From contig NZ_JACLGO010000020.1 in the NCBI RefSeq assembly GCF_014219065.1, positions 1 through 64,000 of the forward strand: 64,000 nt of DNA, written 5' to 3'. This DNA is from Halopseudomonas xiamenensis (GTDB lineage Bacteria; Pseudomonadota; Gammaproteobacteria; Pseudomonadales; Pseudomonadaceae). Position 1 is the first letter of the stretch, and every line of letters starts with the position of its first letter. Position numbers and translations under genes: made by a program. The notes under the pieces are model-generated. The model worked only from the letters and a program-made list of their open reading frames with translations. It searched no databases and was not told the origin of the DNA. Below, one piece after another: positions 1 through 64,000 of this stretch.

Positions 1-51
1 TCGCTAACTACCAATTCTGCCCAATGAGGCATCGGGAGGGGAGGAGTCCCT

Positions 52-137
52 TTCATTGAGCGCAGCGCGGCAATCCAGGACGTGCCGATGACTCGGTGCA
101 CATGGATTGCTTCACCGCTTCGCGGCTCGCAATGACG
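52..137. repeat. inverted pair of a dispersed repeat (CATTG...CAATCC type)
   Basis: The start of the window, downstream of nirN, holds no credible gene. It contains two inverted, imperfect copies of a repeat: TCATTGAGCGCAGC...GGCAATCCA at about 52-78 and the opposite orientation TGGATTGCTTCACC...TCGCAATGACGG at about 103-137. This resembles a repeat common in intergenic DNA of many proteobacteria (from memory). Probably a non-coding repetitive element that could act as a transcription end for the nir operon. Confidence 0.6.
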
Positions 138-219
138 GTCGGGGGGCGGCGATGCCGTGCCGGATGACGCTTCGGGCCGGGGCGGCCCTCCCACGGACTC
201 AACAGGCGCTACGCAATGC

Positions 220-1725
220 TCAGTGCGATGTGCCCTCGACGAAACCGATCTTGTTACCGACGTTGTACTTGCCCGAGGGCTTGTTCATCGGGATGCGCTT
301 GATCTCTTCCAGGGTCTCACTGTCGATCACCAGTAGCGCGCCATCGGTGTCCCAGACGCTCAGCAGCAGGTGCCGGCCGTCCCGGGTGAATTCCACGTGC
401 GCGGCGTTCTTGCCGGGTACCGGACGCAGGGTATGGGCTACCTCCAGGGTCTGTTTGTCGATCAGGTGGATGGCATCGTTGTTCGGGCCGAAGAATACGT
501 CGGTCCAGGCGTAGGGCGAATTCTCGTGGCTGCGCATGAAGAAGCCCGGGCCTTCGGTGGGGATCTCCTTGACCAGTTCCCAGGTGTCCATGTCCAGCAC
601 CGAGATCAGCCCCTGGCTGATGTTCGGTGTGGCGAACACCCAGCGGCCATCCTGCTGCCAGTAGATGCCCGAGCCCAGGTGCGGCATGCCCGGCAGCGGG
701 ATGTCGGTCAGTGCCTGGCCGCTGTCCAGGTCGATCACCTGGCCGCCCTTGGCCTGGCGCGAGGTGGCCAGCAGGTAGCGATAGTCGGGGGTGAAGGAGA
801 AGTCGTCGAGATAGTCCGCCGCCATGATCCGTCTTGGGGTGAAGTCCGGCGAGCCGGCCCAGGACAGTTCCCAGACCTCTTTCACATCCTTGAGTGCCAC
901 CACGAAGCTGTCGCGCTGCGGTGCGGTATACACCGCGCTGACCCGTGACTGGGTGCCGTCGGTGCCGCGTGCCTCGATCGGCTTGACCAGCGACAGGTCC
1001 TCGGCGTCCAGCAGCACCAGGTTGCCCGGCAGGTAGTTGCCCACCAGCACCCAGCGGCCATCGCCGCTGACCGCCAGGTTGCGGGTGTTCAGCCCGGCGC
1101 GGACCTCGGCGATCATGCTCAGGTTGTGCAGGTCGTACTTGCTGACCCAGCCGTCGCGCGAGGCGAAGTAGACGAAGCGGCCATCGGGCGAGAACTTGGG
1201 CCCGCCATGCAGCGCGAAATGCGACTGGAACCGCGCCAGTTCCTCGAAGGTGTCGCCATCGAGAATGCGTACATGGTGGTTGCCGGCCTCGACCACGACG
1301 AACAGGTTGAGCGGGTCGGCGCCGTGTTGCGGGCTGTCCGGCAACTGCTGCTGGTCGGTGAGGATGCGGTGGCTGGCGCGGATATCGGCATCATTCCAGG
1401 TCGGGGCTACCTCCGCCGGGCGGTACAGATAGCTGACCAGGGCGTCTATCTCATCGCTGCCGAGCAGTTCGCCATAGGCCGCCATCTGGCTGGCGGGGCG
1501 ACCGTCGTGGATGACGCTGCGTACCTCCTCGGGCTTGATCCGCCCGAGACTCTCCGGCAGCAGCGCCGGGCCGGTGCCGCCCAGACGCTCGGCGCCGTGG
1601 CAGCTCTGGCACTGGGTCTGGTACAGCGCGGCGGCATCCGGCGCGCTGGAGGCGTTGGCCTGCACAGAGACCAGCAGCGTGCCCTGCAGGCTCGCGGCCA
1701 GCAGCAGCAAGGTGATCAGACGCAT
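220..1725 (-). CDS. nirN: NirN, cytochrome c / d1-propeller protein of heme d1 maturation
   Basis: A 501-residue periplasmic protein with an N-terminal signal peptide, one c-type heme motif CQSCH (residues 39-43) and a C-terminal eight-bladed d1-type beta-propeller (about 110-500). NirN is a NirS paralogue that oxidises dihydro-heme d1 to heme d1 and passes it to NirS. It is called NirN rather than NirS because of its length (NirS is near 570), its short cytochrome domain and its place after nirE at the operon end, as in P. aeruginosa. The ATG lies 8 nt after an AGGAGG site inside the end of nirE and overlaps the nirE stop, so translation is probably coupled. Confidence 0.9.
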
Positions 1726-2564
1726 GCCAGGGCCTCCTGTTGCAGGGCTGCGGGCTGGACGCTGAGCCGCGCCGGATGGCTCAGCTGGTGCTCGCGGAAC
1801 AGACCGACCACCTGGCCGATCACCGTCAGCGTCGGTGCGCCCAGGCGATGTTCGCGGGCCAGCTGCTCCAGCTGGCGCAGGCTGCCATGCACCACCTGCT
1901 GTTCGGCGCGGGTGCCGTTGCCGATCAGTGCCGCCGGGGTATCGGCCGGCAGGCCGGCGGCGATCAGTTGCCGGGATATCTCGCCGAGGCTGGCCAGGCC
2001 CATGTAGAACACCAGGGTCTGGCCGCCGCTGGCCAGGCTCTGCCAGGGCAGACTGAGCGCCCCATCACGCTGCAGGTGGCCGGTGATGAACTGGCAGGAC
2101 TGGGCATGGTCACGGTGCGTCAGCGGGATGCCGGCATAGGTGGTGCAGCCGGAGGCGGCGGTGATGCCTGGCACCACCTGGCAGTCGATGCCGTGCGCCA
2201 GCAGGTGCTCCAGCTCCTCGGCGCCGCGGCCGAAGATGAACGGATCACCGCCCTTGAGCCGCAGCACACGGCGCTGCTGCAGGGCCAGATCGACCAGCAA
2301 CTGGTTGATCTGCTCCTGTGGCAGGCTGTGGAAGCCGCTGGTCTTGCCGACGAAGCGGCGCTCGCAGCCTTTGGGGATCAGCTCCAGCACCGCTGGGCTG
2401 ACCAGACGGTCGTAGACCACCACATCGGCCTGTTGCAGCAGGCTCCAGGCGTGCAGGGTGAGCAGCCCGGGATCACCGGGGCCGGCACCGACCAGGGCGA
2501 CTTCGCCGGGGGCCAGACTGGCGCGCAGGGCAGCGGGAAGTACGAATGTGTGGTGCTCATGCAT
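1716..2564 (-). CDS. nirE: NirE, uroporphyrinogen-III C-methyltransferase
   Basis: A 282-residue SUMT-family enzyme that methylates uroporphyrinogen III twice, using S-adenosylmethionine, to give precorrin-2, the first committed step towards heme d1. Visible motifs are [15 protein letters not shown] near the N-terminus, VVYDRLVS, the [14 protein letters not shown] loop and the [10 protein letters not shown] segment, all typical of the family. There is no siroheme-type CysG N-terminal domain, so this is the dedicated nir version. The start overlaps the end of nirJ by 8 nt and the stop overlaps the start of nirN. Confidence 0.92.
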
Positions 2565-3750
2565 GATCGTTCACCATGACGCAGGGGATGGATCGGGGTT
2601 GGTCCAGGCCGATTTCGCTGTCGCTCAGGTGGCAGCCGGGGTCTTCACCCCACAGGTCACCGCTGGCCCAGGCGCGGGTGCGGGTGTTGCCGTTGCAGAT
2701 CGGCAGCCACTGGCACTGGCCGCAGCGCCCGCCCACCGCACGGGGATGCTGGCGCAGTTGCAGCAGCAGTGGGTCGGGCCGCTCCAGCCAGATATCCCTG
2801 AAGCTGCGCTGGCGGATATTGCCGACACTGTGCTGCCACCAGTAGGTGTCCGGGTGCACGTCGCCGGTATTGTCGATATTGGCGATGCCGCTGCCGGAGG
2901 CGTTGCCACCCCAGGCGCGCAGCATCTGTTCCAGGCGCGGCGCGTGCTCGGGAATGCGCCGCCGCGCCCAGTGCAGCAGGGCGATGGCGTCGGCATCGTT
3001 GTTGCCGGTGACGAAATCGGTGTCGCGACCCTGCTGTACATCGTTCCAGGCCTGTTCGAACAGCTGCTCGAGTACATCGCGGGTCATCAGGCGATGGGCG
3101 TCGGCCTTGCGGCTGCGCTTGCCGCGACCGCTGTAGTTCAGGTGCGACAGGTAGAACTTCTGCACGTCATGTTCGCGCATCAGTGCCAGCAGTGCCGGCA
3201 TCTGCGGGTAGTTGTGCTGGGTCAGGGTGGTGCGCAGGCCGACGCGGATGCCGTGCTGGCGGCACAGGTCGATGGCGTGCATGGACGCGGCGAAGCTGCC
3301 CTTGAGCTGACGCCATTCGTCATGCACCGCCTGCAGCCCGTCGATGCTGATGCCGACGTAGTCGTAGCGCGCCGCCACTATCTGCTCGATGTTGGCCTCG
3401 GTGATCAGCGTGCCGTTGGTCGACAGGGCGACGAAGAAGCCCTTGTCCCGGGCGTAGTCCGACAGCTGGAAGATATCCCCACGCAACAGCGGCTCGCCGC
3501 CGGAGAGGATCAGTACCCGTACCCCGGCGTCGTGCAGGTCGTCGATGACCCGAAGTGCCTCGGCGGTATCCAGCTCGTCGCGGAACTCGCTGTCGGCGGA
3601 GGTGGCGTAACAGTGCTTGCAGGTCAGGTTGCAGCGCCGCAGCAGGTTCCATATCACCACCGGCGGGCGCGTGCCGGGTGTGCCGCGTGCACCGAGCACG
3701 CGGACCTTGGGATCGGCGAGGGCACGCAGATAATGGCTTATTCTGAGCAT
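2557..3750 (-). CDS. nirJ: NirJ, radical SAM enzyme of heme d1 synthesis
   Basis: A 397-residue radical SAM protein with the 4Fe-4S motif C40-x3-C44-x2-C47 (CNLTCKHC) and a C-terminal SPASM-like Cys-rich region ([13 protein letters not shown] ... DPGCHLSD). NirJ replaces the propionate side chains of rings A and B of 12,18-didecarboxysiroheme by oxo groups. The LSGGEP motif follows the cluster site as expected. The C-terminus overlaps nirE by 8 nt. The start ATG overlaps the 3' end of nirH, which is extended here. Confidence 0.92.
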
Positions 3751-4373
3751 GGGGCTTTCTCCTGAGGTGATGCCGCTCCTGCCTCTGCACCTGCCTTGCC
3801 CACCACTCCCGTCATTCTCCGCGCAGGCGGAGAATCCAGGGGGGCTGGCTCGGTGGTGTGCCGGGACAGTGGATTTTCGGCTTTCTGCAGCCGTAATCCG
3901 GTCTTCTTCAATATGCGGCTGCTGACCAGCATGTCATCGGCGCGGCAGGCGTTGCCGAGCAACTGGCGGATGCGCTGGCGGTCGGCGTCGATCTCCTCTG
4001 CGCTGCGGCCATGCACCATGGCGAACAGGTTGTAGCGCCAGCCGTCGCGGCGCGGTCGGCGGTAGCAGTGGCTGACGAACGGCTGGGCGCCGATCAGCGG
4101 GCCGAGTTCGGCCATGCGCTCATCGTCCACATCCCATACGGTCATGCCGTTGTGCCGGTAGCCGAGACGGTAATGATTGGGCACGGCGGCGATGCGGCGA
4201 ATGGCGCCGTCGGCCTGTAGCCGCTGCAGCAGCGCCAGGGCCTGCGCGCTGCTGATGCCGAGCTGCTCGGCAAGCCAGGCCCAGGGGTCGGCCACCAGCG
4301 GCAGGCCGGCCTGGGTCAGTTCGATCAGCCGCCGGGTCAGGGTGGCGTCAGACGGGCAGATGCAGGCCGACAT
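3738..4373 (-). CDS. nirH: NirH, siroheme decarboxylase subunit, with repeat-derived C-terminal tail
   Basis: A 211-residue Lrp/AsnC-like protein. NirDLGH together decarboxylate siroheme to 12,18-didecarboxysiroheme. Residues 1 to about 165 align with the family: a winged-helix N-terminus, then the HYRLGYRHNGM and CYRRPRRDGWRYNLFAMVHG segments. The last roughly 45 residues are not family-like. They are encoded partly by a palindromic repeat (3810-3838) that reads through as PLDSPPARRMTG. The reading frame stays open into the start of nirJ. NirH of P. aeruginosa is near 171 residues (from memory), so this tail is an acquired extension. Confidence 0.87.
   Translation of the reverse strand: MSACICPSDATLTRRLIELTQAGLPLVADPWAWLAEQLGISSAQALALLQRLQADGAIRRIAAVPNHYRLGYRHNGMTVWDVDDERMAELGPLIGAQPFVSHCYRRPRRDGWRYNLFAMVHGRSAEEIDADRQRIRQLLGNACRADDMLVSSRILKKTGLRLQKAENPLSRHTTEPAPLDSPPARRMTGVVGKAGAEAGAASPQEKAPCSE
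3810..3838. repeat. half-copy of the CGTCATyCTyCGC palindromic repeat inside nirH
   Basis: A 29-bp dyad beginning CGTCATTCTCCGCGCAGG and ending GGCGGAGAATCCA. It matches, with T/C substitutions, the arms of the repeat pairs at 17063-17147 and 36710-36794. Here a single arm lies inside the coding sequence of nirH. Confidence 0.65.
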
Positions 4374-4791
4374 GGTAGGTCTCCTCCTTGGGCAGGTTGA
4401 GTACCGGCAGGCCGGTCATGCTTTCGATGTGCCGGATAGTGCTGGCGATACCCCCGGGGGTTTCACAGGCCAGCACGAACCACATGTTCCACGCATGTTC
4501 GCGGCGATAGTTGTGGGCCACCTCGGTCAGCGCCTGCAGTTGCGCGGCGACCTGCTCAAAACGCGGCTCCGGCACCGATAGCGCGGCCAGGGTGAAGGCG
4601 CCGTCGAGACGTTCGATATCGAACATCGGGCCGAAACGGGTCAGGCTGCCGTCGTCAAGCAAGGCCTGCAGCCGTTGGCGCAGCAGCTCGGGCTGGCTGT
4701 CCAGCTCCTCGGCCAATGCTTCCCAGGGCCGCGGCACCAGCGGCAGGCCATGCTGCAGGCGGTTGATCAGGTGCCGGTCCAGTTCATCCAT
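4348..4791 (-). CDS. nirG: NirG, siroheme decarboxylase subunit
   Basis: A 147-residue Lrp/AsnC-type protein with an N-terminal helix-turn-helix-like part ([26 protein letters not shown]) and a ligand-binding part with the [15 protein letters not shown] segment. It acts with NirD, NirL and NirH in decarboxylation of siroheme in the cytoplasm. It carries the shorter NirD/NirG-type C-terminus. The start overlaps the end of nirL by 8 nt and the end overlaps nirH by 26 nt. Confidence 0.88.
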
Positions 4792-5290
4792 GGGCCACCT
4801 CCGTGGTCGCGGTGAAGCGGCCGCCGCGTTGCTTGAAGGCGCGGGTGCTGAACAGCAGGCGGTGGGGCACCTCGCTCAGATCATGTTGCGCCAGCAGCTC
4901 GGCAATATGCGCCTGGACCGCGGCGCGCTCACGGCCATGCACCATGCAGAACAGGTTGAACGGCCAGTACGGCAGCCGGCGCGGGCGCTGGTAGCAGAGG
5001 TTGATGCCGGGGGCGCGGCTCAGCTGCTCGCCGATGCGGTCGACCCGCTCGTCGGCGATATCCATGACCAGCATGGCGTTGGCGCGGAAACCCAGGGCGC
5101 GGTGATGCAGCACCAGGCCGACACGGCGGAACAGGCCGTCCTCACCCCAGTGCCTGACCTGCTCCAGTACCGCCTGCTCGCTGGCGCCGATCTGCTCGGC
5201 CAGGTGCTGGTAGGGTCGCGGTGTCAGGGGCAGCCCGCGTTCCAGCAGGCGGCGCAGTTCGATCTGCTGGCTGTTGTCGAGCTGGTTCAT
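4784..5290 (-). CDS. nirL: NirL, siroheme decarboxylase subunit
   Basis: A 168-residue Lrp/AsnC-like subunit. The family segments [19 protein letters not shown] and [21 protein letters not shown] are present. The latter matches the NirH pattern, so NirL and NirH form the longer half of the paralogous set. The start is ATG at 5290, overlapping the nirD stop by 4 nt. Confidence 0.89.
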
Positions 5291-5745
5291 GGGGTGCCCT
5301 CCAGGGAAAAACCCAGGTCGATGCGATAGGCGCGGCGCATGGGCAGGTCCAGCGGCAGCAGGCCGGTGGCACCTTCGATGTCGCGCAGGCAGCGTTGCAG
5401 GGTCTGCCGGTCCGGGCCGGTGAGGACGAACCACAGGTTGTAGTCGTGCTCGCGCAGGTAGTTGTGATTGACCTCGGGGTAGCGGTTGACCAGCTCGGCG
5501 ACCTGCTCCAGGCGCTCCGGCGGCACCGCCAGCGCCACCAGGGTGCTGGCCCCGGCACGGCTGTGCTCGAATACCGGACCGACGCGCGACAGCACGCCGG
5601 CGGCATCCAGGCGCTGCAGGCAGTCGAGCAGTTCGGCCTCGCTGCAGCCCAGCTCGTCGGCCATGGCCTGCCAAGGCTCGGCGCACAGCGGCAGATTGTG
5701 CTGGTAGCGCTCGATCAGGCGGCGACTCAGGTTATCCAGTTGCAT
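5287..5745 (-). CDS. nirD: NirD, siroheme decarboxylase subunit
   Basis: A 152-residue Lrp/AsnC-like protein, the first of four consecutive paralogues (nirD, L, G, H) that arose by duplication. Segments: [22 protein letters not shown] (helix-turn-helix-like) and [18 protein letters not shown], matching NirG. The start was set at ATG 5745, giving the usual length of about 150. It is separated from nirF by 19 nt. Confidence 0.89.
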
Positions 5746-5764
5746 GTCGGTATTCCTTCTGGTG

Positions 5765-6955
5765 CTACAGCCCCGTGGTATGCGCGCGGCTGCTGAAGAA
5801 GATGCCGCTGGGGCTCTCGGCCGGCAGGCTGGTGAGCTTCTCCAGGGTGTACGGGTCCCACACCTGGATCTCGCCACCGTCGCGTACCGACAACCAGAGC
5901 TGGTCTCCACGCGGAGTGAATTCCATGTGCAGCACTGCGGGTCCGGGCTCCAGGGTGGCGATGACCTCATGGGTCTCACTGTCGATCACCTGCACCTGGT
6001 GATTGTCCGGGTGGGCGAAGTTGACCCAGATCTGCCGCGCATCCGGCCTGGCCATGACGAAGATCGGCTGCCCGGCGACCTCGATGGCATCGGTCTGTTG
6101 CCAGCTGCTGCTGTCCATCACCAGCACCCGATGCTGGCCGACGGCGGGGACGAACGCCTGGTTGCCGGCCAGGGTCCAGCCTTCCAGGTGCGGCATCTTG
6201 TAGACCGGCAGCTTCTGCTGGCCGCGGCCGTAGCCGTCGAGGATGCGGGTCACGCCCCGCTCCGGGTGCCACAGGTCGATCAGCGCCATGCCGTCCTCGC
6301 CGAACAGCCCGGCGATGTAGTAGCGCCCGTCGGGTGTGAGCAGCGCGTCATAGGGCTGCTTGCCGATGTTCTCGAAGCGGGTGACCTGCGGCTGGTTGCC
6401 CTGGCTGAAGTCCAGCAGCCAGGTTTCCCCGGTGTCGAACAGGCTGTAGATGAAGCGCCGGCCGGGTACGTCGGTGACCCCGACCACCCGCGAATTGGTG
6501 CTGCCATCGGCCAGCGGCGTGGCCGGAATGTCGGCGATCTGCTGCAGGGTGGTAGCGTCGAACACCTTGACCCCGCCGGGCTCGTAGTTGCCCACGGCGA
6601 TCAGCGAGCCATCGCTGCTGATGGCACCACCGATGCTGTTGCCGGCCTGGATCACCCGCTGCTCGATGCGCTGGCGCAGCAGGTCGACCTTGGTCAGCCC
6701 GCCGTCGCGGCCGAATACATAGGCGTAGCGCTGGTCCCGGGAGAATACCACCGAGGCATGCGACAGGTCGCCCAGCCCGTCAATGCGCGCCAGGCTGGTG
6801 CGGGTGCTGGCCTCGACCAGTTGCAGGGTGCCGCTGGCGCGCTCCACCACCACGCCAAGGTCGCCGGTGCCGCGCAGCGGCTGCGGCTGCGGTGAATGCA
6901 CACAGCCGCCAAGCAGCAGCGCGGCGAGGGCCAGGGACAGTACGGGGGATTTCAT
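5765..6955 (-). CDS. nirF: NirF, d1-propeller lipoprotein dehydrogenase of heme d1 synthesis
   Basis: A 396-residue protein with a lipoprotein signal peptide (MKSPVLSLALAALLLGGC, lipobox LLGGC, Cys18) followed by a heme d1-type beta-propeller without a c-type heme domain. NirF acts late in heme d1 assembly in the periplasm and interacts with NirN and NirS. The propeller repeats YVFGRDGGLTKVD and IAVGNYEPGGVKVFD resemble the NirN propeller. The ATG overlaps the nirC stop by 4 nt. Confidence 0.92.
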   Translation of the reverse strand: MKSPVLSLALAALLLGGCVHSPQPQPLRGTGDLGVVVERASGTLQLVEASTRTSLARIDGLGDLSHASVVFSRDQRYAYVFGRDGGLTKVDLLRQRIEQRVIQAGNSIGGAISSDGSLIAVGNYEPGGVKVFDATTLQQIADIPATPLADGSTNSRVVGVTDVPGRRFIYSLFDTGETWLLDFSQGNQPQVTRFENIGKQPYDALLTPDGRYYIAGLFGEDGMALIDLWHPERGVTRILDGYGRGQQKLPVYKMPHLEGWTLAGNQAFVPAVGQHRVLVMDSSSWQQTDAIEVAGQPIFVMARPDARQIWVNFAHPDNHQVQVIDSETHEVIATLEPGPAVLHMEFTPRGDQLWLSVRDGGEIQVWDPYTLEKLTSLPAESPSGIFFSSRAHTTGL

Positions 6956-7341
6956 GGGCGGGGGTATCCTTGCAGCAGTTGGTCGACCAGCCAGGCGATA
7001 TCCTGCTCATCGAGCAGGGCATTCCAGCCGGGCATGGCGGTGCCGGGGCGGCCATGGGTGACGGTGGCGATGAGGCTGTCGCGGGGGATGTCGGCCAGGG
7101 CCTGGCGGGTCAGCGCCGGCCCCAGCCCGCCGGTCATGCGCAGGCCGTGGCAGGAACCGCAGTCCTGCAGCAGCAGGTTGTCCAGCTGGCGCTGGCGCAG
7201 GGCATCCGGCTCGGCCTGCAGGCCGGGGCTGAGCAGCATCAGGCAGCCCAGCAGCGCCAGTATGCTACGCCGGCCGCATGCTATGCCCGCGCCCCGTGTA
7301 GCCGGGGTGCCGGGGCGCAGTAAAGCCACTGGCGCAGCCAT
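6952..7341 (-). CDS. nirC: NirC, small monoheme cytochrome c
   Basis: A 129-residue exported protein with a single heme c site CGSCH (61-65), followed by GLRMTGGLGPALT. NirC is the c55X-type cytochrome of the nir cluster, an electron carrier or acceptor for heme d1 maturation and for NirS. The start is placed at ATG 7341 because a TGGAG site precedes it by 6 nt. An in-frame TTG at 7353 would overlap that site. The N-terminus has about 22 residues before the hydrophobic segment, which is long for a signal peptide. Confidence 0.88.
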   Translation of the reverse strand: MAAPVALLRPGTPATRGAGIACGRRSILALLGCLMLLSPGLQAEPDALRQRQLDNLLLQDCGSCHGLRMTGGLGPALTRQALADIPRDSLIATVTHGRPGTAMPGWNALLDEQDIAWLVDQLLQGYPRP

Positions 7342-7375
7342 GATGTTCTCCAACCAGCCGTCGATTGATGGCTTG

Positions 7376-7417
7376 ATTATGGGCAGAACCGGCAGGGCTG
7401 AATTTGACCTGGGTCAT
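7376..7417 (-). promoter_or_regulatory. DNR/FNR-type class II promoter of nirC
   Basis: Read on the minus strand, ATGACCCAGGTCAA (7417-7404) fits the FNR/DNR pattern TTGAT-N4-ATCAA in 7 of 10 arm positions; if Y is allowed at arm position 5 and R at position 6 the fit rises to 9 of 10. A -10 hexamer CATAAT lies at 7381-7376. A start near 7369 puts the box centre close to -41.5, the class II activation position, 57 bp ahead of the nirC ATG. Which CRP/FNR protein binds is inference. Confidence 0.6.
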
Positions 7418-7494
7418 TTCCGCCTGCGACATAATGTCCAGCCAAAGGGTGTGGGATTGGCGCTCGAGCGCCGTTGGTCGTGATAAGGCGGTGC

Positions 7495-7536
7495 TTGATA
7501 TCGGTCAAGGTTGCGCCAAGTGCGCGGGCTTAGGCT
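7495..7536 (+). promoter_or_regulatory. ANR/DNR-type class II promoter of the 54-residue Cys protein gene
   Basis: TTGATATCGGTCAA (7495-7508) matches TTGAT-N4-ATCAA at 9 of 10 arm positions. A -10-like TAGGCT follows at 7531-7536, so a start near 7543 puts the box centre at -41.5. It faces away from the nirC promoter and the two are about 90 bp apart. Confidence 0.7.
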
Positions 7537-7566
7537 GGATCAACCACCCTTGATAGGAGCAGGATC

Positions 7567-7731
7567 ATGAAACGCCTGATTATGCTGGCCCGCTATCTGC
7601 TGACCTCCGGTCATACCGTGCAGCCGGGCGACCGGGAATTGTGTGCCGCACGCAGCATGTGCCTGGGTTGCGATGGCAAGCTCAATTGCCATCTGGCCAA
7701 GGTGTTGCACCGGGACATGCCGCAGGCCTGA
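7567..7731 (+). CDS. 54-residue four-cysteine protein, divergent from nirC
   Basis: Not recognised. A short ORF (ATG 7567, AGGAGCAGG site 4-10 nt upstream) encodes a basic peptide with cysteines at 26, 32, 35 and 41 (C-x5-C-x2-C-x5-C, around CLGCDGKLNCH). There is no CxxCH, so it is not a c-type cytochrome. There is no signal peptide either, although the first 14 residues (MKRLIMLARYLLTS) are hydrophobic and basic. The spacing could bind zinc or an Fe-S cluster. Its own FNR-type promoter back to back with nirC suggests a role in low-oxygen or nitric-oxide physiology, which is inference. Confidence 0.6.
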   Translation: MKRLIMLARYLLTSGHTVQPGDRELCAARSMCLGCDGKLNCHLAKVLHRDMPQA

Positions 7732-7761
7732 ACCCGGTGCCGACCGGCCTGGTGTGAAAGG

Positions 7762-9132
7762 TCAGGCCGGCGGCGGCTGTGCGCTGGCCGCGCTGGGCAG
7801 CAGCACCTCCACGGTCAGCCCCCCACCACTGCGGTTGTACAGGGTCAGGCTGCCCTGGTGCCGCTCGACGATCAGGCGCACGATGGACAGCCCCAAGCCG
7901 CTGCCGAAGTCATCGCGCCGAGCCCGCCAGAACCGCTCGGTGACCCTGGCCAACTGGTGCTCGGGGATACCGGGGCCGCGATCGTGCACGCGGATACGCA
8001 CATGCTGATCCTGCCGCGCCATGTCGATCTCGACCACTGCGGGGGCAGCGGAGTAGCGCAGGGCATTGTCCAGCAGATTGCGCAGGGTGGCGACCAGCAG
8101 CGAGGGCGGTACGGCCACCGTCAGCACTGAAGCGGCCGGTTGGGTCAGGTGGATGCGCCTATCGGCATCCAGGTCGAGGGCGGCCAGTTCTGCCTGCGCC
8201 TGCCTGGCCGCTGCCGCCACCTCGGCCAGCGGCGGCTCGGTTGGCTGCTGGCTGTCCAGGCGGGCGATCAGCAGCAGTTGGTCGAGGGTTTCCTGAAGAT
8301 AGCCGGTGCCCTGTTCCGCCGAGGCCAGGGAGCTGTTCAGCAACGCCTGTCTGCCACCCTTGGCGAGTGCCAGCCGGGCCACCTGCAGATGCGTGCGCAC
8401 CGCGGTCAGCGGGGTGCGCAGCTCATGGGCAGCATCGTCGGTGAACTGCCGTTCGCGCAGGATGGCGTCCGCCACCCGTTGCAACAGGTCGTGGATGGTG
8501 TCGATCAGCGGGCGCAGGTCCGGTGGCGCGCTGATCGCCGGCAGCGGTGACAGGTCGTCGGGGTCACGCCTGGCCAGCAGGCTGCGCAGGCGGTCGAAGG
8601 GCTGCAGGCCCTTGCCGATGGCCTGCCAGGACAGTATCAGGCTGCCCACCAGAGCGATGGCGAAGGGCAGTGCGAAGGACAGCGCCAGACCTTGCAACAG
8701 GCTGTCGCGTACGTTCTTGCGGTCCGCCACGGCGATGCGCAGGTCACCCCGCTCCAGCACATAGACACGCCACAGGTTGCCGTTGCGCCGATAGGTGCCG
8801 AAGCCGGGCTGGGTATCGCTCATGTCCGGCCCGCCCTGGGTGCGTACCAGGGGCCTGTGCGTGGATATTTGCCCACGCATGATGCTGACCTCGCAGGCCA
8901 GGCCGTCGAGGGTGGCGATGTCGATCTGCGGCTGGTCCGCGTCGATATGCAGCATATCCACCGGCATCTGCTCGATCAGGCCGGCGACCATGCGCGCCGA
9001 GGCCTGCAGGCGGTTGTCCAGCACCGACTGCAACTCCCGGCGCATATCCAGGAACAGCCAGCCGGCCACCAGGCTCCACAACAGGCTGAGGGAGATGCCG
9101 ATGGCCAGCAGCAGTCGCAGTCGCAGCGTCAT
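7762..9132 (-). CDS. QseC/PmrB-type sensor histidine kinase
   Basis: A 456-residue inner-membrane kinase: a TM segment at about 5-28, a periplasmic sensor part of about 120 residues resembling the QseC-type N-terminal domain, a second TM at about 147-170, a HAMP-like linker, the H-box DDAAHELRTPL (His236), an N-box (LRNLLDNALRY) and G-boxes (DRGPGIP, GSGLGLSIV). The ATG at 9132 overlaps the regulator stop by 4 nt, so the two are translationally coupled. It lies downstream of tsdBA in the same direction, so its signal may relate to thiosulfate or tetrathionate metabolism (inference). Confidence 0.85.
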   Translation of the reverse strand: MTLRLRLLLAIGISLSLLWSLVAGWLFLDMRRELQSVLDNRLQASARMVAGLIEQMPVDMLHIDADQPQIDIATLDGLACEVSIMRGQISTHRPLVRTQGGPDMSDTQPGFGTYRRNGNLWRVYVLERGDLRIAVADRKNVRDSLLQGLALSFALPFAIALVGSLILSWQAIGKGLQPFDRLRSLLARRDPDDLSPLPAISAPPDLRPLIDTIHDLLQRVADAILRERQFTDDAAHELRTPLTAVRTHLQVARLALAKGGRQALLNSSLASAEQGTGYLQETLDQLLLIARLDSQQPTEPPLAEVAAAARQAQAELAALDLDADRRIHLTQPAASVLTVAVPPSLLVATLRNLLDNALRYSAAPAVVEIDMARQDQHVRIRVHDRGPGIPEHQLARVTERFWRARRDDFGSGLGLSIVRLIVERHQGSLTLYNRSGGGLTVEVLLPSAASAQPPPA

Positions 9133-9800
9133 GCCGGGCGCTCCGCCGGACCCAGTCGGTAGCCCTGGCCGCGTACGGTTTCGATGATGGCCTGGCCCAG
9201 CTTGCGGCGCAGGTGATGGATATGCACGCTCAGGGCGTTGCTCTCGACGTTGGTGTCCAGCCCGTAGAGACTGTCCTCGAGCTGGGCATTGCTGAGAATC
9301 TGCCGGGGGTATTGGCAGAACACCTGCAGCAGGGCCAGTTCGCGGCGTGACAGCTGCACCGGCTGGCCCGCACACCAGACCTGGCCCTGCTCCGGCAGGA
9401 TGCGCACGTCGCGCCAGACCATCTCCCGGACCGCGCGTCCACCGGCACGGCGCAACAGCGCCTGCAGCCGCGCGCACAGCTCGTCCAGGTCGAAGGGCTT
9501 GGTCAGGTAGTCGTCGGCACCGTCCTGCAGGCCCTGGATGCGGTGGGCCACGGCATCGCGGGCGGTGAGCACCAGGATCGGCAGGTCGCGCCCGGCGGCG
9601 CGCCAGCGGCGCAGCAGGGCCAGGCCATCCTCGTCGGGCAGGCCCAGGTCGAGGATCGCCAGGTCCACATGGCTGGAACGCAGCACGCCATCGGCGGAGC
9701 CGGCGCTATGCACCGTGGTTACCGAGTAGCCATGCAATTGCAGACCGGCGCAGATGCCGCTGGCCACCAGCGCGTTGTCCTCGATCAGCAGTACATGCAT
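9129..9800 (-). CDS. OmpR-family response regulator (QseB/PmrA type)
   Basis: A 223-residue regulator with a receiver domain (acidic pocket ED at 7-8, phosphorylatable Asp51 in LAILDLGLPDEDG, Lys in YLTKPF) and a C-terminal winged helix (LSRRELALLQVF ... VHIHHLRRKLG). The start MHVLLIEDN at 9800 was chosen from the receiver fold. It sits 75 nt after tsdA. QseB/PmrA-type regulators bind CTTAA-type direct repeats, and exactly such a repeat lies upstream of tsdB at 11712-11728. Confidence 0.87.
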   Translation of the reverse strand: MHVLLIEDNALVASGICAGLQLHGYSVTTVHSAGSADGVLRSSHVDLAILDLGLPDEDGLALLRRWRAAGRDLPILVLTARDAVAHRIQGLQDGADDYLTKPFDLDELCARLQALLRRAGGRAVREMVWRDVRILPEQGQVWCAGQPVQLSRRELALLQVFCQYPRQILSNAQLEDSLYGLDTNVESNALSVHIHHLRRKLGQAIIETVRGQGYRLGPAERPA

Positions 9801-9875
9801 GGTCGTCACCTTGCTCCGTGGCTGGAAAGCGCCTGGCATTCTACCCTTGCCAGCCGCTGTGAGCCCGGATCGCCG

Positions 9876-10916
9876 TCAGTCGAACGAGCGCGAGCGCAGC
9901 GCCTCCGGCTTGAGAAAATCCTTCTCGCCGACATTGTCGTGGTCACCCAGCCGCCGTCCCTGCACCTCGAGACCGTACAGGCTGTGCTTGTGGAAGGTGT
10001 CGCCATAGCGTTCACGGGTTTGCTCGACATCGCCGGTGTACCTCGGGTCCTGCGGGCGTTCCTGGGCATCGACATAGTAGGCCACATCCCAGGCCTGCTG
10101 GTCGCTGAGGGTATTGGGCTGGCCGAGCGGCATGTTGTGCTTGACGAAGGAGGCCAGGGTGAACACACGGCTGATACCGGCGCCCCAGTTGTACGAGCCG
10201 TCGCCCCACAGCGGCGGGAACACCGTCTCGCCGCGGGTGGCCAGGCCCGCGCCATCGTTGCCGTGGCAGACCGCACACTGGTTCTGGTAGACCTGCTCGC
10301 CACGCTGATAGTCCGGCTGCTCGGCGGCATAGGCCAGCCGCGGGTAGCCGCGCCCGTACAGCTTGGCATCGGGGTACATGGGCACACCCCGGGCCAGCCA
10401 CTGGATATAGTTGGACAGGGCCAGCATCTCGTCGCTGCCGTAGGCGGGCGGCTGGCCGTTCATCGAATAGGAGAAGCAGCCGGCGATGCGCTCCTCGAGG
10501 TTGTTGACGTGGTCGTTCTTCGGCCGGTAATCCGGCAGGGTGACCGCGGCCGGCCACACCGGCCCGGAGAACGGCACGCGGCCGGCACCCAGGTGGCAGC
10601 TGTCGCAGTTCAGCTCGTTGTACACGTACTTGCCGCGGTACTGCTGGGTGTTGGTAAAGATATCGTGACCGCGCCGGATGACCCTTTTCAGTTCCGGGTG
10701 CAGTGACGAAGCCTCCAGATCCTCCAGCGTTGGTGGAATGTGTACCAGTTCGCCGGCGATCGGTGCCGGAGCGCCGGGTGCCATGCTGGCGAGGATACGG
10801 GCCGATTCCTCGGACAGCTCGGCCTGGGCCAGTGATACCTGGCCGGCCAGCAGCGAGGCCAGTACCGCCAGCAGCGCATGCCGCAGGCGGGGTGCGGGTA
10901 GACGGAAATCAAGCAT
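9876..10916 (-). CDS. tsdA: thiosulfate dehydrogenase TsdA (tetrathionate-forming, diheme)
   Basis: A 346-residue periplasmic diheme cytochrome c with a signal peptide (about 1-30). Heme sites are CDSCH (104-108) and CAVCH (214-218). The TsdA landmarks are present: LEERIAGCFSYSMNG, where Cys147 corresponds to the unusual cysteine axial ligand of the active-site heme, and FVKHNMP, where Lys259 and Met262 fit the redox-switch ligands of heme 2. It catalyses 2 thiosulfate to tetrathionate plus two electrons. It follows tsdB by 9 nt. Confidence 0.85.
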   Translation of the reverse strand: MLDFRLPAPRLRHALLAVLASLLAGQVSLAQAELSEESARILASMAPGAPAPIAGELVHIPPTLEDLEASSLHPELKRVIRRGHDIFTNTQQYRGKYVYNELNCDSCHLGAGRVPFSGPVWPAAVTLPDYRPKNDHVNNLEERIAGCFSYSMNGQPPAYGSDEMLALSNYIQWLARGVPMYPDAKLYGRGYPRLAYAAEQPDYQRGEQVYQNQCAVCHGNDGAGLATRGETVFPPLWGDGSYNWGAGISRVFTLASFVKHNMPLGQPNTLSDQQAWDVAYYVDAQERPQDPRYTGDVEQTRERYGDTFHKHSLYGLEVQGRRLGDHDNVGEKDFLKPEALRSRSFD

Positions 10917-10925
10917 GCGGACCTC

Positions 10926-11591
10926 CTATTCCGGTTTCTGTTCGGTAGCGCCCGGCTGGGTCGACAGCCAGGCGGCAACGGCCTGGATATCGTCTGCACT
11001 CATGCGTGCAGCGACCGTGGCCATCAGCTGTTGCGGATCGTTCTGGCGGCTACCCTTCTGCCAGTTCAGCAACTGGTCGCGGATATAGGCCGGGTGCTGG
11101 CCGGCGATCGCCGGAAACACCGCGCCGGCGCCCAGGTTGTCCGGGCCATGGCAGCTGGAGCAGGGCACCAGGTAATTGTCCCAGTCGCCTTCGGTAGCGA
11201 GCTGTCGGCCACGCTCCAGCAACGCGGGTGCATGGGCTTCAGCCGATGGCAGGCTGGGTGCCGGGAGACTGGCGAACCAGGCAGCCACATGGGGGATCTG
11301 CTCATCGCTGAGCATCTGCGCGAATGCCTGCATGGTCGGGCTGCTGCGCTGGCCCGACTTGAAGTCGCGGATCTGCTTGGCCAGGTAGCTGGCATCCAGG
11401 CCGGCAAGGCGTGGCCAGGACTCGGCGCCGGGAATGTTCATGCCGCTGCCGTCGGCCTGGTGGCAGCTGGCGCATATCGCCGCTGCTGCCTGGCCCTGTG
11501 CGGGATCGCCGATCGGTTCGGCGGACAGGCCGATACTGCAGGCCAACAGGCAGGCGCCCAGCGCTGCCAGCCCGGTGTGTCGTTTACTCAT
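10926..11591 (-). CDS. tsdB: TsdB, cytochrome c4-like diheme electron acceptor
   Basis: A 221-residue exported protein with two tandem cytochrome c domains, CASCH (40-44) and CSSCH (144-148), in the c4 arrangement with matching SGMNIPGAESWPRLAG and LGAGAVFPAIAGQHP segments. In TsdBA pairs it takes electrons from TsdA and feeds terminal oxidases. The start MSKRHTG at 11591 gives a proper signal peptide; the longer in-frame ORF upstream lacks one. Confidence 0.82.
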   Translation of the reverse strand: MSKRHTGLAALGACLLACSIGLSAEPIGDPAQGQAAAAICASCHQADGSGMNIPGAESWPRLAGLDASYLAKQIRDFKSGQRSSPTMQAFAQMLSDEQIPHVAAWFASLPAPSLPSAEAHAPALLERGRQLATEGDWDNYLVPCSSCHGPDNLGAGAVFPAIAGQHPAYIRDQLLNWQKGSRQNDPQQLMATVAARMSADDIQAVAAWLSTQPGATEQKPE

Positions 11592-11711
11592 GCAACAGAC
11601 TCCTGAAGCGCTGCCGGGACCGCGGGCTTGGTCGGGGCCGCACTGAAGAGAAGAGGGGATGTAGAGCGATATGGCGGGATATCGCAATCCGCCATGATCT
11701 GTCCGGCAAGA

Positions 11712-11728
11712 TTAAGGGAGCATTAAGA
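11712..11728 (-). promoter_or_regulatory. CTTAAT-N5-CTTAAT direct repeat, probable QseB/PmrA-type box
   Basis: The minus strand reads CTTAATGCTCCCTTAAT, a perfect hexamer direct repeat with 11-bp periodicity. This is the canonical layout of PmrA/QseB-family boxes. It lies about 120 bp ahead of the tsdB start, and the tsdBA-RR-HK operon encodes a regulator of that family. No strong -10 was found. Confidence 0.6.
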
Positions 11729-11760
11729 AAGGATGCGATAGATGATGCAGGTCGCATTAC

Positions 11761-11841
11761 CGGGTTGTCGCGCACCCGCGCGACGACAGCGCTTGCACTG
11801 CACCCACACCGCCGGCGTAGCGCCGGCGCGCTACACCCCGA
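11761..11841. repeat. two-hairpin repeat element (family C), copy 1
   Basis: Two dyads in one element: GTTGTCGCGC-ACCC-GCGCGACGAC (about 11765-11788) and GTAGCGC-CGG-CGCGCTAC (11818-11836), ending CACCCC. An inverted relative with the same two dyads in the same relative order lies at 44017-44122. It occupies the gap between tsdB and the convergent-side MFS gene and has no coding potential. Confidence 0.65.
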
Positions 11842-11855
11842 ACACGACTGGGCGG

Positions 11856-13073
11856 CTAGGTACCCTCTGCCAGACCGGTAGCGCCATTGCTCTGCACCCG
11901 GCTCAGCCAGGCCAGCAACAGCAGCACCGCGGCCACCACCGGCAGCATCAGCCAGTTGATGGTGTTCCAGCCGGAACTGGTCAGCAGCCCGCCCGAGCCG
12001 AAGGAGGCCAGGGCGACGGTGCCGAATACCAGGAAGTCGTTCAGCGACTGGGTCTTGGAGCGTTCCGCCGGCGCATAGGCATCGGTGAGCAGGGCGGTGG
12101 CGCCGATGAAGCCGAAGTTCCAGCCGACCCCGAGCAGGATCAGCGAACCCCAGAAGTGCGTCAGTTGCTGGCCGGCCACAGCGACCAGCCCGGAGACCGC
12201 GATCAGCACCAGGCCCAGCCCGGTGATGCGGATCTTACCGAAGCGGGCGATCAGCCGACCGGTAACGAAGCTCGGGCCGAACATCGCCAGGATATGCCAC
12301 TGGATACCCAGTGCGGCTTCGCCGGCATGGAAGCCGTGGCCGACCATGGCCATGGGTGCGGCAGTCATGATGAAGGCCATCAGGCCGTAGGACACCACCC
12401 CGGCGGCCGCGGCGACGATGAACTGCGGGGTGCGGGCGATGCTCCACAGGTCGCGTCCGGTATCGTCGGCAACTGCTGCCTGGCGCGGCGGATTGCGCAG
12501 CATCAGGAACAGTGGCAATGCCAGCAGGGCCAGGGCCGCCTGGCCGAGGAAACTGCCGGCAAAGGGCGCGCTGGTGAAGGCATCGCGGGTCCAGATCACC
12601 ACCTGGGGACCGATGATGGCGGCGACCAGCCCGCCGATCATGATCCGCGATATCGCCTGGGCGCGGTGGCTGGGGGCGGCGGTGTCGCTGGCGGTGAAGC
12701 GGTAGCTCTGCACGCAGGCGGCATAGAACCCGGCCACCGCAGTACCGGTGCAGAACAGCGCGAAATTGCCCTGGAAGATACCCAATGCCGCCACCAGCCC
12801 GGCCAGGCAACCGAGCAGCGCGCCCAGGGTATAGGCGGCGCGGTGGCCGAGGCGGCGGATCAGCATGCCGGCGGGGATGGTCGACAGCGCCAGGCCGAGG
12901 TTGAACAGGCTGACCGGCAGGGTGGCCAGCTCCGGAGCCTTGGACAGCTGCTGGCCGACCAGCCCGCCGAGGGAGATGATGATCGGTGGCGAGGCTCCGC
13001 CAAGGGCCTGGGCCGCCATCAATACGGGCGTGTTGCGTCTTTCCATCGTGGTCGTGGGTTGCGTGTCAGTCAT
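11856..13073 (-). CDS. MFS transporter, 12 TM
   Basis: A 405-residue major facilitator protein with about twelve hydrophobic segments and the MFS loop 2-3 pattern GMLIRRLGHRAAYTLG. The second half has the internal-repeat counterpart TGRLIARFGKIRITG. The substrate cannot be read from sequence. It is divergent from the phu haem operon with an AT-rich spacer of about 170 bp. The start at 13073 has no obviously better alternative. It could be a drug or metabolite exporter. Confidence 0.75.
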   Translation of the reverse strand: MTDTQPTTTMERRNTPVLMAAQALGGASPPIIISLGGLVGQQLSKAPELATLPVSLFNLGLALSTIPAGMLIRRLGHRAAYTLGALLGCLAGLVAALGIFQGNFALFCTGTAVAGFYAACVQSYRFTASDTAAPSHRAQAISRIMIGGLVAAIIGPQVVIWTRDAFTSAPFAGSFLGQAALALLALPLFLMLRNPPRQAAVADDTGRDLWSIARTPQFIVAAAAGVVSYGLMAFIMTAAPMAMVGHGFHAGEAALGIQWHILAMFGPSFVTGRLIARFGKIRITGLGLVLIAVSGLVAVAGQQLTHFWGSLILLGVGWNFGFIGATALLTDAYAPAERSKTQSLNDFLVFGTVALASFGSGGLLTSSGWNTINWLMLPVVAAVLLLLAWLSRVQSNGATGLAEGT

Positions 13074-13190
13074 GCGGATATCCGGAGTCGGCTATGAGTT
13101 ACATTAGGATATTCTAAATTAGTCCGATATTGAATATGACTGGTCGGATGCCGCCTGGCGGCGAAGCAAGCATGGGCAAGTTGACTTTCA

Positions 13191-13209
13191 AATGCAAATG
13201 GTTCTCAAT
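13191..13209. promoter_or_regulatory. putative Fur box before phuS
   Basis: AATGCAAATGGTTCTCAAT resembles Pseudomonas Fur sites of the form AATGCAAATGATTCTCATT, 35 bp ahead of the phuS ATG. Iron repression fits the haem uptake operon. The match is by eye only. Confidence 0.5.
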
Positions 13210-13244
13210 GTCGGTCTTTCCGGCATTCCAACAGGACCTTCGTC

Positions 13245-14330
13245 ATGAACCTGGCCCCCTGCATTCCACCTCATCAGAACAATCTGTTCAGCGCCTGGCA
13301 GCAACTGCTGCAGCAACAGCCCCGGCTGCGTGCCCGCGAGGCGGCCAGGCAACTGGCAGTGAGTGAAGCCGAGCTGATCGCCAGCCGCCTGGGGCTCAAT
13401 ACCCTGCGCCTGCGCCCTGACTGGCGCGAACTGCTGCCGGCGCTGGAGAGCCTGGGCCGGATCATGGCGCTGACCCGCAACGAATCCTGTGTGCATGAAC
13501 GCAAGGGCATCTACCGCGAAGTGACCCTGGCCGGTAATGGCAGGATGGGCCTGGTGCTGTCGGCGGATATCGATCTGCGGCTGTTCCTGGGCGGCTGGCA
13601 CAGCCTGTTCGCCGTCGAGCAGGAAACCGCCCACGGCATGCAGCGCAGCCTGCAGGTGTTCGACCAGCATGGCGTGGCGGTACACAAGGTATTTCTCACC
13701 GCTGACAGTGACCTGGACGCCTGGGGCCGTCTGCTGGCGCGCTTTGCCGAGCCGACCCAGCTGCCACCGGAGGATCTGCTGCCACTGCCGGCCCGCGCCG
13801 CCGAGCGAGCCGATAGCGCAGTGGATGTCGAGGGGCTACGCCAGGGCTGGGCGCAGCTCAAGGACGTGCATCACTTCCACGCGCTGCTCGGCAGGTACCA
13901 GGTTGGCCGGCAGCAGGCGTTGCGCCTGGCCGGTCGGCAGTGGGCCGAGCCGCTGGACCCACAGGCCTTGCCGCAGATGATGGGCGAGGCGGCGGCGCAG
14001 CAACTGCCGGTGATGCTGTTCGTCGGCAACCGGCACTGCATCCAGATTCATGGTGGCCCGATCCAGACGCTGCGCTGGGCCGGTGACTGGTTCAACGTGC
14101 TGGATGCCGACTTCAACCTGCACCTGGACATGCCGGCGGTGGCGCAGCTGTGGCGCGTACGCAAGCCGAGTGTCGATGGCCTGATCACCAGCTGGGAGGC
14201 ATTCGATGTCGATGGCGAGCTGATCCTGCAGATGTTCGGTCTGCGCAAGCCCGGCCAGCCGGAGCTGGCCGCCTGGCGTGCATTGGCCGAAGGCACCCCG
14301 GCACAGGAGTCCGCCGCCGATGCGTCGTGA
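13245..14330 (+). CDS. phuS: PhuS/HmuS-type cytoplasmic haem-trafficking protein
   Basis: A 361-residue protein made of two similar halves as in PhuS/ShuS/HemS: ESLGRIMALTRNESCVHERKG begins the first core and HHFHALLGRYQVGRQQALRLA the second. The conserved His cluster DVHHFH (about residue 208) matches the haem-ligand histidine of PhuS. It takes haem delivered by the ABC importer and passes it to haem oxygenase. First gene of the operon, with a Fur-like box 35 bp upstream. The stop overlaps the phuT start by 11 nt. Confidence 0.88.
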   Translation: MNLAPCIPPHQNNLFSAWQQLLQQQPRLRAREAARQLAVSEAELIASRLGLNTLRLRPDWRELLPALESLGRIMALTRNESCVHERKGIYREVTLAGNGRMGLVLSADIDLRLFLGGWHSLFAVEQETAHGMQRSLQVFDQHGVAVHKVFLTADSDLDAWGRLLARFAEPTQLPPEDLLPLPARAAERADSAVDVEGLRQGWAQLKDVHHFHALLGRYQVGRQQALRLAGRQWAEPLDPQALPQMMGEAAAQQLPVMLFVGNRHCIQIHGGPIQTLRWAGDWFNVLDADFNLHLDMPAVAQLWRVRKPSVDGLITSWEAFDVDGELILQMFGLRKPGQPELAAWRALAEGTPAQESAADAS

Positions 14331-15201
14331 ATATACCCTTGCCGGCCTGTGTGCCGGCCTGCTGCTGAGTCTGGATGCCCTGGCCGAGCCGTTGCCGCAG
14401 CGCTGGGTCAGCGCCGGTGGTGCGGCCACCGAGTGGGTGGTCGAGCTGGGTGGCGAGCCGCGGCTGGTGGGGGTGGATACCACCAGCCAGCACCCGGCAT
14501 CGCTGCAGGCGCTGCCCAGCGTCGGCTATCAACGCCAGCTGTCCGCCGAGGGCGTGCTGACGCTGACTCCGGACCTGCTGCTGGGCACCGAGGAAATGGG
14601 CCCGCCGCCGGTGCTGGACCAACTGCGCAGCGCCGGGGTACGCATCGAACAGCTGTCCGCCGCCAGCGACTTGGCGGCGCTGGAAGACAACCTGCAGCGC
14701 CTGGGCGCGTTGCTCGGCGAGCCGCAGCGGGCGCAGGCCGCAGTCGATGACTTCCGCCAGCGACTGGATGAGTTGCAACGGCAGATCGCCGCGCTGCCCG
14801 CCGAGGCGCCGGGCGTGCTGCTGCTGATCGGCCAGGGCGGCAGCAATCCATTGGTGGCTGGGCGCGGCACCGTGGCCGAATGGCTGCTGCAGCGCGCCGG
14901 CGCGCGCAACCTGGCGCAGCATGAGGGTTACAAGACGCTGTCCAGCGAAGCCCTGGCGGCGCTGGATGCCGACTGGCTGGTGGTGACCGATCGCCAGCTG
15001 CGCGGCGCCGAGATGCAGCAGGCGCTGCTGGCGCAGAATCCGGCGCTGGCCAGCAGTCGGGTGGTGCGCGAAGGCCATCTGCTGAGCCTCGATCCGACCC
15101 TGCTGACCGGTGGTCTGGGGCCGCGCCTGCCGGCGACCCTGGAGCAGCTGGCGCGGACCTTCTACCCGGACCTGCAACCCCTCAGCGCCGACGCGCGCTG
15201 A
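14320..15201 (+). CDS. phuT: periplasmic haem-binding protein PhuT/HmuT
   Basis: A 293-residue substrate-binding protein of the helical-backbone (BtuF/HmuT) class, with a signal peptide ending near LSLDALA. It begins RWVSAGGAATEWVVELGGEPRLVGVDTTSQHP, typical of HmuT, and contains GYQRQLSAEGVLTLTPDLLLGTEEMGPP. It shuttles haem from the outer-membrane receptor to PhuU/PhuV. Start MRREYT at 14320 overlaps phuS. The stop overlaps the phuU start by 1 nt. Confidence 0.87.
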   Translation: MRREYTLAGLCAGLLLSLDALAEPLPQRWVSAGGAATEWVVELGGEPRLVGVDTTSQHPASLQALPSVGYQRQLSAEGVLTLTPDLLLGTEEMGPPPVLDQLRSAGVRIEQLSAASDLAALEDNLQRLGALLGEPQRAQAAVDDFRQRLDELQRQIAALPAEAPGVLLLIGQGGSNPLVAGRGTVAEWLLQRAGARNLAQHEGYKTLSSEALAALDADWLVVTDRQLRGAEMQQALLAQNPALASSRVVREGHLLSLDPTLLTGGLGPRLPATLEQLARTFYPDLQPLSADAR

Positions 15202-16232
15202 TGATGCCATCGCAGGTAGCGCGCTGGCTGTTCGCGGCGCTGGCGGGATTGTTGCTGCTGTCCATCTGGCTGTCGCTGGCACTGGGTCCGGTCAACCTGC
15301 CGCTGGCCGACACGCTGCATGCGCTGTTCGGCCTCAGCGGGTTGGGCGCACCGGCATCGCCCCAGGCCGAGCTGATCGTCGGCCAGATCCGCCTACCGCG
15401 CACCCTGCTGGGGTTGATGGTCGGCGCGGTGCTGGCGCTCACCGGGGTGGCCATGCAGGGGCTGTTTCGCAACCCGCTGGCCGACCCCGGGCTGATCGGC
15501 GTGGCCAGTGGTGCGGCGCTGGGCGCGGCGCTGGTGATCGTCGGTATGTCGCGCTGGATGACCCTGCCGGCGGCCATTGAGCCCTATGTGCTGTCGGCGG
15601 CGGCCTTCGCTGGCGGGCTGCTGGTTACCGGGCTGGTCTACCGGCTCGGCCGGCGCGACGGCCAGACCCAGGTGGCGACCATGCTGCTGGCCGGGGTGGC
15701 GCTGACCGCGCTGGCTGGCGCGGTGATCGGTCTGATGACCTACCTGGCCGATGACGCCACCCTGCGTGCGCTGACCTTCTGGAACCTCGGCAGCCTGAAT
15801 GGCGCCAGCTATGCGCGGCTGTGGCCGTTGCTGCTGGTGGCGCTGGGCGTGGCACTGTGGTTGCCGCGCCGCGCAGATGTGCTCAATGCCCTGCTGCTGG
15901 GCGAGTCCGAGGCGCGGCACCTGGGCTTCGATATCGAACAGGTCAAGCGCGAGCTGATCCTGTGTACCGCCCTGGGCGTTGGTGCGGCGGTGGCCGCGGC
16001 CGGGCTGATCGGCTTCGTCGGGTTGGTGGTACCGCACCTGATGCGCCTGCTGGTCGGCCCCGATCATCGCCTGTTGCTGCCGGCCTCGGCCCTGGCCGGG
16101 GGCGCCCTGCTGCTGTTCGCCGACCTGGCGGCCCGGCTGCTGGTGGCACCGGCGGAAATGCCGATCGGCATCGTCACCGCGTTGATCGGCGCGCCGTTCT
16201 TTCTCTACCTGCTGATACGGAGCCGCCACTGA
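15201..16232 (+). CDS. phuU: haem ABC transporter permease PhuU/HmuU (FecCD family)
   Basis: A 343-residue, roughly ten-TM FecCD-type permease. Recognisable segments are [13 protein letters not shown], the family hallmark [46 protein letters not shown] and the cytoplasmic coupling region [23 protein letters not shown]. It forms the inner-membrane channel with PhuV. ATGA-type overlaps occur on both sides. Confidence 0.92.
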
Positions 16233-16999
16233 TGATGCAGGCCGATGGACTGGGCGTGAGCCGCGGTGGGCGCAGCGTGCTGCGCGGAGTGAGTCTGGGG
16301 CTGCGGCCGGGCCAGGTACTGGGTGTGCTCGGCCCCAATGGCGCCGGCAAGAGCAGCCTGCTGGGCCTGCTCAGCGGCGAGCTGCGCGCCGATGCCGGCA
16401 GCGTGCTGCTGGATGGCCAGCTACTGCAGGATTGGCCGGGCCGCCAGCGTGCGCAGCGGCTGGCGGTGCTGCCGCAGACCTCCAGCCTCGGCTTCGGCTT
16501 CCAGGTCAAGCAGGTGGTGCGCATGGGCCGCATGCCCCACGACACCGGCCTGGCGCTGGACCAGCAGATCGTCGAGCAGGTGCTGGAGGCGGTGGATGCC
16601 AGCCACCTGGCCGGGCGCAACTACCTGCAGCTGTCCGGTGGCGAACGCCAGCGCGTGCACCTGGCGCGGGTGCTGGCGCAACTCTGGCCGGGTGCTGATG
16701 GCCAGGTGCTGCTGCTTGACGAACCGACCTCGATGCTCGACCCGCTGCACCAGCTCAGCGTGCTGGATGCCGTGCGCCGCTTCGCCGACCACGGCGCCAG
16801 CGTCCTGGTCATCCTGCACGACCTGAATCTGGCCGCGCGCTACTGCGACCAGCTGTTGCTGCTCGGCGACGGCGGCGTACAGGCCAGCGGCAGCCCCGAA
16901 CAGGTCCTGCAACCGGCCGCACTGCAGCGAGTGTTCGGCATCGACGTGCTGGTGCAACGCCACCCGGAACGGGGTCATCCGCTGATCATTGCACGCTGA
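16232..16999 (+). CDS. phuV: haem ABC transporter ATPase PhuV/HmuV
   Basis: A 255-residue ABC ATPase: Walker [11 protein letters not shown]-loop LPQTSSLGF, signature LSGGERQRV, Walker [13 protein letters not shown] and switch His in [10 protein letters not shown]. Two ATGs are adjacent (16232 and 16235); the first overlaps the phuU stop. Last gene of the operon. A phuR-type receptor gene and phuW are not in the window. Confidence 0.92.
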
Positions 17000-17062
17000 A
17001 GGCCTGATACTGCTCACTTAACGCCGTCAATCTTCCCAAACTCCGTCATCTTTCCCAACCCC

Positions 17063-17147
17063 CGTCATCCTTCGCGAAGGCGAAGGATCCACCGGCCACT
17101 CCGAGCCAGCCGCCACCCTGGATCCTTCGCCTTCGCGAAGGATGACG
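17063..17147. repeat. family A palindromic pair, copy 1 (29-bp perfect inverted arms)
   Basis: The 322-bp gap after phuV (17000-17321) is dominated by this element. Arms 17063-17091 (CGTCATCCTTCGCGAAGG...) and 17119-17147 are perfect reverse complements of 29 bp with a 27-bp spacer. Degenerate half-motifs CCGTCAAT and CTCCGTCATC precede it at 17027-17060. The same arms with one change and nearly the same spacer occur at 36710-36794. Confidence 0.85.
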
Positions 17148-17321
17148 AGGTAGGGTGCAATCCCGCACTGTTTCAGGTCAGCTAAGCAGTGGGGAAAACG
17201 CCTTAAGTCAACAGCGTTACGCTGAAGACTGGAACATTTCATCGCTGGCGTGCCGGACGGAATCGCTTTGCGCCGGCCGATCAGGCATGCTGGCAGGCAT
17301 GACCGGTAGCAGGAGTGGACT

Positions 17322-18098
17322 TTGTTCAGCGAATTATCCATAGATGATCAGCTCGATGAGCTGGGCATGAATCTCGACGTACCCTTTGTCCCGACCCACG
17401 AGAATATCGTCAAGGCGATGCTGGAAATGGCCGATGTGGATGCCGACGACGTGCTCTACGACCTCGGCTCCGGCGACGGCCGCATCCCCGTCGCCGCCGC
17501 CCTGGACCACGGCGCCCGTGCGGTAGGTGTGGAAATCGACGCCGGGCGGGTAGCCCTGGCACAGGCCTATGCCACGCAGATGGGCGTCGAGCAGCGGGTG
17601 TGTTTCATCCAGGACGACCTGTTCGAGGTCGACTTCGCCCCGGCCAGCGTGGTGACCATGTACCTGCTGCACACCGTCAACCTGGAGCTGCGCCCACGCC
17701 TGCTCAGCGAACTGCGCCCCGGCACCCGCATCGTCTCCCACGCCTTCGACATGGGCGACTGGAAGCCCGACCGCAAGCGCTCGTTCAGAAGCGATGCGCT
17801 GTTCCTGTGGATAGTACCCGCCCCGGTCGCTGGCCACTGGCACTGGCAGAGCGCCGACGGCACCCGCTACCGGGTCGAGCTGGAGCAACGTTACCAGCAG
17901 CTCAAGGGCGAACTCTGGATCAACGACCAACCCGCCGAACTGCACAACGCCCTGCTGTGGGGCGACCTGTTGGAGCTGGTGATCCACGACGAACAGAGCT
18001 ATGGCCCCGAGTCCATCGTGATGCATTGGCGGGGGGATGAGCTGGTGGTGGTGGGAGAGTATCTAAAGGGTGTGGTGGCGCGTCGGGTGGGAGGATAA
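17322..18098 (+). CDS. class I SAM-dependent methyltransferase
   Basis: A 258-residue protein with a Rossmann-type methyltransferase core: PFVPTHENIVKAMLEMA, then motif I VLYDLGSGDGRIPVAAA, acidic loop GVEIDAGRVALAQ and the post-motif segment YLLHTVNLELRPRLLSEL. The VPT-x-E/D lead-in resembles small methyltransferases related to protein-lysine methyltransferases, but the substrate is unknown. The start is TTG 17322, chosen because an AGGAG site lies 6 nt upstream. It stands alone between a repeat and an AT-rich terminator-like region. Confidence 0.7.
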   Translation: MFSELSIDDQLDELGMNLDVPFVPTHENIVKAMLEMADVDADDVLYDLGSGDGRIPVAAALDHGARAVGVEIDAGRVALAQAYATQMGVEQRVCFIQDDLFEVDFAPASVVTMYLLHTVNLELRPRLLSELRPGTRIVSHAFDMGDWKPDRKRSFRSDALFLWIVPAPVAGHWHWQSADGTRYRVELEQRYQQLKGELWINDQPAELHNALLWGDLLELVIHDEQSYGPESIVMHWRGDELVVVGEYLKGVVARRVGG

Positions 18099-18130
18099 CA
18101 GCTGCCGGCGTTCTCAACAGCTTGATGCGT

Positions 18131-18256
18131 CATGTATAGAAAACAGCCAGATCCATACATGTCTTATGTGACGTGTATACTTTTTCAGGTTTTATATACA
18201 TGAGCTTGGCCGCATGTGCTGAAAAGAACAGTTTCTATACACATTGCGGCCCAAGC
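18131..18256. other. AT-rich convergent intergenic region with repeated TGTATA-like motifs
   Basis: Between the methyltransferase and the metallophosphoesterase, both of which end here, an AT-rich stretch has five TGTATA/TATACA-like hexamers (about 18133, 18154, 18173, 18193, 18235). It also has an imperfect inverted repeat CTTGGCCGCATGTG (about 18205) against CACATTGCGGCCCAAG (about 18240) that could form a bidirectional terminator-like stem. No ORF or promoter assignment is possible. Confidence 0.4.
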
Positions 18257-18270
18257 CACTATGGCGCGTG

Positions 18271-19146
18271 TTACTGGTGTGCTGACCGCCTCAGCATGAA
18301 CCGATAATCATGGCGTTGCAGCGGCCCATCCAGTCCCACCTGATAGGTATCCACTACTACTTGACCATCATCCAGCACGGTCACCACCCGGAACATCGGG
18401 ACATGCCGGCTTTCGTCGGGAATCTTGGTGCGCTCCAGTGCGGGCATGTGTAAATGGTGCACGCCGTCGATCTGCTTCGAGTGCTCGGTCCGGTCCATAT
18501 CCATGTGCAGGTCGCCGGAGATCATCGCCACCAGATTGGGATGATTGCTGATCTCGGCAAAGCGGGGGTGGTGGATGCCCTTGTCCGGGTTCTCAGGGAA
18601 GGTACCGGCAGGGGCACCATGCACTACCAGCAGTACCGGCTTGGGATGCAGCTGTCTGATCTGCTGCCTGACCCAGGCGATGCCCTCATCATGAAAGTCT
18701 CGGCCTTCATCCGGTGAAGCCATGACCAATGCGAGTTGCTCGAACTCCAGCACATAGCGGGGGCCGGGGATCTCGGCCTTGCCTTCGTTCCAGCGCTGGG
18801 CATATTCCATGTAGCGCTCCACGCTGGAGCCATGTTCCTCGTTGCCCATGATCGGGTAGAAGGGCAGGGTCAGGCGTTGCAGTACCGGGGTGACGGCCTG
18901 GTATTGCAGCTCGGTGCCCTTGTGGGCGATATCGCCGACGCCGATCACGAAGTCCAGATCGAGGATGTCGGTCAGGTGATTGACGTGACCGACCGCAGCG
19001 GCCAGGCCGGGGAACTCCGCTTTTGGCTTGGGCTCGGCATCACCGAGCACGGCAAAGCGCAGCACCGGCTCGGCGGCGCTGGCCAGCGGCGGGGCAATGA
19101 TGCTGCCGAGCAGCAGGTAGGTGGACAGCAGGGTTCGCAGTTTCAT
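18271..19146 (-). CDS. secreted calcineurin-type metallophosphoesterase
   Basis: A 291-residue protein with a signal peptide (MKLRTLLSTYLLLGS...ASAAEP). The metallophosphoesterase motifs are AVLGDAEP (normally GD-x-H/Q), VIGVGDIAHKG (GDxxD-like), IMGNEEHG (GNHE-like with Glu-His order changed), VVHGAPAG and MISGDLHMD. Several canonical metal ligands are thus altered, but the overall order of blocks is kept. It probably hydrolyses phosphate esters in the periplasm. It lies 124 bp after phoX in the same direction and may belong to the same operon. The start at 19146 gives the clear signal peptide. Confidence 0.7.
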   Translation of the reverse strand: MKLRTLLSTYLLLGSIIAPPLASAAEPVLRFAVLGDAEPKPKAEFPGLAAAVGHVNHLTDILDLDFVIGVGDIAHKGTELQYQAVTPVLQRLTLPFYPIMGNEEHGSSVERYMEYAQRWNEGKAEIPGPRYVLEFEQLALVMASPDEGRDFHDEGIAWVRQQIRQLHPKPVLLVVHGAPAGTFPENPDKGIHHPRFAEISNHPNLVAMISGDLHMDMDRTEHSKQIDGVHHLHMPALERTKIPDESRHVPMFRVVTVLDDGQVVVDTYQVGLDGPLQRHDYRFMLRRSAHQ

Positions 19147-19270
19147 GATTGATCCTTGTAGTTGAGGTTGATTGTCTGGAAGGTCGAGTTCCACCTCGAC
19201 CATCGGAGGTGTCTGATACGCCGTTGGCCGGGATGGAACCTGGCAGGGTCGCCATCGGCCCTCCATGGTG

Positions 19271-21262
19271 TCAGCTGCCTATCACCCTGCCATCCTCATG
19301 CGTGATCACCACGGTGGTGGAGCGTGGGCGGCTTTGGCCGTCGCTGGCGGGGTAGCTGATTTTCGGGTGCTGGATGTTGACCCATAGGGTGCGGTAGTCC
19401 GGGGTCCAGGTGATGCCGGTGATTTCCGCGCCCCGGGGGCCGACCAGAAAGCGCCGTACCTCGCGGCTCTGCGGATCGGCACACAGCAGTTGGTTGCAGC
19501 CAGTGTTCACCGTATGCATGGCCTTTTCGTCCGAGTCGGTCTGTATCCACAGGCGACCATCACCATCAAACGCCAGCCCGTCCGGGGAGGAGAAGATGTC
19601 GCCCTGGATATTGCCGATCAGGTTGTCCGGCAGCGGCTGGCCCTCGGCGTCGGTGGCGCCGGACTGGTCGCCGGCGAGCAGGAACAGGTCCCACTCGAAG
19701 GCGGTGGCGGTCGGGTCGGCGTGGTCTTCACGCCAGCGCAGGATCTGCCCGTGCTGGTTGTTTGGACGCGGGTTGGCAGCATCCACGGCAAAGCGCTCGC
19801 CGCGCTCGTGGTTGTTGGTCAGGGTGACATACACCTCACGGCTGACCGGGTGTACTGCGACCCATTCCGGGCGGTCCATGGGCGTGGCACCAAGGATATC
19901 GGCGGCGCCCCTGGCGTTCAGCAATACTGCCTGCTGGTCGGCAAAGCCGTTGGCGGCGGTCAGACCCTGCTCGCCCCAGATCAGCGGCAGCCACTGACCG
20001 CGACCGCCTTCGTCAAAGCGCGCGGCGTACAGGGTGCCGCTGTCCAGCAGATCGCGGCTGGCGGCGGGGTTGGCCGGGTCATGGCGGCCAGCGGGGACGA
20101 ACTTCCAGACGTATTCACCCCGGGCATCGTCGCCGGAGTAGACCGCCATGCGTCCGTCATCGCCCAGCGATACCACGGAACACTCCCGGCTCAGGCGGCC
20201 CATGGCGGTGCGCTTGATCGGTGTGCTGTCCGGGTCGAAGGGGTCGATTTCCACCACCCAGCCGAAGCGGTGCGGTTCGTTGACGTGGCCCTGGTGCGGC
20301 TGTTGCTCATCCGGGGTGGCGTCAAACCGAGCGTCGACCGACTCCCAGGCGTAGTAGGCGCTGCGTTGGCCCTGGCCGATGCCGTAGCGTTGGTGGGTCG
20401 GTCGGCTGGCGTGATCGGCGGCGTTGCGGTTGACGAAGTAGTTGTGAAAGTTCTCTTCGCAGGTCAGGTAGGTGCCCCAGGGGGTGACGCCCATGGAGCA
20501 GTTGTTCAGGGTGCCCAATACCGCAGTACCCGTCGGGTCGCTGGCGGTGCGCATGCGCTCATCACCACGCAACGGGCCGCTGATGCTCATGGGCGTCAGC
20601 GCGCTGATGCGTCTGTGGTAGCGTGAGCCCGATACCCGCTGCCACTGGCCGTCGGCATGGCGGCGGATCTCCAGCACGCTGACCCCGTGGGCAGCCTGTT
20701 CCTTGCGTACCTGATCCAGCAGGCGCTGGCGACGGCCATCGGCCAGGTCGGTGTAGCTGAAGCCGTCCGTATGCAGGGTCGGGTTGATGTATTCGTGGTT
20801 GATTACCAGCAGGCCGTGTTCGTTGGGCGCATCTTCAAAGGGGAAGAAGTGCATACCATCGTGGTTGTCGCCGGCCTGCAGCAGTTGTGCCTGCCAGTCC
20901 TGGGAGGCGTCATCCAGCCAGACGGGCGCGTTGTCCAGTACCGCATCGCCCCAGCTGAAGAAGGCCTCGGCGCGGTAGCCGGGGGCGACCAGTACACGGT
21001 CGAAGTCGGCGCCGGTCTGCGCGGCCACGCCGGTAAAACCCAGCAGCGGGCCGGTGGCCGCTGTCGCGCCGGCGGGGGCGCGCTGGCACGCCACCAGGCT
21101 GCCACCGAACAGGCCGAAGGCGGCCAGGGCCAGCCCGCCCTTGAGCACCTGACGGCGGCTGCGGTTGATGATGCGCTCCAGATCGGTGGCCTGACTGGGG
21201 TTGAGTATGCGGTCGTCCACCGCCTGCAGGTCGTCGTGGTAATACTGGTGTTCCTGTCTCAT
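19271..21262 (-). CDS. phoX: PhoX-family alkaline phosphatase (DUF839), Tat substrate
   Basis: A 663-residue protein. The N-terminal twin-arginine signal has RR at 36-37 (NRSRRQVLKGGLALAAFGLFGG), preceded by a cytoplasmic tail as in other PhoX proteins. The mature part carries PhoX/DUF839 features: GMHFFPFEDAPNEHGLLVINHEYINP, NCSMGVTPWGTYLTCEENF, RHDPANPAASRDLLDSGTLYAARF and DGLAFDGDGRLWIQTD. PhoX enzymes are calcium/iron-dependent phosphomonoesterases of broad specificity. It is 10 nt downstream of tonB in the phytase operon. Confidence 0.85.
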   Translation of the reverse strand: MRQEHQYYHDDLQAVDDRILNPSQATDLERIINRSRRQVLKGGLALAAFGLFGGSLVACQRAPAGATAATGPLLGFTGVAAQTGADFDRVLVAPGYRAEAFFSWGDAVLDNAPVWLDDASQDWQAQLLQAGDNHDGMHFFPFEDAPNEHGLLVINHEYINPTLHTDGFSYTDLADGRRQRLLDQVRKEQAAHGVSVLEIRRHADGQWQRVSGSRYHRRISALTPMSISGPLRGDERMRTASDPTGTAVLGTLNNCSMGVTPWGTYLTCEENFHNYFVNRNAADHASRPTHQRYGIGQGQRSAYYAWESVDARFDATPDEQQPHQGHVNEPHRFGWVVEIDPFDPDSTPIKRTAMGRLSRECSVVSLGDDGRMAVYSGDDARGEYVWKFVPAGRHDPANPAASRDLLDSGTLYAARFDEGGRGQWLPLIWGEQGLTAANGFADQQAVLLNARGAADILGATPMDRPEWVAVHPVSREVYVTLTNNHERGERFAVDAANPRPNNQHGQILRWREDHADPTATAFEWDLFLLAGDQSGATDAEGQPLPDNLIGNIQGDIFSSPDGLAFDGDGRLWIQTDSDEKAMHTVNTGCNQLLCADPQSREVRRFLVGPRGAEITGITWTPDYRTLWVNIQHPKISYPASDGQSRPRSTTVVITHEDGRVIGS

Positions 21263-21272
21263 GGTCTGCTCG

Positions 21273-22073
21273 TCATTCAATGCGGTAGCGGAAGGTGTTG
21301 CGCACGTCGTGAACGGCGACACGCTGGCCGTTGACCGTCCGTGGCTGGTAGCGGAAGGACTTGGCGGCGGCCAGCGATGGGCGTGCGAACAGCGGGTCGT
21401 CACAGGCGCCGTCGACCACCTGCGGGTCGCTGACGCGACCGTCCTGGGTGACCGTGTAGCTCACCGTACAGTCGCCTTCCAGCCCGCGATCCAGTGCCCG
21501 CCGGGGATAGGTCGGGGGTTGCTTGCTGATCGGCTGGTACTGGGCAATGGCGGCGGCTTCGGCAGCGCGCCGTGCCGCCTCGGCGTCGGCCAGCGCCCGG
21601 GCTTCGGCCTCGGCGGCCAGGCTCTGCTGTTCCAGGGCATGCCGCTCGGCCAGTTCGCGTTGCTGCTGCTCCTGGCGGGCCTGCTCCTGCTGCCGCTGTC
21701 TTTCCTGTTCCTGCTGGCGCTGCTGTTCGGCCAGGCGTTGCTGTTCCAGACGCTCGCGTTCGTGCTGCTCTTCCAGTCGCTTGCGGGCGATCTCGGCCTG
21801 ATCCACCTGCGGCTCCACCGGCGCTGGTGGTTCGGCTTCCACCACCGGTTCGGGCGGCGGTTCGGGTGCAGGCGCCAGGGGTTCTGGTACTGGGCTGGGC
21901 AGGCTGACCAGCTGCATGACCATCACCGACGGCGGTGCGCTGGCTGGCGGCTCGGGTGACCAACTGCTGTAGAGCATCCAGAAGGCCCCGCCGTGCAGCA
22001 GCAGGGTGGCTGCGGCGGGCAGCAGCCAGCTTTCGCTGCGGTGGTGCCGGCGTGGTGTGATCAACTCGTTCAT
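21273..22073 (-). CDS. tonB: TonB energy transducer of the phytase operon
   Basis: A 266-residue protein with an N-terminal TM (WLLPAAATLLLHGGAFWML), a Pro-rich spacer (about 45-90), a long Gln/Glu/Arg-rich coiled-coil-like stretch (about 92-170) as in TolA/TonB hybrids, and a C-terminal TonB domain starting QPPTYPRRALDRGLEGDCTVSYTV. The last domain is TonB, not TolA. Unlike tonB3 at 56646 it sits in an operon with exbBD and a receptor, so it is probably dedicated to that receptor. Confidence 0.85.
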   Translation of the reverse strand: MNELITPRRHHRSESWLLPAAATLLLHGGAFWMLYSSWSPEPPASAPPSVMVMQLVSLPSPVPEPLAPAPEPPPEPVVEAEPPAPVEPQVDQAEIARKRLEEQHERERLEQQRLAEQQRQQEQERQRQQEQARQEQQQRELAERHALEQQSLAAEAEARALADAEAARRAAEAAAIAQYQPISKQPPTYPRRALDRGLEGDCTVSYTVTQDGRVSDPQVVDGACDDPLFARPSLAAAKSFRYQPRTVNGQRVAVHDVRNTFRYRIE

Positions 22074-22076
22074 GCG

Positions 22077-22517
22077 TCAGGGCGCCTCGGTAATCAGGCT
22101 CAGCCGGGTGATGCCGCCCTGTTGCAGGGCGGCCATGCCTTCGATCACCGCGCCGTAATCGGCATGGCGGTCGGCCCGGATGAATACCTGGGTCTCGGGT
22201 CGGGCGGCGACCAGGGCACCGATGCGCTGGCGCATATCCTCCAGCGAGTCGGCGCTGTCGGTGTACTCCTCGGTGTTCACCGTGTCGCCTTCATTCCAGT
22301 GGTAGTAACCGCCATCATCTATCGACAGGGTGACAATATTGAGCGGGTCGTCATTGGCCAGCGTCTCGCTGGCGACCTTGGGCAGCTCGATCTGCACGCC
22401 CTGGGTGAGCATCGGTGCGGTGACCATGAAGATCACCAGCAGCACCAGCATCACGTCGATATAGGGCACCACGTTCATTTCCGAGTTGAGCGAGGCCTTG
22501 CGGCGATGCGGGCGCAT
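22077..22517 (-). CDS. exbD: ExbD-type proton channel subunit
   Basis: A 146-residue ExbD/TolR protein with one TM. The functional Asp21 is in MNVVPYIDVMLVLLVIFMVTAPM. The periplasmic part ends with VFIRADRHADYGAVIEGMAALQQGGITRLSLITE, the family hallmark. It forms the proton-driven motor with ExbB and TonB. Gaps are 3 nt to both exbB and tonB. Confidence 0.9.
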   Translation of the reverse strand: MRPHRRKASLNSEMNVVPYIDVMLVLLVIFMVTAPMLTQGVQIELPKVASETLANDDPLNIVTLSIDDGGYYHWNEGDTVNTEEYTDSADSLEDMRQRIGALVAARPETQVFIRADRHADYGAVIEGMAALQQGGITRLSLITEAP

Positions 22518-22520
22518 GAC

Positions 22521-23204
22521 TCAGTGCCCCGCCCGGTTGTGCAGGCGCCGGTGGAGGATGGTCGAGAACTCCTCGGCGAAGCTGTAATAGCGGTTGATCA
22601 GCCCTGCACTGCGCGCGGCGAAGCGGTTGTAGGCGATCACTGCAGGAATCGCCGCGAACAGGCCGATGGCGGTGGCGATCAGCGCCTCGGCAATCCCCGG
22701 CGCGACCGCTGCCAGGGTCGCCTGCTCAGTCTGCGACAGGCCGATAAAGGAGTTCATGATGCCCCACACGGTACCGAACAGGCCGATATAGGGGCTCACC
22801 GAGCCGACCGTGGCGAGGAACGGCAGATTTTTTTCCAGGCGTTCCTCTTCCTCGGCAATGGCCACGCGCATGGCCATCTGTACGCCTTCCATTACCGCGT
22901 CCGGTTCACTGTTCTGCTGCTGCAGGTGAGCGAACTCCTGATAGCCGGCGTGGAAGATGCCTTCGATGCCGGAGCCGTCGGCCTGTTGCTGTTGGTAGAG
23001 CTGCGCGAGGTCGGTGTCCTTCGAGCGGAAGCGCTGCTGGAAGTCGGTCAGCGAACGCCTGGCCGCACCCATCAGGCTGCTGCGCTGGATGATCAGGAAC
23101 CAGGAGATCAGCGACGCGAGTACCAGGGTCAACATCACCAGTTGCACCAGCAGGCTGGCTTCGGCAATCAGCGACCAGGGGGACAGGTTGTGAGTGGTTT
23201 CCAT
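22521..23204 (-). CDS. exbB: ExbB/TolQ-type motor subunit
   Basis: A 227-residue protein with three TMs in the MotA/TolQ/ExbB pattern: an N-terminal TM (SLLVQLVMLTLVLASLISWFLI), then a large cytoplasmic loop and two TMs around LATVGSVSPYIGLFGTVWGIMNSFIGL and IAEALIATAIGLFAAIPAVIAYNRF. The sequence around NLPFLATVGSVSPYIGLFGTV is close to TolQ, but the neighbours (exbD, tonB, receptor) indicate an ExbB role. Confidence 0.88.
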   Translation of the reverse strand: METTHNLSPWSLIAEASLLVQLVMLTLVLASLISWFLIIQRSSLMGAARRSLTDFQQRFRSKDTDLAQLYQQQQADGSGIEGIFHAGYQEFAHLQQQNSEPDAVMEGVQMAMRVAIAEEEERLEKNLPFLATVGSVSPYIGLFGTVWGIMNSFIGLSQTEQATLAAVAPGIAEALIATAIGLFAAIPAVIAYNRFAARSAGLINRYYSFAEEFSTILHRRLHNRAGH

Positions 23205-23216
23205 GGGTTGGCTTCC

Positions 23217-25178
23217 TCAATCCAGTTGCAGGGCATCGGCAATGGCTTGCCAGGGCACGTATTTGTAGTTCTGGTTGCCTTCGGGCATGCGCTTGCGGCC
23301 GTCCTGCACCATCAGCATACCGGCGCTCCAGGGGCCGCCGAGGTTGGCCGAGCTGACTTCCAGCCCGTCGGTTTCCGATACCCCGTCGATGCCCAGCTCG
23401 GCATTCAGGCCGATGCGGAAGCTGCCGCGCAGGGTGAAGGGTGGTTCGGCGTCGGTGACCACATAGCTGTCGTTGCCCTGGCTGGAAATCACCAGGTAGG
23501 GGCGATCCGGGTGCTGGTAGAGAGCCAGGCCTTCGATATCCGCCTCGACCGGACCGCCGACGCTTATCACCCGGGTCATCTCGGTGCTGGCATCCTCGCC
23601 GGCATCCAGTGCCCAGACCGCTTCGCCCTCTTCGCCGATGAACAGCCGCTGGCGCTGGTCATCCACCACGCAGCCCTCGGGCTGGCTGGCGACGGAGAAC
23701 TCGCGTACCAGTTCGCCGTTTATTTCGCCGCTGTGGCCGTCCAGCCGGTACTGCAGGAAGCGGCCATCCTTGTCGTTGGCGATGGCGTAGAGGCGTCCGT
23801 CTGCCGCCCGGGCCATGCACAGTCCGTAGATGTCTGCCAGCGGCGTGGCGATCTGGCCCAGCTCACGCAGCTCGCCCCCGGTCGGGTCGATGGCAAACAG
23901 GTGCAGGCTGTTATGGTCGCGGTTGCTGGCCACGGCCAGGTCAAGCTGCTGCTCGCCGAGCTGGAAGCCGCTGCGTACATCGACGTTGTTCAGGCGACCG
24001 ACACGCAGGTACTGCAACTGTCGGCCCTGCAGGTCGTATACCGCCAGACCGTTGCGCTTGTCTGTGCCCAGCACTCGGGAACGGGCAGGGTCGCTGGGGT
24101 GCAGCCAGATGGCCGGATCGTCGGCGGCGTCACCGACACTGGGTACCGGTTCGGTCTGCACCAGTGGCTGGACTACTGGCAGCGGCTCGCTGTTGCGCAG
24201 CGCCGGATAGGGCCAATCGAGTCGACTCTGGTACAGCTGGCCGTCGTCCCCATCGAGGATCAGCAGCTCGGCATGGCCGTCGCTGAGCCGTGCGGTCAGC
24301 CGCTCCGGCTCGACGCTGCCGTTCAGCTCCACCGGCTCCAGCGCCTGCCAGCCATCCTCGGTCAGCCGGTAGCTGTGCAGTCGGCGTGCCTCGGCATCCA
24401 GCGCCAGCAGGCCGCCGGGTACCACAGCCAGACCGGCGACCAACTCCTGCAGGCCGCCGAAGGGAGCCAGCATGTCCACCGGCTGGCGACCCAGTTCCGC
24501 CTCGGGGTGGGCGCCGTAGGCCCAGATGCCGACGCTTTCCTCGTTGACGTAGAGCAGGTGCTGCAGCTCATCTACCGCACAATGCTCGGCTTCCGGCGGC
24601 AGGCCGAGGCTGCGTATATGGGCTGGCTGATTCAGCAGTTGACTAGCGCTGCCGACCAGCCACTGATCACCCTTGCCTTCCTCACCGATGACAAACAGAT
24701 GCAGGTTGTGGGCGTCATCGCGGTACAGGCACAGGTTCTCGACACGGTATGCGCTGCTCGGCAGTACCAGTTTGTGGTGTGCGGTCAGGCTGCCGGCATC
24801 GGCTTGCAGCAGGGTCGGCTGTTGGCGTGCGGTCTCGGTGGTGGCGATCAGCAGTTGCCCATCCTGGACCCTTGCATCCAGGGTGCTGAAGTTGCCTGAG
24901 TGCTGTGCCAGCTGCTCGCCGTGCTGATCCAGCAGCCACAGGCCGTCGGCGTCGGCGGCCAGCCGCTGGCCATTATCCAGCAGCAGCCAGGATTCGGCGC
25001 GCTGGGCGTGGGCGGGGGGCCAGCTGTGCAGGGTGCCAGCGCTGGCCGGCTGTGGCTCGCTGGCCGGGGTCGGGGAGGCGACAGCAGTGGTTGCGCTGTC
25101 GTCTGCGCTGGAGCAGGCGCTGAGCAGACCGGACAGGGCCAGCGTGGCCAGTGTGGTCAAATGAAAACGGGGTGGCAT
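23217..25178 (-). CDS. two-domain beta-propeller phytase lipoprotein
   Basis: A 653-residue protein with a lipoprotein signal peptide (lipobox LLSAC, Cys22). The C-terminal half (about 315-650) is a classic beta-propeller phytase: DDPAIWLHPSDPARSRVLGTDKRNGLAVYDLQGR, GRLNNVDVRSGF, EGCVVDDQRQRLFIGEEGEAVW and ADIEGLALY, carrying the Ca-binding acidic residues. The N-terminal half (about 40-310) is a second, diverged propeller domain, as in tandem phytases where it raises activity. It releases phosphate from phytate at the cell surface or in the periplasm. It lies between the TonB-dependent receptor (62 bp) and exbB (12 bp). Confidence 0.88.
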   Translation of the reverse strand: MPPRFHLTTLATLALSGLLSACSSADDSATTAVASPTPASEPQPASAGTLHSWPPAHAQRAESWLLLDNGQRLAADADGLWLLDQHGEQLAQHSGNFSTLDARVQDGQLLIATTETARQQPTLLQADAGSLTAHHKLVLPSSAYRVENLCLYRDDAHNLHLFVIGEEGKGDQWLVGSASQLLNQPAHIRSLGLPPEAEHCAVDELQHLLYVNEESVGIWAYGAHPEAELGRQPVDMLAPFGGLQELVAGLAVVPGGLLALDAEARRLHSYRLTEDGWQALEPVELNGSVEPERLTARLSDGHAELLILDGDDGQLYQSRLDWPYPALRNSEPLPVVQPLVQTEPVPSVGDAADDPAIWLHPSDPARSRVLGTDKRNGLAVYDLQGRQLQYLRVGRLNNVDVRSGFQLGEQQLDLAVASNRDHNSLHLFAIDPTGGELRELGQIATPLADIYGLCMARAADGRLYAIANDKDGRFLQYRLDGHSGEINGELVREFSVASQPEGCVVDDQRQRLFIGEEGEAVWALDAGEDASTEMTRVISVGGPVEADIEGLALYQHPDRPYLVISSQGNDSYVVTDAEPPFTLRGSFRIGLNAELGIDGVSETDGLEVSSANLGGPWSAGMLMVQDGRKRMPEGNQNYKYVPWQAIADALQLD

Positions 25179-25240
25179 GGGATAATCCTTGCTGCAGGGA
25201 AGCGGAGGCGCGGCAGGCACTGGCCCGCCGCACCGGTCAC

Positions 25241-27766
25241 TCAGAAGTGGGTCAGGGTCAGGCCGATCTTGTAGCTGGGTCCGTATTCCTCGTACTGGGC
25301 GTTGTAGCGGCGTTTGCCGGTGTAGACGTAATAGGATTCGTCGGTCAGGTTCTGCGCCTCGAAGAACAGTTGCAGGTTGTCGCGCAGGAAGTAGCTGGCG
25401 CTGAAGTCGACGAATAGCTGGTCATCCACCTTGTAGTCGTAACGGGCGTCCAGCACGTCACCCACTTCGTCCAGGTAGTCGGACTTGTAGTTGGCCGACA
25501 GGCGCAGGCTGAGCTGGTCGTTCTCCCAGCCCAGGGTCAGGTTGCCGGTGATGTCGGACTGGCCGGGCAGGCGGATGCTGCGGCTGCGCATGGCGCCCAG
25601 ATCCGGGTCGAACTGTTCGATATCGGCGTCGGATCGGGTGAAGGTGGTGTTGGCGTTGACCAGCAGCCCGTTCCATGGGGCGGGCAGCCAGCCGAACTTC
25701 TGCGAGTAGGCCAGCTCCAGACCGTAGACCTTGGCGCTGTCACCGTTGACTGAGGTGATGGCTTCGCTGAAGCCTGTGTATTCACCTGTGCCGGCGATGT
25801 CGGCGGTATAGATGAAGTTGTCGATATCCTTGTAGAACACGAAGGCAGATACCGCACCGGCACGACCCATGTAGTGCTCGATGCCGAGATCGAAGTTGGT
25901 TGACTCCAGCGGCTTGAGATCGGGGTTGCCGAACTCCGCCTCGTCGTCATCCAGTACGAAGCCGGGGAACAGCTGGCCGAAGGTCGGACGCACTACGCTG
26001 TTGGTCCAGGCGGCGCGGACTTGGGTCTTGTCGTTGAGCTGATAGATGGCGTGCAGGCCCGGCAGCCAGTGGTCATATTTCTTGCTGGTGTTGTTGGCGA
26101 CGAACTCGCCCTGGTCCAGTCCGGTGCCTCGGGCCTTCATGCGTGTGCCTTCGTAACGCAGGCCGGCGATGATGCGCAGGTCGTCGATATCCAGGGTATT
26201 CATCACATAGGCGGCATTGATGTCCTCCTCGATGGTGAAGTCGTTGATGCGCGACTCTTCCTCATCGTAGAAGTCGGCCCGATCCAGGCCGCTGACCAGG
26301 TCTTTCACTGCGCGGTCGGAAATTCGCGGCCCGAAGCGGCCCAGGCCGTAGTCGGCGGTGCTGCGGCTGAAGCGCGATAGATTCAGTTGAGCGTCGCTGA
26401 AACCCAGTTCGTCGAAGTCTTCGTAGACCCAGACATCCAGGTCGTTGTTCTTTTCCCGGCGGCTGAGCTTGCCGCCAAAGGCCAGCTGCGAGGGCAGGCC
26501 GCTCAGCTGAAAGTCACGGGTCAGGTCGAGCTTGATGTTCTTCTCGGTATCGGTGGTGCGCTGCTTTTCCCATTCCACCTCGGTCAGGGTGAAGTTGTTC
26601 GGGTCGTAATAGTCTTGCCCGGCGCGCAGACGCGGCTTGCGTGTGCTGTCGTAGCCGATATTGCTGAAGTCATCATTGCCTTCGAAGGCGGCATTACCGA
26701 TGCCGCCAGGGCTGTCCTCGCCGGCCTTGCTGTAGCCGGCCTGGGCGCTGAGTCCCCAGTCGCCGAGCTGGCGCTTGCCGCCAAACACGAAGCTCTTGAC
26801 CTCCTGGGTCTCCTCGCGGGCCTTGAGCTCGCGACTGACCTCGGCATCGCCCAGCTCACCGGGCAGCTGTGGGTCGGCAAACTCGGTTACCAGACCCTGG
26901 CGTACCTCATCGTCCTTGTAGCGGCTGTACAGGCTGCGGAACCAGACCTCGCTGTGCTCGTCCGGGCGGTAGTCCAGGTTCAGGCCCAGGCCGGTACGCT
27001 CGCGGGTGATGTCGTAGCGGCGCTGCTCGACTTCTTCCAGCCGGTTGCCGTCATCGAAGTCCCAGGCACCGCCGGTTTCTACGTTGTCCGAGCCGAACTT
27101 CCGCTCCTGCCAGCTCAGCGCCGCAGCGATACCGAAGTTGTCCACACCATCGCCGATACTGAAACGGTTACTGAAGGCGCCGGACAGTTTGGGGCTGTTG
27201 TTGCCAGTGTTCTCATCATGGCTGCCCTCGGCGCTGAGACTGTAGAACAGGCCGTCATGATCGAAGGCCGACAGGCTTTCCACCTCGATGGTGCCACCGA
27301 GGGAATTGGCGTCCATGTCCGGGGTCAGGGTCTTGACTACCGACAGCGACTGCACCAGTTCGCTGGGCAGCACGTCCATGGCCACCGCGCGGCGGTCGCT
27401 CTCCGGGGCTGGTACCAGGGTACCGTTGATGGTCACGCTGTTCAGATCCGAGCCCAGCCCACGTACCCGCACGAAGCGGCCTTCACCTTGGTCGCGCTCG
27501 ACCGACAGGCCGGGAATGCGCTGCAGCGCCTCGGCGGCGTTATCGTCCGGGAGCTGACCGATGGCGTCGGCATGCACCACGCTCTTGATGGTGCTGGCGC
27601 GGCGCTGGTCGTCCAGTGCCTGTTCCAGCTGGGCAGCCTGGCCGATCACATCGACGACCTCCGGCTGCTGTTGCTGTGCCGCCAGCGGCGCGCTTATAGC
27701 GATGGCCAGCGCCAGAGCGCTGAGGCGGAATCCGCTGTGACGGATGGTGATGTGTGCTGCGAACAT
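25241..27766 (-). CDS. TonB-dependent receptor of the phytase operon
   Basis: An 841-residue outer-membrane receptor with a signal peptide ending near PLAAQ. The plug domain begins about residue 60 (IKSVVHADAIGQLPDDNAAEALQRIPGLSVERDQGEGRFVRVRGLGSDLNSVTINGTLVPAPES), a pattern of the Xanthomonas/Caulobacter-type receptor subfamily. The barrel ends in F (YKIGLTLTHF). The start has a GGAGG site 8-9 nt upstream. First gene of the phytase-exbBD-tonB-phoX operon, behind a PHO-box-like repeat. Its ligand is unknown; phytate or a metal-phytate complex is the natural guess from context. Confidence 0.87.
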   Translation of the reverse strand: MFAAHITIRHSGFRLSALALAIAISAPLAAQQQQPEVVDVIGQAAQLEQALDDQRRASTIKSVVHADAIGQLPDDNAAEALQRIPGLSVERDQGEGRFVRVRGLGSDLNSVTINGTLVPAPESDRRAVAMDVLPSELVQSLSVVKTLTPDMDANSLGGTIEVESLSAFDHDGLFYSLSAEGSHDENTGNNSPKLSGAFSNRFSIGDGVDNFGIAAALSWQERKFGSDNVETGGAWDFDDGNRLEEVEQRRYDITRERTGLGLNLDYRPDEHSEVWFRSLYSRYKDDEVRQGLVTEFADPQLPGELGDAEVSRELKAREETQEVKSFVFGGKRQLGDWGLSAQAGYSKAGEDSPGGIGNAAFEGNDDFSNIGYDSTRKPRLRAGQDYYDPNNFTLTEVEWEKQRTTDTEKNIKLDLTRDFQLSGLPSQLAFGGKLSRREKNNDLDVWVYEDFDELGFSDAQLNLSRFSRSTADYGLGRFGPRISDRAVKDLVSGLDRADFYDEEESRINDFTIEEDINAAYVMNTLDIDDLRIIAGLRYEGTRMKARGTGLDQGEFVANNTSKKYDHWLPGLHAIYQLNDKTQVRAAWTNSVVRPTFGQLFPGFVLDDDEAEFGNPDLKPLESTNFDLGIEHYMGRAGAVSAFVFYKDIDNFIYTADIAGTGEYTGFSEAITSVNGDSAKVYGLELAYSQKFGWLPAPWNGLLVNANTTFTRSDADIEQFDPDLGAMRSRSIRLPGQSDITGNLTLGWENDQLSLRLSANYKSDYLDEVGDVLDARYDYKVDDQLFVDFSASYFLRDNLQLFFEAQNLTDESYYVYTGKRRYNAQYEEYGPSYKIGLTLTHF

Positions 27767-27817
27767 GGATTGATCCTCCCCTGGAAAAAGCGGCCTGTGC
27801 GGGCTTTCTGGGGAGGC

Positions 27818-27850
27818 AAGTTAGGTGGGGCAGATGTCAGTTATGTGACC
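27818..27850 (-). promoter_or_regulatory. PHO box and -10 of the phytase operon
   Basis: On the minus strand GGTCAC-ATAAC-TGACAT (27850-27834) has two half-sites each matching the PhoB TGTCAT/C half-site at 5 of 6 positions with the required 11-bp period. Ten bases later comes TAACTT (27823-27818), the right place for the -10 of a PhoB-activated promoter, 52 bp before the receptor ATG. The rest of the 339-bp gap (27767-28105) holds only a direct repeat. Confidence 0.65.
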
Positions 27851-27906
27851 AGGTTGTCATCAATAGTGGTGAAAAGTCAGGATATATGGGGTAACTGGTC
27901 GGTTTT

Positions 27907-28041
27907 GAGCTGATTTGACCCTTTCCCCTGGCCTTTCCTTGGTCATCTTCCGTTGTGAAGGCGCGGAATGAGTGGGGAACAGCAGTGCTGGCGGAGAAAA
28001 GGTGGCGTGCCTGAGCCCAGCGCGCTGAGCTGATATGACCC
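27907..28041 (+). repeat. 15-bp direct repeat 120 bp apart
   Basis: GAGCTGATTTGACCC at 27907-27921 and GAGCTGATATGACCC at 28027-28041 differ at one base. They lie between the divergent receptor and GGDEF-like genes and could be operators or chance. Confidence 0.4.
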
Positions 28042-28105
28042 CGGGCGATGCAACAGCATTGTCATATGCAGCTGCTTAGCTGGCGAGCATGAACGGAGAA
28101 CCATC

Positions 28106-29023
28106 ATGACATCCATGCTCGCCACCCATCGCATAAAGCTGACCGTCCTGCTGATCGCCGCCAATCTCGGGCTGATCCTGCATCTGTTGTCGGGTGAGAT
28201 CAAACCGGTCTCGGCCTGGGACTGGCTGGATGTGGCCGGGGAGGGCGGCTCGGCGGTATTGATACTGGTGTGGATCGGGCTGCTGCTCAAGAGCCGACCG
28301 GCGGGCTATGTGACCGATCTGTTGTTCACGGGGCTGGGCTGTCTGTTTTTCAGCCTGTTCATGGATACCGTAGACGAATTCATCGCCTTGCCTGTCGCGA
28401 TCAACTGGGACGGCTGGCTGGAATCCGGACCTATGCCGGTTGGCTTTATCCTGCTGACCCTGGGTATTTTTCACTGGCACCGCGAACAACTGGCGATCAA
28501 TGAGCAGATGCGCAACCGGGAGCGGCTGTTCCGTGAACACCGTCAGTTCGACAAACTGACCCCGCTGGGGGATGCCAACTATCTGCGGGCGCAATTGCAG
28601 TTGGCGCTGGGTGAGGCGAGCAATGCGCGGCAGCCATTGTCGGTCATCATGCTGGATCTGGATGCCTTCTCCAGGATAAACAGGGAATATGGCCACGCTG
28701 AAGGGGATCGTTTGCTGCAGGTGCTGACTCAATTGCTGCTGCTCAACCTACGCCAGCATGACCTGCTGTGTCGCTTGGCCGGGGATCGATTCGTGGTGAC
28801 CCTACCGCATACCGGAGAGCGTCAGGCGCAACTGCTGGCCGGGGAGATGGGTCAGGCGGTGCGCAGCCTGGCCTACAAGAGCAGCCGCCAGGGCGAGCGT
28901 ATCGAGTTGTCTGCTACGGTGGTGGCGTTGATGGCCCGCGACGAGGATACCAGCAGCCTGCTGCAGCGATTGAATATCGCCATGGCTCGGGCCAAGCAGA
29001 ATCTGACGGTGCAGTATGGATAG
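28106..29023 (+). CDS. membrane protein with degenerate GGDEF domain
   Basis: A 305-residue protein with four predicted TMs (about 10-28, 45-62, 68-88, 110-126) followed by a GGDEF-fold domain (about 150-300). The active-site loop reads AGDRF (225-229) instead of GG(D/E)EF. The usual D-x-LT-x-L-x-N lead-in is altered to DKLTPLGDANYL, although DLDAFSRIN and HAEGDRLL are kept. Catalysis of c-di-GMP is unlikely; it may be a sensor or ligand-binding protein. The stop overlaps the AraC-type gene by 8 nt, so the two are a unit. Start chosen at 28106 behind a GGAGA site. Confidence 0.75.
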   Translation: MTSMLATHRIKLTVLLIAANLGLILHLLSGEIKPVSAWDWLDVAGEGGSAVLILVWIGLLLKSRPAGYVTDLLFTGLGCLFFSLFMDTVDEFIALPVAINWDGWLESGPMPVGFILLTLGIFHWHREQLAINEQMRNRERLFREHRQFDKLTPLGDANYLRAQLQLALGEASNARQPLSVIMLDLDAFSRINREYGHAEGDRLLQVLTQLLLLNLRQHDLLCRLAGDRFVVTLPHTGERQAQLLAGEMGQAVRSLAYKSSRQGERIELSATVVALMARDEDTSSLLQRLNIAMARAKQNLTVQYG

Positions 29024-30065
29024 GGGCGAGCGGGCAGCGGGGTGGCTGGAGTGCGATACGCGCTTTATTCCGGCGCACTATCAGCCCGCCAGCCTGATCG
29101 ACCTGGCTCTTGGCCGGGGCGTCAATGTGCACCGGTTGCTGCAGGGGACCGGGCTATTCCATGAGGACATCCTTGCCGGCAATCGGCTGATCAGCCCGCT
29201 GCAGTTTCTGCGCCTGATCAGCAATGTGCAGCAGCAGATGCAAGCCGATGACACCAGCTTTCTGCTGGGTCAGCAGTGGCTGCCCGGTCACTACGGTGCG
29301 GCCAGCCACGCCCTGCGCCATGCCACCAATCTGCTGGAGGCATTGGAGCGGCTGGTGCGTTTGCAGCCGCTGCTGTGGCCCCTGCTGCGCCTGCGCTTGC
29401 GGGTGGACGAGCGGTATGTCTGGCTGGACTGGGGTGACTGCTTCGGTGCTGGCGGGCAGGACGTGTTTCTGGTCGAGGCCAGTATGGCGGCGCTGACGGG
29501 TGTCAGTCAGTGGTTGTCCGGCCAGCGACTGCCCTGGTTATTCCACCTGGCGCATACGCAGCCGCGCTACATCGAGCAGTACTGGGTGCATCTGGGCGAA
29601 CAGCTGCGTTTCGACAGCCCGCTGAACCAGATGTGCCTGCCACGCAAGTACCTGCACCAGCCCTGGGCGGGGGCCTCGGCGACTGCCGGTCAAGTTGCCG
29701 AACAGGAAGGTCTGGCCATGCTTGCAGCGCTGCCGGCAGTGCAGAGTCTGCTGGACGGCCTGCATGACCATCTGCTGGCGCAGATTCGCCAGCCCCTGCG
29801 GCTGGAGGGAGTGGCGGAGTCCTTCGGCATGAGCCCGGCAACGCTCAAGCGCAAACTGCAGAAGCACGGTACGCATTTTCAGGAACAGCTGGATCAGGCC
29901 CGCTCCAGCGTGGCACTGGAGCTCTACCAGAGCCGCGGCTATACCAGCGACGAGGTGGCCGACTACCTCAACTTCAACGACCGCGCCAACTTCCGCCGTT
30001 CGCTACGGCGCTGGACCGGCCTGCTGCCCAGCGAACTGCGGGAGTGGCTGGGCGGGCAGCGCTGA
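29016..30065 (+). CDS. AraC-family transcriptional regulator
   Basis: A 349-residue regulator of the OruR/ArgR-like AraC subgroup: an N-terminal ligand or effector domain (about 20-220, VNVHRLLQGTGLFHEDILAGNRLISPLQFLRLI) and a C-terminal double helix-turn-helix (about 255-345, LRLEGVAESFGMSPATLKRKLQKHGTHFQEQLDQAR and DEVADYLNFNDRANFRRSLRRWTGLLPSELR). It is translationally coupled to the GGDEF-like membrane protein, which suggests the latter feeds it a signal. The regulon is unknown. Confidence 0.85.
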   Translation: MDRGERAAGWLECDTRFIPAHYQPASLIDLALGRGVNVHRLLQGTGLFHEDILAGNRLISPLQFLRLISNVQQQMQADDTSFLLGQQWLPGHYGAASHALRHATNLLEALERLVRLQPLLWPLLRLRLRVDERYVWLDWGDCFGAGGQDVFLVEASMAALTGVSQWLSGQRLPWLFHLAHTQPRYIEQYWVHLGEQLRFDSPLNQMCLPRKYLHQPWAGASATAGQVAEQEGLAMLAALPAVQSLLDGLHDHLLAQIRQPLRLEGVAESFGMSPATLKRKLQKHGTHFQEQLDQARSSVALELYQSRGYTSDEVADYLNFNDRANFRRSLRRWTGLLPSELREWLGGQR

Positions 30066-30110
30066 TCCGGGGTCAGCAGCAGAGGGTTTGCATTAAATAA
30101 AAACGTATAG

Positions 30111-30124
30111 ACAATGTATATTGT
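30111..30124. promoter_or_regulatory. AT-rich palindrome before the RHH-like gene
   Basis: ACAAT-GTAT-ATTGT is a perfect 5-bp-arm dyad in a very AT-rich stretch, 40 bp ahead of the start at 30164. It could be the operator of the small RHH-like protein it precedes (inference). Confidence 0.4.
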
Positions 30125-30163
30125 TTTTTGGCTTGAGATTTATTTTTTTGCGCGAGTGCACCC

Positions 30164-30352
30164 ATGTCAGATAAGCCCAGGAAAGTGAAACTCAACAAGA
30201 AGGACAGCCAGTTGCTGATCCGTATCAGCACTGCGGAACGCGAGCAGTTCGTCCAGCTGTGTGAACAGCTGGACACCACCGCAGCCCGCGAAATCAGGCA
30301 GTTCATTCGTAAATTCATCAAGAAGCATGAATCTACCGAGCCGCCCCAATAG
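30164..30352 (+). CDS. small ribbon-helix-helix-like protein
   Basis: A 62-residue basic protein. After a Lys-rich N-terminus (MSDKPRKVKLNKKD) comes a short strand LLIRIS and two helices, TAEREQFVQLCEQLDT and TAAREIRQFIRKFIKKH, the layout of a ribbon-helix-helix DNA-binding fold. It is followed after 18 bp by a 45-residue Lys-rich gene in the same direction, and its promoter region holds a palindrome. Function unknown; an antitoxin or local repressor is possible but no toxin gene is adjacent. Confidence 0.65.
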   Translation: MSDKPRKVKLNKKDSQLLIRISTAEREQFVQLCEQLDTTAAREIRQFIRKFIKKHESTEPPQ

Positions 30353-30370
30353 CTAGACAGGAGACATGTC

Positions 30371-30508
30371 ATGTCCAATAAAGTCAAGGCCGTCGCCGAG
30401 AAGAACGCCAAATCCATCAAGCAGAAGATCAAGGCGCGTGAGGCCAAGGTCGAGAAGCATGAGAAGAAGATTAAGGCTCTGAAAAAAGCCGCGAAAAAAG
30501 CTGCATAA
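30371..30508 (+). CDS. 45-residue Lys/Ala-rich mini-protein
   Basis: The ORF ATG 30371 to TAA 30508 encodes 45 residues of which 18 are Lys and 11 Ala (MSNKVKAVAEKNAKSIKQ ... LKKAAKKAA). It is predicted as one very basic helix, resembling a histone-H1-like tail. It follows the RHH-like gene by 18 bp, behind a weak GGAGAC site, and is followed by a stem-loop at 30521-30540. Not recognised. Codon use is AAG-rich and the gene looks real rather than a shadow. A nucleoid- or RNA-binding role is a guess. Confidence 0.6.
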   Translation: MSNKVKAVAEKNAKSIKQKIKAREAKVEKHEKKIKALKKAAKKAA

Positions 30509-30520
30509 CGGCATGCACGG

Positions 30521-30540
30521 GGCCGCCGATTCGGGCGGCC
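30521..30540 (+). terminator. stem-loop after the Lys-rich gene
   Basis: GGCCGCC-GATTCG-GGCGGCC forms a 7-bp GC stem with a 6-nt loop, 12 bp after the stop. There is no clear T-tract, so termination is probable but not certain. Confidence 0.55.
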
Positions 30541-30606
30541 TCGCCTGATATACACCCCTTTCCCCTGCCCGTCACCTGTTGGTCTACGCAGATCAATCGA
30601 TTTTAC

Positions 30607-30626
30607 TACCTACCGGTCGGTAGGTA
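30607..30626. promoter_or_regulatory. TetR-type operator palindrome
   Basis: TACCTACCG-GT-CGGTAGGTA, 9-bp perfect arms around a 2-bp centre, 48 bp ahead of the TetR-family start. It is most likely the operator through which this regulator represses itself and the co-transcribed efflux gene. Confidence 0.75.
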
Positions 30627-30674
30627 TCTCTGCTAAGCTCTCGCTCCTCGCTTGCACTGACCGGGAGTACCAGC

Positions 30675-31283
30675 ATGACCACCATTCCAACCGCCGAGCG
30701 GATTGCCGCTGCGGCCGTCACGCATTTTTCCAGCTATGGCTACGATGCTTCCTCGCTGGCCCGGATTGCCGAGGCCGTGGGCATACGCAAGGCTTCCCTG
30801 TACTCACACTTCAGTTGCAAGGACGACCTGTTCATGCGGGTTTTTGCCGAGGCGCTGCAGGCCGAGTGCGGGTTGGCCCGGGATTGCTTCGCTGCCGAGC
30901 CGCTGGCGGCGCTGCCGGGGTCGAGCTACTGCGCCAGTCTGATCGAGCGTTTCGAAAAGTCCGAGCAACTGCGCTTTCTGCTGCGTACCGGGTATATGCC
31001 GCCGCCTGCGCTGGAGCCGCAGATCAGCGCGGGGCATGAGGCCTATCTGGCGCAGCTGCAGGGCGATTTTGCCGAACGCCTCGGCGCCTGGGGCCGGGGG
31101 CGGCTGATGCCGGCTGATATCGAGCTGTATGGGGAGGTCTACCTGGGCCTGGTGGACAGTGTGCAGGTCAAGCTGGTGTATACCGACGCGCGCCAGGCGC
31201 AGTCGCGCCTGCAGGCATTGCAGCAGGTGCTGCAGGATGGCCTGTTACAGCGGTCTGGACATGGGAGTGCCGTACATGAATGA
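30675..31283 (+). CDS. TetR/AcrR-family repressor
   Basis: A 202-residue protein with an N-terminal helix-turn-helix (IAAAAVTHFSSYGYDASSLARIAEAVGIRKASLYSHFSCKDDLFMRVF, about 9-56) and a helical ligand domain. It sits behind a 20-bp palindrome and overlaps the start of the MFS gene by 8 nt, the usual layout of a repressor controlling its own efflux pump. Confidence 0.87.
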   Translation: MTTIPTAERIAAAAVTHFSSYGYDASSLARIAEAVGIRKASLYSHFSCKDDLFMRVFAEALQAECGLARDCFAAEPLAALPGSSYCASLIERFEKSEQLRFLLRTGYMPPPALEPQISAGHEAYLAQLQGDFAERLGAWGRGRLMPADIELYGEVYLGLVDSVQVKLVYTDARQAQSRLQALQQVLQDGLLQRSGHGSAVHE

Positions 31284-32487
31284 GTCCACTGCAGCACCCA
31301 CGACGGCGGCACTGGGCATGACCTTGATCGTGCTGCTGGCACTGCTGACCGCCCTGGATGCCATGGCCATCGACATGTATCTGCCGGGCATGCCGCAGAT
31401 CGCCGCTGATCTGGGCGTTTCCGCCGGGCGCATCCAGCAGACGCTGTCGGTATTTCTGGTGGGGTTGGCCATTGGGCAGGCACTGTATGGCCCATTGCTG
31501 GATCGTTTTGGCCGGCGCCTGCCGTTGTTGCTGGGGGTGGCCATCTTTGCCCTTGGCTCGGTTGGCGCTGCCCTGGCGCCGACGGTCGAATGGCTGCTGA
31601 CGGCACGCTTCGTCCAGGCGCTGGGCGCGGCGGCTGGGCTGGTGGCGCCCCGGGCGATTGTCGCCGATCTGTGCGATGTCACGGAATCATCGCGGATCTT
31701 TTCCCTGTTGATGCAGATCATGATGATCGCCCCCATTCTGGCGCCGATCGTGGGCGGCTATCTGCTCGGCTGGGGCAGCTGGCGGCTGATCTTCTGGGTG
31801 CTGGCCGGGCTGGGTGTCGCCGGTTGGTTGTGGGGGCTGCGGTCGTTGCCCGACTCATTGCCAGTGGCGCAGCGGGTGCCTCTGCAGGTCGATGGCATCC
31901 TGCGGGCCTACGGTCGGCAGATGCGTGATCCGGTGTTCTTGCTGTACACCCTGGCCGGGGGCTTCATTCTCGGCTCGCTGTTCGTCTACATCAGTGCCTC
32001 GGCGTTCGTGTTCACTGAACACTTCAAGCTGGATGCCATGCAGTTCAGCTACCTGTTTGCCGCCAACTCCGTCGCCCTGGTGCTGGGTGGAAGCATCAGT
32101 AACCTGTTGCTCAAGCGCGGTGGGCAAACGCGCCACATCATGTTGCTGGGAATAGTGGCGCATGGCCTGTCCGGCCTGCTGTTATTTGCCGTGGTGCAGC
32201 TGGGCTGGGCTTCGTTGGTGGTCTACTGCAGCCTGCTCGCCGTAGCGGTCGGCAGCCTGGGACTGATCTTCGGCAACCTGACGGCGCTGACCATGAGCAG
32301 TGCTGGCCGGCAGCTGGGAGTGGCGTCGGCATTGATGGGCAGTCTGCATTACCTGTTATCTGCGGTGGTCGGCTACCTGGTCAGCCTGGCTGCGCCCGGA
32401 CCCGCCACCTTGCCCCTGGCGATAGCCTTGTGCGGTGTGCTGACGCTGGGTGCGTGTCTGTGGGCGCAGCGTGTGGCTCTGCGATGA
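31276..32487 (+). CDS. Bcr/CflA-type MFS drug efflux transporter
   Basis: A 403-residue transporter with 12 TMs. Hallmarks are DAMAIDMYLPGMPQIAADLGVSAGRIQQTLSVFLVGLAIGQALYGPLLDRFGRRLPLLLG (TM1, TM2 and motif A) and RFVQALGAAAGLVAPRAIVADL (motif C region), typical of Bcr/CflA. Start 31276 was chosen for the GGGAG site 8 nt upstream; ATG 31261 is the alternative. Substrates (for example bicyclomycin or chloramphenicol in relatives) cannot be deduced. Confidence 0.87.
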   Translation: MNESTAAPTTAALGMTLIVLLALLTALDAMAIDMYLPGMPQIAADLGVSAGRIQQTLSVFLVGLAIGQALYGPLLDRFGRRLPLLLGVAIFALGSVGAALAPTVEWLLTARFVQALGAAAGLVAPRAIVADLCDVTESSRIFSLLMQIMMIAPILAPIVGGYLLGWGSWRLIFWVLAGLGVAGWLWGLRSLPDSLPVAQRVPLQVDGILRAYGRQMRDPVFLLYTLAGGFILGSLFVYISASAFVFTEHFKLDAMQFSYLFAANSVALVLGGSISNLLLKRGGQTRHIMLLGIVAHGLSGLLLFAVVQLGWASLVVYCSLLAVAVGSLGLIFGNLTALTMSSAGRQLGVASALMGSLHYLLSAVVGYLVSLAAPGPATLPLAIALCGVLTLGACLWAQRVALR

Positions 32488-32590
32488 AGCCAGGGAATCA
32501 TTCAGGCACAACTTTGTTGGTATGCAAAGACCGCTAGAGGTGCCGGCTGGTTTACCCTGACGCCTCGTGACAGAACAGGGGATACCGCTG

Positions 32591-33406
32591 ATGAATATAT
32601 TCATACCCATAGGGCCGTTTGCCATTCCGTTGAACGCACTGCTGGTGCTGATTGCGGCCTGTCTGGCGCTGTGGATCGCCGGGCGAGGCGCCAGGCGTGC
32701 CGGAGTGAAGGCTGAAGTGCAGGTCTGGCTGGTGCTGGTGGTGGGTCTGGTGGCTGCCCGGCTGGGCTTTGTTGTCAGTTATGCCGATGCCTATCTGGCC
32801 GAGCCAATGAGCCTGCTGGATATCCGGGATGGTGGCTGGAGCCCATGGTGGGGTCTGGCGGCAGTCTGGGGTTGTACGCTACTGATCACATACCGGCGCC
32901 CGGCGATAGCCAGGCCCCTCGTCAAGGGCATGTCTGCCCTCAGCCTGGGGGTATTGCTGGTCGCAGCGTTGGCGGCGTTACCGACCAGCGCGAATCGCCC
33001 GCTTCCGGCCTTGCCGGTGACCGCGCTCAATGGTGAGGCAGTGTCCCTGCCCGGTTTTGCGGGCAAGCCTGTGGTGATCAATCTCTGGGCCAGTTGGTGC
33101 CCGCCCTGCCGCCGGGAAATGCCGATGCTGCAGCAGGCTCAGGAGCGGCATCCGGAGGTGCACTTCGTGTTTCTCAACCAGGGTGAGGATGCCGATACGG
33201 TACGCAACTTCCTGCAGCGTGACCGATTGGAGCTGGACAATGTGTTGCTGGACAGGGGTATGGAAATGGGCCACCTGCTTGCTCACCGGGGGCTGCCGGT
33301 GACCCTGTTCTTCAATGCCGAAGGACTTATGCAGGACGTGCGTCTTGGTGAGTTGTCCCGTGGCAGTCTGACCCAGCGGCTGGATGCGTTAACGGCGGAT
33401 GATTGA
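32591..33406 (+). CDS. TlpA-like thioredoxin with N-terminal Lgt-like membrane domain
   Basis: A 271-residue protein with four hydrophobic segments in the first 130 residues and a periplasmic thioredoxin domain (about 135-270) with active site CPPC (170-173) in NLWASWCPPCRREMPML. The membrane part (VAARLGFVVSYADAY, GGWSPWWGLAAVW) resembles prolipoprotein diacylglyceryl transferase but lacks most of its catalytic region, so it is probably a membrane anchor or electron-passing module. It is likely a disulfide reductase of the TlpA class. The start at 32591 has an AGGGGA site; an upstream GTG at 32567 is less likely. Confidence 0.8.
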   Translation: MNIFIPIGPFAIPLNALLVLIAACLALWIAGRGARRAGVKAEVQVWLVLVVGLVAARLGFVVSYADAYLAEPMSLLDIRDGGWSPWWGLAAVWGCTLLITYRRPAIARPLVKGMSALSLGVLLVAALAALPTSANRPLPALPVTALNGEAVSLPGFAGKPVVINLWASWCPPCRREMPMLQQAQERHPEVHFVFLNQGEDADTVRNFLQRDRLELDNVLLDRGMEMGHLLAHRGLPVTLFFNAEGLMQDVRLGELSRGSLTQRLDALTADD

Positions 33407-33417
33407 CCAGGCGCCCA

Positions 33418-34167
33418 TCATTCACTCAGGCGCTGTTTCCAGTGCGTCAGGCTCAGCCACTGCGGCCAGGCCTGGCCGGCTTCCATCTGCCGTAGATAAT
33501 GCGCACCACCGAGCTGCCGGGACTGCTGTTGAATCCAGTGGCTGCGTTGCAGCACATGGGCCGGTGGGTTGGCGGCGCTCCAGCGGCGTGGGCTGGGCAG
33601 CACCGCTGCCAATTGGGCGGCCTGCTGGTCGGACAGCATGCTCGGTGCCACCCCAAAGTGGTGCTCGGCTGCGGCGGCTATGCCGAACACGCCATCGTCC
33701 CACTCGACGATATTCAGGTATACCTCGAGAATACGCTGCTTGGGCCAGAGGGTTTCGATGGCCAGGGTGAACCAGGCTTCCAGCCCCTTGCGTGGCCAGC
33801 TGCGGCCGGACCAGAGCAGCAGGTTCTTGGCTACCTGCTGGCTCAGGGTGCTGGCGCCACGCAGACTGCCACCGCGCTGGTTGTGCTGCAGGGCGGCGCG
33901 GATGGCCTTGAGATCGAAGCCGTGGTGCTCGGCGAAACGCTGGTCCTCGGCGGCGATCACCGCCAGCTTGATGTTGTCGGGTATCTCGCGGTAGGGCGTC
34001 CAGCGCTGTTGTAGCGTGAACTGCGGGTTGCCGCGTGCCTCCAGCCAGCGCTCGAGCATCAACATCGAGCCGGGCACCGGCACCCAGCGTAGCAGGATTA
34101 CCGGCAGCAGGCTGAACAGCAGCAGGATCAGCAGCCATTTGAGGGATTTGCGCAGGAGTGTCTTCAC
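33418..34167 (-). CDS. mtgA: monofunctional peptidoglycan transglycosylase MtgA
   Basis: A 249-residue GT51 enzyme: an N-terminal TM (WLLILLLFSLLPVILL), the catalytic motif AVIAAEDQRFAEHHGFD with Glu74, then RGASTLSQQVAKNLLLW and KQRILEVYLNIVEWDDGVFGI. It polymerises lipid II into glycan strands and has no transpeptidase domain. It is convergent with the tlpA-like gene (11-bp gap) and divergent from the DUF423 gene, in the P. aeruginosa order. Confidence 0.94.
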   Translation of the reverse strand: MKTLLRKSLKWLLILLLFSLLPVILLRWVPVPGSMLMLERWLEARGNPQFTLQQRWTPYREIPDNIKLAVIAAEDQRFAEHHGFDLKAIRAALQHNQRGGSLRGASTLSQQVAKNLLLWSGRSWPRKGLEAWFTLAIETLWPKQRILEVYLNIVEWDDGVFGIAAAAEHHFGVAPSMLSDQQAAQLAAVLPSPRRWSAANPPAHVLQRSHWIQQQSRQLGGAHYLRQMEAGQAWPQWLSLTHWKQRLSE

Positions 34168-34235
34168 GAAGGTCCTGTATGGCGATGGCTCGGGTTAGAA
34201 TCGGTCACAGTATAAACATCCGGGGGACGAATTTG

Positions 34236-34607
34236 ATGGCAAGAGTCTTTCTGCCGCTGGCAGCGCTCAGCGGCCTCACCGGCGTGGCCCTCGGCGCCTT
34301 CGCCGCCCACGGCCTGCGCGCCCGCCTGCCGGAGGGCATGCTGGCGGTATTCCAGACCGGGGTGCAGTACCAGCTGTGGCACACTGCAGCCCTGATCGGC
34401 GTGGGGCTGTTGCTGCTGCGCCAGCCGGAAAATGTGCTGTTCAAGGCGTCCGGCGGGTTGTTCGTGCTGGGTACCCTGCTGTTTTCCGGCAGTCTGTACC
34501 TGATGACCCTGGCCGGGTTGCGGCTGGGTGTGGTCACGCCGATGGGCGGGGTGTGTTTCATGCTGGGGTGGTTGTGTTTCGGGGTGGGGGCGTTGCGGGT
34601 GCGGTGA
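34236..34607 (+). CDS. DUF423 membrane protein
   Basis: A 123-residue protein with four TMs and the family signature GVALGAFAAHGLRARLPEGMLAVFQTGVQYQLWHTAALI. Function unknown across the family (YwdK/YgdD). The start ATG 34236 follows a GGGGGA site. It is conserved beside mtgA in pseudomonads. Confidence 0.87.
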   Translation: MARVFLPLAALSGLTGVALGAFAAHGLRARLPEGMLAVFQTGVQYQLWHTAALIGVGLLLLRQPENVLFKASGGLFVLGTLLFSGSLYLMTLAGLRLGVVTPMGGVCFMLGWLCFGVGALRVR

Positions 34608-34614
34608 GTTTGTT

Positions 34615-34784
34615 CCCCCCTCTCCCCAGCCCTCTCCCGCGAGGAGAGAGGGAGCAAGCTTGTGCAAACCGGCAACATAGGTAACAGATCAGACCAGCAA
34701 CATGGGTTACAAACTAACAATTTAGGTAACAGCCAACTCGGACTGCCCCCTCTCCCCTCGCGGGAGAGGGCTGGGGAGAGGGGG
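34615..34784. repeat. family B inverted pair (CCCTCTCCCC), copy 1
   Basis: Arms 34615-34644 and 34756-34784 are reverse complements of about 29 bp (CCCCCTCTCCCCAGCCCTC...). The 111-bp interior carries three degenerate copies of CAACATAGGTAACAG at about 34673, 34698 and 34718. A longer-armed relative is at 56270-56583. No coding potential. Confidence 0.75.
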
Positions 34785-34858
34785 CACCCGAGCATTAGTC
34801 AAAAAACCCTTCTTTACGCTATCATTACCGGCCGATTCACCCCTTATCGAGTTGTTCC

Positions 34859-35059
34859 ATGCAGATCAAATTGAATGGCGAAGCCCATCCTCTCGATTCC
34901 TCCATCAGCCTGGCCGATCTGGTCGAGCGGCTGGGATTGACCGGCAAGCGACTGGCCATCGAGCTGAATCTGGAGATAGTGCCGCGTAGTCAGTATGCCG
35001 ACACACGTCTGAATGACGGCGACCGGGTCGAGATCGTTCACGCCATTGGTGGCGGCTAA
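34859..35059 (+). CDS. thiS: sulfur carrier protein ThiS
   Basis: A 66-residue ubiquitin-like protein ending in the required Gly-Gly (HAIGGG). The terminal thiocarboxylate donates sulfur to ThiG for the thiazole ring of thiamine. MQIKLNGEAHPLDSSISLADLVERLGLTGKRLAIELN matches the family. It lies 37 bp ahead of thiG. No TPP riboswitch was seen in front. Confidence 0.93.
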   Translation: MQIKLNGEAHPLDSSISLADLVERLGLTGKRLAIELNLEIVPRSQYADTRLNDGDRVEIVHAIGGG

Positions 35060-35096
35060 CGTACACTGCCGGCCACGCAGCCCAGCGGAGTAGACC

Positions 35097-35897
35097 ATGA
35101 CAGATATGCAGCAAGACGCCTTCGAGATAGCTGGCGTAACTTATCGTTCCCGTCTTCTGGTGGGGACCGGCAAGTACAAGGACATGGAAGAGACCCGGCA
35201 GGCGATCGAGGCCTCCGGCGCCGAGATCGTCACCGTGGCCATCCGGCGTACCAATATCGGCCAGAACCCGGGTGAGCCGAATCTGCTCGACGTCGTCCCG
35301 CCGGACCGCTACACCATACTGCCGAATACCGCCGGCTGCTTCACCGCCGAAGATGCGGTGCGCACCTGCCGCCTGTCCCGCGAGCTGCTGGACGGGCGCA
35401 ATCTGGTCAAGCTGGAAGTGCTGGCTGACCAGAAGACGCTGTTCCCCAACGTGGTGGAAACCATCAAGGCCGCCGAAGTGCTGGTCAAGGATGGCTTCGA
35501 TGTCATGGTGTATACCAGCGACGACCCGATCATCGCCCGCCAGCTGGCCGAGATCGGCTGTGTCGCGGTGATGCCGCTGGCCGGCCTGATCGGTTCCGGT
35601 CTGGGCATCTGCAACCCCTACAACCTGCGTATCATCCTGGAAGAAGCCACTGTGCCGATCCTGGTGGATGCCGGCGTCGGTACCGCCTCGGATGCGGCGA
35701 TCGCCATGGAGCTGGGTTGTGCCGGGGTGTTGATGAATACCGCCATTGCCGGTGCGCAGAAGCCGGTGCTGATGGCCGAGGCCATGAAGCACGCGGTACT
35801 GGCAGGCCGTGGCGCCTATCTGGCCGGGCGCATGCCGCGCCGGCTGTATGCGGCGGCCTCGTCGCCCTGGGAAGGAACCTTCGTTGGCAATGAGTGA
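35097..35897 (+). CDS. thiG: thiazole synthase ThiG
   Basis: A 266-residue TIM-barrel enzyme that condenses deoxyxylulose 5-phosphate, dehydroglycine and ThiS-thiocarboxylate to the thiazole phosphate. Segments: [53 protein letters not shown] (with the Schiff-base lysine region) and [29 protein letters not shown]. The stop overlaps trmB by 8 nt. Confidence 0.95.
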
Positions 35898-36615
35898 CGT
35901 GAACGACAACCCGCAAGAACAGGATCAGTCTGAGAGCCAGCCACGGCGCACCATCCGCAGTTTCGTGATGCGTGCCGGGCGCATGACCGAAGGCCAGCAA
36001 CGCGGCGTGGAAAAGGGCTGGCCGCTGTTCGGCCTGGACCTGGCCGATGGCCCGTTGGAGCTGGATGCGCTGTTCGGGCGACAGGCAGCGCGCACGCTGG
36101 AGATCGGTTTCGGTATGGGCCATTCGCTGCTGGAGATGGCCCAGGCGGCGCCGGAGCAGGATTTCATCGGCATCGAGGTGCATCGCCCCGGCGTCGGTGC
36201 CTTGCTCAACGGACTGTTGAATGCCGGCTTGAGCAACGTGCGGGTGTACGACTGCGATGCCATCGAGGTACTGAACCAGGCGATCCCTGACGCCAGCCTC
36301 GACCGCCTGCTGCTGTTCTTCCCCGACCCCTGGCACAAGAAGAAGCACAACAAGCGGCGTATCGTGCAGCCGGCCTTTGCCGAGCTGGTGCGGCGCAAGC
36401 TGAAGATCGGCGGTGTGCTGCACATGGCCACCGACTGGGAGCATTACGCCGAGCACATGCTGGAAGTGATGAGTGCTGCGCCGGGTTACCGCAACCAGGC
36501 TGCCGATGGCACCTACATCCCGCGCCCGGATGAGCGCCCGATCACCAAGTTCGAGAAGCGCGGCGAGCGCCTCGGGCATGGGGTATGGGATCTGAAGTTC
36601 GAGCGCATCGACTAG
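35890..36615 (+). CDS. trmB: tRNA (guanine-N7-)-methyltransferase TrmB
   Basis: A 241-residue SAM enzyme that forms m7G46 in tRNA. Motifs: [17 protein letters not shown] (SAM binding), [37 protein letters not shown] (family hallmark) and [25 protein letters not shown]. Start MSDVNDN at 35890 overlaps the thiG stop. Confidence 0.95.
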
Positions 36616-36709
36616 GTTCTCGTACCCTACTGCTCCTCTCAGATCCGCCGCACCTCAAGGCACTCCCCTCGCGGCACGCCAACATTCTCTCGGCATCCGT
36701 CATCCCCCT

Positions 36710-36794
36710 CGTCATCCTTCGCGCAGGCGAAGGATCCACCGGCCACTCCGAGTCAGCCGGCACCCTGGATCCTTCGCCTGCGCGAAGGATGACG
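36710..36794. repeat. family A palindromic pair, copy 2
   Basis: Arms 36710-36738 and 36766-36794 are perfect 29-bp reverse complements (CGTCATCCTTCGCGCAGG...), with a 27-bp spacer that differs from copy 1 at only two positions. It fills the middle of the 300-bp gap between trmB and the crotonase; otherwise that gap holds only a short leader. Confidence 0.85.
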
Positions 36795-36915
36795 AGGTGG
36801 GACTTATCTGTCCTGCCTATGACCCCGCATAGCAATTACCAAGAGTAATGGCCGGGGCAGGCTCCACTTCCTACACTGACTCCCATCCAGAACCCCATCT
36901 GCTACGGAGCCCGCC

Positions 36916-37776
36916 ATGCAATTCGAAACCCTCGATTATCAGGTAGAGGATGGCATCCTCACCCTGACCCTCAACCGTCCCGAGCGGATGAACGCCTTCA
37001 ATGGTCCGATGCGTCGCGAGCTGATCGCCGCTTTCGATGCCGCCGATGCCGATGATGCGGTCCGGGTAATCGTCGTCACCGGTGCCGGTCGGGCCTTCTG
37101 CGCCGGCGCTGACCTGGAGAAGGGCGGCGATACCTTCAACCGCCACACCCGCGGCGATCAGCCGGAAGGTGCCGATCTGCGCGATGGCGGCGGCACGGTA
37201 TCGCTGCGTATCTACGAATGCACCAAGCCGGTGATCGGCGCCTTCAACGGCGCGGCGGTGGGTGTCGGGGTGACCATGACACTGCCGATGGATATCCGCC
37301 TGGCCTCGACCAATGCCAAGTTCGGCTTCGTCTTCGCCCGCCGCGGGATCACCATGGAGGCCTGCTCCAGCTGGTTCCTGCCGCGTTTGGTGGGTCCCAT
37401 GCAGGCGCTGGAATGGGCTTATACCGGCCGCGTATTCGGTGCCGAGGAGGCGCTCAAGGGTGGCCTGATCCGCAGTATCCACGAGCCGGACGAGCTGTTG
37501 CCGGCGGCCTATGCCCTGGCCCGCGAGATCGCCGACAACACCGCGCCGATGTCGGCGCTGCTCAACCGCCAGATGGTCTGGCGCATGCTCGGTGCCGACC
37601 ATCCGATGGAAGCGCACAAGATCGACTCGCGGGCGATTGCCTTCATGGGCGAGTCGGAGGATGCCAAGGAGGGTGTGCGCTCCTTCCTGGAGAAACGCGC
37701 GCCGGAGTTCAAGTTGCGTCCGAGCCAGGACCGCCCGGACTTCTATCCCTGGTGGGACGAGCGGCCGTTCAAGTGA
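36916..37776 (+). CDS. enoyl-CoA hydratase/isomerase family protein (crotonase)
   Basis: A 286-residue crotonase-fold protein: LTLNRPERMNAFNGPMRRELIAAFDAAD, the oxyanion-hole segment GAGRAFCAGADLEKGGDTF and FNGAAVGVGVTMTLPMDIRLAST followed by FVFARRGITMEACSSWFLPRLVG. A catalytic Glu candidate is Glu152 in the last block. Substrate unknown, probably a fatty or aromatic acyl-CoA. It is convergent with the thioesterase gene with no gap between the two stop codons. Confidence 0.87.
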   Translation: MQFETLDYQVEDGILTLTLNRPERMNAFNGPMRRELIAAFDAADADDAVRVIVVTGAGRAFCAGADLEKGGDTFNRHTRGDQPEGADLRDGGGTVSLRIYECTKPVIGAFNGAAVGVGVTMTLPMDIRLASTNAKFGFVFARRGITMEACSSWFLPRLVGPMQALEWAYTGRVFGAEEALKGGLIRSIHEPDELLPAAYALAREIADNTAPMSALLNRQMVWRMLGADHPMEAHKIDSRAIAFMGESEDAKEGVRSFLEKRAPEFKLRPSQDRPDFYPWWDERPFK

Positions 37777-38211
37777 TCAACGGCTGACCAGCAGGCGCTC
37801 CAGCGCCGCGCGTGGCCCCGCTGGTATCGGGCAGGCGCGGTTGCTGGCGCGCTCGACGAACACATGCACGAAGCGCCCGGCGGCGCAGGCCTCGGCCACG
37901 TCGGATTTGAACAGTGCCAGCTCATAATGCACCGAGCTGCTGCCCAGTCTGGCCACCCGTACACCGATCTCGATCCGCTCGGGAAAGGCCACCGGCTGGA
38001 AGTAATCACAGCCGGAACTGACGACAAAGGCCACCTGTTGCCCCTGGTGGATGTCCAGCCCACCCTCGTTGATCAGCCAAGTGTTCACCGCACTGTCGAA
38101 GAAGGCGTAGTAGGTGACGTTGTTGATGTGGCCGTAGATATCGTTGTCGTGCCAGCGGGTGGTGATGGGGTGCAGGTAGGGGTAGTCGCTGCGTTGGGGT
38201 TTGGTGGTCAT
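37777..38211 (-). CDS. acyl-CoA thioesterase, 4HBT/YbgC type
   Basis: A 144-residue hot-dog-fold protein. The N-terminal catalytic signature is TRWHDNDIYGHINNVTYYAFFDSAVNTWL, with the Asp in the YbgC position. It hydrolyses acyl-CoA esters of unknown chain type. The start is ATG 38211. Its stop abuts the crotonase stop, so the two share a transcription-end zone. Confidence 0.87.
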   Translation of the reverse strand: MTTKPQRSDYPYLHPITTRWHDNDIYGHINNVTYYAFFDSAVNTWLINEGGLDIHQGQQVAFVVSSGCDYFQPVAFPERIEIGVRVARLGSSSVHYELALFKSDVAEACAAGRFVHVFVERASNRACPIPAGPRAALERLLVSR

Positions 38212-38276
38212 CAGTTACTCGTACTCGTTGCTTATATTGTATTGATGGCGGAAAACCCGGACGTCCTGCGGACGCT

Positions 38277-38427
38277 ATCGCGGCGAGGCGCCGCTCCTAC
38301 AATAGATAGGCAGCAAGCGGCACAACCAGTCAGACCCGCCTCGGTCGGCACTGCGGTGAGGCTTGCCATAACCGCTACCACCGGAGCCCTTGGCCGATTT
38401 CCCGTAGGAGCGGCGCCTCGCCGCGAT
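38277..38427. repeat. REPIN-like pair, 24-bp perfect inverted arms
   Basis: Arms 38277-38300 and 38404-38427 (GTAGGAGCGGCGCCTCGCCG...) are perfect reverse complements 103 bp apart. The GTAGGAGCGGC core is the classic Pseudomonas REP sequence, and paired inverted REPs form a REPIN mobilised by RAYT transposases. No RAYT gene is in the window. Confidence 0.85.
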
Positions 38428-38452
38428 GCTGGCCGACAGGCCAGCCAGAGTT

Positions 38453-39613
38453 TCAATACGCCTGCCGGTAGATCGCCAGTGCATCGGCTTCGGTGACTTC
38501 GCGTGGGTTGTTGACCAGCAGCCGTTGTTGCAGCATCGCCTCGCTGGCCAGCAGCTCCAGACTGTCTTCCGGTACGCCGGCGTCGCGCAGGCGGCTGGGC
38601 AGGTTGCAGCGTGGGCTCAATTGCGCTAGCGCGGTGATCAACTGGTCGGTCAGGCTGGCGGCGTCGCCAGGCTTGCAGTCCGCTACCAGCAGCGGTGCCA
38701 GTTCAGCATACAGGGCCTCGGCGGCGGGGGCGTTGAAGGCGACCACGCTGGGCAGCACCAGGGCGTTGGACAGGCCATGGGGAATATGGAAATGCCCGCC
38801 CAGCGGATAGGCCAGCGCATGCACCGCCGCCACCGGGGCGTTGGCGAAGGCCTGGCCGGCGAGCAGCGAGCCGAGCAGCATGGCCTGGCGCGCCTCGCGG
38901 TTGCTGCCGTTGTGTACCGCTTCGTCGAGATTGCCAGCCAGCAGGCGCAGGGCTTCACGGGCGAGCAGGTCGGACAGCGGGTTCTTCTTCAGCTTGCTGG
39001 TATAGGCCTCGATGGCGTGCACCATGGCGTCGATACCGGTGGCGGCGGTCACCGCCGGTGGCAGGCCCAGGGTCAGTTCGGCGTCCAGCACTGCCAGATC
39101 GGGCAGCAGCAAAGGTGATACCACGCCGGTCTTGGTGGTGGCGCCGGTGGTGATGATGGCGATCTGGGTGACTTCCGAGCCGGTCCCGGCGGTGGTCGGC
39201 ACCTGGATCAGCGGCAGGCGCTGGCCCCGGGCGTTGTCCACGCCATAGACCTCGTTCAGGCTCTGGGTCGCATGCGGATGGGCCAGCAGCGCGACCAGCT
39301 TGGCCACATCCATCGAGCTGCCGCCACCGAAGCCGATGATCAACTGCGCGTTCATCGCCTGCGCCTGGTGCACGGCGGCGAACACCACCTGCTCCGGCGG
39401 ATCGGCGACCACCTGGTCGAACACCTCCACACTCATGCCGGTGTCGGCGAAGCCCGGCAGGATGTCCCCCAGCAGCCCCAGGCGGGTGATGCCGGGGTCG
39501 GTGACGATCAACACCCGCTGCGCATCCCGCTCCCGGCACAGTTGCGCCAGACGGCTGGCGGCGCCGGTTTCACAGAGGATGCGAGCGGTGGTGGCGAAGC
39601 TGAACGGGGACAT
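38453..39613 (-). CDS. iron-containing alcohol dehydrogenase
   Basis: A 386-residue group III alcohol dehydrogenase. Motifs: IGFGGGSSMDVAKLVALLA (NAD and metal region), VPTTAGTGSEVTQIAII and PPAVTAATGIDAMVHAIEAYTSKLKKNPLSD, with Fe-ligand His in HALAYPLGGHFHIPHGLSNALVLP. The start is ATG 39613 behind GAGGTG; a GTG 6 bp upstream is possible. It sits alone between a REPIN and a repeat region. The preferred alcohol is unknown. Confidence 0.88.
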   Translation of the reverse strand: MSPFSFATTARILCETGAASRLAQLCRERDAQRVLIVTDPGITRLGLLGDILPGFADTGMSVEVFDQVVADPPEQVVFAAVHQAQAMNAQLIIGFGGGSSMDVAKLVALLAHPHATQSLNEVYGVDNARGQRLPLIQVPTTAGTGSEVTQIAIITTGATTKTGVVSPLLLPDLAVLDAELTLGLPPAVTAATGIDAMVHAIEAYTSKLKKNPLSDLLAREALRLLAGNLDEAVHNGSNREARQAMLLGSLLAGQAFANAPVAAVHALAYPLGGHFHIPHGLSNALVLPSVVAFNAPAAEALYAELAPLLVADCKPGDAASLTDQLITALAQLSPRCNLPSRLRDAGVPEDSLELLASEAMLQQRLLVNNPREVTEADALAIYRQAY

Positions 39614-39785
39614 GGGCACCTCGTGGTCGCGGAAGGGGGTGGATGATCAGTCACTGTAGGGGGCTGAGCGTCGAGCGGCAAGTGCAAGAGGGGAGGCCGG
39701 ATGTTGTGAATGACTGGACATGAGTGATGTGGACCGTCGGATGGTCGTATGTAGAACGGCGATGGCCGCAATGCTATTCACTTAA

Positions 39786-39855
39786 CGCGGTCATCCTTTA
39801 ACTCCGTCATCCTTCGCTTCTTCTCCGTCATCCTTCGCGAAGGCGAAGGATGACG
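39786..39855. repeat. family A relative, compact hairpin with tandem half-motifs
   Basis: CGTCATCCTTCGC-GAAG-GCGAAGGATGACG (39826-39855) is a 13-bp perfect hairpin. It is preceded by half-motifs GCGGTCATCCTT and CTCCGTCATCCTTCGC at 39787-39818. The lead TTCACTTAACGC resembles the sequence at 17017-17028 before copy 1. It lies in the 320-bp gap between the dehydrogenase and hemW. Nothing else was found there. Confidence 0.75.
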
Positions 39856-39933
39856 AGTTTAAGGAAGGATGACGTGGAAGAAGCGAAAGGCTGACGATGC
39901 ACAGGGCGATGTTCGCCCGATCAGGCAACGGTG

Positions 39934-41070
39934 TCAGAGAAACATCTCCAGCAGATCATTGAGAAACAGCCGGCCCCGCTCGGTGGGCCGCAGTTGCTGT
40001 TGCCAGGGCTCCAGCAGGCCGCGCTGGACGGCCTGGTCGAGCCGTGCCGCCGCGCTGTCGATGGGTTGGCCGGTGCGTTGCTGGTACCAGGCGCTGGGCA
40101 CGCCATCGACCAGGCGCAGGGTATTCATCAGGAAGTCGAAGGGCAGTTCGTCTGCCGTGAGTATCTTGTTGCCGGCGCGGAACGCCTTGTCCGGATTCAG
40201 GTAGTCGCGGGGCTGTCGGGTCTTCCAGTAGCGTTCGACGCGACCGTCGGCGTGGCTCAGCTTGCCATGCGCGCCGGCGCCGATGCCGAGGAAGTCGCCA
40301 TACTGCCAGTAGTTGAGGTTGTGCCGGGCGCGGCGGCCCTCTCGGGCATAGGCGGAAATCTCGTACTGCGCATAGCCGGCCCCGGCCAGCCGTGCCTGTC
40401 CGGCCTCCTGGATGTCCCACAGCACCTCGTCTTCCGGCAGTTGCGGCGGGCGGCTGTAGAACACCGTGTTCGGCTCCAGCGTCAGCTGGTACCAGGACAG
40501 ATGCTCCGGCCCCAGGGCAAGGGCCTGGTCGATATCGGCCAGTGCCTGCGCCAGCGACTGCCCGGGCAGGCCGTGCATCAGGTCCAGGTTGAGATTGTCG
40601 AAGCCGGCGCGGCGCGCCATGTCCACCGCGGCCAGTGCCTCGCGGTCGTCGTGGATGCGCCCCAGGGCCTTGAGGTGCTGGGGGTTGAAGCTCTGGATGC
40701 CGATCGACAGGCGATTGATGCCGGCGGCCCGGTAGTCCTTGAACTTGGCCTGCTCGAAGGTGCCGGGGTTGGCTTCCAGGGTGATCTCGATATCCTCGGC
40801 GAACCGCAGCCGCTGCTGCATGGCCTGCAGCAGGCGCTCCAGGCTGGCGGCGGAAAACAGGCTGGGTGTGCCGCCACCGAAGAAGATCGATACCAGCGGG
40901 CGGCCCTGGACGTATTGCAGATCTCCGTCCAGATCGGCGATCAGGGCATCGATGTACTCGGTTTCCGGCAGGCCGCTGTCGTAGGTATGCGAGTTGAAGT
41001 CACAGTACGGGCATTTGCGCACACACCAGGGGATATGCACATAGGCCGCCAGCGGCGGCAGCGGCGTCAC
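39934..41070 (-). CDS. hemW: HemW, radical SAM heme chaperone
   Basis: A 378-residue protein of the HemN/HemW family. The cluster motif [13 protein letters not shown] (CxxxCxxC) comes early, then [49 protein letters not shown] and [11 protein letters not shown]. It lacks the long HemN N-terminus, so it is HemW, which binds heme and delivers it to respiratory enzymes. The start is GTG 41070, overlapping the rdgB stop by 4 nt. Confidence 0.92.
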
Positions 41071-41675
41071 GCCAGCCCCAGGCGCGCACGCAGCAGCTCC
41101 ATGGCCCGGGCCCGGTGGCTGAGCCGGTTCTTCTGCGGCGCGGGCAGTTCGGCGCTGGACAGGCCCAGCTCGGGTACCAGGAACAGCGGATCATAGCCGA
41201 AGCCGTGCTCGCCACGGGCGGCATGCAGGATGCGGCCCTCCCAGGCGCCTTCGCAGATGATCGGCACCGGGTCATCGGCATGGCGTACCAGGGCCAGGGC
41301 GCAGATGAAGCGGGCGCCGCGCTGGTCGTCCGGCACCTCGCGCAGGGCCTCCAGCAGCTTGGCGTTGTTCGCTGCATCGCCCTGGCCGTCGGCATAGCGT
41401 GCCGAGTAGATGCCCGGTGCGCCGCCGAGGGCATCCACCGCCAGCCCGGAGTCGTCGGCCAGCGCCGGCAGGCCCGAGGCGCGTGCGGCGTGGCGGGCCT
41501 TGAGGATGGCGTTCTCGATGAAGCTCAGCCCGGTCTCCTCGGCTTCCTGATCGATGAAGCGGCTCTGCGGCAGCACCTCAATATACTCGCCGAGCATGGC
41601 CTGCAGCTCCTTGAGCTTGCCGGGGTTGTTGCTGGCCAGTACCAGCTGGCTGAAAGGCAGTGCGCTGTCACTCAT
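41067..41675 (-). CDS. rdgB: RdgB, dITP/XTP pyrophosphatase (HAM1)
   Basis: A 202-residue nucleotide-sanitising enzyme: [61 protein letters not shown] and [12 protein letters not shown]. It hydrolyses dITP, XTP and ITP to monophosphates. The 3' end overlaps hemW. The start overlaps the end of the DUF4426 gene by 8 nt. Confidence 0.94.
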
Positions 41676-42117
41676 CGGGGTGGAACTCCTGCTGGAAGCG
41701 TACGGTATGCACCGGCGCGCCTTCCTCGGCCTGGACCCGTACCTCGAACTGCAGCAGGCCGCGCTGGCCCGCCGAATAGTTGGCTACGAAGTAGATGGCG
41801 TCCTGCTCCTGCAGGCGGATGAACTTCAGCGGTGTGGTCTGCTGGATCAGATTCTTCACCGTGCCCTCGACGCGGGCGTCGACCACTTCCAGACCATGCT
41901 CGGTCTGGCGTTGTACGGCGATATTCACCACGCCCTGGCGTGGGCCACGCTGCAGCCCGGCCGCGGCGGCGATCTCTGGCTGCAGATAGGAGCTGTTGAA
42001 GGTGTTGTGATGCACCAGCAGGTCGCCAAAGCGCTGGGGGCTCTGAGCGGGGCCTTGCTGGGCGGTGGCGAGGGTGGCGGCGAGCATCAGCAGACCGGCA
42101 AACAGTATGCGTTTCAT
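41668..42117 (-). CDS. DUF4426 periplasmic protein
   Basis: A 149-residue exported protein (signal [20 protein letters not shown]). Conserved DUF4426 features: [41 protein letters not shown]. Function unknown. It is conserved between rdgB and metW in pseudomonads, as here. Confidence 0.83.
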
Positions 42118-42132
42118 GAACAGTTCTCCTGG

Positions 42133-42729
42133 TCAGCGCGTGACACGATAAATGGCGACTTCGCCGAGCAGGTTGGGCCACATCGCACTCAGCCTGCTGC
42201 TGCGGTGAGTCTGGTCCACCACCAGACGATCAAGGATGCGCACCGAGCGCTCATGGCAGAGCTTCTCGAAATCCTTGAAGGTGCAGAAGTGGATGTTCGG
42301 GGTGTTGTACCAAGTGTAGGGCATGAACTCGGAAACCGGCATGCGACCCTTGGTCCCCAGGTACAGCCGGCAACGCCAGTGGCCGAAGTTGGGGAAGGTG
42401 AGGATCGCCTCGCGACCGATGCGCAGCATGTCTTCGAGGATGCGGTCGGGATAGTGCACCGCCTGCAGTGCCTGGGTCATGACCACGGTGTCGAAACTGC
42501 GATCCTCGAAGTTGTCCAGGCCGTGGTCGAGGTTCTTGTCGATCACGTTCACGCCCCGGGCGATGCAGGCGTTGATATTGTCCGGGTCGATCTCCAGGCC
42601 ATAGCCACGCACCTGGCGGTTGTGCTGCAGATAGTGCAGCAGCTCGCCCTCGCCACAGCCGAGGTCGAGTACCCGGCTGCCGGGCTGGATCCACTTCTGG
42701 ATGATCTGCAGGTCAGCGCGCAGGCTCAT
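42133..42729 (-). CDS. metW: MetW, methionine biosynthesis methyltransferase-like partner of MetX
   Basis: A 198-residue SAM-methyltransferase fold protein: [68 protein letters not shown], then [44 protein letters not shown]. It works with MetX in homoserine acylation. It overlaps the metX stop by 4 nt. Confidence 0.93.
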
Positions 42730-43868
42730 GCGTCCACCTCGATACGGTTCATGTAACTGCGCAGCGCCTGGACATAGCGCGGGATCGGCAGCAGGAAGGC
42801 GTCATGGCCCTGATCGGCCTCGACCTCCACGTAGCTGACATCCTTGCGCGCGGCCATCAGCGCGTTGGCCAGCTCGCGCGAACGGGCCGGGGCGAAGCGC
42901 CAGTCGGTGCTGAAGGAGATCACCAGGCAGCCGGCGCTGACCGGCTCCAGCGCCCTGGCCAGGTCATCGCCATGGGTGCGCGCCGGGTCATAGTAATCCA
43001 GTGCCTTGGTCATCAGCAGGTAGGTGTTGGCATCGAAGCGCTCGGAGAATTCCTGGCCCTGGTAGCGCAGGTAGCTCTCGACCTGGAACTCGACGCTGCC
43101 GATGTCGTAGTTGAGGCGCTCGCTGCGCAGCTCGCGGCCGAATTTCTGGCCCATGGCGTCGTCGGACAGATAGGTGATATGCCCGACCATGCGCGCCAGG
43201 CCCAGCCCGCGCTTGGGAATCACGCCGAAGGCAGCGTAGTCGCCCTCGTGGAAGTCCGGGTCGCTGACGATCGCCTGGCGTGCCACCTCGTTGAAGGCGA
43301 TGTTCTGCGCCGACAGCTTGGAGGCGGTGGCAATCGCCACGCAGTGGCGCAGGCGCTCGGGGTAGGCGATGGCCCACTGCAGCGCCTGCATGCCGCCGAG
43401 ACTGCCGCCGACCACCGCGGCCCAGCAATCGATACCCAGGTGGTCGGCCAGGCAGGCCTGGCTGTTGACCCAGTCCTCGACCACGATCATCGGGAAGCGC
43501 CCGCCGTAGCTCTTGCCGGTTTCGGGGTCGATGCTCGACGGCCCGGTCGAGCCATGGCAACCGCCGAGGTTGTTCAGGCTGACGACGAAGAAGCGCTCGG
43601 TGTCGATCGGCTTGCCGGGGCCGATGCAGGCGTCCCACCAGCCGGGCTTGCGGTCGTCCTCGCTGTGATAGCCGGCGGCATGGTGATGGCCGGACAACGC
43701 ATGGCATACCAGCACCGCATTGCTGCGGCTGGCGTTCAACTGCCCATAGGTCTCGTAGACCAGCTCATACTGCGGCAGGCTCCGCCCACAGGCCAGTTGC
43801 AGTGGCTCGGTGAAAACATGGCGTTGTGGCGATACCAGGCCGACGGAATCAGCAGGGAATCTGGACAT
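42726..43868 (-). CDS. metX: MetX, homoserine O-acyltransferase
   Basis: A 380-residue alpha/beta hydrolase-fold enzyme. The nucleophile elbow is [19 protein letters not shown]; the C-terminal Asp and His are in [22 protein letters not shown] and [12 protein letters not shown]. It acylates homoserine with acetyl- or succinyl-CoA; in Pseudomonas MetX is reported to use succinyl-CoA (from memory). Start MSRFPADS at 43868. The 280-bp leader contains a family C repeat and no recognised SAM riboswitch. Confidence 0.93.
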
Positions 43869-44016
43869 GGGGTTTTCTGTTCCTGTGTGGGTTGGCCGCT
43901 GCGTGCCGGCCAACGATCGAGGCGTCAGTCTAAAGAGCGCAACGGCGCGGTGCAATATCGCGGACTGTTCCACACATACCAGCTGCCTGGTGGTATGTCC
44001 GCCGGGCTGCCGGGCC

Positions 44017-44122
44017 GGGGGTGTAGCGCGCCTGCGCTACGCCATGCAGTCGCCGGCTTTGGCATCCTGCGTCGCCCTGACTCCTGCGTCCATGCAGTCG
44101 TCGCGCAGGCGCGCGACAACCC
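44017..44122. repeat. two-hairpin repeat element (family C), copy 2
   Basis: GTAGCGCG-CCT-GCGCTAC (44023-44040) and GTCGTCGCGC-AGGC-GCGCGACAAC (about 44097-44120), in inverted orientation to copy 1 at 11761-11841. Both copies share the outer GGGTGTAGCGC and GACAACCCGG ends, while the middle differs in length and sequence. Confidence 0.65.
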
Positions 44123-44148
44123 GGCAGTGGGTTCGCCGGGCTGCCGCC

Positions 44149-44739
44149 TTATAGCGCCAACGTCAGCCCGCGCGGCATGCCGGTGGCGATCGCCAGGTTG
44201 GTGATCAGCAGCATGTCCAGCAGGTTCAGTGCGATGAAGGCGAAGATCGGCGACAGGTCCAGGCCACCCAGCGACGGCAGGAAGCGGCGGATCGGCGCCA
44301 GCACCGGCTCGCATAGCTGGAACACCAGGATCACAGCGGGATTGTGGCTCTGCGGCGCGACCCAGGACAGGATCACGCTGATGATCAGGGCGAAGAAGAA
44401 GATCTTCAGGAACAGCGCGGTGATACCGACCAGTGACCAGGCCAGCAGTTGCAGCACGGCGGGCAGGGCATAGCCCATCAGCTTGATGATGATCGCCATC
44501 ACCACCAGTTGCACGACCAGCGCCAGCACCAGCGAGGCCACGTCGATGCCGGCAAAGCCTGGAACCACCCGGCGCAGCGGCTGCAGCAGCGGCTGGGTGG
44601 CGCGCACGATGAACTGCGAGATCGGGTTGTAGAAATCGGCGCGTACCAGTTGCAGGATGAAGCGCAGCAGCACGATCAGCAGGTACAGACTGCCCAGTGT
44701 CTGCACCACGTAGACCGCAGCCATATTCACTCCGTTCAT
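44149..44739 (-). CDS. YggT-family membrane protein
   Basis: A 196-residue protein with two copies of the YGGT domain (LYLLIVLLRFILQLVRADFYNPISQFIVRATQPLLQPLRRVVPG and VILSWVAPQSHNPAVILVFQLCEPVLAPIRRFLPSLGGLDLSPIFAF), each with two TMs. The role is unclear; it is linked to osmotic shock and proline genes. It is next to proC as in many proteobacteria. Confidence 0.9.
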   Translation of the reverse strand: MNGVNMAAVYVVQTLGSLYLLIVLLRFILQLVRADFYNPISQFIVRATQPLLQPLRRVVPGFAGIDVASLVLALVVQLVVMAIIIKLMGYALPAVLQLLAWSLVGITALFLKIFFFALIISVILSWVAPQSHNPAVILVFQLCEPVLAPIRRFLPSLGGLDLSPIFAFIALNLLDMLLITNLAIATGMPRGLTLAL

Positions 44740-44748
44740 GACATCTCC

Positions 44749-45567
44749 TCAGGCGAGTTCTTTGGACAGTTCGGCGGAACGGGCGGCGGCCGCCTGCATC
44801 GCCCGGGCTACCATGCCGGGCAGATCGTCCCGGGTAAAGCTGTTGATGGCCTGCTCGGTGGTGCCGTTGGGCGAGGTCACCCGGCGGCGCAGCTCGGCGC
44901 TGTCGACGTCGCTGTGGACCGCCATGTCCGCCGCACCGAGGGCGGTGAACAGGGTCAGGCGCTCGGCGATTTCCCGTGGCAGCCCCAGCTGCTCGCCGGC
45001 GTCGATCATGGCTTCCATCAGGTAGAAGAAATACGCCGGGCCGCTGCCGGACACCGCGGTGACCGCGTCGATCTGCGCTTCGCGCTCCAGCCACAGGCTG
45101 ATGCCGACCGCATTCAGGATGGTCTCGGTGAGCTTCTTCTGCTGGTCGCTGACCCGCTCGACGGCATACAGGCCACTGACGCCCTGGCCGCGCAGCGCCG
45201 GGGTGTTGGGCATGCAACGTACCAGCGGAGTGTCGGCGCCGAGCCACTCGGCCAGGCTGGAGCAGGTAACGCCGGCGGCAATCGAGATCACCAGTTGCCC
45301 GGCCCGGCGCTCATTCGGCAGCGCGCGGCACACCGCCTGTAGCACCTGGGGCTTGACCGCCAGCACCAGCACATCGCAGTCGCGGGCCAGTTGCGCGTTG
45401 TCGGTGCTGGTGTGGATGCCGAACTGGCGGCCGAGCCGCTCCAGCTGTTCGTCGCTGCGGTCGCTGGCCATCAGCTGGTTCGGTTTGAAGCTGCCCTGCA
45501 GCATGCCGCCGATCAGGCTGGTGGCCATGTTGCCGGCGCCGATGAATCCGATGCGCGGAGCTGTCAT
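44749..45567 (-). CDS. proC: pyrroline-5-carboxylate reductase ProC
   Basis: A 272-residue NAD(P)H enzyme for the last step of proline synthesis: PRIGFIGAGNMATSLIGGML, VLVLAVKPQVLQAV, VRCMPNTPALRGQGVSGLYA and the active-site region VTAVSGSGPAYFFYLMEAMIDAGEQLGL, with TSPNGTTEQAI near the end. ATG 45567 is preferred over ATG 45576 because an AAGGA site lies 8 nt before it. Confidence 0.95.
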   Translation of the reverse strand: MTAPRIGFIGAGNMATSLIGGMLQGSFKPNQLMASDRSDEQLERLGRQFGIHTSTDNAQLARDCDVLVLAVKPQVLQAVCRALPNERRAGQLVISIAAGVTCSSLAEWLGADTPLVRCMPNTPALRGQGVSGLYAVERVSDQQKKLTETILNAVGISLWLEREAQIDAVTAVSGSGPAYFFYLMEAMIDAGEQLGLPREIAERLTLFTALGAADMAVHSDVDSAELRRRVTSPNGTTEQAINSFTRDDLPGMVARAMQAAAARSAELSKELA

Positions 45568-45572
45568 GTGAG

Positions 45573-46271
45573 TCATCCTTCGAGAGGTGAAGTGGAATAG
45601 TCGCGGGCGCCGAACAGCGCGCTGCCGATGCGCACTATGCTGGCGCCCTCGGCGATCGCCTCGTCCAGGTCATCGCTCATGCCCATGGACAGGGTGTCGA
45701 GTGGCGGCGGCAGCGCCGCCATGGCCTGGCGCAGCGCCCGCAGCGGCTGGCGGCGTGCCTCGCTGTTGCTGGCCGGCGCCGGAATCGCCATCAGCCCGCG
45801 CAGGCGCAGGCCGGGCAGGCTCGCCACTTCGCGGGCCAGGACCTCCAGCTCGGCCAGCGGCACGCCGGCCTTGCTGGGTTCATTGCTGATATTGACCTGC
45901 AGGCAGATGTTCAGCGGCGCCAGCTCGGCCGGGCGCTGCTCGGACAGGCGCCGGGCGATCTTCAGCCGGTCGACGCTGTGCACCCAGTCGAAGTGCTCGG
46001 CGATGGCGCGGGTCTTGTTCGACTGAATCGGCCCGATGAAGTGCCAGGTCAGCGGCAGATCGCCCAGCTCGGCGATCTTTTCCAGCGCCTCCTGCAGGTA
46101 GTTCTCGCCGATATCCCGCACCCCGGCGGCATGTGCCTGGCGGATCGCGCTGGCGGGCCGGGTCTTGCTCACCGCCATCAGGGTAATGCCCTGCGGATCG
46201 CGTCCGGCAGCGTGCGCAGCGCACAGAATGCGCTCACGAACGTTTGCAATATTCTCTGCTATCGTGGACAT
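45573..46271 (-). CDS. yggS: YggS-family PLP homeostasis protein
   Basis: A 232-residue fold-type III PLP-binding protein: MAVSKTRPASAIRQAHAAGVRDIGENYLQEALEK (PLP lysine in the first block), WHFIGPIQSNKTRAI and LSMGMSDDLDEAIAEGASIVRIGSALFG. It has no known catalytic activity and buffers PLP. It heads yggS-proC-yggT and is divergent from pilT with a 78-bp gap. Confidence 0.94.
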   Translation of the reverse strand: MSTIAENIANVRERILCAAHAAGRDPQGITLMAVSKTRPASAIRQAHAAGVRDIGENYLQEALEKIAELGDLPLTWHFIGPIQSNKTRAIAEHFDWVHSVDRLKIARRLSEQRPAELAPLNICLQVNISNEPSKAGVPLAELEVLAREVASLPGLRLRGLMAIPAPASNSEARRQPLRALRQAMAALPPPLDTLSMGMSDDLDEAIAEGASIVRIGSALFGARDYSTSPLEG

Positions 46272-46349
46272 TACGGACGTTATCTACCTTGCCAATGGAA
46301 CCGACCTGCGGTGCATTCTACATGCTCGCAGGTTGCAATGGGGAACCCT

Positions 46350-47384
46350 ATGGATATAACCGAGTTGTTAGCCTTCAGCGCCAAGCAGGGCGCGTCGGAC
46401 TTGCACCTGTCGGCCGGACTGCCGCCCATGATTCGAGTGGATGGCGACGTGCGCCGGATCAACGTGCCGGCGATGGAGCACAAGCAGGTGCACGCGCTGA
46501 TCTACGACATCATGAACGACAAGCAGCGCAAGGATTTCGAAGAGTTCCTCGAGACCGACTTCTCCTTCGAGGTGCCCGGCGTGGCCCGCTTCCGGGTCAA
46601 CGCCTTCAACCAGAATCGCGGTGCCGGTGCGGTGTTCCGGACCATTCCTTCCAAGGTGCTGACCATGGAAGAGCTGGGCATGGGCGATGTGTTCAAGAAA
46701 ATTTCCGATGTGCCGCGCGGGCTGGTGCTGGTCACCGGGCCGACCGGCTCGGGCAAGTCGACCACCCTGGCGGCGATGCTCGACTACCTGAACTGCACCA
46801 AGTACCAGCACATCCTGACCATCGAGGACCCGATCGAATTCGTCCATGAATCGAAGAAGTGCCTGGTCAACCAACGCGAGGTGCACCGTGACACCCTGGG
46901 CTTCTCCGAGGCGCTGCGCTCGGCGCTGCGTGAAGACCCGGATATCATCCTGGTCGGTGAGATGCGTGACCTGGAGACCATTCGCCTGGCGCTGACCGCC
47001 GCGGAAACTGGTCACCTGGTGTTCGGCACCCTGCACACCACCTCGGCGGCCAAGACCATCGACCGGGTGGTGGACGTGTTCCCCGGCGAGGAGAAGGCCA
47101 TGGTCCGCTCCATGCTCTCCGAATCGCTGCAGGCGGTGATTTCGCAGACATTGCTGAAGAAGATCGGCGGTGGCCGGGTCGCGGCCCACGAGATCATGAT
47201 CGGCACCCCGGCGATCCGCAACCTGATCCGCGAGGACAAGGTCGCGCAGATGTACTCGGCGATCCAGACCGGCGGCAATATCGGCATGCAGACGCTGGAT
47301 ATGTGCCTGAAGAACCTGGTATCGCGCGGGATGGTGACCCGCGAAGCGGCACGTGAAAAGGCCAAGGCTGGCGAAAGCCTCTGA
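46350..47384 (+). CDS. pilT: PilT, type IV pilus retraction ATPase
   Basis: A 344-residue secretion ATPase of the usual PilT length. Walker A GPTGSGKST (130-138), Asp box TIEDPIEFVH, Walker B IILVGEMRDLETI, His box LVFGTLHTTSAAKTIDR and the C-terminal AIRNLIRE motif needed for retraction. The start MDITELLAF at 46350 was chosen over an upstream in-frame start. pilU follows 44 bp later. Confidence 0.96.
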   Translation: MDITELLAFSAKQGASDLHLSAGLPPMIRVDGDVRRINVPAMEHKQVHALIYDIMNDKQRKDFEEFLETDFSFEVPGVARFRVNAFNQNRGAGAVFRTIPSKVLTMEELGMGDVFKKISDVPRGLVLVTGPTGSGKSTTLAAMLDYLNCTKYQHILTIEDPIEFVHESKKCLVNQREVHRDTLGFSEALRSALREDPDIILVGEMRDLETIRLALTAAETGHLVFGTLHTTSAAKTIDRVVDVFPGEEKAMVRSMLSESLQAVISQTLLKKIGGGRVAAHEIMIGTPAIRNLIREDKVAQMYSAIQTGGNIGMQTLDMCLKNLVSRGMVTREAAREKAKAGESL

Positions 47385-47428
47385 CAGACACTGTGGGGCA
47401 CCGGAACGCGCCCTGAGACGAGGAAACT

Positions 47429-48568
47429 ATGGAGTTCGAGAAGCTGCTGCGCCTGATGGTCGAGAAGGGCGCGTCCGACCTGTTCATTACCGCCGGGGTG
47501 GCGCCGAGCATGAAGGTGCACGGCAAGATACTGCCGGTGACCAAGACCCCGCTGTCCCCGGAGCAGACCCGGGAAACCGTGCTCGGCGTGATGTCCGAGG
47601 CCCAGCGTCGGGAGTTCGCCGAGAAGAAGGAGTGCAACTTCGCCATCAGCGCCCGCGGCATCGGTCGTTTCCGCGTCAGCGCCTTCTACCAGCGCAACCT
47701 GGTGGGCATGGTGCTGCGCCGGATCGAGGTGAATATCCCGACCATGGAAGAACTGCGGCTGCCGGACATCCTCAAGCAGCTGGCCATGACCAAGCGCGGC
47801 CTGGTGATCTTCGTCGGCGCCACCGGCACCGGCAAGTCGACCTCGCTGGCATCGATGATCGGCTATCGCAACAAGAACTCCAGCGGTCACATCATCTCCA
47901 TCGAGGACCCGATCGAGTTTATCCACCAACACCAGAACTGCATCGTTACCCAGCGCGAGGTGGGTATCGATACCGACTCCTTCGAGGTGGCGCTGAAGAA
48001 TACCCTGCGTCAGGCCCCCGACGTGATCCTGATCGGCGAGGTACGTACCCGCGAGACCATGGAGCATGCGCTGGCCTTCGCCGAGACCGGCCATCTGTGC
48101 CTGGCCACGCTGCATGCCAACAACGCCAACCAGGCGCTGGACCGGATCATCCACTTCTTCCCGGCGGACATGCACCAGCAGGTATGGATGGACCTGTCAC
48201 TCAACCTCAAGGCGCTGGTCGCCCAGCAACTGATCCCGACCCCAGATGGCAAGGGCCGCCGCGCCGCCATCGAGGTGATGCTGAATACGCCGCTGGCCGC
48301 AGACATGATCCGCAAGGGCGAGGTGCATGAACTCAAGCCGCTGATGGCCCGCTCCAACGAGCTGGGCATGCAGACCTTCGACCAGGCGCTGTACCGGCTG
48401 TACAGCCAGGGCGAGATCACCTACGAGGATGCCTTGTTGCATGCCGACTCGGCCAACGACCTGCGCCTGCTGATCAAGCTGGGCTCGGAGACCGATGGCA
48501 AGTACCTGATGCGCGAGGAGCACTCGCTGTCCATCCAGGGCGACGAGGAAGAGCACTACCGGCGTTGA
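47429..48568 (+). CDS. pilU: PilU, accessory retraction ATPase
   Basis: A 379-residue PilT paralogue: Walker A GATGTGKSTS, Asp box SIEDPIEFIHQH, Walker B VILIGEVRTRETM and His box LCLATLHANNANQALDR. It lacks the AIRNLIRE motif of PilT and has a longer acidic C-terminus (LSIQGDEEEHYRR). It cooperates with PilT in retraction under load. Convergent with siaD, 21-bp gap. Confidence 0.94.
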   Translation: MEFEKLLRLMVEKGASDLFITAGVAPSMKVHGKILPVTKTPLSPEQTRETVLGVMSEAQRREFAEKKECNFAISARGIGRFRVSAFYQRNLVGMVLRRIEVNIPTMEELRLPDILKQLAMTKRGLVIFVGATGTGKSTSLASMIGYRNKNSSGHIISIEDPIEFIHQHQNCIVTQREVGIDTDSFEVALKNTLRQAPDVILIGEVRTRETMEHALAFAETGHLCLATLHANNANQALDRIIHFFPADMHQQVWMDLSLNLKALVAQQLIPTPDGKGRRAAIEVMLNTPLAADMIRKGEVHELKPLMARSNELGMQTFDQALYRLYSQGEITYEDALLHADSANDLRLLIKLGSETDGKYLMREEHSLSIQGDEEEHYRR

Positions 48569-48589
48569 CCGGCCGACCGGCGCCTGCGG

Positions 48590-49396
48590 TCAGGAAGGTA
48601 TCGGTCGGGCGGCGGTGTAGGCCATGCACTGGTTGCGCCCGGCACGCTTGGCCTGCAGCAGTGCGTTGTCGGCATGATTGATGGTTTCCGAATAGCTGCT
48701 GACGTCGGCGTGACCGGCGATGCCGATGCTCGCGGTGACCCGGATGGGTTCATCCTTGTGGCGTATGGTCAGCTGCTCGATGGCATGCCGCAGGCGCTCA
48801 CCGAGCAGCGCCGCGGCCTGTGCGTCGGTCTCCGGCAACAGCAGCAGGAACTCCTCGCCGCCCCAGCGCCCGCAGGTATCCTGCTCGCGCACTTCGGCAT
48901 CCAGCACCCGGGCCACTTCGATGATCACGCTGTCGCCGGTTTCATGGCCGAAGCGGTCATTGATGCTCTTGAAATGGTCGATATCTATCATCGCCAGGCT
49001 GAACGGGCGGTTGTAGCGCCGGTGCAGCTCACTGGCTTCGCGCAGCCGCTCGGTCAGCAGGCGGCGGTTGGGCAGGCCGGTGAGCACGTCGTGGCTGGCC
49101 GCTTCCTGCAGGGCGATATTCAGATCGCGCATCATGTGCTGATAGCGGTCGGAAATGCGTACTATCTTCTCCAGCTGGCGCAACTGCTTGTCGACGCGGC
49201 TGACCAGTGATACCTCGCGCTCCTTGGCCAGGCTCTGGTAGGCATCGGAAATCCGCGTGATGCGCTCCAGCCGATAGACCAGGTCCTGGTGCGCCTGCCA
49301 CAGCTCTGCCAGCGGCTGGTGCAGCGGATTATCCGTCGCGCTGTCCTGCAGCAGGCTGATCAGGCGCTGTTCCAGGTCATGGCCGGCGGCGGTCAC
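48590..49396 (-). CDS. siaD: SiaD, diguanylate cyclase
   Basis: A 268-residue protein with an N-terminal helical region (about 30-100, coiled-coil-like) and a GGDEF domain with an intact GGEEF active site (179-183) and an RxxD inhibitory site (REQD, 170-173). It makes c-di-GMP and needs SiaC for activation. The start is GTG 49396, overlapping the siaC stop by 4 nt. Confidence 0.9.
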   Translation of the reverse strand: MTAAGHDLEQRLISLLQDSATDNPLHQPLAELWQAHQDLVYRLERITRISDAYQSLAKEREVSLVSRVDKQLRQLEKIVRISDRYQHMMRDLNIALQEAASHDVLTGLPNRRLLTERLREASELHRRYNRPFSLAMIDIDHFKSINDRFGHETGDSVIIEVARVLDAEVREQDTCGRWGGEEFLLLLPETDAQAAALLGERLRHAIEQLTIRHKDEPIRVTASIGIAGHADVSSYSETINHADNALLQAKRAGRNQCMAYTAARPIPS

Positions 49397-49785
49397 GGTG
49401 TGCTCCGTTCCATGACCAGGATATCGAAGGGAAAGCTGCAGTCCTCCTTGAACTCCTCGGCCAGCTCGGCGACCCGCTCATTGCGGGCATCGTAGAACCA
49501 GCTGACGCTGATCGGATGCTGGCGGTCATGGGCGGCCTGCAGCAGATCGAAGATCTCCATCATCGCCTTGATGCTGCTGGTGTTCAGGTACAGCAGGTGC
49601 AGTTCCAGGTTCAGTGCACGGCGCGGCTGTCCGGCCAGGAAGCCCTCGATCCATTCGAAGACCTGGTTGAACAGCTCATAGGAGTTTTCCGGGTAGGAGT
49701 CGCCGCGCAGTACCAGCCTGCCCTGGGCATGCTCGCTGTGGATTTCCGGGGACGACTGGGTGGCCGGGATGTGCAGATCGATCAT
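49393..49785 (-). CDS. siaC: SiaC, phospho-switch activator of SiaD (DUF1987)
   Basis: A 130-residue protein with the conserved LELHLLYLNTSSIKAMMEIFDLL block. Thr69 is the likely counterpart of the Thr phosphorylated by SiaB and dephosphorylated by SiaA. Unphosphorylated SiaC activates SiaD. It is 16 nt downstream of siaB. Confidence 0.9.
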   Translation of the reverse strand: MIDLHIPATQSSPEIHSEHAQGRLVLRGDSYPENSYELFNQVFEWIEGFLAGQPRRALNLELHLLYLNTSSIKAMMEIFDLLQAAHDRQHPISVSWFYDARNERVAELAEEFKEDCSFPFDILVMERSTP

Positions 49786-49801
49786 GATGGGGTCACTCGG
49801 T

Positions 49802-50338
49802 TCAGATGACAGCGCGCAGGCTGAAGAAGGCGCGTCCCGCCTCGGCGGGGCGCAGCGAAGCCTGCAGTGGTTCCGACGACTTGCGCGCGATGTCGATCAG
49901 GCCGAGGCCGGCGCCGCTGGCCGATGCCTGCCCGCGTGGCCGGCGCAACTGCTCCTTGTACAGGCTCTTGAGTTCGCTCTTGTCCAGCCCGGTCAGGGCG
50001 TCGATGCTGCTGACCAACCGCTCGCCGTCGGCCAGCTCGACCAGATTTCCCGCCGAGACCACGTAGCGCCCGTCGCTGTCACGGGATACCACCACGGTAG
50101 CGCTGGCATCCTGCTCGCTCCAGTCACGCTGGGTCATGTAGTGGCGAATGTTCTGGGTCATCTCGATATACACCGCGAACACATCCATGGACGCCGAGGG
50201 ATGGGCATGATCCGCCGCCAGGTAGTTGCGCAGGGCGTTGCCGATTTCCTCCAGCAGGCTGCGGGAGATCGGGCCATTGAAACACAGCATGATCTGCTGC
50301 TGGCTGAACTGTTCGCGCATGGCGTAAAGATCGAGCAT
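49802..50338 (-). CDS. siaB: SiaB, SiaC-specific protein kinase
   Basis: A 178-residue protein of the SiaB family with a GHKL-like ATPase core: LCFNGPISRSLLEEIGNALRNYL, FAVYIEMTQNIRHYM (N-box-like) and GAGLGLIDIARKS (G-box). It phosphorylates SiaC and so limits c-di-GMP synthesis. It lies 29 nt after siaA. Confidence 0.88.
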   Translation of the reverse strand: MLDLYAMREQFSQQQIMLCFNGPISRSLLEEIGNALRNYLAADHAHPSASMDVFAVYIEMTQNIRHYMTQRDWSEQDASATVVVSRDSDGRYVVSAGNLVELADGERLVSSIDALTGLDKSELKSLYKEQLRRPRGQASASGAGLGLIDIARKSSEPLQASLRPAEAGRAFFSLRAVI

Positions 50339-50367
50339 GGGCTTGGCGGCTCCTGATGGCGGCGGCT

Positions 50368-52365
50368 TCAGTCGAAGCGGAAAAGTAGCATGGTAATATC
50401 ATCGCGTTGCAGGTAATCGCCCTGGTAACGGGCCAGGGTGTTGCTGAAGATATGCTTCTGTTCGGCCAGTGGCAACTGCGCATGTTGCCGCAACATCTCG
50501 GCGAAGCGACTGTTGCCGAAACCGAAACCGTGATCACCCCCCGCCTGATCGAGAAAACCGTCGGTGCACAAGTAGAAAGTCTGGCTGGCGTGTAGCGGCA
50601 TCTGGGCGTTGCGATATTCGCCGACCCGCTTGTCGGCCAGTGCCCGCCGACCGCCGGCGATGCATTCGACCAGCTCACCATCGCTGCAGTACAGGCTGAT
50701 CTTGGCGCCGGAGAAGTACAACTGGCGCGCCCGCATATCGACGCACACCAGACCGGCATCCATGCTGGTGGCCAGCGAGCGGAATTGCGGGGCGTCGCTG
50801 AGCATGCCGCGCAGGATCTCATCGGTGCGTTGCAGCATGGCCGCCGGATCGGTGGCCGGGCAGTCGCTGATCGCCTGGTCCAGCGCGGCATGTGCCAGCA
50901 TGGTCATCAGCGCGCCGGGTACGCCATGCCCGGCGCAGTCGACCACACCCAGCAGGTATTGCTGCTCGGCCAGCTCGCGGAAGATATAGAAGTCGCCGCC
51001 GACCACGTCGCGCGGGCGCCAGAGGACTGCGTGGTCGTCACCAAAGATGTCCAGCAGTGACCGGTCCGGCAGGATCGAGCGCTGGATCAGGCTGGCGTAG
51101 TCGATGGAGTCGCGGATCTTCTGGTGGGCGTTGGCCATCTCGCGGTTGGCCTGCTCCAGCTTGTAGGTACGTTCCTGGACGCGGCTTTCCAGGTCCCGGG
51201 TGTGGCTGCGCACCTTGTCCACCATCACTGCGAAGGCATCGCTCAGCTCACCGATCTCGTCGTCCCGGGTGCTCGGCAGGCGTACGTCGTAGTTACCCGC
51301 CGCCAGCGCCTGTGCGCTCTGCCGCAGCTGTTTGAGTGGGCGCAGCAGCAGTCGCTCGATGCCCACGGCGAAGACCAGGGTCAAGGCCAGCAGCATCAGC
51401 ACCAGGACCAGCAACAACGGCCACAGCCACTGGCCACCGATGATGTTGGCGGTGCTCAGGTCGATGGCATTGGCGATATGCCAGTTCAGCTCGGGCACAT
51501 AGGTCAGGGTCAGCAACTGCTCGCGACCCTGCAGCGGCAGGTTCAGCAGCTGCAGGCTGCCAGGGTTGGCTTCGGCCTGCGCCAGTGCCTGCTGCAGGGC
51601 AGTCACCGCAGCCGCGTCGCCGACCAGGGTAGGCAGCATGGTGGCCGGCTGCGCCTGCTGGTCGGCGCCGGAGTTGAGGGCGATCAGCGAACGGTCCTGA
51701 TGCGCCTGGATGGCGCCGTTGCGATCGAGGATCATCGGTGTGACCCCGGGCTGCTCGCTGGCGATGAACTCACCGATGAAGCTCGACAGGTCCAGCCCCG
51801 AGCCGGCCAGTGCCAGGGGTGAGCCATCGCTATCGCGCACCAGGATGTTCAACCACAGCCGGGTGGTGTTGAGCTGCGGGTTGTGATCGACGTTCAGGTT
51901 GTAGTTGTCGGTGGTGGCCAGCGAGCCGGTGAACCAGGCGTTGGCCGGATCACGGGTATCGATCCGGTAGCGCGGCTGGGTGCTGAACGCCTGCTCATCG
52001 CTGTTGAAGTAGTAGTTGAGCGAATCCAGCGGCGCGATGAAGTAGGCGTGGTCGCGGAAGTCGCGGCGATAGCCCTCGGCCTCGCGGAAGAACAGCTCGC
52101 GCTTGTCCGGATTCTGCTCGTCGAGCAGCCACTGGCGGGTAACCTCCGAGCGTGCGAAGCGCAGCGCCAGGGCCAGCTCGCGGGAGATCGGCGCATAGAT
52201 CTTCTCGCGATTGAGCTGGGTGATATTGCCGGCGAAGGCCTCGGCGAAGTGGCCGTGCACCTTCTGCACTACCTGCCAGCCGATCAGCCCGGCCGGCAAC
52301 AGCGCCAGCAGGCAGGCCAGCAGGAGCGCCAGGAGAGACTTGCCGCGCAGACCGAACGCTGCCAT
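50368..52365 (-). CDS. siaA: SiaA, membrane PP2C-type phosphatase with HAMP domain
   Basis: A 665-residue protein: TM at about 9-30, a large periplasmic Cache-like sensor (about 35-305), a second TM (LWPLLLVLVLMLLALTLVF), a HAMP domain (LRQSAQALAAGNYDVRLPSTRDDEIGELSDAF), a short coiled coil and a C-terminal PP2C/SpoIIE-type phosphatase (VVGGDFYIF, GVVDCAGHGVPGALMTML, FYLCTDGFLDQAGG). It dephosphorylates SiaC in response to an external signal. First gene of siaABCD, 12 nt after the pyrC' stop on the other side. Confidence 0.9.
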   Translation of the reverse strand: MAAFGLRGKSLLALLLACLLALLPAGLIGWQVVQKVHGHFAEAFAGNITQLNREKIYAPISRELALALRFARSEVTRQWLLDEQNPDKRELFFREAEGYRRDFRDHAYFIAPLDSLNYYFNSDEQAFSTQPRYRIDTRDPANAWFTGSLATTDNYNLNVDHNPQLNTTRLWLNILVRDSDGSPLALAGSGLDLSSFIGEFIASEQPGVTPMILDRNGAIQAHQDRSLIALNSGADQQAQPATMLPTLVGDAAAVTALQQALAQAEANPGSLQLLNLPLQGREQLLTLTYVPELNWHIANAIDLSTANIIGGQWLWPLLLVLVLMLLALTLVFAVGIERLLLRPLKQLRQSAQALAAGNYDVRLPSTRDDEIGELSDAFAVMVDKVRSHTRDLESRVQERTYKLEQANREMANAHQKIRDSIDYASLIQRSILPDRSLLDIFGDDHAVLWRPRDVVGGDFYIFRELAEQQYLLGVVDCAGHGVPGALMTMLAHAALDQAISDCPATDPAAMLQRTDEILRGMLSDAPQFRSLATSMDAGLVCVDMRARQLYFSGAKISLYCSDGELVECIAGGRRALADKRVGEYRNAQMPLHASQTFYLCTDGFLDQAGGDHGFGFGNSRFAEMLRQHAQLPLAEQKHIFSNTLARYQGDYLQRDDITMLLFRFD

Positions 52366-52377
52366 GGATGCTTACCC

Positions 52378-53649
52378 TCAGGCCTGGAATACCAGTTGAC
52401 CATCGCACAGGGTGTGGCTGACGCAGCCCGGGGCCGCCTGGCCGAGGAATGGACAGTTGTCGCCCTTGGACAGCCAATGCTTGCCGATCTCGGTGGTGCC
52501 GGCCGGGTCGAACAGTACCAGGTCGGCGCGATCGCCGACGGCGATGCGTCCCGCCGGCAGACCCAGTGCGGCGGCCGGGCCGGAGGTCAGGCGGGCCAGC
52601 ACCGCCGGCAATTCCAGCAGGCCATCGGCGACCAGGGTCATGGCCAGCGGCAGCATGATCTCGACGCTGCTGATACCGGGCGCCGAGGCGGCGAAGGGTA
52701 CCCGCTTGGCTTCCGGTTCGTGCGGCTGGTGGTGCGAGGCGATGGCCTGGATCACCCCGGCCTGCACCGCCTGGCGCAGGGCGCGGCGGTCACTGCTGCT
52801 GCGCAGTGGCGGCATCACGTGCAGCAGGCTGGAATAGCCGTCCAGGTCCTCGTCGCACAGCAGCAACTGGTACATGGCCACGTCGGCGGTCACGGGCAGG
52901 CCGCGGGCCTGGGCATCGGCCAGCATGTCGATGGCGCGGGCGCTGCTCAGGCCGCTGAAGTGGGCGCGTACCCCGGTCTGCTCGATCAGCAGCAGGTCGC
53001 GGGCCAGGGTCACGGTTTCCGCGGTCTCGGGAATGCCGGGCAGGCCGAGGCGGGCGGCGGTCGGGCCTTCGTGGGCGACGCCGCCTTCGGCCAGCGCCGG
53101 GTCCTGCGGGGTGAAGATCAGTGGCAGGTCGAAACCGGCGGCGTATTCCAGCGCGCGGCGCAGGATGCGATTGTCCCTGATCGGCGCCAGGCCCTGGGTG
53201 AAGGCCACGCAGCCGGCATCGCGCAGGGCCACCAGCTCGCTGAGCTGTTCCCCTTCCAGGCCCTTGGTCAGGGCGCCGATGGGGAACACCCGGGTCTGGC
53301 CGGCACGCTCGCAGCGGTCGAGAATGAGTTCGGCGACCGCCGGGGTATCCAGCACCGGACGGCTGTCCGGTGGGCAGCACAGGCTGGTGACGCCACCGAC
53401 CGCGGCGGCGCGGGTTTCACTGGCGATGTTGCCCTTGCGACCGAAACCCGGCTCACGCAGGCTGACGTTCAGGTCCACCAGCCCGGGGCTGGCGATCAGA
53501 CCGCGGGCATCGATGGTCTGGGCGGCGACGAAGCCCTCCGGGGCCTGGCCCAGGGCGTGGATCTGCCCGGCATCGATGTGCAGGTCGGTGATCTGGTCGA
53601 ACTGACTGGCAGGGTCGATAACCCGGGCGCCGGCAATGGTTATCCGCAT
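52378..53649 (-). CDS. pyrC': PyrC', dihydroorotase-like non-catalytic partner of PyrB
   Basis: A 423-residue amidohydrolase-fold protein. The zinc-binding HxH of true dihydroorotases (VDLHVHLREPG) is replaced by VDLNVSLREPG, and other metal ligands are also altered. It is therefore the inactive subunit that assembles with PyrB in Pseudomonas. It follows pyrB by 2 bp. A separate active dihydroorotase must exist elsewhere. Confidence 0.9.
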   Translation of the reverse strand: MRITIAGARVIDPASQFDQITDLHIDAGQIHALGQAPEGFVAAQTIDARGLIASPGLVDLNVSLREPGFGRKGNIASETRAAAVGGVTSLCCPPDSRPVLDTPAVAELILDRCERAGQTRVFPIGALTKGLEGEQLSELVALRDAGCVAFTQGLAPIRDNRILRRALEYAAGFDLPLIFTPQDPALAEGGVAHEGPTAARLGLPGIPETAETVTLARDLLLIEQTGVRAHFSGLSSARAIDMLADAQARGLPVTADVAMYQLLLCDEDLDGYSSLLHVMPPLRSSSDRRALRQAVQAGVIQAIASHHQPHEPEAKRVPFAASAPGISSVEIMLPLAMTLVADGLLELPAVLARLTSGPAAALGLPAGRIAVGDRADLVLFDPAGTTEIGKHWLSKGDNCPFLGQAAPGCVSHTLCDGQLVFQA

Positions 53650-53651
53650 GC

Positions 53652-54647
53652 TTACTGTGCTCCCTGTCTGGACTGGCGCTGGGTGGTCTGGCCGGCCATG
53701 GCCATGGACATCACGGCCATGCGCACGGCGATGCCGTAGGTCACCTGCTTGAGGATCACCGACTGTGGCCCGTCGGCTACCGCCGATTCGATCTCCACGC
53801 CGCGGTTGATCGGCCCAGGGTGCATGACCAGGGCATTGGGCCGGGCCAGCGCCAGGCTGTCGCTGGTCAGGCCGTACTGGCGGTAGAACTCGCCTTCGCT
53901 GGGCAGCAGGCCGCTCTGCATGCGTTCCTTCTGCAGGCGCAGCATGATCACCACGTCGACATCGCGCAGCCCGACTCGCAGGTCGTTGAATACACGCACG
54001 CCGTATTGTTCGATGCCGGCCGGCAGCAGGGTGCGCGGGGCGATCACGCGGATGTCCGGACAGCCGAGGATGCGCAGCGCCTCCATGTTCGAGCGGGCTA
54101 CCCGCGAGTGCATGATATCGCCGACGATGGCCACCGACAGCTGCTCGAACGGCGCCTGGTGCCGGCGGATGGTCAGCATGTCGAGCATTGCCTGGGTCGG
54201 GTGGGCGTGGTTGCCGTCACCGGCGTTGATGATGGCGACCTCGGGGCAGACGTTACCGGCGATGAAATGCGCGGCGCCGGAGTTGCCGTGGCGTACCACG
54301 AACATGTCGGCGGCCATGGCTTCCAGGTTGCGCAGGGTGTCGTACAGGGTTTCACCCTTGCTGGTCGAGGAGGTCTGGATATCCAGGTTGAGCACGTCGG
54401 CAGACAGCCGCTTGGCTGCCAGTTCGAAGGTGCTGCGGGTGCGCGTGGAGTTCTCGAAGAACACGTTGCACACGGTCTTGCCGCGCAGCAGCGGCACCTT
54501 CTTCACCGCCCGTTCACCGACCTCCAGGAAGGAGTCGGCAGTATCCAGGATCTCGGTCAGCAGTTCGCGGGGTAGCCCGTCGATGCCGAGGAAGTGGCAT
54601 AGCTGGCCCTGTTGATTGAGTTGCAGTTGGCTGGATTTCAGGCTCAT
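53652..54647 (-). CDS. pyrB: aspartate carbamoyltransferase PyrB
   Basis: A 331-residue enzyme joining carbamoyl phosphate and aspartate. Motifs: [19 protein letters not shown] (carbamoyl-phosphate binding), [32 protein letters not shown] and MLRLQKERM with the [13 protein letters not shown] end. The N-terminal extension relative to E. coli is usual for the Pseudomonas dodecameric form. Confidence 0.95.
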
Positions 54648-54654
54648 TGGGCTC

Positions 54655-55167
54655 TCATGGCTTGGCTACGGGATTCAGGGTCAGTTGCAGCGGCTCGGGA
54701 CCGGTCAATTTTACCCGTTGGCCGGGCGGCAGGGCCAGGCTGGCGCCGAGGATGTCGGCGCGGATCGGCAGCTCCCGGGACTCGATATCCACCAGCGTGA
54801 CCAGGGTCACCGAGGCCGGTCGGCCATAGTCGAACAGCTCGTTGAGCGCGGCGCGAATGGTGCGGCCGGTCATCAGCACGTCATCGACCAGCACCAGGTG
54901 GCGGTCCTCCACGCTGAACGGCAACTCCGACGGCCGCACCCCCGGCTGCAGGCCGATCTGGGCGAAGTCGTCACGGTAGAAGGCGATGTCCAGGCTGCCC
55001 AGCGGTGCGTCGGGCAGGAAGCGGTCACGCAGGCGCTCGGCGACCCAGGCGCCACCGGTATGGATGCCGACCACCGCCGGATCGGTGCGCTGGTTGCGAT
55101 CCAGCCAGGCGGTCAGTTCTTCGCCCATGCGCTGCAATAAGGGGTCGACTTCGGGCAGTGCGTCCAT
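54655..55167 (-). CDS. pyrR: PyrR, pyrimidine operon regulator / uracil phosphoribosyltransferase
   Basis: A 170-residue PRTase: [26 protein letters not shown], the PRPP loop [27 protein letters not shown] and [19 protein letters not shown]. The second of two adjacent ATGs (55167) is preferred for its GGAG spacing. It overlaps the ruvX stop. Confidence 0.93.
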
Positions 55168-55607
55168 CATGTCTCCTTGATCTGGCTGGCCAGCCAGGTT
55201 TCCAGCAGCAGGGCGGCGGCCAGGCTGTCGACCGGGTTGTCCCGGTAACTGGCCGGCGTGCCGCGTCCGCTGTCGCGTAGGGTTTGCTTGGCTTCGAAGG
55301 TGGACAGGCGCTCGTCCACACAGTGCACCGGCAGCTGGAAGCGACCGTGCAGGCGGCGGGCGAATTTCTCCGCGCGCGCGCTCATGTCGCTGGGGCTGCC
55401 GTCCATGTTCAGCGGCAGGCCGACCACCAGGGCGTCGGGTTGCCATTCGCGCAGCAGCGCGGCGATCTGCTCCCAGTCGGGGATGCCGTCGCGGGCGCGC
55501 AGTTCCTTGAGGGGGCGGGCGTTGCCGGTCAGCGTCTGGCCGACCGCCACGCCGATCTGGCGGGTACCGTAATCGAAACCGAGCACGCGCTGGGCAGCGG
55601 CACCCAT
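55167..55607 (-). CDS. ruvX: RuvX/YqgF, RNase H-fold nuclease of pre-16S rRNA
   Basis: A 146-residue RNase H-like protein: [58 protein letters not shown] and the acidic end [16 protein letters not shown]. It trims the 5' end of 16S rRNA. Start MGAAAQRV at 55607 overlaps the yqgE stop by 1 nt. Confidence 0.93.
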
Positions 55608-56176
55608 CAGGCGTGGCCCGCCTGGCTGGTGAGCAGGTTGAGATCGATACCCAGGCTGCGCGCGGCAGCCTCCAGCCGTTGCTCCGCATCCACTTCGAAC
55701 AGGATCTGGTAGTCGGCCGGGCAGCTGAGCCAGACGTTGTCGACCAGCTCGCGTTCCAGCTGGCCGGCTTCCCAGCCGGCATAGCCGAGGGCGACGAAGG
55801 ACTCGCTGGGGCCCTGGCCACGGCTCATGTCCACCAGGATATCCCGCGAGGTGGTCAGTTGCAGCGGGCCCAGGTCCAGGCTCGACTCCCATTGCCCGGG
55901 ACCACGGTGCAGCACGAAGCCGCGCTCGCTCTGTACCGGGCCGCCATTGAATACGGTGCGCCCGCCCACTTCCAGCGGCACGCTCAGCTCGGGCGAGGTC
56001 TGCTCCAGTACGTCGCCCAGGTTGAGGCCGCTGGGCCGGTTGATCACCAGGCCCATGGCGCCTTCCTCGTTGTGCTCGCACAGGTAGATCACGCTATGCG
56101 CGAAACGCGGATCCTCCATGTGCGGCATGGCGATCAGGAAGTGGTGTTTCAGGTACGTCGGTAATGTCTGGGTCAT
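55607..56176 (-). CDS. yqgE: YqgE/AlgH family protein
   Basis: A 189-residue protein: [58 protein letters not shown] and [24 protein letters not shown] are the family hallmarks. The molecular function is unknown; the name AlgH reflects an early link to alginate control. The start at MTQTLP (56176) is preferred over an upstream in-frame ATG. Confidence 0.93.
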
Positions 56177-56269
56177 GGCGCATAGTATTGGGTGGACGGG
56201 CGCCGAGGGCAAGAGCGAGCGGAGCGGGAAGCGTCAACAGGCCCCAGAGGCTTCCGGTATGTAGCTGGG

Positions 56270-56583
56270 CCTCCCCTCTCCCCCGGCCCCTCTCCCGCAA
56301 GGGGCGAGGGGTGACTCGCGCATGGAATACTGTGCTTAGCCTGCACCTATCAGCTATGAGTAGGCTCGCAGTCGCTGGCTTGCGATATCGAAGGCCATAT
56401 TCCATTTGCAGCGGCAGGTAGTTATCACGAACAGTCTCAGTCGGGATGCCCTCCTGTTTTCTATGAAATCTCAGGGGTGAGTAGCACTCTTTGCATTGGC
56501 AGATATTTCAGGCTAACCGCGGCGCCTCATGCGCGAGTCACCCCTCGCCCCTTGCGGGAGAGGGGCCGGGGGGAGAGGGGGAG
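56270..56583. repeat. family B inverted pair, copy 2 (about 54-bp arms)
   Basis: The 469-bp gap between yqgE and tonB3 (56177-56645) is filled by this element. Arms 56270-56323 (CCTCCCCTCTCCCCCGGCCC...GACTCGCGCATG) and 56528-56583 are near-perfect reverse complements flanking about 204 bp that have no coding potential and no similarity by eye to the interior of copy 1. Confidence 0.75.
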
Positions 56584-56645
56584 GTTGGCCGGCTGGCCAT
56601 ACACAGCAACACGGTTCGTGATGAAGCCTCAACAGACCTCGGGCT

Positions 56646-57557
56646 TCAGAAACTGGAGATACGGTCACCCGGCTCGAAGCGCCAGGTACGGATGATCTCC
56701 AGTACGTCGATATCCATCAGCTCGCCGGTAAAGGGTGCATAGGGCGCCGCCAGGCGGACGATGCGCAGCGCGGCATTGTCCAGCACCCGGTGGCCGGAGG
56801 ACTCGAGGATCTGCACGTCGCGCAGGGAGCCGTCGCGGTTGATCGCCACCAATAGTCGCAGGTTGCCGTAGATGCCCTGGCTGCGGGCTTCGGCCGGATA
56901 GTTCTGGTTGCCGATGCGCTCGACCTTGCGCCGCCAGGCGTCCTTGTAATAGGCACCCTTGTCCTGCATGGTCGAGGCGGCATTGATGCGGTGCACCCGC
57001 GGGCGCTTGGCATATTGCTGGCGCTCCTCGGCCAGCTGCGCCTCCAGGCTGGCGATCTCCTCGGACAGGCGCGACATGTCGAAGCGCTGGCTGGCCCGCG
57101 GCGCGTCCAGCGGGTCGGGCTCGGCGGGTTTGGTCGCGACCTTGTCCGGGGCTGGCGCAGTGGTGGTGATGACCTTTTCCGGGGCGCTGGGCTCGGGTGG
57201 CGGTGCGGCCTGTTCGACCGGCGCCACCGGCTTGATCTCGCTGTCCTGGAACACACTCTGCTCGGGTGTGCTGGGCGCGGCCTTGTCATCCAGGGTGCCG
57301 CTGCCCTGCTGGTTGAACTGCGCCAGGTAGTCGGGGTTGTCCGGCTTTTCCTCGGCTGGCTGGCTGGCCAGGGTGATTTCCAGGCTCCGCGACAGCTCGC
57401 TGGGGCTGGGCAGCTCGAAGGTGATGCCGAGAATCACCAGGGCGTGCAGCACGGCCGCCAGAAACAGGGTGAACCCGAGGCGGTCCCTGGGCTCGATGGC
57501 CGGGGTGGCCGGACGAGCGGGTGATGGCGGCGTCGCTGCTGTATTCATGCTATCCAT
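56646..57557 (-). CDS. tonB3: TonB3-type energy transducer
   Basis: A 303-residue protein: N-terminal TM (LGFTLFLAAVLHALVILGITF), Pro/Glu/Lys-rich spacer (about 60-150), a helical region with IASLEAQLAEERQQYAKRPRVHRI, and a C-terminal TonB domain (YPAEARSQGIYGNLRLLVAINRDGSLRDVQILESSGHRVLDNAALRIVRLAAPYAPF). In P. aeruginosa tonB3, beside gshB and pilG, is linked to twitching motility. There is no exbBD next to it. The start is either ATG 57557 or ATG 57548; no good ribosome site was seen for either. Confidence 0.88.
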   Translation of the reverse strand: MDSMNTAATPPSPARPATPAIEPRDRLGFTLFLAAVLHALVILGITFELPSPSELSRSLEITLASQPAEEKPDNPDYLAQFNQQGSGTLDDKAAPSTPEQSVFQDSEIKPVAPVEQAAPPPEPSAPEKVITTTAPAPDKVATKPAEPDPLDAPRASQRFDMSRLSEEIASLEAQLAEERQQYAKRPRVHRINAASTMQDKGAYYKDAWRRKVERIGNQNYPAEARSQGIYGNLRLLVAINRDGSLRDVQILESSGHRVLDNAALRIVRLAAPYAPFTGELMDIDVLEIIRTWRFEPGDRISSF

Positions 57558-57612
57558 AGACGAGGCAAACTGGCGTGCAGTCTGCCCCTGTCCGGAAAAA
57601 AAGTCTACGCAC

Positions 57613-57881
57613 TAGGGTCTGTTGACGTTTCATCATAATCCGCGTTGCAGCGTAAAAACTCGCCAGGCTAGGCGTGGGACGCAGGCAATGGTCATTCCCT
57701 TGCCAAGTCCCACAACGACGCATGGCGAGTTTTTACGCGCAACCCGAAGGGCCGGGCCTGTTTTTGCGCGATGCTGCGTTACTCGTCGTTCATTTGGAAT
57801 GACCAAATTTCTCTCCTCGCGCCTTGCCTCGCGCAAAAACAGGCGCCGGCGTGGTTTATGATGAAATGTCAACAGACCCTA
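57613..57881. mobile_element. 269-bp MITE-like element with TA ends
   Basis: Terminal inverted repeats of about 25 bp, GGGTCTGTTGACGTTTCATC... at 57615 and its complement ending at 57879, differ at one base and are flanked by TA on both sides, as for IS630/Tc1-type insertions. Inside are two long dyads: GCGTAAAAACTCGCCA (57650) with TGGCGAGTTTTTACGC (57723), and GCCTGTTTTTGCGCG (57756) with CGCGCAAAAACAGGC (57830), plus GGTCATTCC/GGAATGACC. It has no transposase, so it would be moved in trans. Confidence 0.75.
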
Positions 57882-58834
57882 GGTCGCGCTTTGAGCTGTT
57901 GCTCGATGGCATCCATCAATTGCCCGCCGATATCGGTATCGTAGGCGGCATCGATCTCGCGGATGCAGGTCGGGCTGGTCACGTTGATCTCGGTAAGGTA
58001 GTCACCGATCACATCCAGGCCGACGAACAGCAGGCCGCGACGGCGCAGCTCGGGGCCGACTTCGGCGGCGATCCAGCGATCGCGCTCGCTCAGCGGCCGG
58101 GCTTCGCCACGCCCGCCGGCGGCCAGGTTGCCACGGGTTTCACCTGCCTGCGGAATGCGTGCCAGGCAATAGGGTACCGGCTCGCCATTGATCATCAGGA
58201 TACGCTTGTCGCCTTCCTTGATCGCCGGCAGGTAGCGCTGGGCCATGATCTGCTGCTGGCCATGTTCGGTCAGCGTCTCGATGATGACACTGATGTTGGG
58301 ATCGTCCTGGCGAACGCGGAAGATCATCGACCCGCCCATGCCGTCCAGCGGTTTGAGAATCACATCACTGTGCTGCCGGATGAAAGCGCGCAGAATATCG
58401 GCGCGGCGCGATACGGTGTTCGGCGGGCAGCACTGCGGGAAGCGTGTGGCGAACAGTTTCTCGTTGCAGTCGCGCAGGCTGGCCGGGCGGTTGACCACCA
58501 GCACCCCGGCGCGTTCGGCCGCTTCGAGGATATGCGTGGCATACAGGAATTCGTTGTCGAACGGCGGGTCCTTGCGCATCAGGATCACATCGAGACCTGC
58601 CAGCGGCGCCTGCTGCTCGCTACCGAGCCGATACCAGCACTGCGGATCGGCGAACACCTCCAGCGGGCGGATGCCGGCCATGGCCTGGCCGTCCTGCAGG
58701 TAGAGGTCCTGGGGCTCCATGTAGTTGAGCTCCCAACCGCGCTGCTGGGCCGCCAGGAGCATGGCCAGGGAACTGTCTTTCTTGTAATGGATCGCGCTGA
58801 TCGGATCCATGACGATACCAATGCGAATGCTCAT
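57869..58834 (-). CDS. gshB: glutathione synthetase GshB
   Basis: A 321-residue ATP-grasp enzyme joining gamma-glutamylcysteine and glycine: IRIGIVMDPISAIHYKKDSSLAMLLAAQ, the ATP-grasp regions VILKPLDGMGGSMIFRV and VQRYLPAIKEGDKRILMINGEPV-like segments, then LFVGLDVIGDYLTEINVTSPTCIREID. Start MSIRIG at 58834 by family length. The final codons RVC and the stop TGA lie inside the terminal repeat of the adjacent MITE-like element, so the C-terminus has been rewritten. Confidence 0.93.
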   Translation of the reverse strand: MSIRIGIVMDPISAIHYKKDSSLAMLLAAQQRGWELNYMEPQDLYLQDGQAMAGIRPLEVFADPQCWYRLGSEQQAPLAGLDVILMRKDPPFDNEFLYATHILEAAERAGVLVVNRPASLRDCNEKLFATRFPQCCPPNTVSRRADILRAFIRQHSDVILKPLDGMGGSMIFRVRQDDPNISVIIETLTEHGQQQIMAQRYLPAIKEGDKRILMINGEPVPYCLARIPQAGETRGNLAAGGRGEARPLSERDRWIAAEVGPELRRRGLLFVGLDVIGDYLTEINVTSPTCIREIDAAYDTDIGGQLMDAIEQQLKARPRVC

Positions 58835-59057
58835 GGGAAATTGGGTCGCTGTCATGTTGGGGAAGTGATGGCAGTGTACCCTCTGCCCCGGTTGCGATGA
58901 AAGGATGACCGAAGTCGCAGGATGTCTCATCGCCGGGAAGGCTTTATGGATTGCCTGATAAATCTATGTTAAAAGTAGCCGGAAATGGAATTGGTCGGTC
59001 CCGGGCAGCGCCTGACCGCCCTGCAACTGACCGCCGTACATAACAAGGGCTGTGTTT

Positions 59058-59474
59058 ATGGAAGAAAATTTCGAGAGCCTGAAGGTCATGGTGATTGATG
59101 ACAGCAAGACCATTCGGCGTACGGCGGAAACGCTGCTGAAAAAGGTCGGATGCAACGTCATCACCGCCGTCGACGGCTTTGATGCCCTGGCCAAGATTGC
59201 TGACAACCACCCCGATATCATCTTCGTCGACATCATGATGCCGCGCCTCGACGGCTATCAGACCTGTGCCCTGATCAAGAACAACACGGCGTTCCGCTCC
59301 ACGCCGGTGATCATGCTGTCCAGCAAGGACGGGCTGTTCGACAAGGCCAAGGGGCGCATCGTCGGCTCCGATCAATACCTGACCAAGCCATTCAGCAAGG
59401 AAGAGTTGCTGGGCGCCATCCGTGCCCATGTTCCGCAGTCGGAAAAGCACCTGGCCGGATCAGTGGGGAACTGA
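59058..59474 (+). CDS. pilG: PilG, twitching-motility response regulator
   Basis: A 138-residue single-domain receiver: VMVIDDSKTIRRTAETLLKK, DIIFVDIMMPRLDGYQ (phospho-Asp), VIMLSSKDGLFDKAKG and YLTKPFSKEELLGAI. It is phosphorylated by ChpA and promotes pilus extension. It heads pilG-H-I-J-K-chpA. The 220-bp gap upstream to gshB is AT-richer and probably holds the promoter. Confidence 0.94.
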   Translation: MEENFESLKVMVIDDSKTIRRTAETLLKKVGCNVITAVDGFDALAKIADNHPDIIFVDIMMPRLDGYQTCALIKNNTAFRSTPVIMLSSKDGLFDKAKGRIVGSDQYLTKPFSKEELLGAIRAHVPQSEKHLAGSVGN

Positions 59475-59511
59475 GGCTCCGCCGGCACAATTTGAATATC
59501 CAGGGGGAAAA

Positions 59512-59877
59512 ATGGCTCGCATATTAGTAGTGGATGATTCGCCGACCGAGTTGTACAAGCTCAGCGGCATGCTGGAAAAGCACGGTTTCGAGGTGCTCAA
59601 GGCGGAAAACGGTGCCGACGGCGTGGCGCTGGCCCGCCAGGAGAAACCCGACGTGGTGCTGATGGATATCGTCATGCCGGGGCTCAACGGCTTTCAGGCC
59701 ACCCGGCAGCTGACCAAGGACCCGGAAACCGGCAGTATCCCGGTGATCATCGTCACCACCAAGGATCAGGAAACCGACAAGGTCTGGGGCAAGCGCCAGG
59801 GCGCCAGGGACTACCTGACCAAGCCGGTCGAGGAAGCCACGCTGATCCAGACCGTGAAGTCGGTGCTCGGCCACTGA
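59512..59877 (+). CDS. pilH: PilH, twitching-motility response regulator
   Basis: A 121-residue receiver domain: ARILVVDDSPTELYKLSGMLEKHGFEVLKAENG, VVLMDIVMPGLNGFQATRQL, PVIIVTTKDQETDKVWGKRQGARDYLTKPV. It acts as phosphate sink or retraction regulator opposite PilG. ATG 59512 follows AGGGGG. Confidence 0.95.
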   Translation: MARILVVDDSPTELYKLSGMLEKHGFEVLKAENGADGVALARQEKPDVVLMDIVMPGLNGFQATRQLTKDPETGSIPVIIVTTKDQETDKVWGKRQGARDYLTKPVEEATLIQTVKSVLGH

Positions 59878-59922
59878 CCGATGGCGCCGCTGGCGGCGGC
59901 GCACAATGACAACAGGGACGGC

Positions 59923-60459
59923 ATGTCAGAGACAATACATCCTTTCGACCTTCTCCAGCAGCTGGCGGAACGTTGCCGCCAGCTGGCCAGCGGTCTGCCG
60001 GCGCAGACCATGGTGGCCGAAACCTGGAGTGGTGTCGGTTTCCGCCTGGCTGGGCAGACCATGGTGGCAGCCATGGGCGAGGTCAGCGAAATTCTCCATG
60101 AGCCGCGTTATACCGCGCTGCCCCGGGTCAAGTCCTGGGTCAGAGGCGTAGCCAACGTACGTGGCCGGCTTTTGCCGATCATCGACCTGAGCCAGTTCTT
60201 CGGCGCCACGGCCAGCGCGCCGCGCAAGCAGCGCCGAGTGCTGGTGCTCGACCGCGACGACCTGTTCGTCGGTCTGCTGGTCGATGAGCTGTTCGGCATG
60301 CAGCATTTTCCAGTAAGCAGCTTTACCACCTCGGTGCCTGCCCTTGCGGAACGATTCAGGCCATTTGTGGTGGGTGCCTATGTCGGGGATCAGGCATCAC
60401 TGATATTCAATTTCCGGGCCCTGGCGCGCGACCAGGCGTTCCTTGACGTGGCGATCTGA
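59923..60459 (+). CDS. pilI: PilI, CheW-like adaptor
   Basis: A 178-residue CheW-domain protein that links the receptor PilJ to the kinase ChpA. Segments: GEVSEILHEPRYTALPRVKSWVRGVANVRGRLLPIIDLSQFFG and FVGLLVDELFGMQHFP. Start MSETIH at 59923 follows an AGGGA site. Confidence 0.93.
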   Translation: MSETIHPFDLLQQLAERCRQLASGLPAQTMVAETWSGVGFRLAGQTMVAAMGEVSEILHEPRYTALPRVKSWVRGVANVRGRLLPIIDLSQFFGATASAPRKQRRVLVLDRDDLFVGLLVDELFGMQHFPVSSFTTSVPALAERFRPFVVGAYVGDQASLIFNFRALARDQAFLDVAI

Positions 60460-60546
60460 TCGGGGAGGGGCGGCCCGGCAGTCAGCCTGGCACGCACCAA
60501 TTCAGGACTTCAAGAAGCATGCGGTAGGCCAGGTAGGGGCCAGAAA

Positions 60547-62586
60547 ATGAAAAAGCTTGATACCAACATACTGTCCACTTTACGCAGCAACCGTAACATC
60601 AGTGGCCTGTTCGCCGCGCTGATCCTGTCGTTGATTCTGCTGTTCATCAACTTCGTCTATGTGAACGTGCAGAGTTCCTACGATACCGAATACATAGGTC
60701 ACTCCGGCGAGCTGCGGGTACTGTCGCAGCAGATTTCCAAGTCGGCGACCGAAGCGGCCACCGGAACCCAGCAAGCCTTCGGCCTGCTGCTGGAGGCGCG
60801 CAACGACTTCGAGGAGCGCTGGGGCTACCTCACCGATGGGCGCGAGGAAACCGGTCTGCCGCCGACCCCGGACACGCTGCAGGAGCCACTGGCACGGGCC
60901 CAGGCCGACTGGGACAAGGTGCGTGCCAACGCCGACGCCATCCTCAGCAGCCAGAACACGGTACTCTCGCTGCACGAGGTCGCCGCGACCCTGTCCGATA
61001 CCGTGCCGCAGCTGCAGATCGAATACGAGGACGTGGTTGACGTGCTGATCGACAGCGGCGCGCCGGCAGACCAGGTCTCCATCGCCCAACGCCAGTCGCT
61101 GCTGGCCGAGCGTATCCTCGGTTCGGTGAACCGGGTACTGACCGGGGATGATGACGCGGTACTGGCCGCCGACAGCTTCGGCCGTGACGCCAGCCTGTTC
61201 GGTCGGGTACTGGAAGGCATGCTGCAGGGCAACGAGGTGATCGGCGTCAGCCAGGTGACCGATCCCGACGCGGTAGGCCGGCTGGAGGAAATCGCCGATC
61301 TGTTCGGCTTCGTTGCCGAGTCGGTGGACCAGATCCTGCTGACCTCGCCGGAGCTGTACCAGGTGCGCCTGGCGGCGAACAACATCTTCACCGACTCTCA
61401 GGCGTTGCTGGACAACGTCTCGGACCTGTCCGACGCCTTCGAGAAACGCAGTGATGCGCGCTGGATCAACACCCTGCTCGGTTACCTGCTGGGTATCATC
61501 GCGCTGGGCAGCATCCTGCTGATCGGCGTGCAGATGACCCGTGAAACCCGTCAGCGCCTGGCCGAGACCGCTGCCACCAACGAGCGCAACCAGGCAGCGA
61601 TCCTGCGTCTGCTCGATGAGATCGCCGACCTCGCCGACGGTGACCTGACCGCGGAAGCCACGGTAACCGAGGACTTCACCGGGGCAATCGCCGACTCCAT
61701 CAACTACTCCATCGACCAGCTGCGCGCGCTGGTGGAAACCATCAACCATACCGCCCTGCAGGTAGCCGCCGCGGCCCAGGAAACCCAGGGCACGGCCATG
61801 CACCTGGCCGAAGCCTCCGAGCACCAGGCCCAGGAAATCGCCGGCGCCTCGGCGGCGGTGAACGAGATGGCGGTGTCCATCGACCAGGTATCGGCCAACG
61901 CCGCCGAGTCCGCCGCGGTAGCGGAACGCTCGGTAGCCATCGCCAACAAGGGCAACGAGGTGGTACAGAGCACCATCGCCGGCATGGACGTCATCCGCGA
62001 GCAGATCCAGGACACCTCCAAGCGAATCAAGCGCCTGGGTGAGTCCTCCCAGGAGATCGGTGACATCGTCAGTCTGATCAACGACATTGCCGACCAGACC
62101 AACATCCTTGCGTTGAACGCCGCCATCCAGGCCTCCATGGCCGGTGACGCCGGCCGCGGCTTCGCGGTGGTCGCCGACGAGGTACAGCGCCTGGCGGAAC
62201 GTTCCTCGGCGGCGACCAAGCAGATCGAGGCGCTGGTGAAGACCATTCAGACCGATACCAACGAGGCGGTGATCTCCATGGAGCAGACCACCTCGGAAGT
62301 GGTCAGCGGTGCGCGCCTGACCCAGGACGCCGGTGTCGCCCTGGAGGAAATCGAAAAGGTATCCACCAGCCTGGCGGCGCTGATCCAGAACATTTCCAAC
62401 GCGGCGCGGCAGCAGGCGTCCTCGGCGGGCCATATCTCCAACACCATGAACGTGATCCAGGAGATCACCTCGCAGACCTCGGCGGGTACCACCACCACGG
62501 CGCGCAGCATCGGTGAGCTGGCCACCCTGGCCGAGAGCATGCGTCAGTCGGTGGATGGCTTCACCCTGCCTGGACAGCAGGGCTGA
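60547..62586 (+). CDS. pilJ: PilJ, methyl-accepting chemoreceptor
   Basis: A 679-residue receptor: TM1 ([22 protein letters not shown]), a periplasmic region with two PilJ-type sensor repeats (about 45-310), TM2 ([21 protein letters not shown]), HAMP-like segment and a signalling coiled coil with the tip [51 protein letters not shown]. It senses pilus tension or mechanical contact and signals through PilI and ChpA. Confidence 0.95.
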
Positions 62587-62645
62587 GTAAAGCGCAGGGA
62601 GCGGCTGGATGGCCGCTCCGATAAGAGCACCGCGAGGGTCGCATA

Positions 62646-63524
62646 GTGCAGAGAACGCCACACTGGTCATTACAGCAGTTGCCAGACATGGACGGAGCGC
62701 AGTTCCGTCAGTGGCAGGCATTGCTGGAGCAGCGTACCGGTGTCTGCGTCAGCCAGCAGCGCCAGGCCTACCTGCAGACCAGCCTGGGCGCGCGCATGCG
62801 CGAACTGGGTATTGGCGACTACCAGGCGTACTACGAACACATCACCGCCGGCATCGACGGAGCCCTGGAATGGTCGGCGCTGATCGAGTGGCTGACGGTA
62901 CGCGAGACCAGTTTCATGCGCCACCGCGCCTCCTATGATTGCGTGGCGCAGTTTCTTGCCGGGCGCCTGTCCGGCAGCCGCGGGCCGCTGCAGTTGTGGA
63001 GTGTCGGTTGCGCCAGCGGCGAGGAGGCCTATTCCCTGGCGATCATCATGGAGCAGGCGCTGGCGCAAGCCGGCCAGGACCGGCGGGACTACGGTATCTG
63101 GGCCAGCGATATCAGCCAGCGCGCGCTGGATCAGGCGCGTCTCGGGCACTACGCCGCAGGTCGCCTGGGCGGCCTGACCGGGGCTGAAGTCGAACAATGG
63201 CTGCAACCGCTGCAGGGTGGGCAATACCGGGTAGCCCCGGCGCTGCGTGACCGGGTGTGCTTCACCCGGCTGAACATCCTGGAACTGGCCCAGGCTCCGA
63301 TCCGGGACCTGGATATCATCTTCTGCCAGAACCTGCTCATCTACTTCCGGCGCTGGCGCCGTCGCAACCTGCTCAACCAATTGGCGCTGCGATTGGCACC
63401 GGGCGGTATGCTGGTCATCGGACCGGGTGAAATAATGGACTGGAACAATCCCCTGCTTGAGCCGGTAGCCGATGACCGGGTACAGGCCTACAGGCGCCGG
63501 GGCAGCATGGAATGTCTGGAGTGA
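62646..63524 (+). CDS. pilK: PilK, CheR-type receptor methyltransferase
   Basis: A 292-residue SAM-dependent methyltransferase: an N-terminal CheR_N-like helical part (FRQWQALLEQRTGVCVSQQRQAYLQTSLGARMRELG) and the catalytic domain LQLWSVGCASGEEAYSLAIIMEQAL, WASDISQRALDQARLGHY and DLDIIFCQNLLIYF. The start is GTG 62646. Last residues precede chpA by 2 nt. Confidence 0.9.
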   Translation: MQRTPHWSLQQLPDMDGAQFRQWQALLEQRTGVCVSQQRQAYLQTSLGARMRELGIGDYQAYYEHITAGIDGALEWSALIEWLTVRETSFMRHRASYDCVAQFLAGRLSGSRGPLQLWSVGCASGEEAYSLAIIMEQALAQAGQDRRDYGIWASDISQRALDQARLGHYAAGRLGGLTGAEVEQWLQPLQGGQYRVAPALRDRVCFTRLNILELAQAPIRDLDIIFCQNLLIYFRRWRRRNLLNQLALRLAPGGMLVIGPGEIMDWNNPLLEPVADDRVQAYRRRGSMECLE

Positions 63525-63526
63525 CT

Positions 63527-64000
63527 ATGGGTGATCGGCATGATTATGTCGCCCTCGACTGGGTTAAAGGCGAAATTTCCGAGACGCTGAACCAAGCGCG
63601 TCAGGCACTGAAAGCCTTCGTCGACAACCCCGGGGATACGACGCGCCTGCGTTTTTGCCTGACCTATATCCATCAGGTCCATGGCACCTTGCAGATGGTG
63701 GAATTCTACGGCGCGGCGCTGCTGGCCGAGGAAATGGAGAAGCTCGCCCAGGCGCTGATGCATGGCAGTTGCAGTCGCGAGTCCGAGGCGCTGGAAGTCC
63801 TGATGCAGGCGATCCTGCAGATGCCCGCCTACCTCGACCGGGTGCAGCGTGGGCGGCGCGACCTGCCGTTGCTGCTGCTGCCATTGTTGAACGACATGCG
63901 CACGGCACGGGGTGAAAAGCTGCTGTCGGAAAACGCGCTGTTCAATCCCGAGTTGAAGGCCGGCCAGGAGGCTGCGGCCGAGCGCCAGGTCGACTTCTCC
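63527..64000 (+). CDS. chpA: ChpA/PilL hybrid histidine kinase, 5' part (runs off the window)
   Basis: The first 158 residues of ChpA: MGDRHDYVALDWVKGEISETLNQARQALKAF ... RFCLTYIHQVHGTLQMVEFYGAALLAEEMEKLAQALM, a first histidine-phosphotransfer-like domain with the characteristic IHQVHGTLQMVEF block. The complete protein in P. aeruginosa is near 2,500 residues, so only the N-terminus is visible and nothing can be said about the kinase and receiver domains. Confidence 0.92.
   Translation, partial: MGDRHDYVALDWVKGEISETLNQARQALKAFVDNPGDTTRLRFCLTYIHQVHGTLQMVEFYGAALLAEEMEKLAQALMHGSCSRESEALEVLMQAILQMPAYLDRVQRGRRDLPLLLLPLLNDMRTARGEKLLSENALFNPELKAGQEAAAERQVDFS

Follow-up and report, generated by a model that had tools for sequence, protein, structure and literature searches.

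The window (the whole stretch of 64,000 nucleotides that was analysed) carries seven collinear genes on the minus strand (18271-27766) and a divergent pair of genes on the plus strand. The features of this locus are as follows:

18271..19146, minus strand: secreted calcineurin-like metallophosphoesterase (PF00149, Foldseek)
19271..21262, minus strand: PhoX alkaline phosphatase (PF05787, PDB match 3zwu)
21273..22073, minus strand: TonB, its C-terminal TonB domain borne on a TolA-like stalk (PF03544, TIGR01352)
22077..22517, minus strand: TolR-type motor subunit in the ExbD position (TIGR02801)
22521..23204, minus strand: TolQ-type motor subunit in the ExbB position (TIGR02796, PDB scores, tree)
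23217..25178, minus strand: lipoprotein with a C-terminal beta-propeller phytase (PF02333, PDB matches, predicted model)
25241..27766, minus strand: TonB-dependent receptor of the TIGR01782 TonB-Xanth-Caul type, plug and barrel (Pfam, NCBIfam)
27834..27851, minus strand: PHO-box-like site TGGTCAC-ATAA-CTGACAT, 67 bp upstream of the start of the receptor gene (score 10.5)
28048..28065, plus strand: weaker PHO-box-like site before the GGDEF gene (score 9.5, below the threshold used)
28106..29023, plus strand: GGDEF protein with a hydrophobic N-terminal half and a degenerate AGDRF signature (Pfam, alignment)
29016..30065, plus strand: AraC-family regulator (Arabinose_bd and HTH_18), overlapping the GGDEF gene (Pfam)

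The collinear layout proposed in an earlier note on this DNA was borne out: all seven genes lie on the minus strand in the order receptor, phytase, Q, R, TonB, PhoX and metallophosphoesterase, with Pfam matches above the curated cut-offs. With the start codons of the phytase, PhoX and metallophosphoesterase picked by their signal sequences, the intergenic gaps from the receptor to the metallophosphoesterase are 62, 12, 3, 3, 10 and 124 bp, the last of which would allow a second promoter ahead of the metallophosphoesterase gene. A haem uptake cluster is encoded nearby (13245-16999).

The receptor is predicted to combine a plug and a barrel, PF07715, PF00593 and TIGR01782 all being above cut-off (TIGR01782, 620.7 bits, cut-off 310; Pfam TonB_dep_Rec, 160.9 bits, above the curated cut-off), and a candidate TonB box is presumably located near EVVDVIG. 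No N-terminal signalling domain was detected in the window receptor by Pfam. The following gene encodes a protein with a lipobox (judged by eye) and a PF02333 match of 281.8 bits, above the curated cut-off, which falls short of the myxosortase-dependent phytase model NF045638 (243 vs 440). It had been described as a tandem phytase; this is a single protein, and what stands of the description is that the predicted model, mostly beta (pLDDT 88.8), is consistent with two propellers in one protein, solved phytases being matched by residues 336-650 only, i.e. by the C-terminal half. This half shares sequence homology with the Bacillus beta-propeller phytase (3amr, 1poo; about 230 bits). Indeed, among 25 aligned phytases, 59 positions of the catalytic half are invariant, 50 of which are identical in 3amr, as are 25 of the 27 polar or charged ones. 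Unlike the Bacillus enzyme, the operon protein possesses a lipobox and an additional N-terminal half, for which no PDB sequence matched.

The PhoX assignment is based on 529.9 bits to PF05787 and 516.8 bits to the solved PhoX 3zwu, and the protein contains the sequence RRQVLKG, which we take to be a twin-arginine motif. The metallophosphoesterase exceeds the PF00149 cut-off by little (23.7-24.2 bits, cut-off 21.5), and its best Foldseek matches are a purple acid phosphatase and GpdQ. Canonical metallophosphoesterases carry the metal-ligand motifs DxH, GNH(D/E) and GHxH, in place of which GDAEP, GNEEH and GDLHMD are found here; D36, E38, N102-H105, D212, H214 and D216 are invariant in 13/13 metallophosphoesterases, and A37, G211 and M215 nearly so. 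A defence role was also considered and dropped, PADLOC having returned no match to the phosphoesterase or to the GGDEF and AraC proteins.

The motor pair between the phytase and tonB, named ExbB-ExbD in the earlier note, looks Tol-type and not ExbBD-type. Both proteins exceed the curated cut-offs of the corresponding Pfam families (MotA_ExbB, 139 bits for the Q protein; ExbD, 91.6 bits for the R protein). The Q protein passes the general TolQ model TIGR02796 (270.4 bits, cut-off 221) and fails the ExbB models (TIGR02797, 178 vs 206.2; exbB2, 59.5 vs 135.35), and it scores 192-221 bits against TolQ structures in the PDB and 133 bits against ExbB. The R protein passes the general TolR model TIGR02801 by a small margin (134.3 bits vs 127.3) and fails the ExbD models (72.1 vs 216, 71.1 vs 152.95 and 44.3 vs 123.45). 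Neither reaches the narrow equivalogs (NF008066 for TolQ, 248.2 vs 403; NF008248 for TolR, 79.1 vs 162); the TolQ of the genome's own Tol-Pal system is likewise below NF008066 (288.4). On the general TolQ and ExbB models, the operon Q protein scores 270 and 178, respectively, and the Tol-Pal TolQ 305 and 153. In a tree of the Q protein, 29 operon rows form one clade inside TolQ (support 86/98), with Pseudomonadaceae TolQ as nearest neighbour (85/91); this support is moderate: the bootstrap is unsettled, some long branches join each other, and ExbB is represented by only 3 rows. The tree retained 63 rows and left out nine (the window's own copy, Alcanivorax-type rows and C3 rows); it places the Q protein only, the TolR assignment being made by model cut-offs. 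The surroundings are not those of a Tol-Pal system: the next genes encode TonB, PhoX and the phosphoesterase instead of a TolA transducer with TolB or Pal nearby, no TolB or Pal match was found among the ten locus proteins scanned with Pfam, and a separate tolQ-tolR-tolA locus is retained in the window genome.

The third motor gene encodes a protein with a TonB C-terminal domain (PF03544, 55.1 bits, cut-off 24.6; TIGR01352, 40.5, cut-off 27.1), which reaches neither the five full-length TonB equivalogs nor the TolA model (41.6 bits, cut-off 59.45). Two cysteines of this domain are kept in 17/17 aligned sequences. The domain is preceded by a helical stalk of 92 residues free of proline and glycine, compared with 27 and 32 residues in two other TonB-like proteins of the genome (L002 and L003, the comparison leaving out L005, L006 and L007) and 168 in a 230-residue slice of TolA. 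Such a stalk, of at least 50 residues, is present in 69 of 77 operon TonBs (L121 and L122 set aside, probable duplicates included). The eight shorter ones comprise six Acinetobacter loci, whose stalk (20-27 residues) is not TolA-like, L063 (48 residues) and L058 (4 residues, a parsing artefact).

The phytase is present in 22/37 Halopseudomonas genomes, the window genome counted, and 20 of the 21 other phytase-bearing genomes were compared (G004 was left out, its contig being shorter than 6 kb). Phytase, Q, R, TonB and PhoX lie on one strand in 20/20 of these loci, so this gene order is not due to chance, and the receptor is full or near full length in 19/20, the contig of L050 stopping within it. 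The metallophosphoesterase gene is present in 12/20 genus loci and in 5/80 of the nearest named loci, probably duplicates of genus loci, and was found only in part of Halopseudomonas.

In the 80 nearest named loci (five of which are probably duplicate records of Halopseudomonas loci), the receptor adjoins the phytase in 77, from Pseudomonas to Shewanella and Alteromonas, and the genes found show no strand exceptions. The association of the receptor with phosphatases, as claimed earlier, is thereby upheld, and the PHO-box-like sites described below back phosphate control. The downstream phosphatase fold varies while the receptor is constant, with PhoX in 39/80 loci, PhoA in L127 and a Metallophos/PhoD protein in L140 and L142. 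Three loci have no phytase; in two of them the next gene encodes a Metallophos/PhoD phosphatase, and in the third (L144), a poor fit, it encodes a non-phosphatase with a DUF4397 match below cut-off. A TolQ-TolR-TonB set occupies the same slot on the same strand in 58/80 loci, so that a motor encoded next to the phytase is the norm here and not, as had been supposed, unusual among pseudomonads. The full set is missing in 22/80 loci, some at contig ends, and an Alcanivorax metagenome-assembled genome (L120) has no local motor, so that such a locus does not in every case require a motor of its own. Other motors could serve the receptor, since the window genome contains 6 TonB_C and 10 MotA_ExbB matches, the operon's own counted. 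In Alloalcanivorax (L121), the same slot encodes a DUF3450 protein, two MotA/ExbB proteins, an ExbD/TolR-like protein, TonB and a TPR protein, and L122 has the same pattern; that another motor fills this position speaks for the receptor benefiting from one encoded nearby.

The regulatory regions were scanned with PHO-box and Fur consensus sequences, with a score of 10 as PHO threshold. PHO-box-like sites scoring at least 10 were found upstream of the receptor in 77/97 loci (median distance 66 bp), compared with 2.3% of background stretches and 6/97 on the reverse strand of the same region. This count uses aligned receptor starts, probably includes five loci twice and leaves out L050 (no receptor start), L081 and L093 (contig ends). 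It may be an undercount, since several of the receptors without a counted site, from Shewanella and Alteromonadales, have a longer N-terminus, and in Shewanella sites were found further upstream. On the GGDEF side, sites scoring at least 10 are present in 50/98 loci (background 2.7%). The same-genome control was mixed: the promoter of a second phoX contains two overlapping sites (10.5 and 10.05), with the best site of that locus (10.65) elsewhere, and the pstS promoter contains sites of 9.5 and 9.35, with the best site (12.2) beyond the end of pstS. The Fur scan gave no excess over background: 11 or more of the 19 consensus positions match in 19/97 loci (background 32%), and 12 or more in 4/97 (background 11%). 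The PHO-like sites suggest that PhoB controls the receptor operon and, in many relatives, also the divergent GGDEF-AraC genes.

The GGDEF-AraC pair (28106-30065), absent from the earlier reading, is a conserved partner of the operon: the two divergent genes are present in 73/80 named loci. In the window GGDEF protein, AGDRF stands in place of the GG(D/E)EF signature, and the arginine at position four is invariant in 20/20 aligned proteins. Elsewhere in the genome, 16 of the 17 other GGDEF matches parsed carry GG(D/E)EF and one GGDQF (18 of 22 matches were parsed, the window's own included). Diguanylate cyclase activity has probably been lost through this change. The inhibitory site (I-site) RxxD motif stands five residues before the GGDEF signature, and it is intact here, R216 and D219 being invariant in 20/20. 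The protein may be a c-di-GMP sensor, and the AraC protein may be a ligand sensor. The broken signature with an intact RxxD site resembles that of degenerate GGDEF c-di-GMP receptors of the PelD type, from which this protein differs in its setting, a phosphate-scavenging locus, and in having an AraC gene as partner.

Taken together, the locus is probably a phosphate-starvation operon that imports phosphate esters and strips them of phosphate, the likeliest being phytate or lower inositol phosphates, by means of a Tol-derived TonB motor; both the substrate and the energy coupling are inferred from the genes. Under phosphate starvation, PhoB would switch the receptor operon on and the receptor would capture its ligand at the cell surface. 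A TolQR-type proton channel would then drive the dedicated TonB, opening the receptor, and the lipoprotein phytase, followed by PhoX and the metallophosphoesterase, would free phosphate for the Pst transporter. As to the origin of the motor, a Pseudomonadaceae tolQR would have been duplicated and joined to a rod in which a TolA-like stalk carries a TonB tip, leading to Tol machinery that does Ton work. A fuller version, tentative as a whole and somewhat short of an even chance with all its terms, is that of a natural Tol-to-Ton conversion in which (i) the duplicated TolQR and this rod would serve a private phosphate-ester receptor, (ii) the assembly would have arisen once in Pseudomonadaceae and then been passed to Acinetobacter and Salinicola, (iii) in Alloalcanivorax the slot would have been taken by another motor, with the receptor retained and the TonB tip still of a similar kind, and (iv) the membrane GGDEF protein, its signature lost and its c-di-GMP site kept, would tie uptake to c-di-GMP.

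The receptor could instead take another phosphorylated compound (nucleotides, phospholipid head groups or sugar phosphates), with the phytase-like protein as an interchangeable helper. The change of partner phosphatase (PhoX, PhoA, PhoD-like) around a constant receptor and the three phytase-less loci speak for this, but the phytase is much the most frequent partner (77/80), and 50 of the 59 positions invariant in its catalytic half are the same in the Bacillus enzyme, so this reading is rather unlikely. The TolQ-TolR-TonB set might also be a spare motor of the envelope, carried along with the locus but unconnected to the receptor, as the other TonB and ExbB genes of the genome and the loci without a local motor would permit. 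This is improbable in view of the shared strand and slot in 58/80 named loci, the window's intergenic distances of 12, 3 and 3 bp, the different motor filling that slot in Alloalcanivorax and the lack of TolB or Pal among the ten proteins scanned.

The divergent AraC and GGDEF genes, so often kept, would suit a receptor that acts mainly as a sensor for AraC-dependent expression, import being secondary. However, AraC proteins are not generally known to take their signal from a receptor, and the window receptor has no N-terminal signalling domain according to Pfam, which makes such a role quite improbable. An iron route, in which the receptor would import ferric-phytate and the operon serve iron supply, has in its favour the nearby haem cluster and the fact that TonB receptors classically carry iron. 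Phosphatases are encoded in the operon, but no iron genes. Phytate is known to chelate iron (PMC3400609, available in part), but the Fur-site scan of the 97 loci showed no enrichment, PHO-like sites being found instead, and the iron reading was rejected as highly improbable.

The preferred reading, phosphate-ester import by a Tol-derived motor, has partial precedents. In Citromicrobium, according to the available part of PMC3400609, a TonB-dependent transporter beside a phytase gene was proposed as a phytate transporter; the neighbouring genes and the proposed ligand are alike, but only the pair is reported there, to which the window adds the dedicated motor, PhoX, the PHO-like sites and the GGDEF-AraC pair. 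The PhoB-dependent PhoB/VreI operon phdA-pdtB-exbB2D2-tonB4 of P. aeruginosa is also a phosphate-starvation operon with its own TonB motor, but it differs in its sigma/anti-sigma control, in a motor that is ExbBD by published name and in the absence of any mention of a phytase in the available text (PMC4971064). Tol-Pal (TolQ-TolR-TolA) resembles the operon in the general TolQ and TolR cut-offs, for Q also in the tree, and in the helical stalk, whereas the operon rod ends in a TonB C-terminal domain and is set among receptor and phosphatase genes. Tol and Ton parts have also been combined in laboratory TolA/TonB chimeras, in which domain III sets activity (Williams-Jones 2023, as cited in the available part of PMC12204202); the operon would be a natural and widespread case, motor included. 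An operon of this make-up was not recognised in the open-access literature on phytases, TonB/Tol motors and degenerate GGDEF proteins, as far as these texts were available.

The PHO-like sites run counter to a view based on proteomes of P. stutzeri and P. fluorescens, two other species, which places the phytases of pseudomonads outside the control of PhoBR; the available part of that study reports no evidence of PhoBR-regulated phytases (PMC5082522). TolA is held to derive from a TonB paralog (PMC12905483, PMC12204202, both available in part); if the reading proposed here is true, a Tol motor turned to nutrient import would be the reverse of that route and would provide an experimental system for determining which motor part sets the task. 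With this locus, phytate uptake also becomes testable across many soil and marine bacteria.

The window lies on contig C12 of the 4.28 Mb genome of Halopseudomonas xiamenensis and encodes, in and around the operon considered here:

13245-16999, plus strand: haem uptake cluster (HemS/ChuX-like protein, periplasmic binding protein, FecCD permease and, assigned by eye, an ABC ATPase)
18271-27766, minus strand: operon in the order receptor, phytase, Q, R, TonB, PhoX, metallophosphoesterase (intergenic gaps 62, 12, 3, 3, 10 and 124 bp)
22521-23204 and 22077-22517, minus strand: motor subunits Q and R, in ExbB and ExbD position
21273-22073, minus strand: operon TonB
28106-30065, divergent from the operon: GGDEF-AraC pair

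All seven operon assignments exceed the curated Pfam cut-off, that of the metallophosphoesterase only narrowly, and gene order on one strand, Pfam and conservation bear out the seven-gene operon described in an earlier note. Promoter- and terminator-like sites are no more frequent than in shuffled sequence; the 124-bp gap before the metallophosphoesterase leaves room for a second promoter. About 1.3 kb separates the haem uptake cluster from the operon.

Related loci were compared in 20 of the 21 other phytase-bearing genomes of the genus and in the best 80 of 191 loci from a receptor search of a named collection, so the named counts speak for the nearest relatives only; genus loci L047, L048, L049, L051 and L061 are probably named loci L068, L067, L075, L074 and L069, respectively, and thus counted twice. 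The phytase-Q-R-TonB-PhoX order is intact in all 20 genus loci, the receptor and divergent GGDEF-AraC pair are present in 19 (L050 lies at a contig end) and the metallophosphoesterase in 12. At score thresholds of our own choice, the 80 named loci include a phytase (77), GGDEF-AraC (73), TolQ-TolR-TonB (58), PhoX (39) and the metallophosphoesterase (5); of the seven without GGDEF-AraC, six start at most 1.2 kb from the upstream contig end and L142 represents a real absence. The phosphate-uptake interpretation of the earlier note is sound in outline, but its claim that such a motor is unusual among pseudomonads is wrong. The receptor's nearest relatives among these 80 loci (90-96% identity) are from Halopseudomonas bauzanensis, H. 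pertucinogena and two strains labelled Pseudomonas. At family level, the phytase domain is found in 150/398 genomes.

Among the same best 80 of 191, AraC, GGDEF, receptor and phytase are the sole members of the gene set in eleven loci (five Shewanella, Teredinibacter, Oleispira, three Alteromonadales, and L100, cut off by a contig end). PhoX is added without the motor in three Gilvimarinus loci and the Alcanivorax MAG L120, and TolQ-TolR-TonB is present in Pseudomonas, Stutzerimonas, Azotobacter, Azomonas, Salinicola and Acinetobacter. In Alloalcanivorax L121 the phytase-PhoX slot (14307-19276) holds DUF3450, two MotA/ExbB-type, ExbD/TolR-like (below every cut-off), TonB-family and TPR proteins, and L122 gives the same pattern of matches; this motor set differs from TolQ-TolR-TonB. 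The phosphatases also vary: PhoA lies downstream of the phytase in Oleispira L127, a Metallophos/PhoD protein replaces the phytase in Pseudoalteromonas L140 and Pseudocolwellia L142, a Metallophos protein sits between receptor and phytase in L145, and in Pseudoalteromonas arctica L144 the phytase position (12831-14204) is taken by a protein whose DUF4397 match is below cut-off and which is not evidently a phosphatase. Locus L104 of a Pseudomonadales MAG (12496-17250) encodes phytase, TonB and PhoX, with no TolQ/TolR above threshold, and is a possible intermediate. Sequencing error or decay has broken each of three genes in L116 (S. stutzeri RM2), those of receptor, phytase and PhoX, into two frames.

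The motor subunits resemble Tol proteins. Indeed, (i) Q exceeds the TolQ cut-off (270.4 against 221 bits) and falls short of that of ExbB (178 against 206.2), (ii) R reaches the TolR cut-off (134.3 against 127.3 bits) and misses those of ExbD, and (iii) Q matches solved TolQ chains better (192-221 bits) than solved ExbB (133); Q and R stay below the cut-offs of narrower models for TolQ and TolR. The Tol-Pal TolQ of the same genome, encoded in a separate locus with ruvB, ybgC, tolR and tolA (these four named by eye), scores 305 and 153 bits with TolQ and ExbB, so that Q is TolQ-like, shifted somewhat towards ExbB. In a 63-row tree, 29 operon Q proteins form one group (86/98) within TolQ, adjoining the TolQ proteins of two genomes of the family, that of the window included (85/91), and the Salinicola and Acinetobacter rows fall among those of Pseudomonas; in this tree bootstrap is unsettled, long branches meet, ExbB has three rows, and other-genome TolQ rows are best MotA_ExbB matches chosen by score rather than gene neighbours. 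According to published work, TolQ and TolR can partly stand in for ExbB and ExbD in E. coli (PMC8599685), TolA/TonB domain swaps yield partly working chimeras with domain III decisive, and TolA most likely derived from TonB (PMC12204202). A Tol-type motor driving TonB is thus mechanically plausible, and that of the operon would drive its own TonB.

The operon TonB (TonB_C, 55.1 bits) has a stalk with a 92-residue run free of Pro and Gly, rich in Ala, Glu, Gln and Arg. Across 77 operon TonBs the longest such run has a median of 87 and is at least 50 residues in 69, six Acinetobacter loci having just 20-27; the corresponding values in the window's genome are 168 for TolA and 27 and 32 for two further TonB-like proteins. 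Two cysteines in the C-terminal tip are common to 17/17 aligned operon TonBs, including L104 and Alloalcanivorax, and were not seen in the TonB on contig C3 of the window's genome. In a comparison covering operon tips and the C3 tip, the Alloalcanivorax tip shares 41-55% identity with the former and 37% with the latter. A second TonB-family gene of the window (56646-57557; TonB_C 63.8 bits, longest run 32 residues) lies close to chemotaxis-like genes (59422-63524, named by eye).

Regarding the phosphatases, the phytase carries a lipobox (LSAC-S), which we take to direct outer-membrane sorting. Its structure model (mostly beta, pLDDT 88.8) fits a two-propeller arrangement; Bacillus phytases match residues 336-650 (about 230 bits) and are also the best structural matches of the model, and the N-terminal part has no match among solved phytases. 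Across 25 aligned homologues the catalytic half has 59 invariant positions, 50 of them identical in the solved Bacillus phytase 3amr. PhoX matches solved PhoX at 517 bits, and a second PhoX is encoded elsewhere in the genome. The metallophosphoesterase model (pLDDT 79.1) is nearest purple acid phosphatase and GpdQ; its activity is uncertain because its metal motifs, though conserved across 13 aligned sequences, are altered.

With a PHO-box consensus that we assumed for scoring, a site scoring at least 10 precedes the receptor in 77/97 loci, at a median of 66 bp before starts set by alignment, compared with 2.3% of random stretches and 6/97 loci on the reverse strand of the same region. The GGDEF side has such a site in 50/98 loci (background 2.7%), that of the window being weak. 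Same-genome controls are mixed: the second phoX promoter contains 11-bp repeats (scores 10.5 and 10.05), similar repeats at pstS reach just 9.5, below threshold, and the top scores of both loci fall outside these promoters. In Shewanella L128, L130-L132 and L134 the receptor N-terminus is longer and PHO-like sites are found 371-428 bp ahead of the length-assigned start. Against PhoB control counts a proteomic study of P. stutzeri DSM4166 and P. fluorescens SBW25, which reports no evidence that PhoBR controls their phytases (PMC5082522). In P. syringae, a phytase-domain gene is reported to rise 3.2-fold with bean leaf extract (PMC2803797), which, presuming the same locus type, would fit a ligand-sensing input such as AraC. 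As for the GGDEF protein, an alignment of 20 homologues spanning Pseudomonas to Alteromonas has Arg instead of Glu at position four of the signature, in a register supported by alignment to solved GGDEF proteins, and an invariant RxxD site five residues upstream of that signature; a role in binding c-di-GMP is therefore likelier than cyclase activity. The 17 other GGDEF domains parsed in the genome have GG(D/E)EF (16) or GGDQF (one).

An earlier report describes a receptor adjoining a phytase gene and interprets it as a phytate transporter (PMC3400609), and a PhoB-dependent P. aeruginosa operon includes exbB2D2 and tonB4 (PMC4971064); the portions of these two texts consulted describe no Tol-type motor, and searches of an open-access library turned up no report recognised as this receptor-phytase-TolQR-TonB operon.

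In summary, although the mixed PHO-box controls and the intermediate TolQ/ExbB scores lower our confidence slightly, the locus is probably a phosphate-starvation operon for phosphate-ester import with a dedicated Tol-derived TonB motor. Its more interesting parts are this motor and the two regulators.
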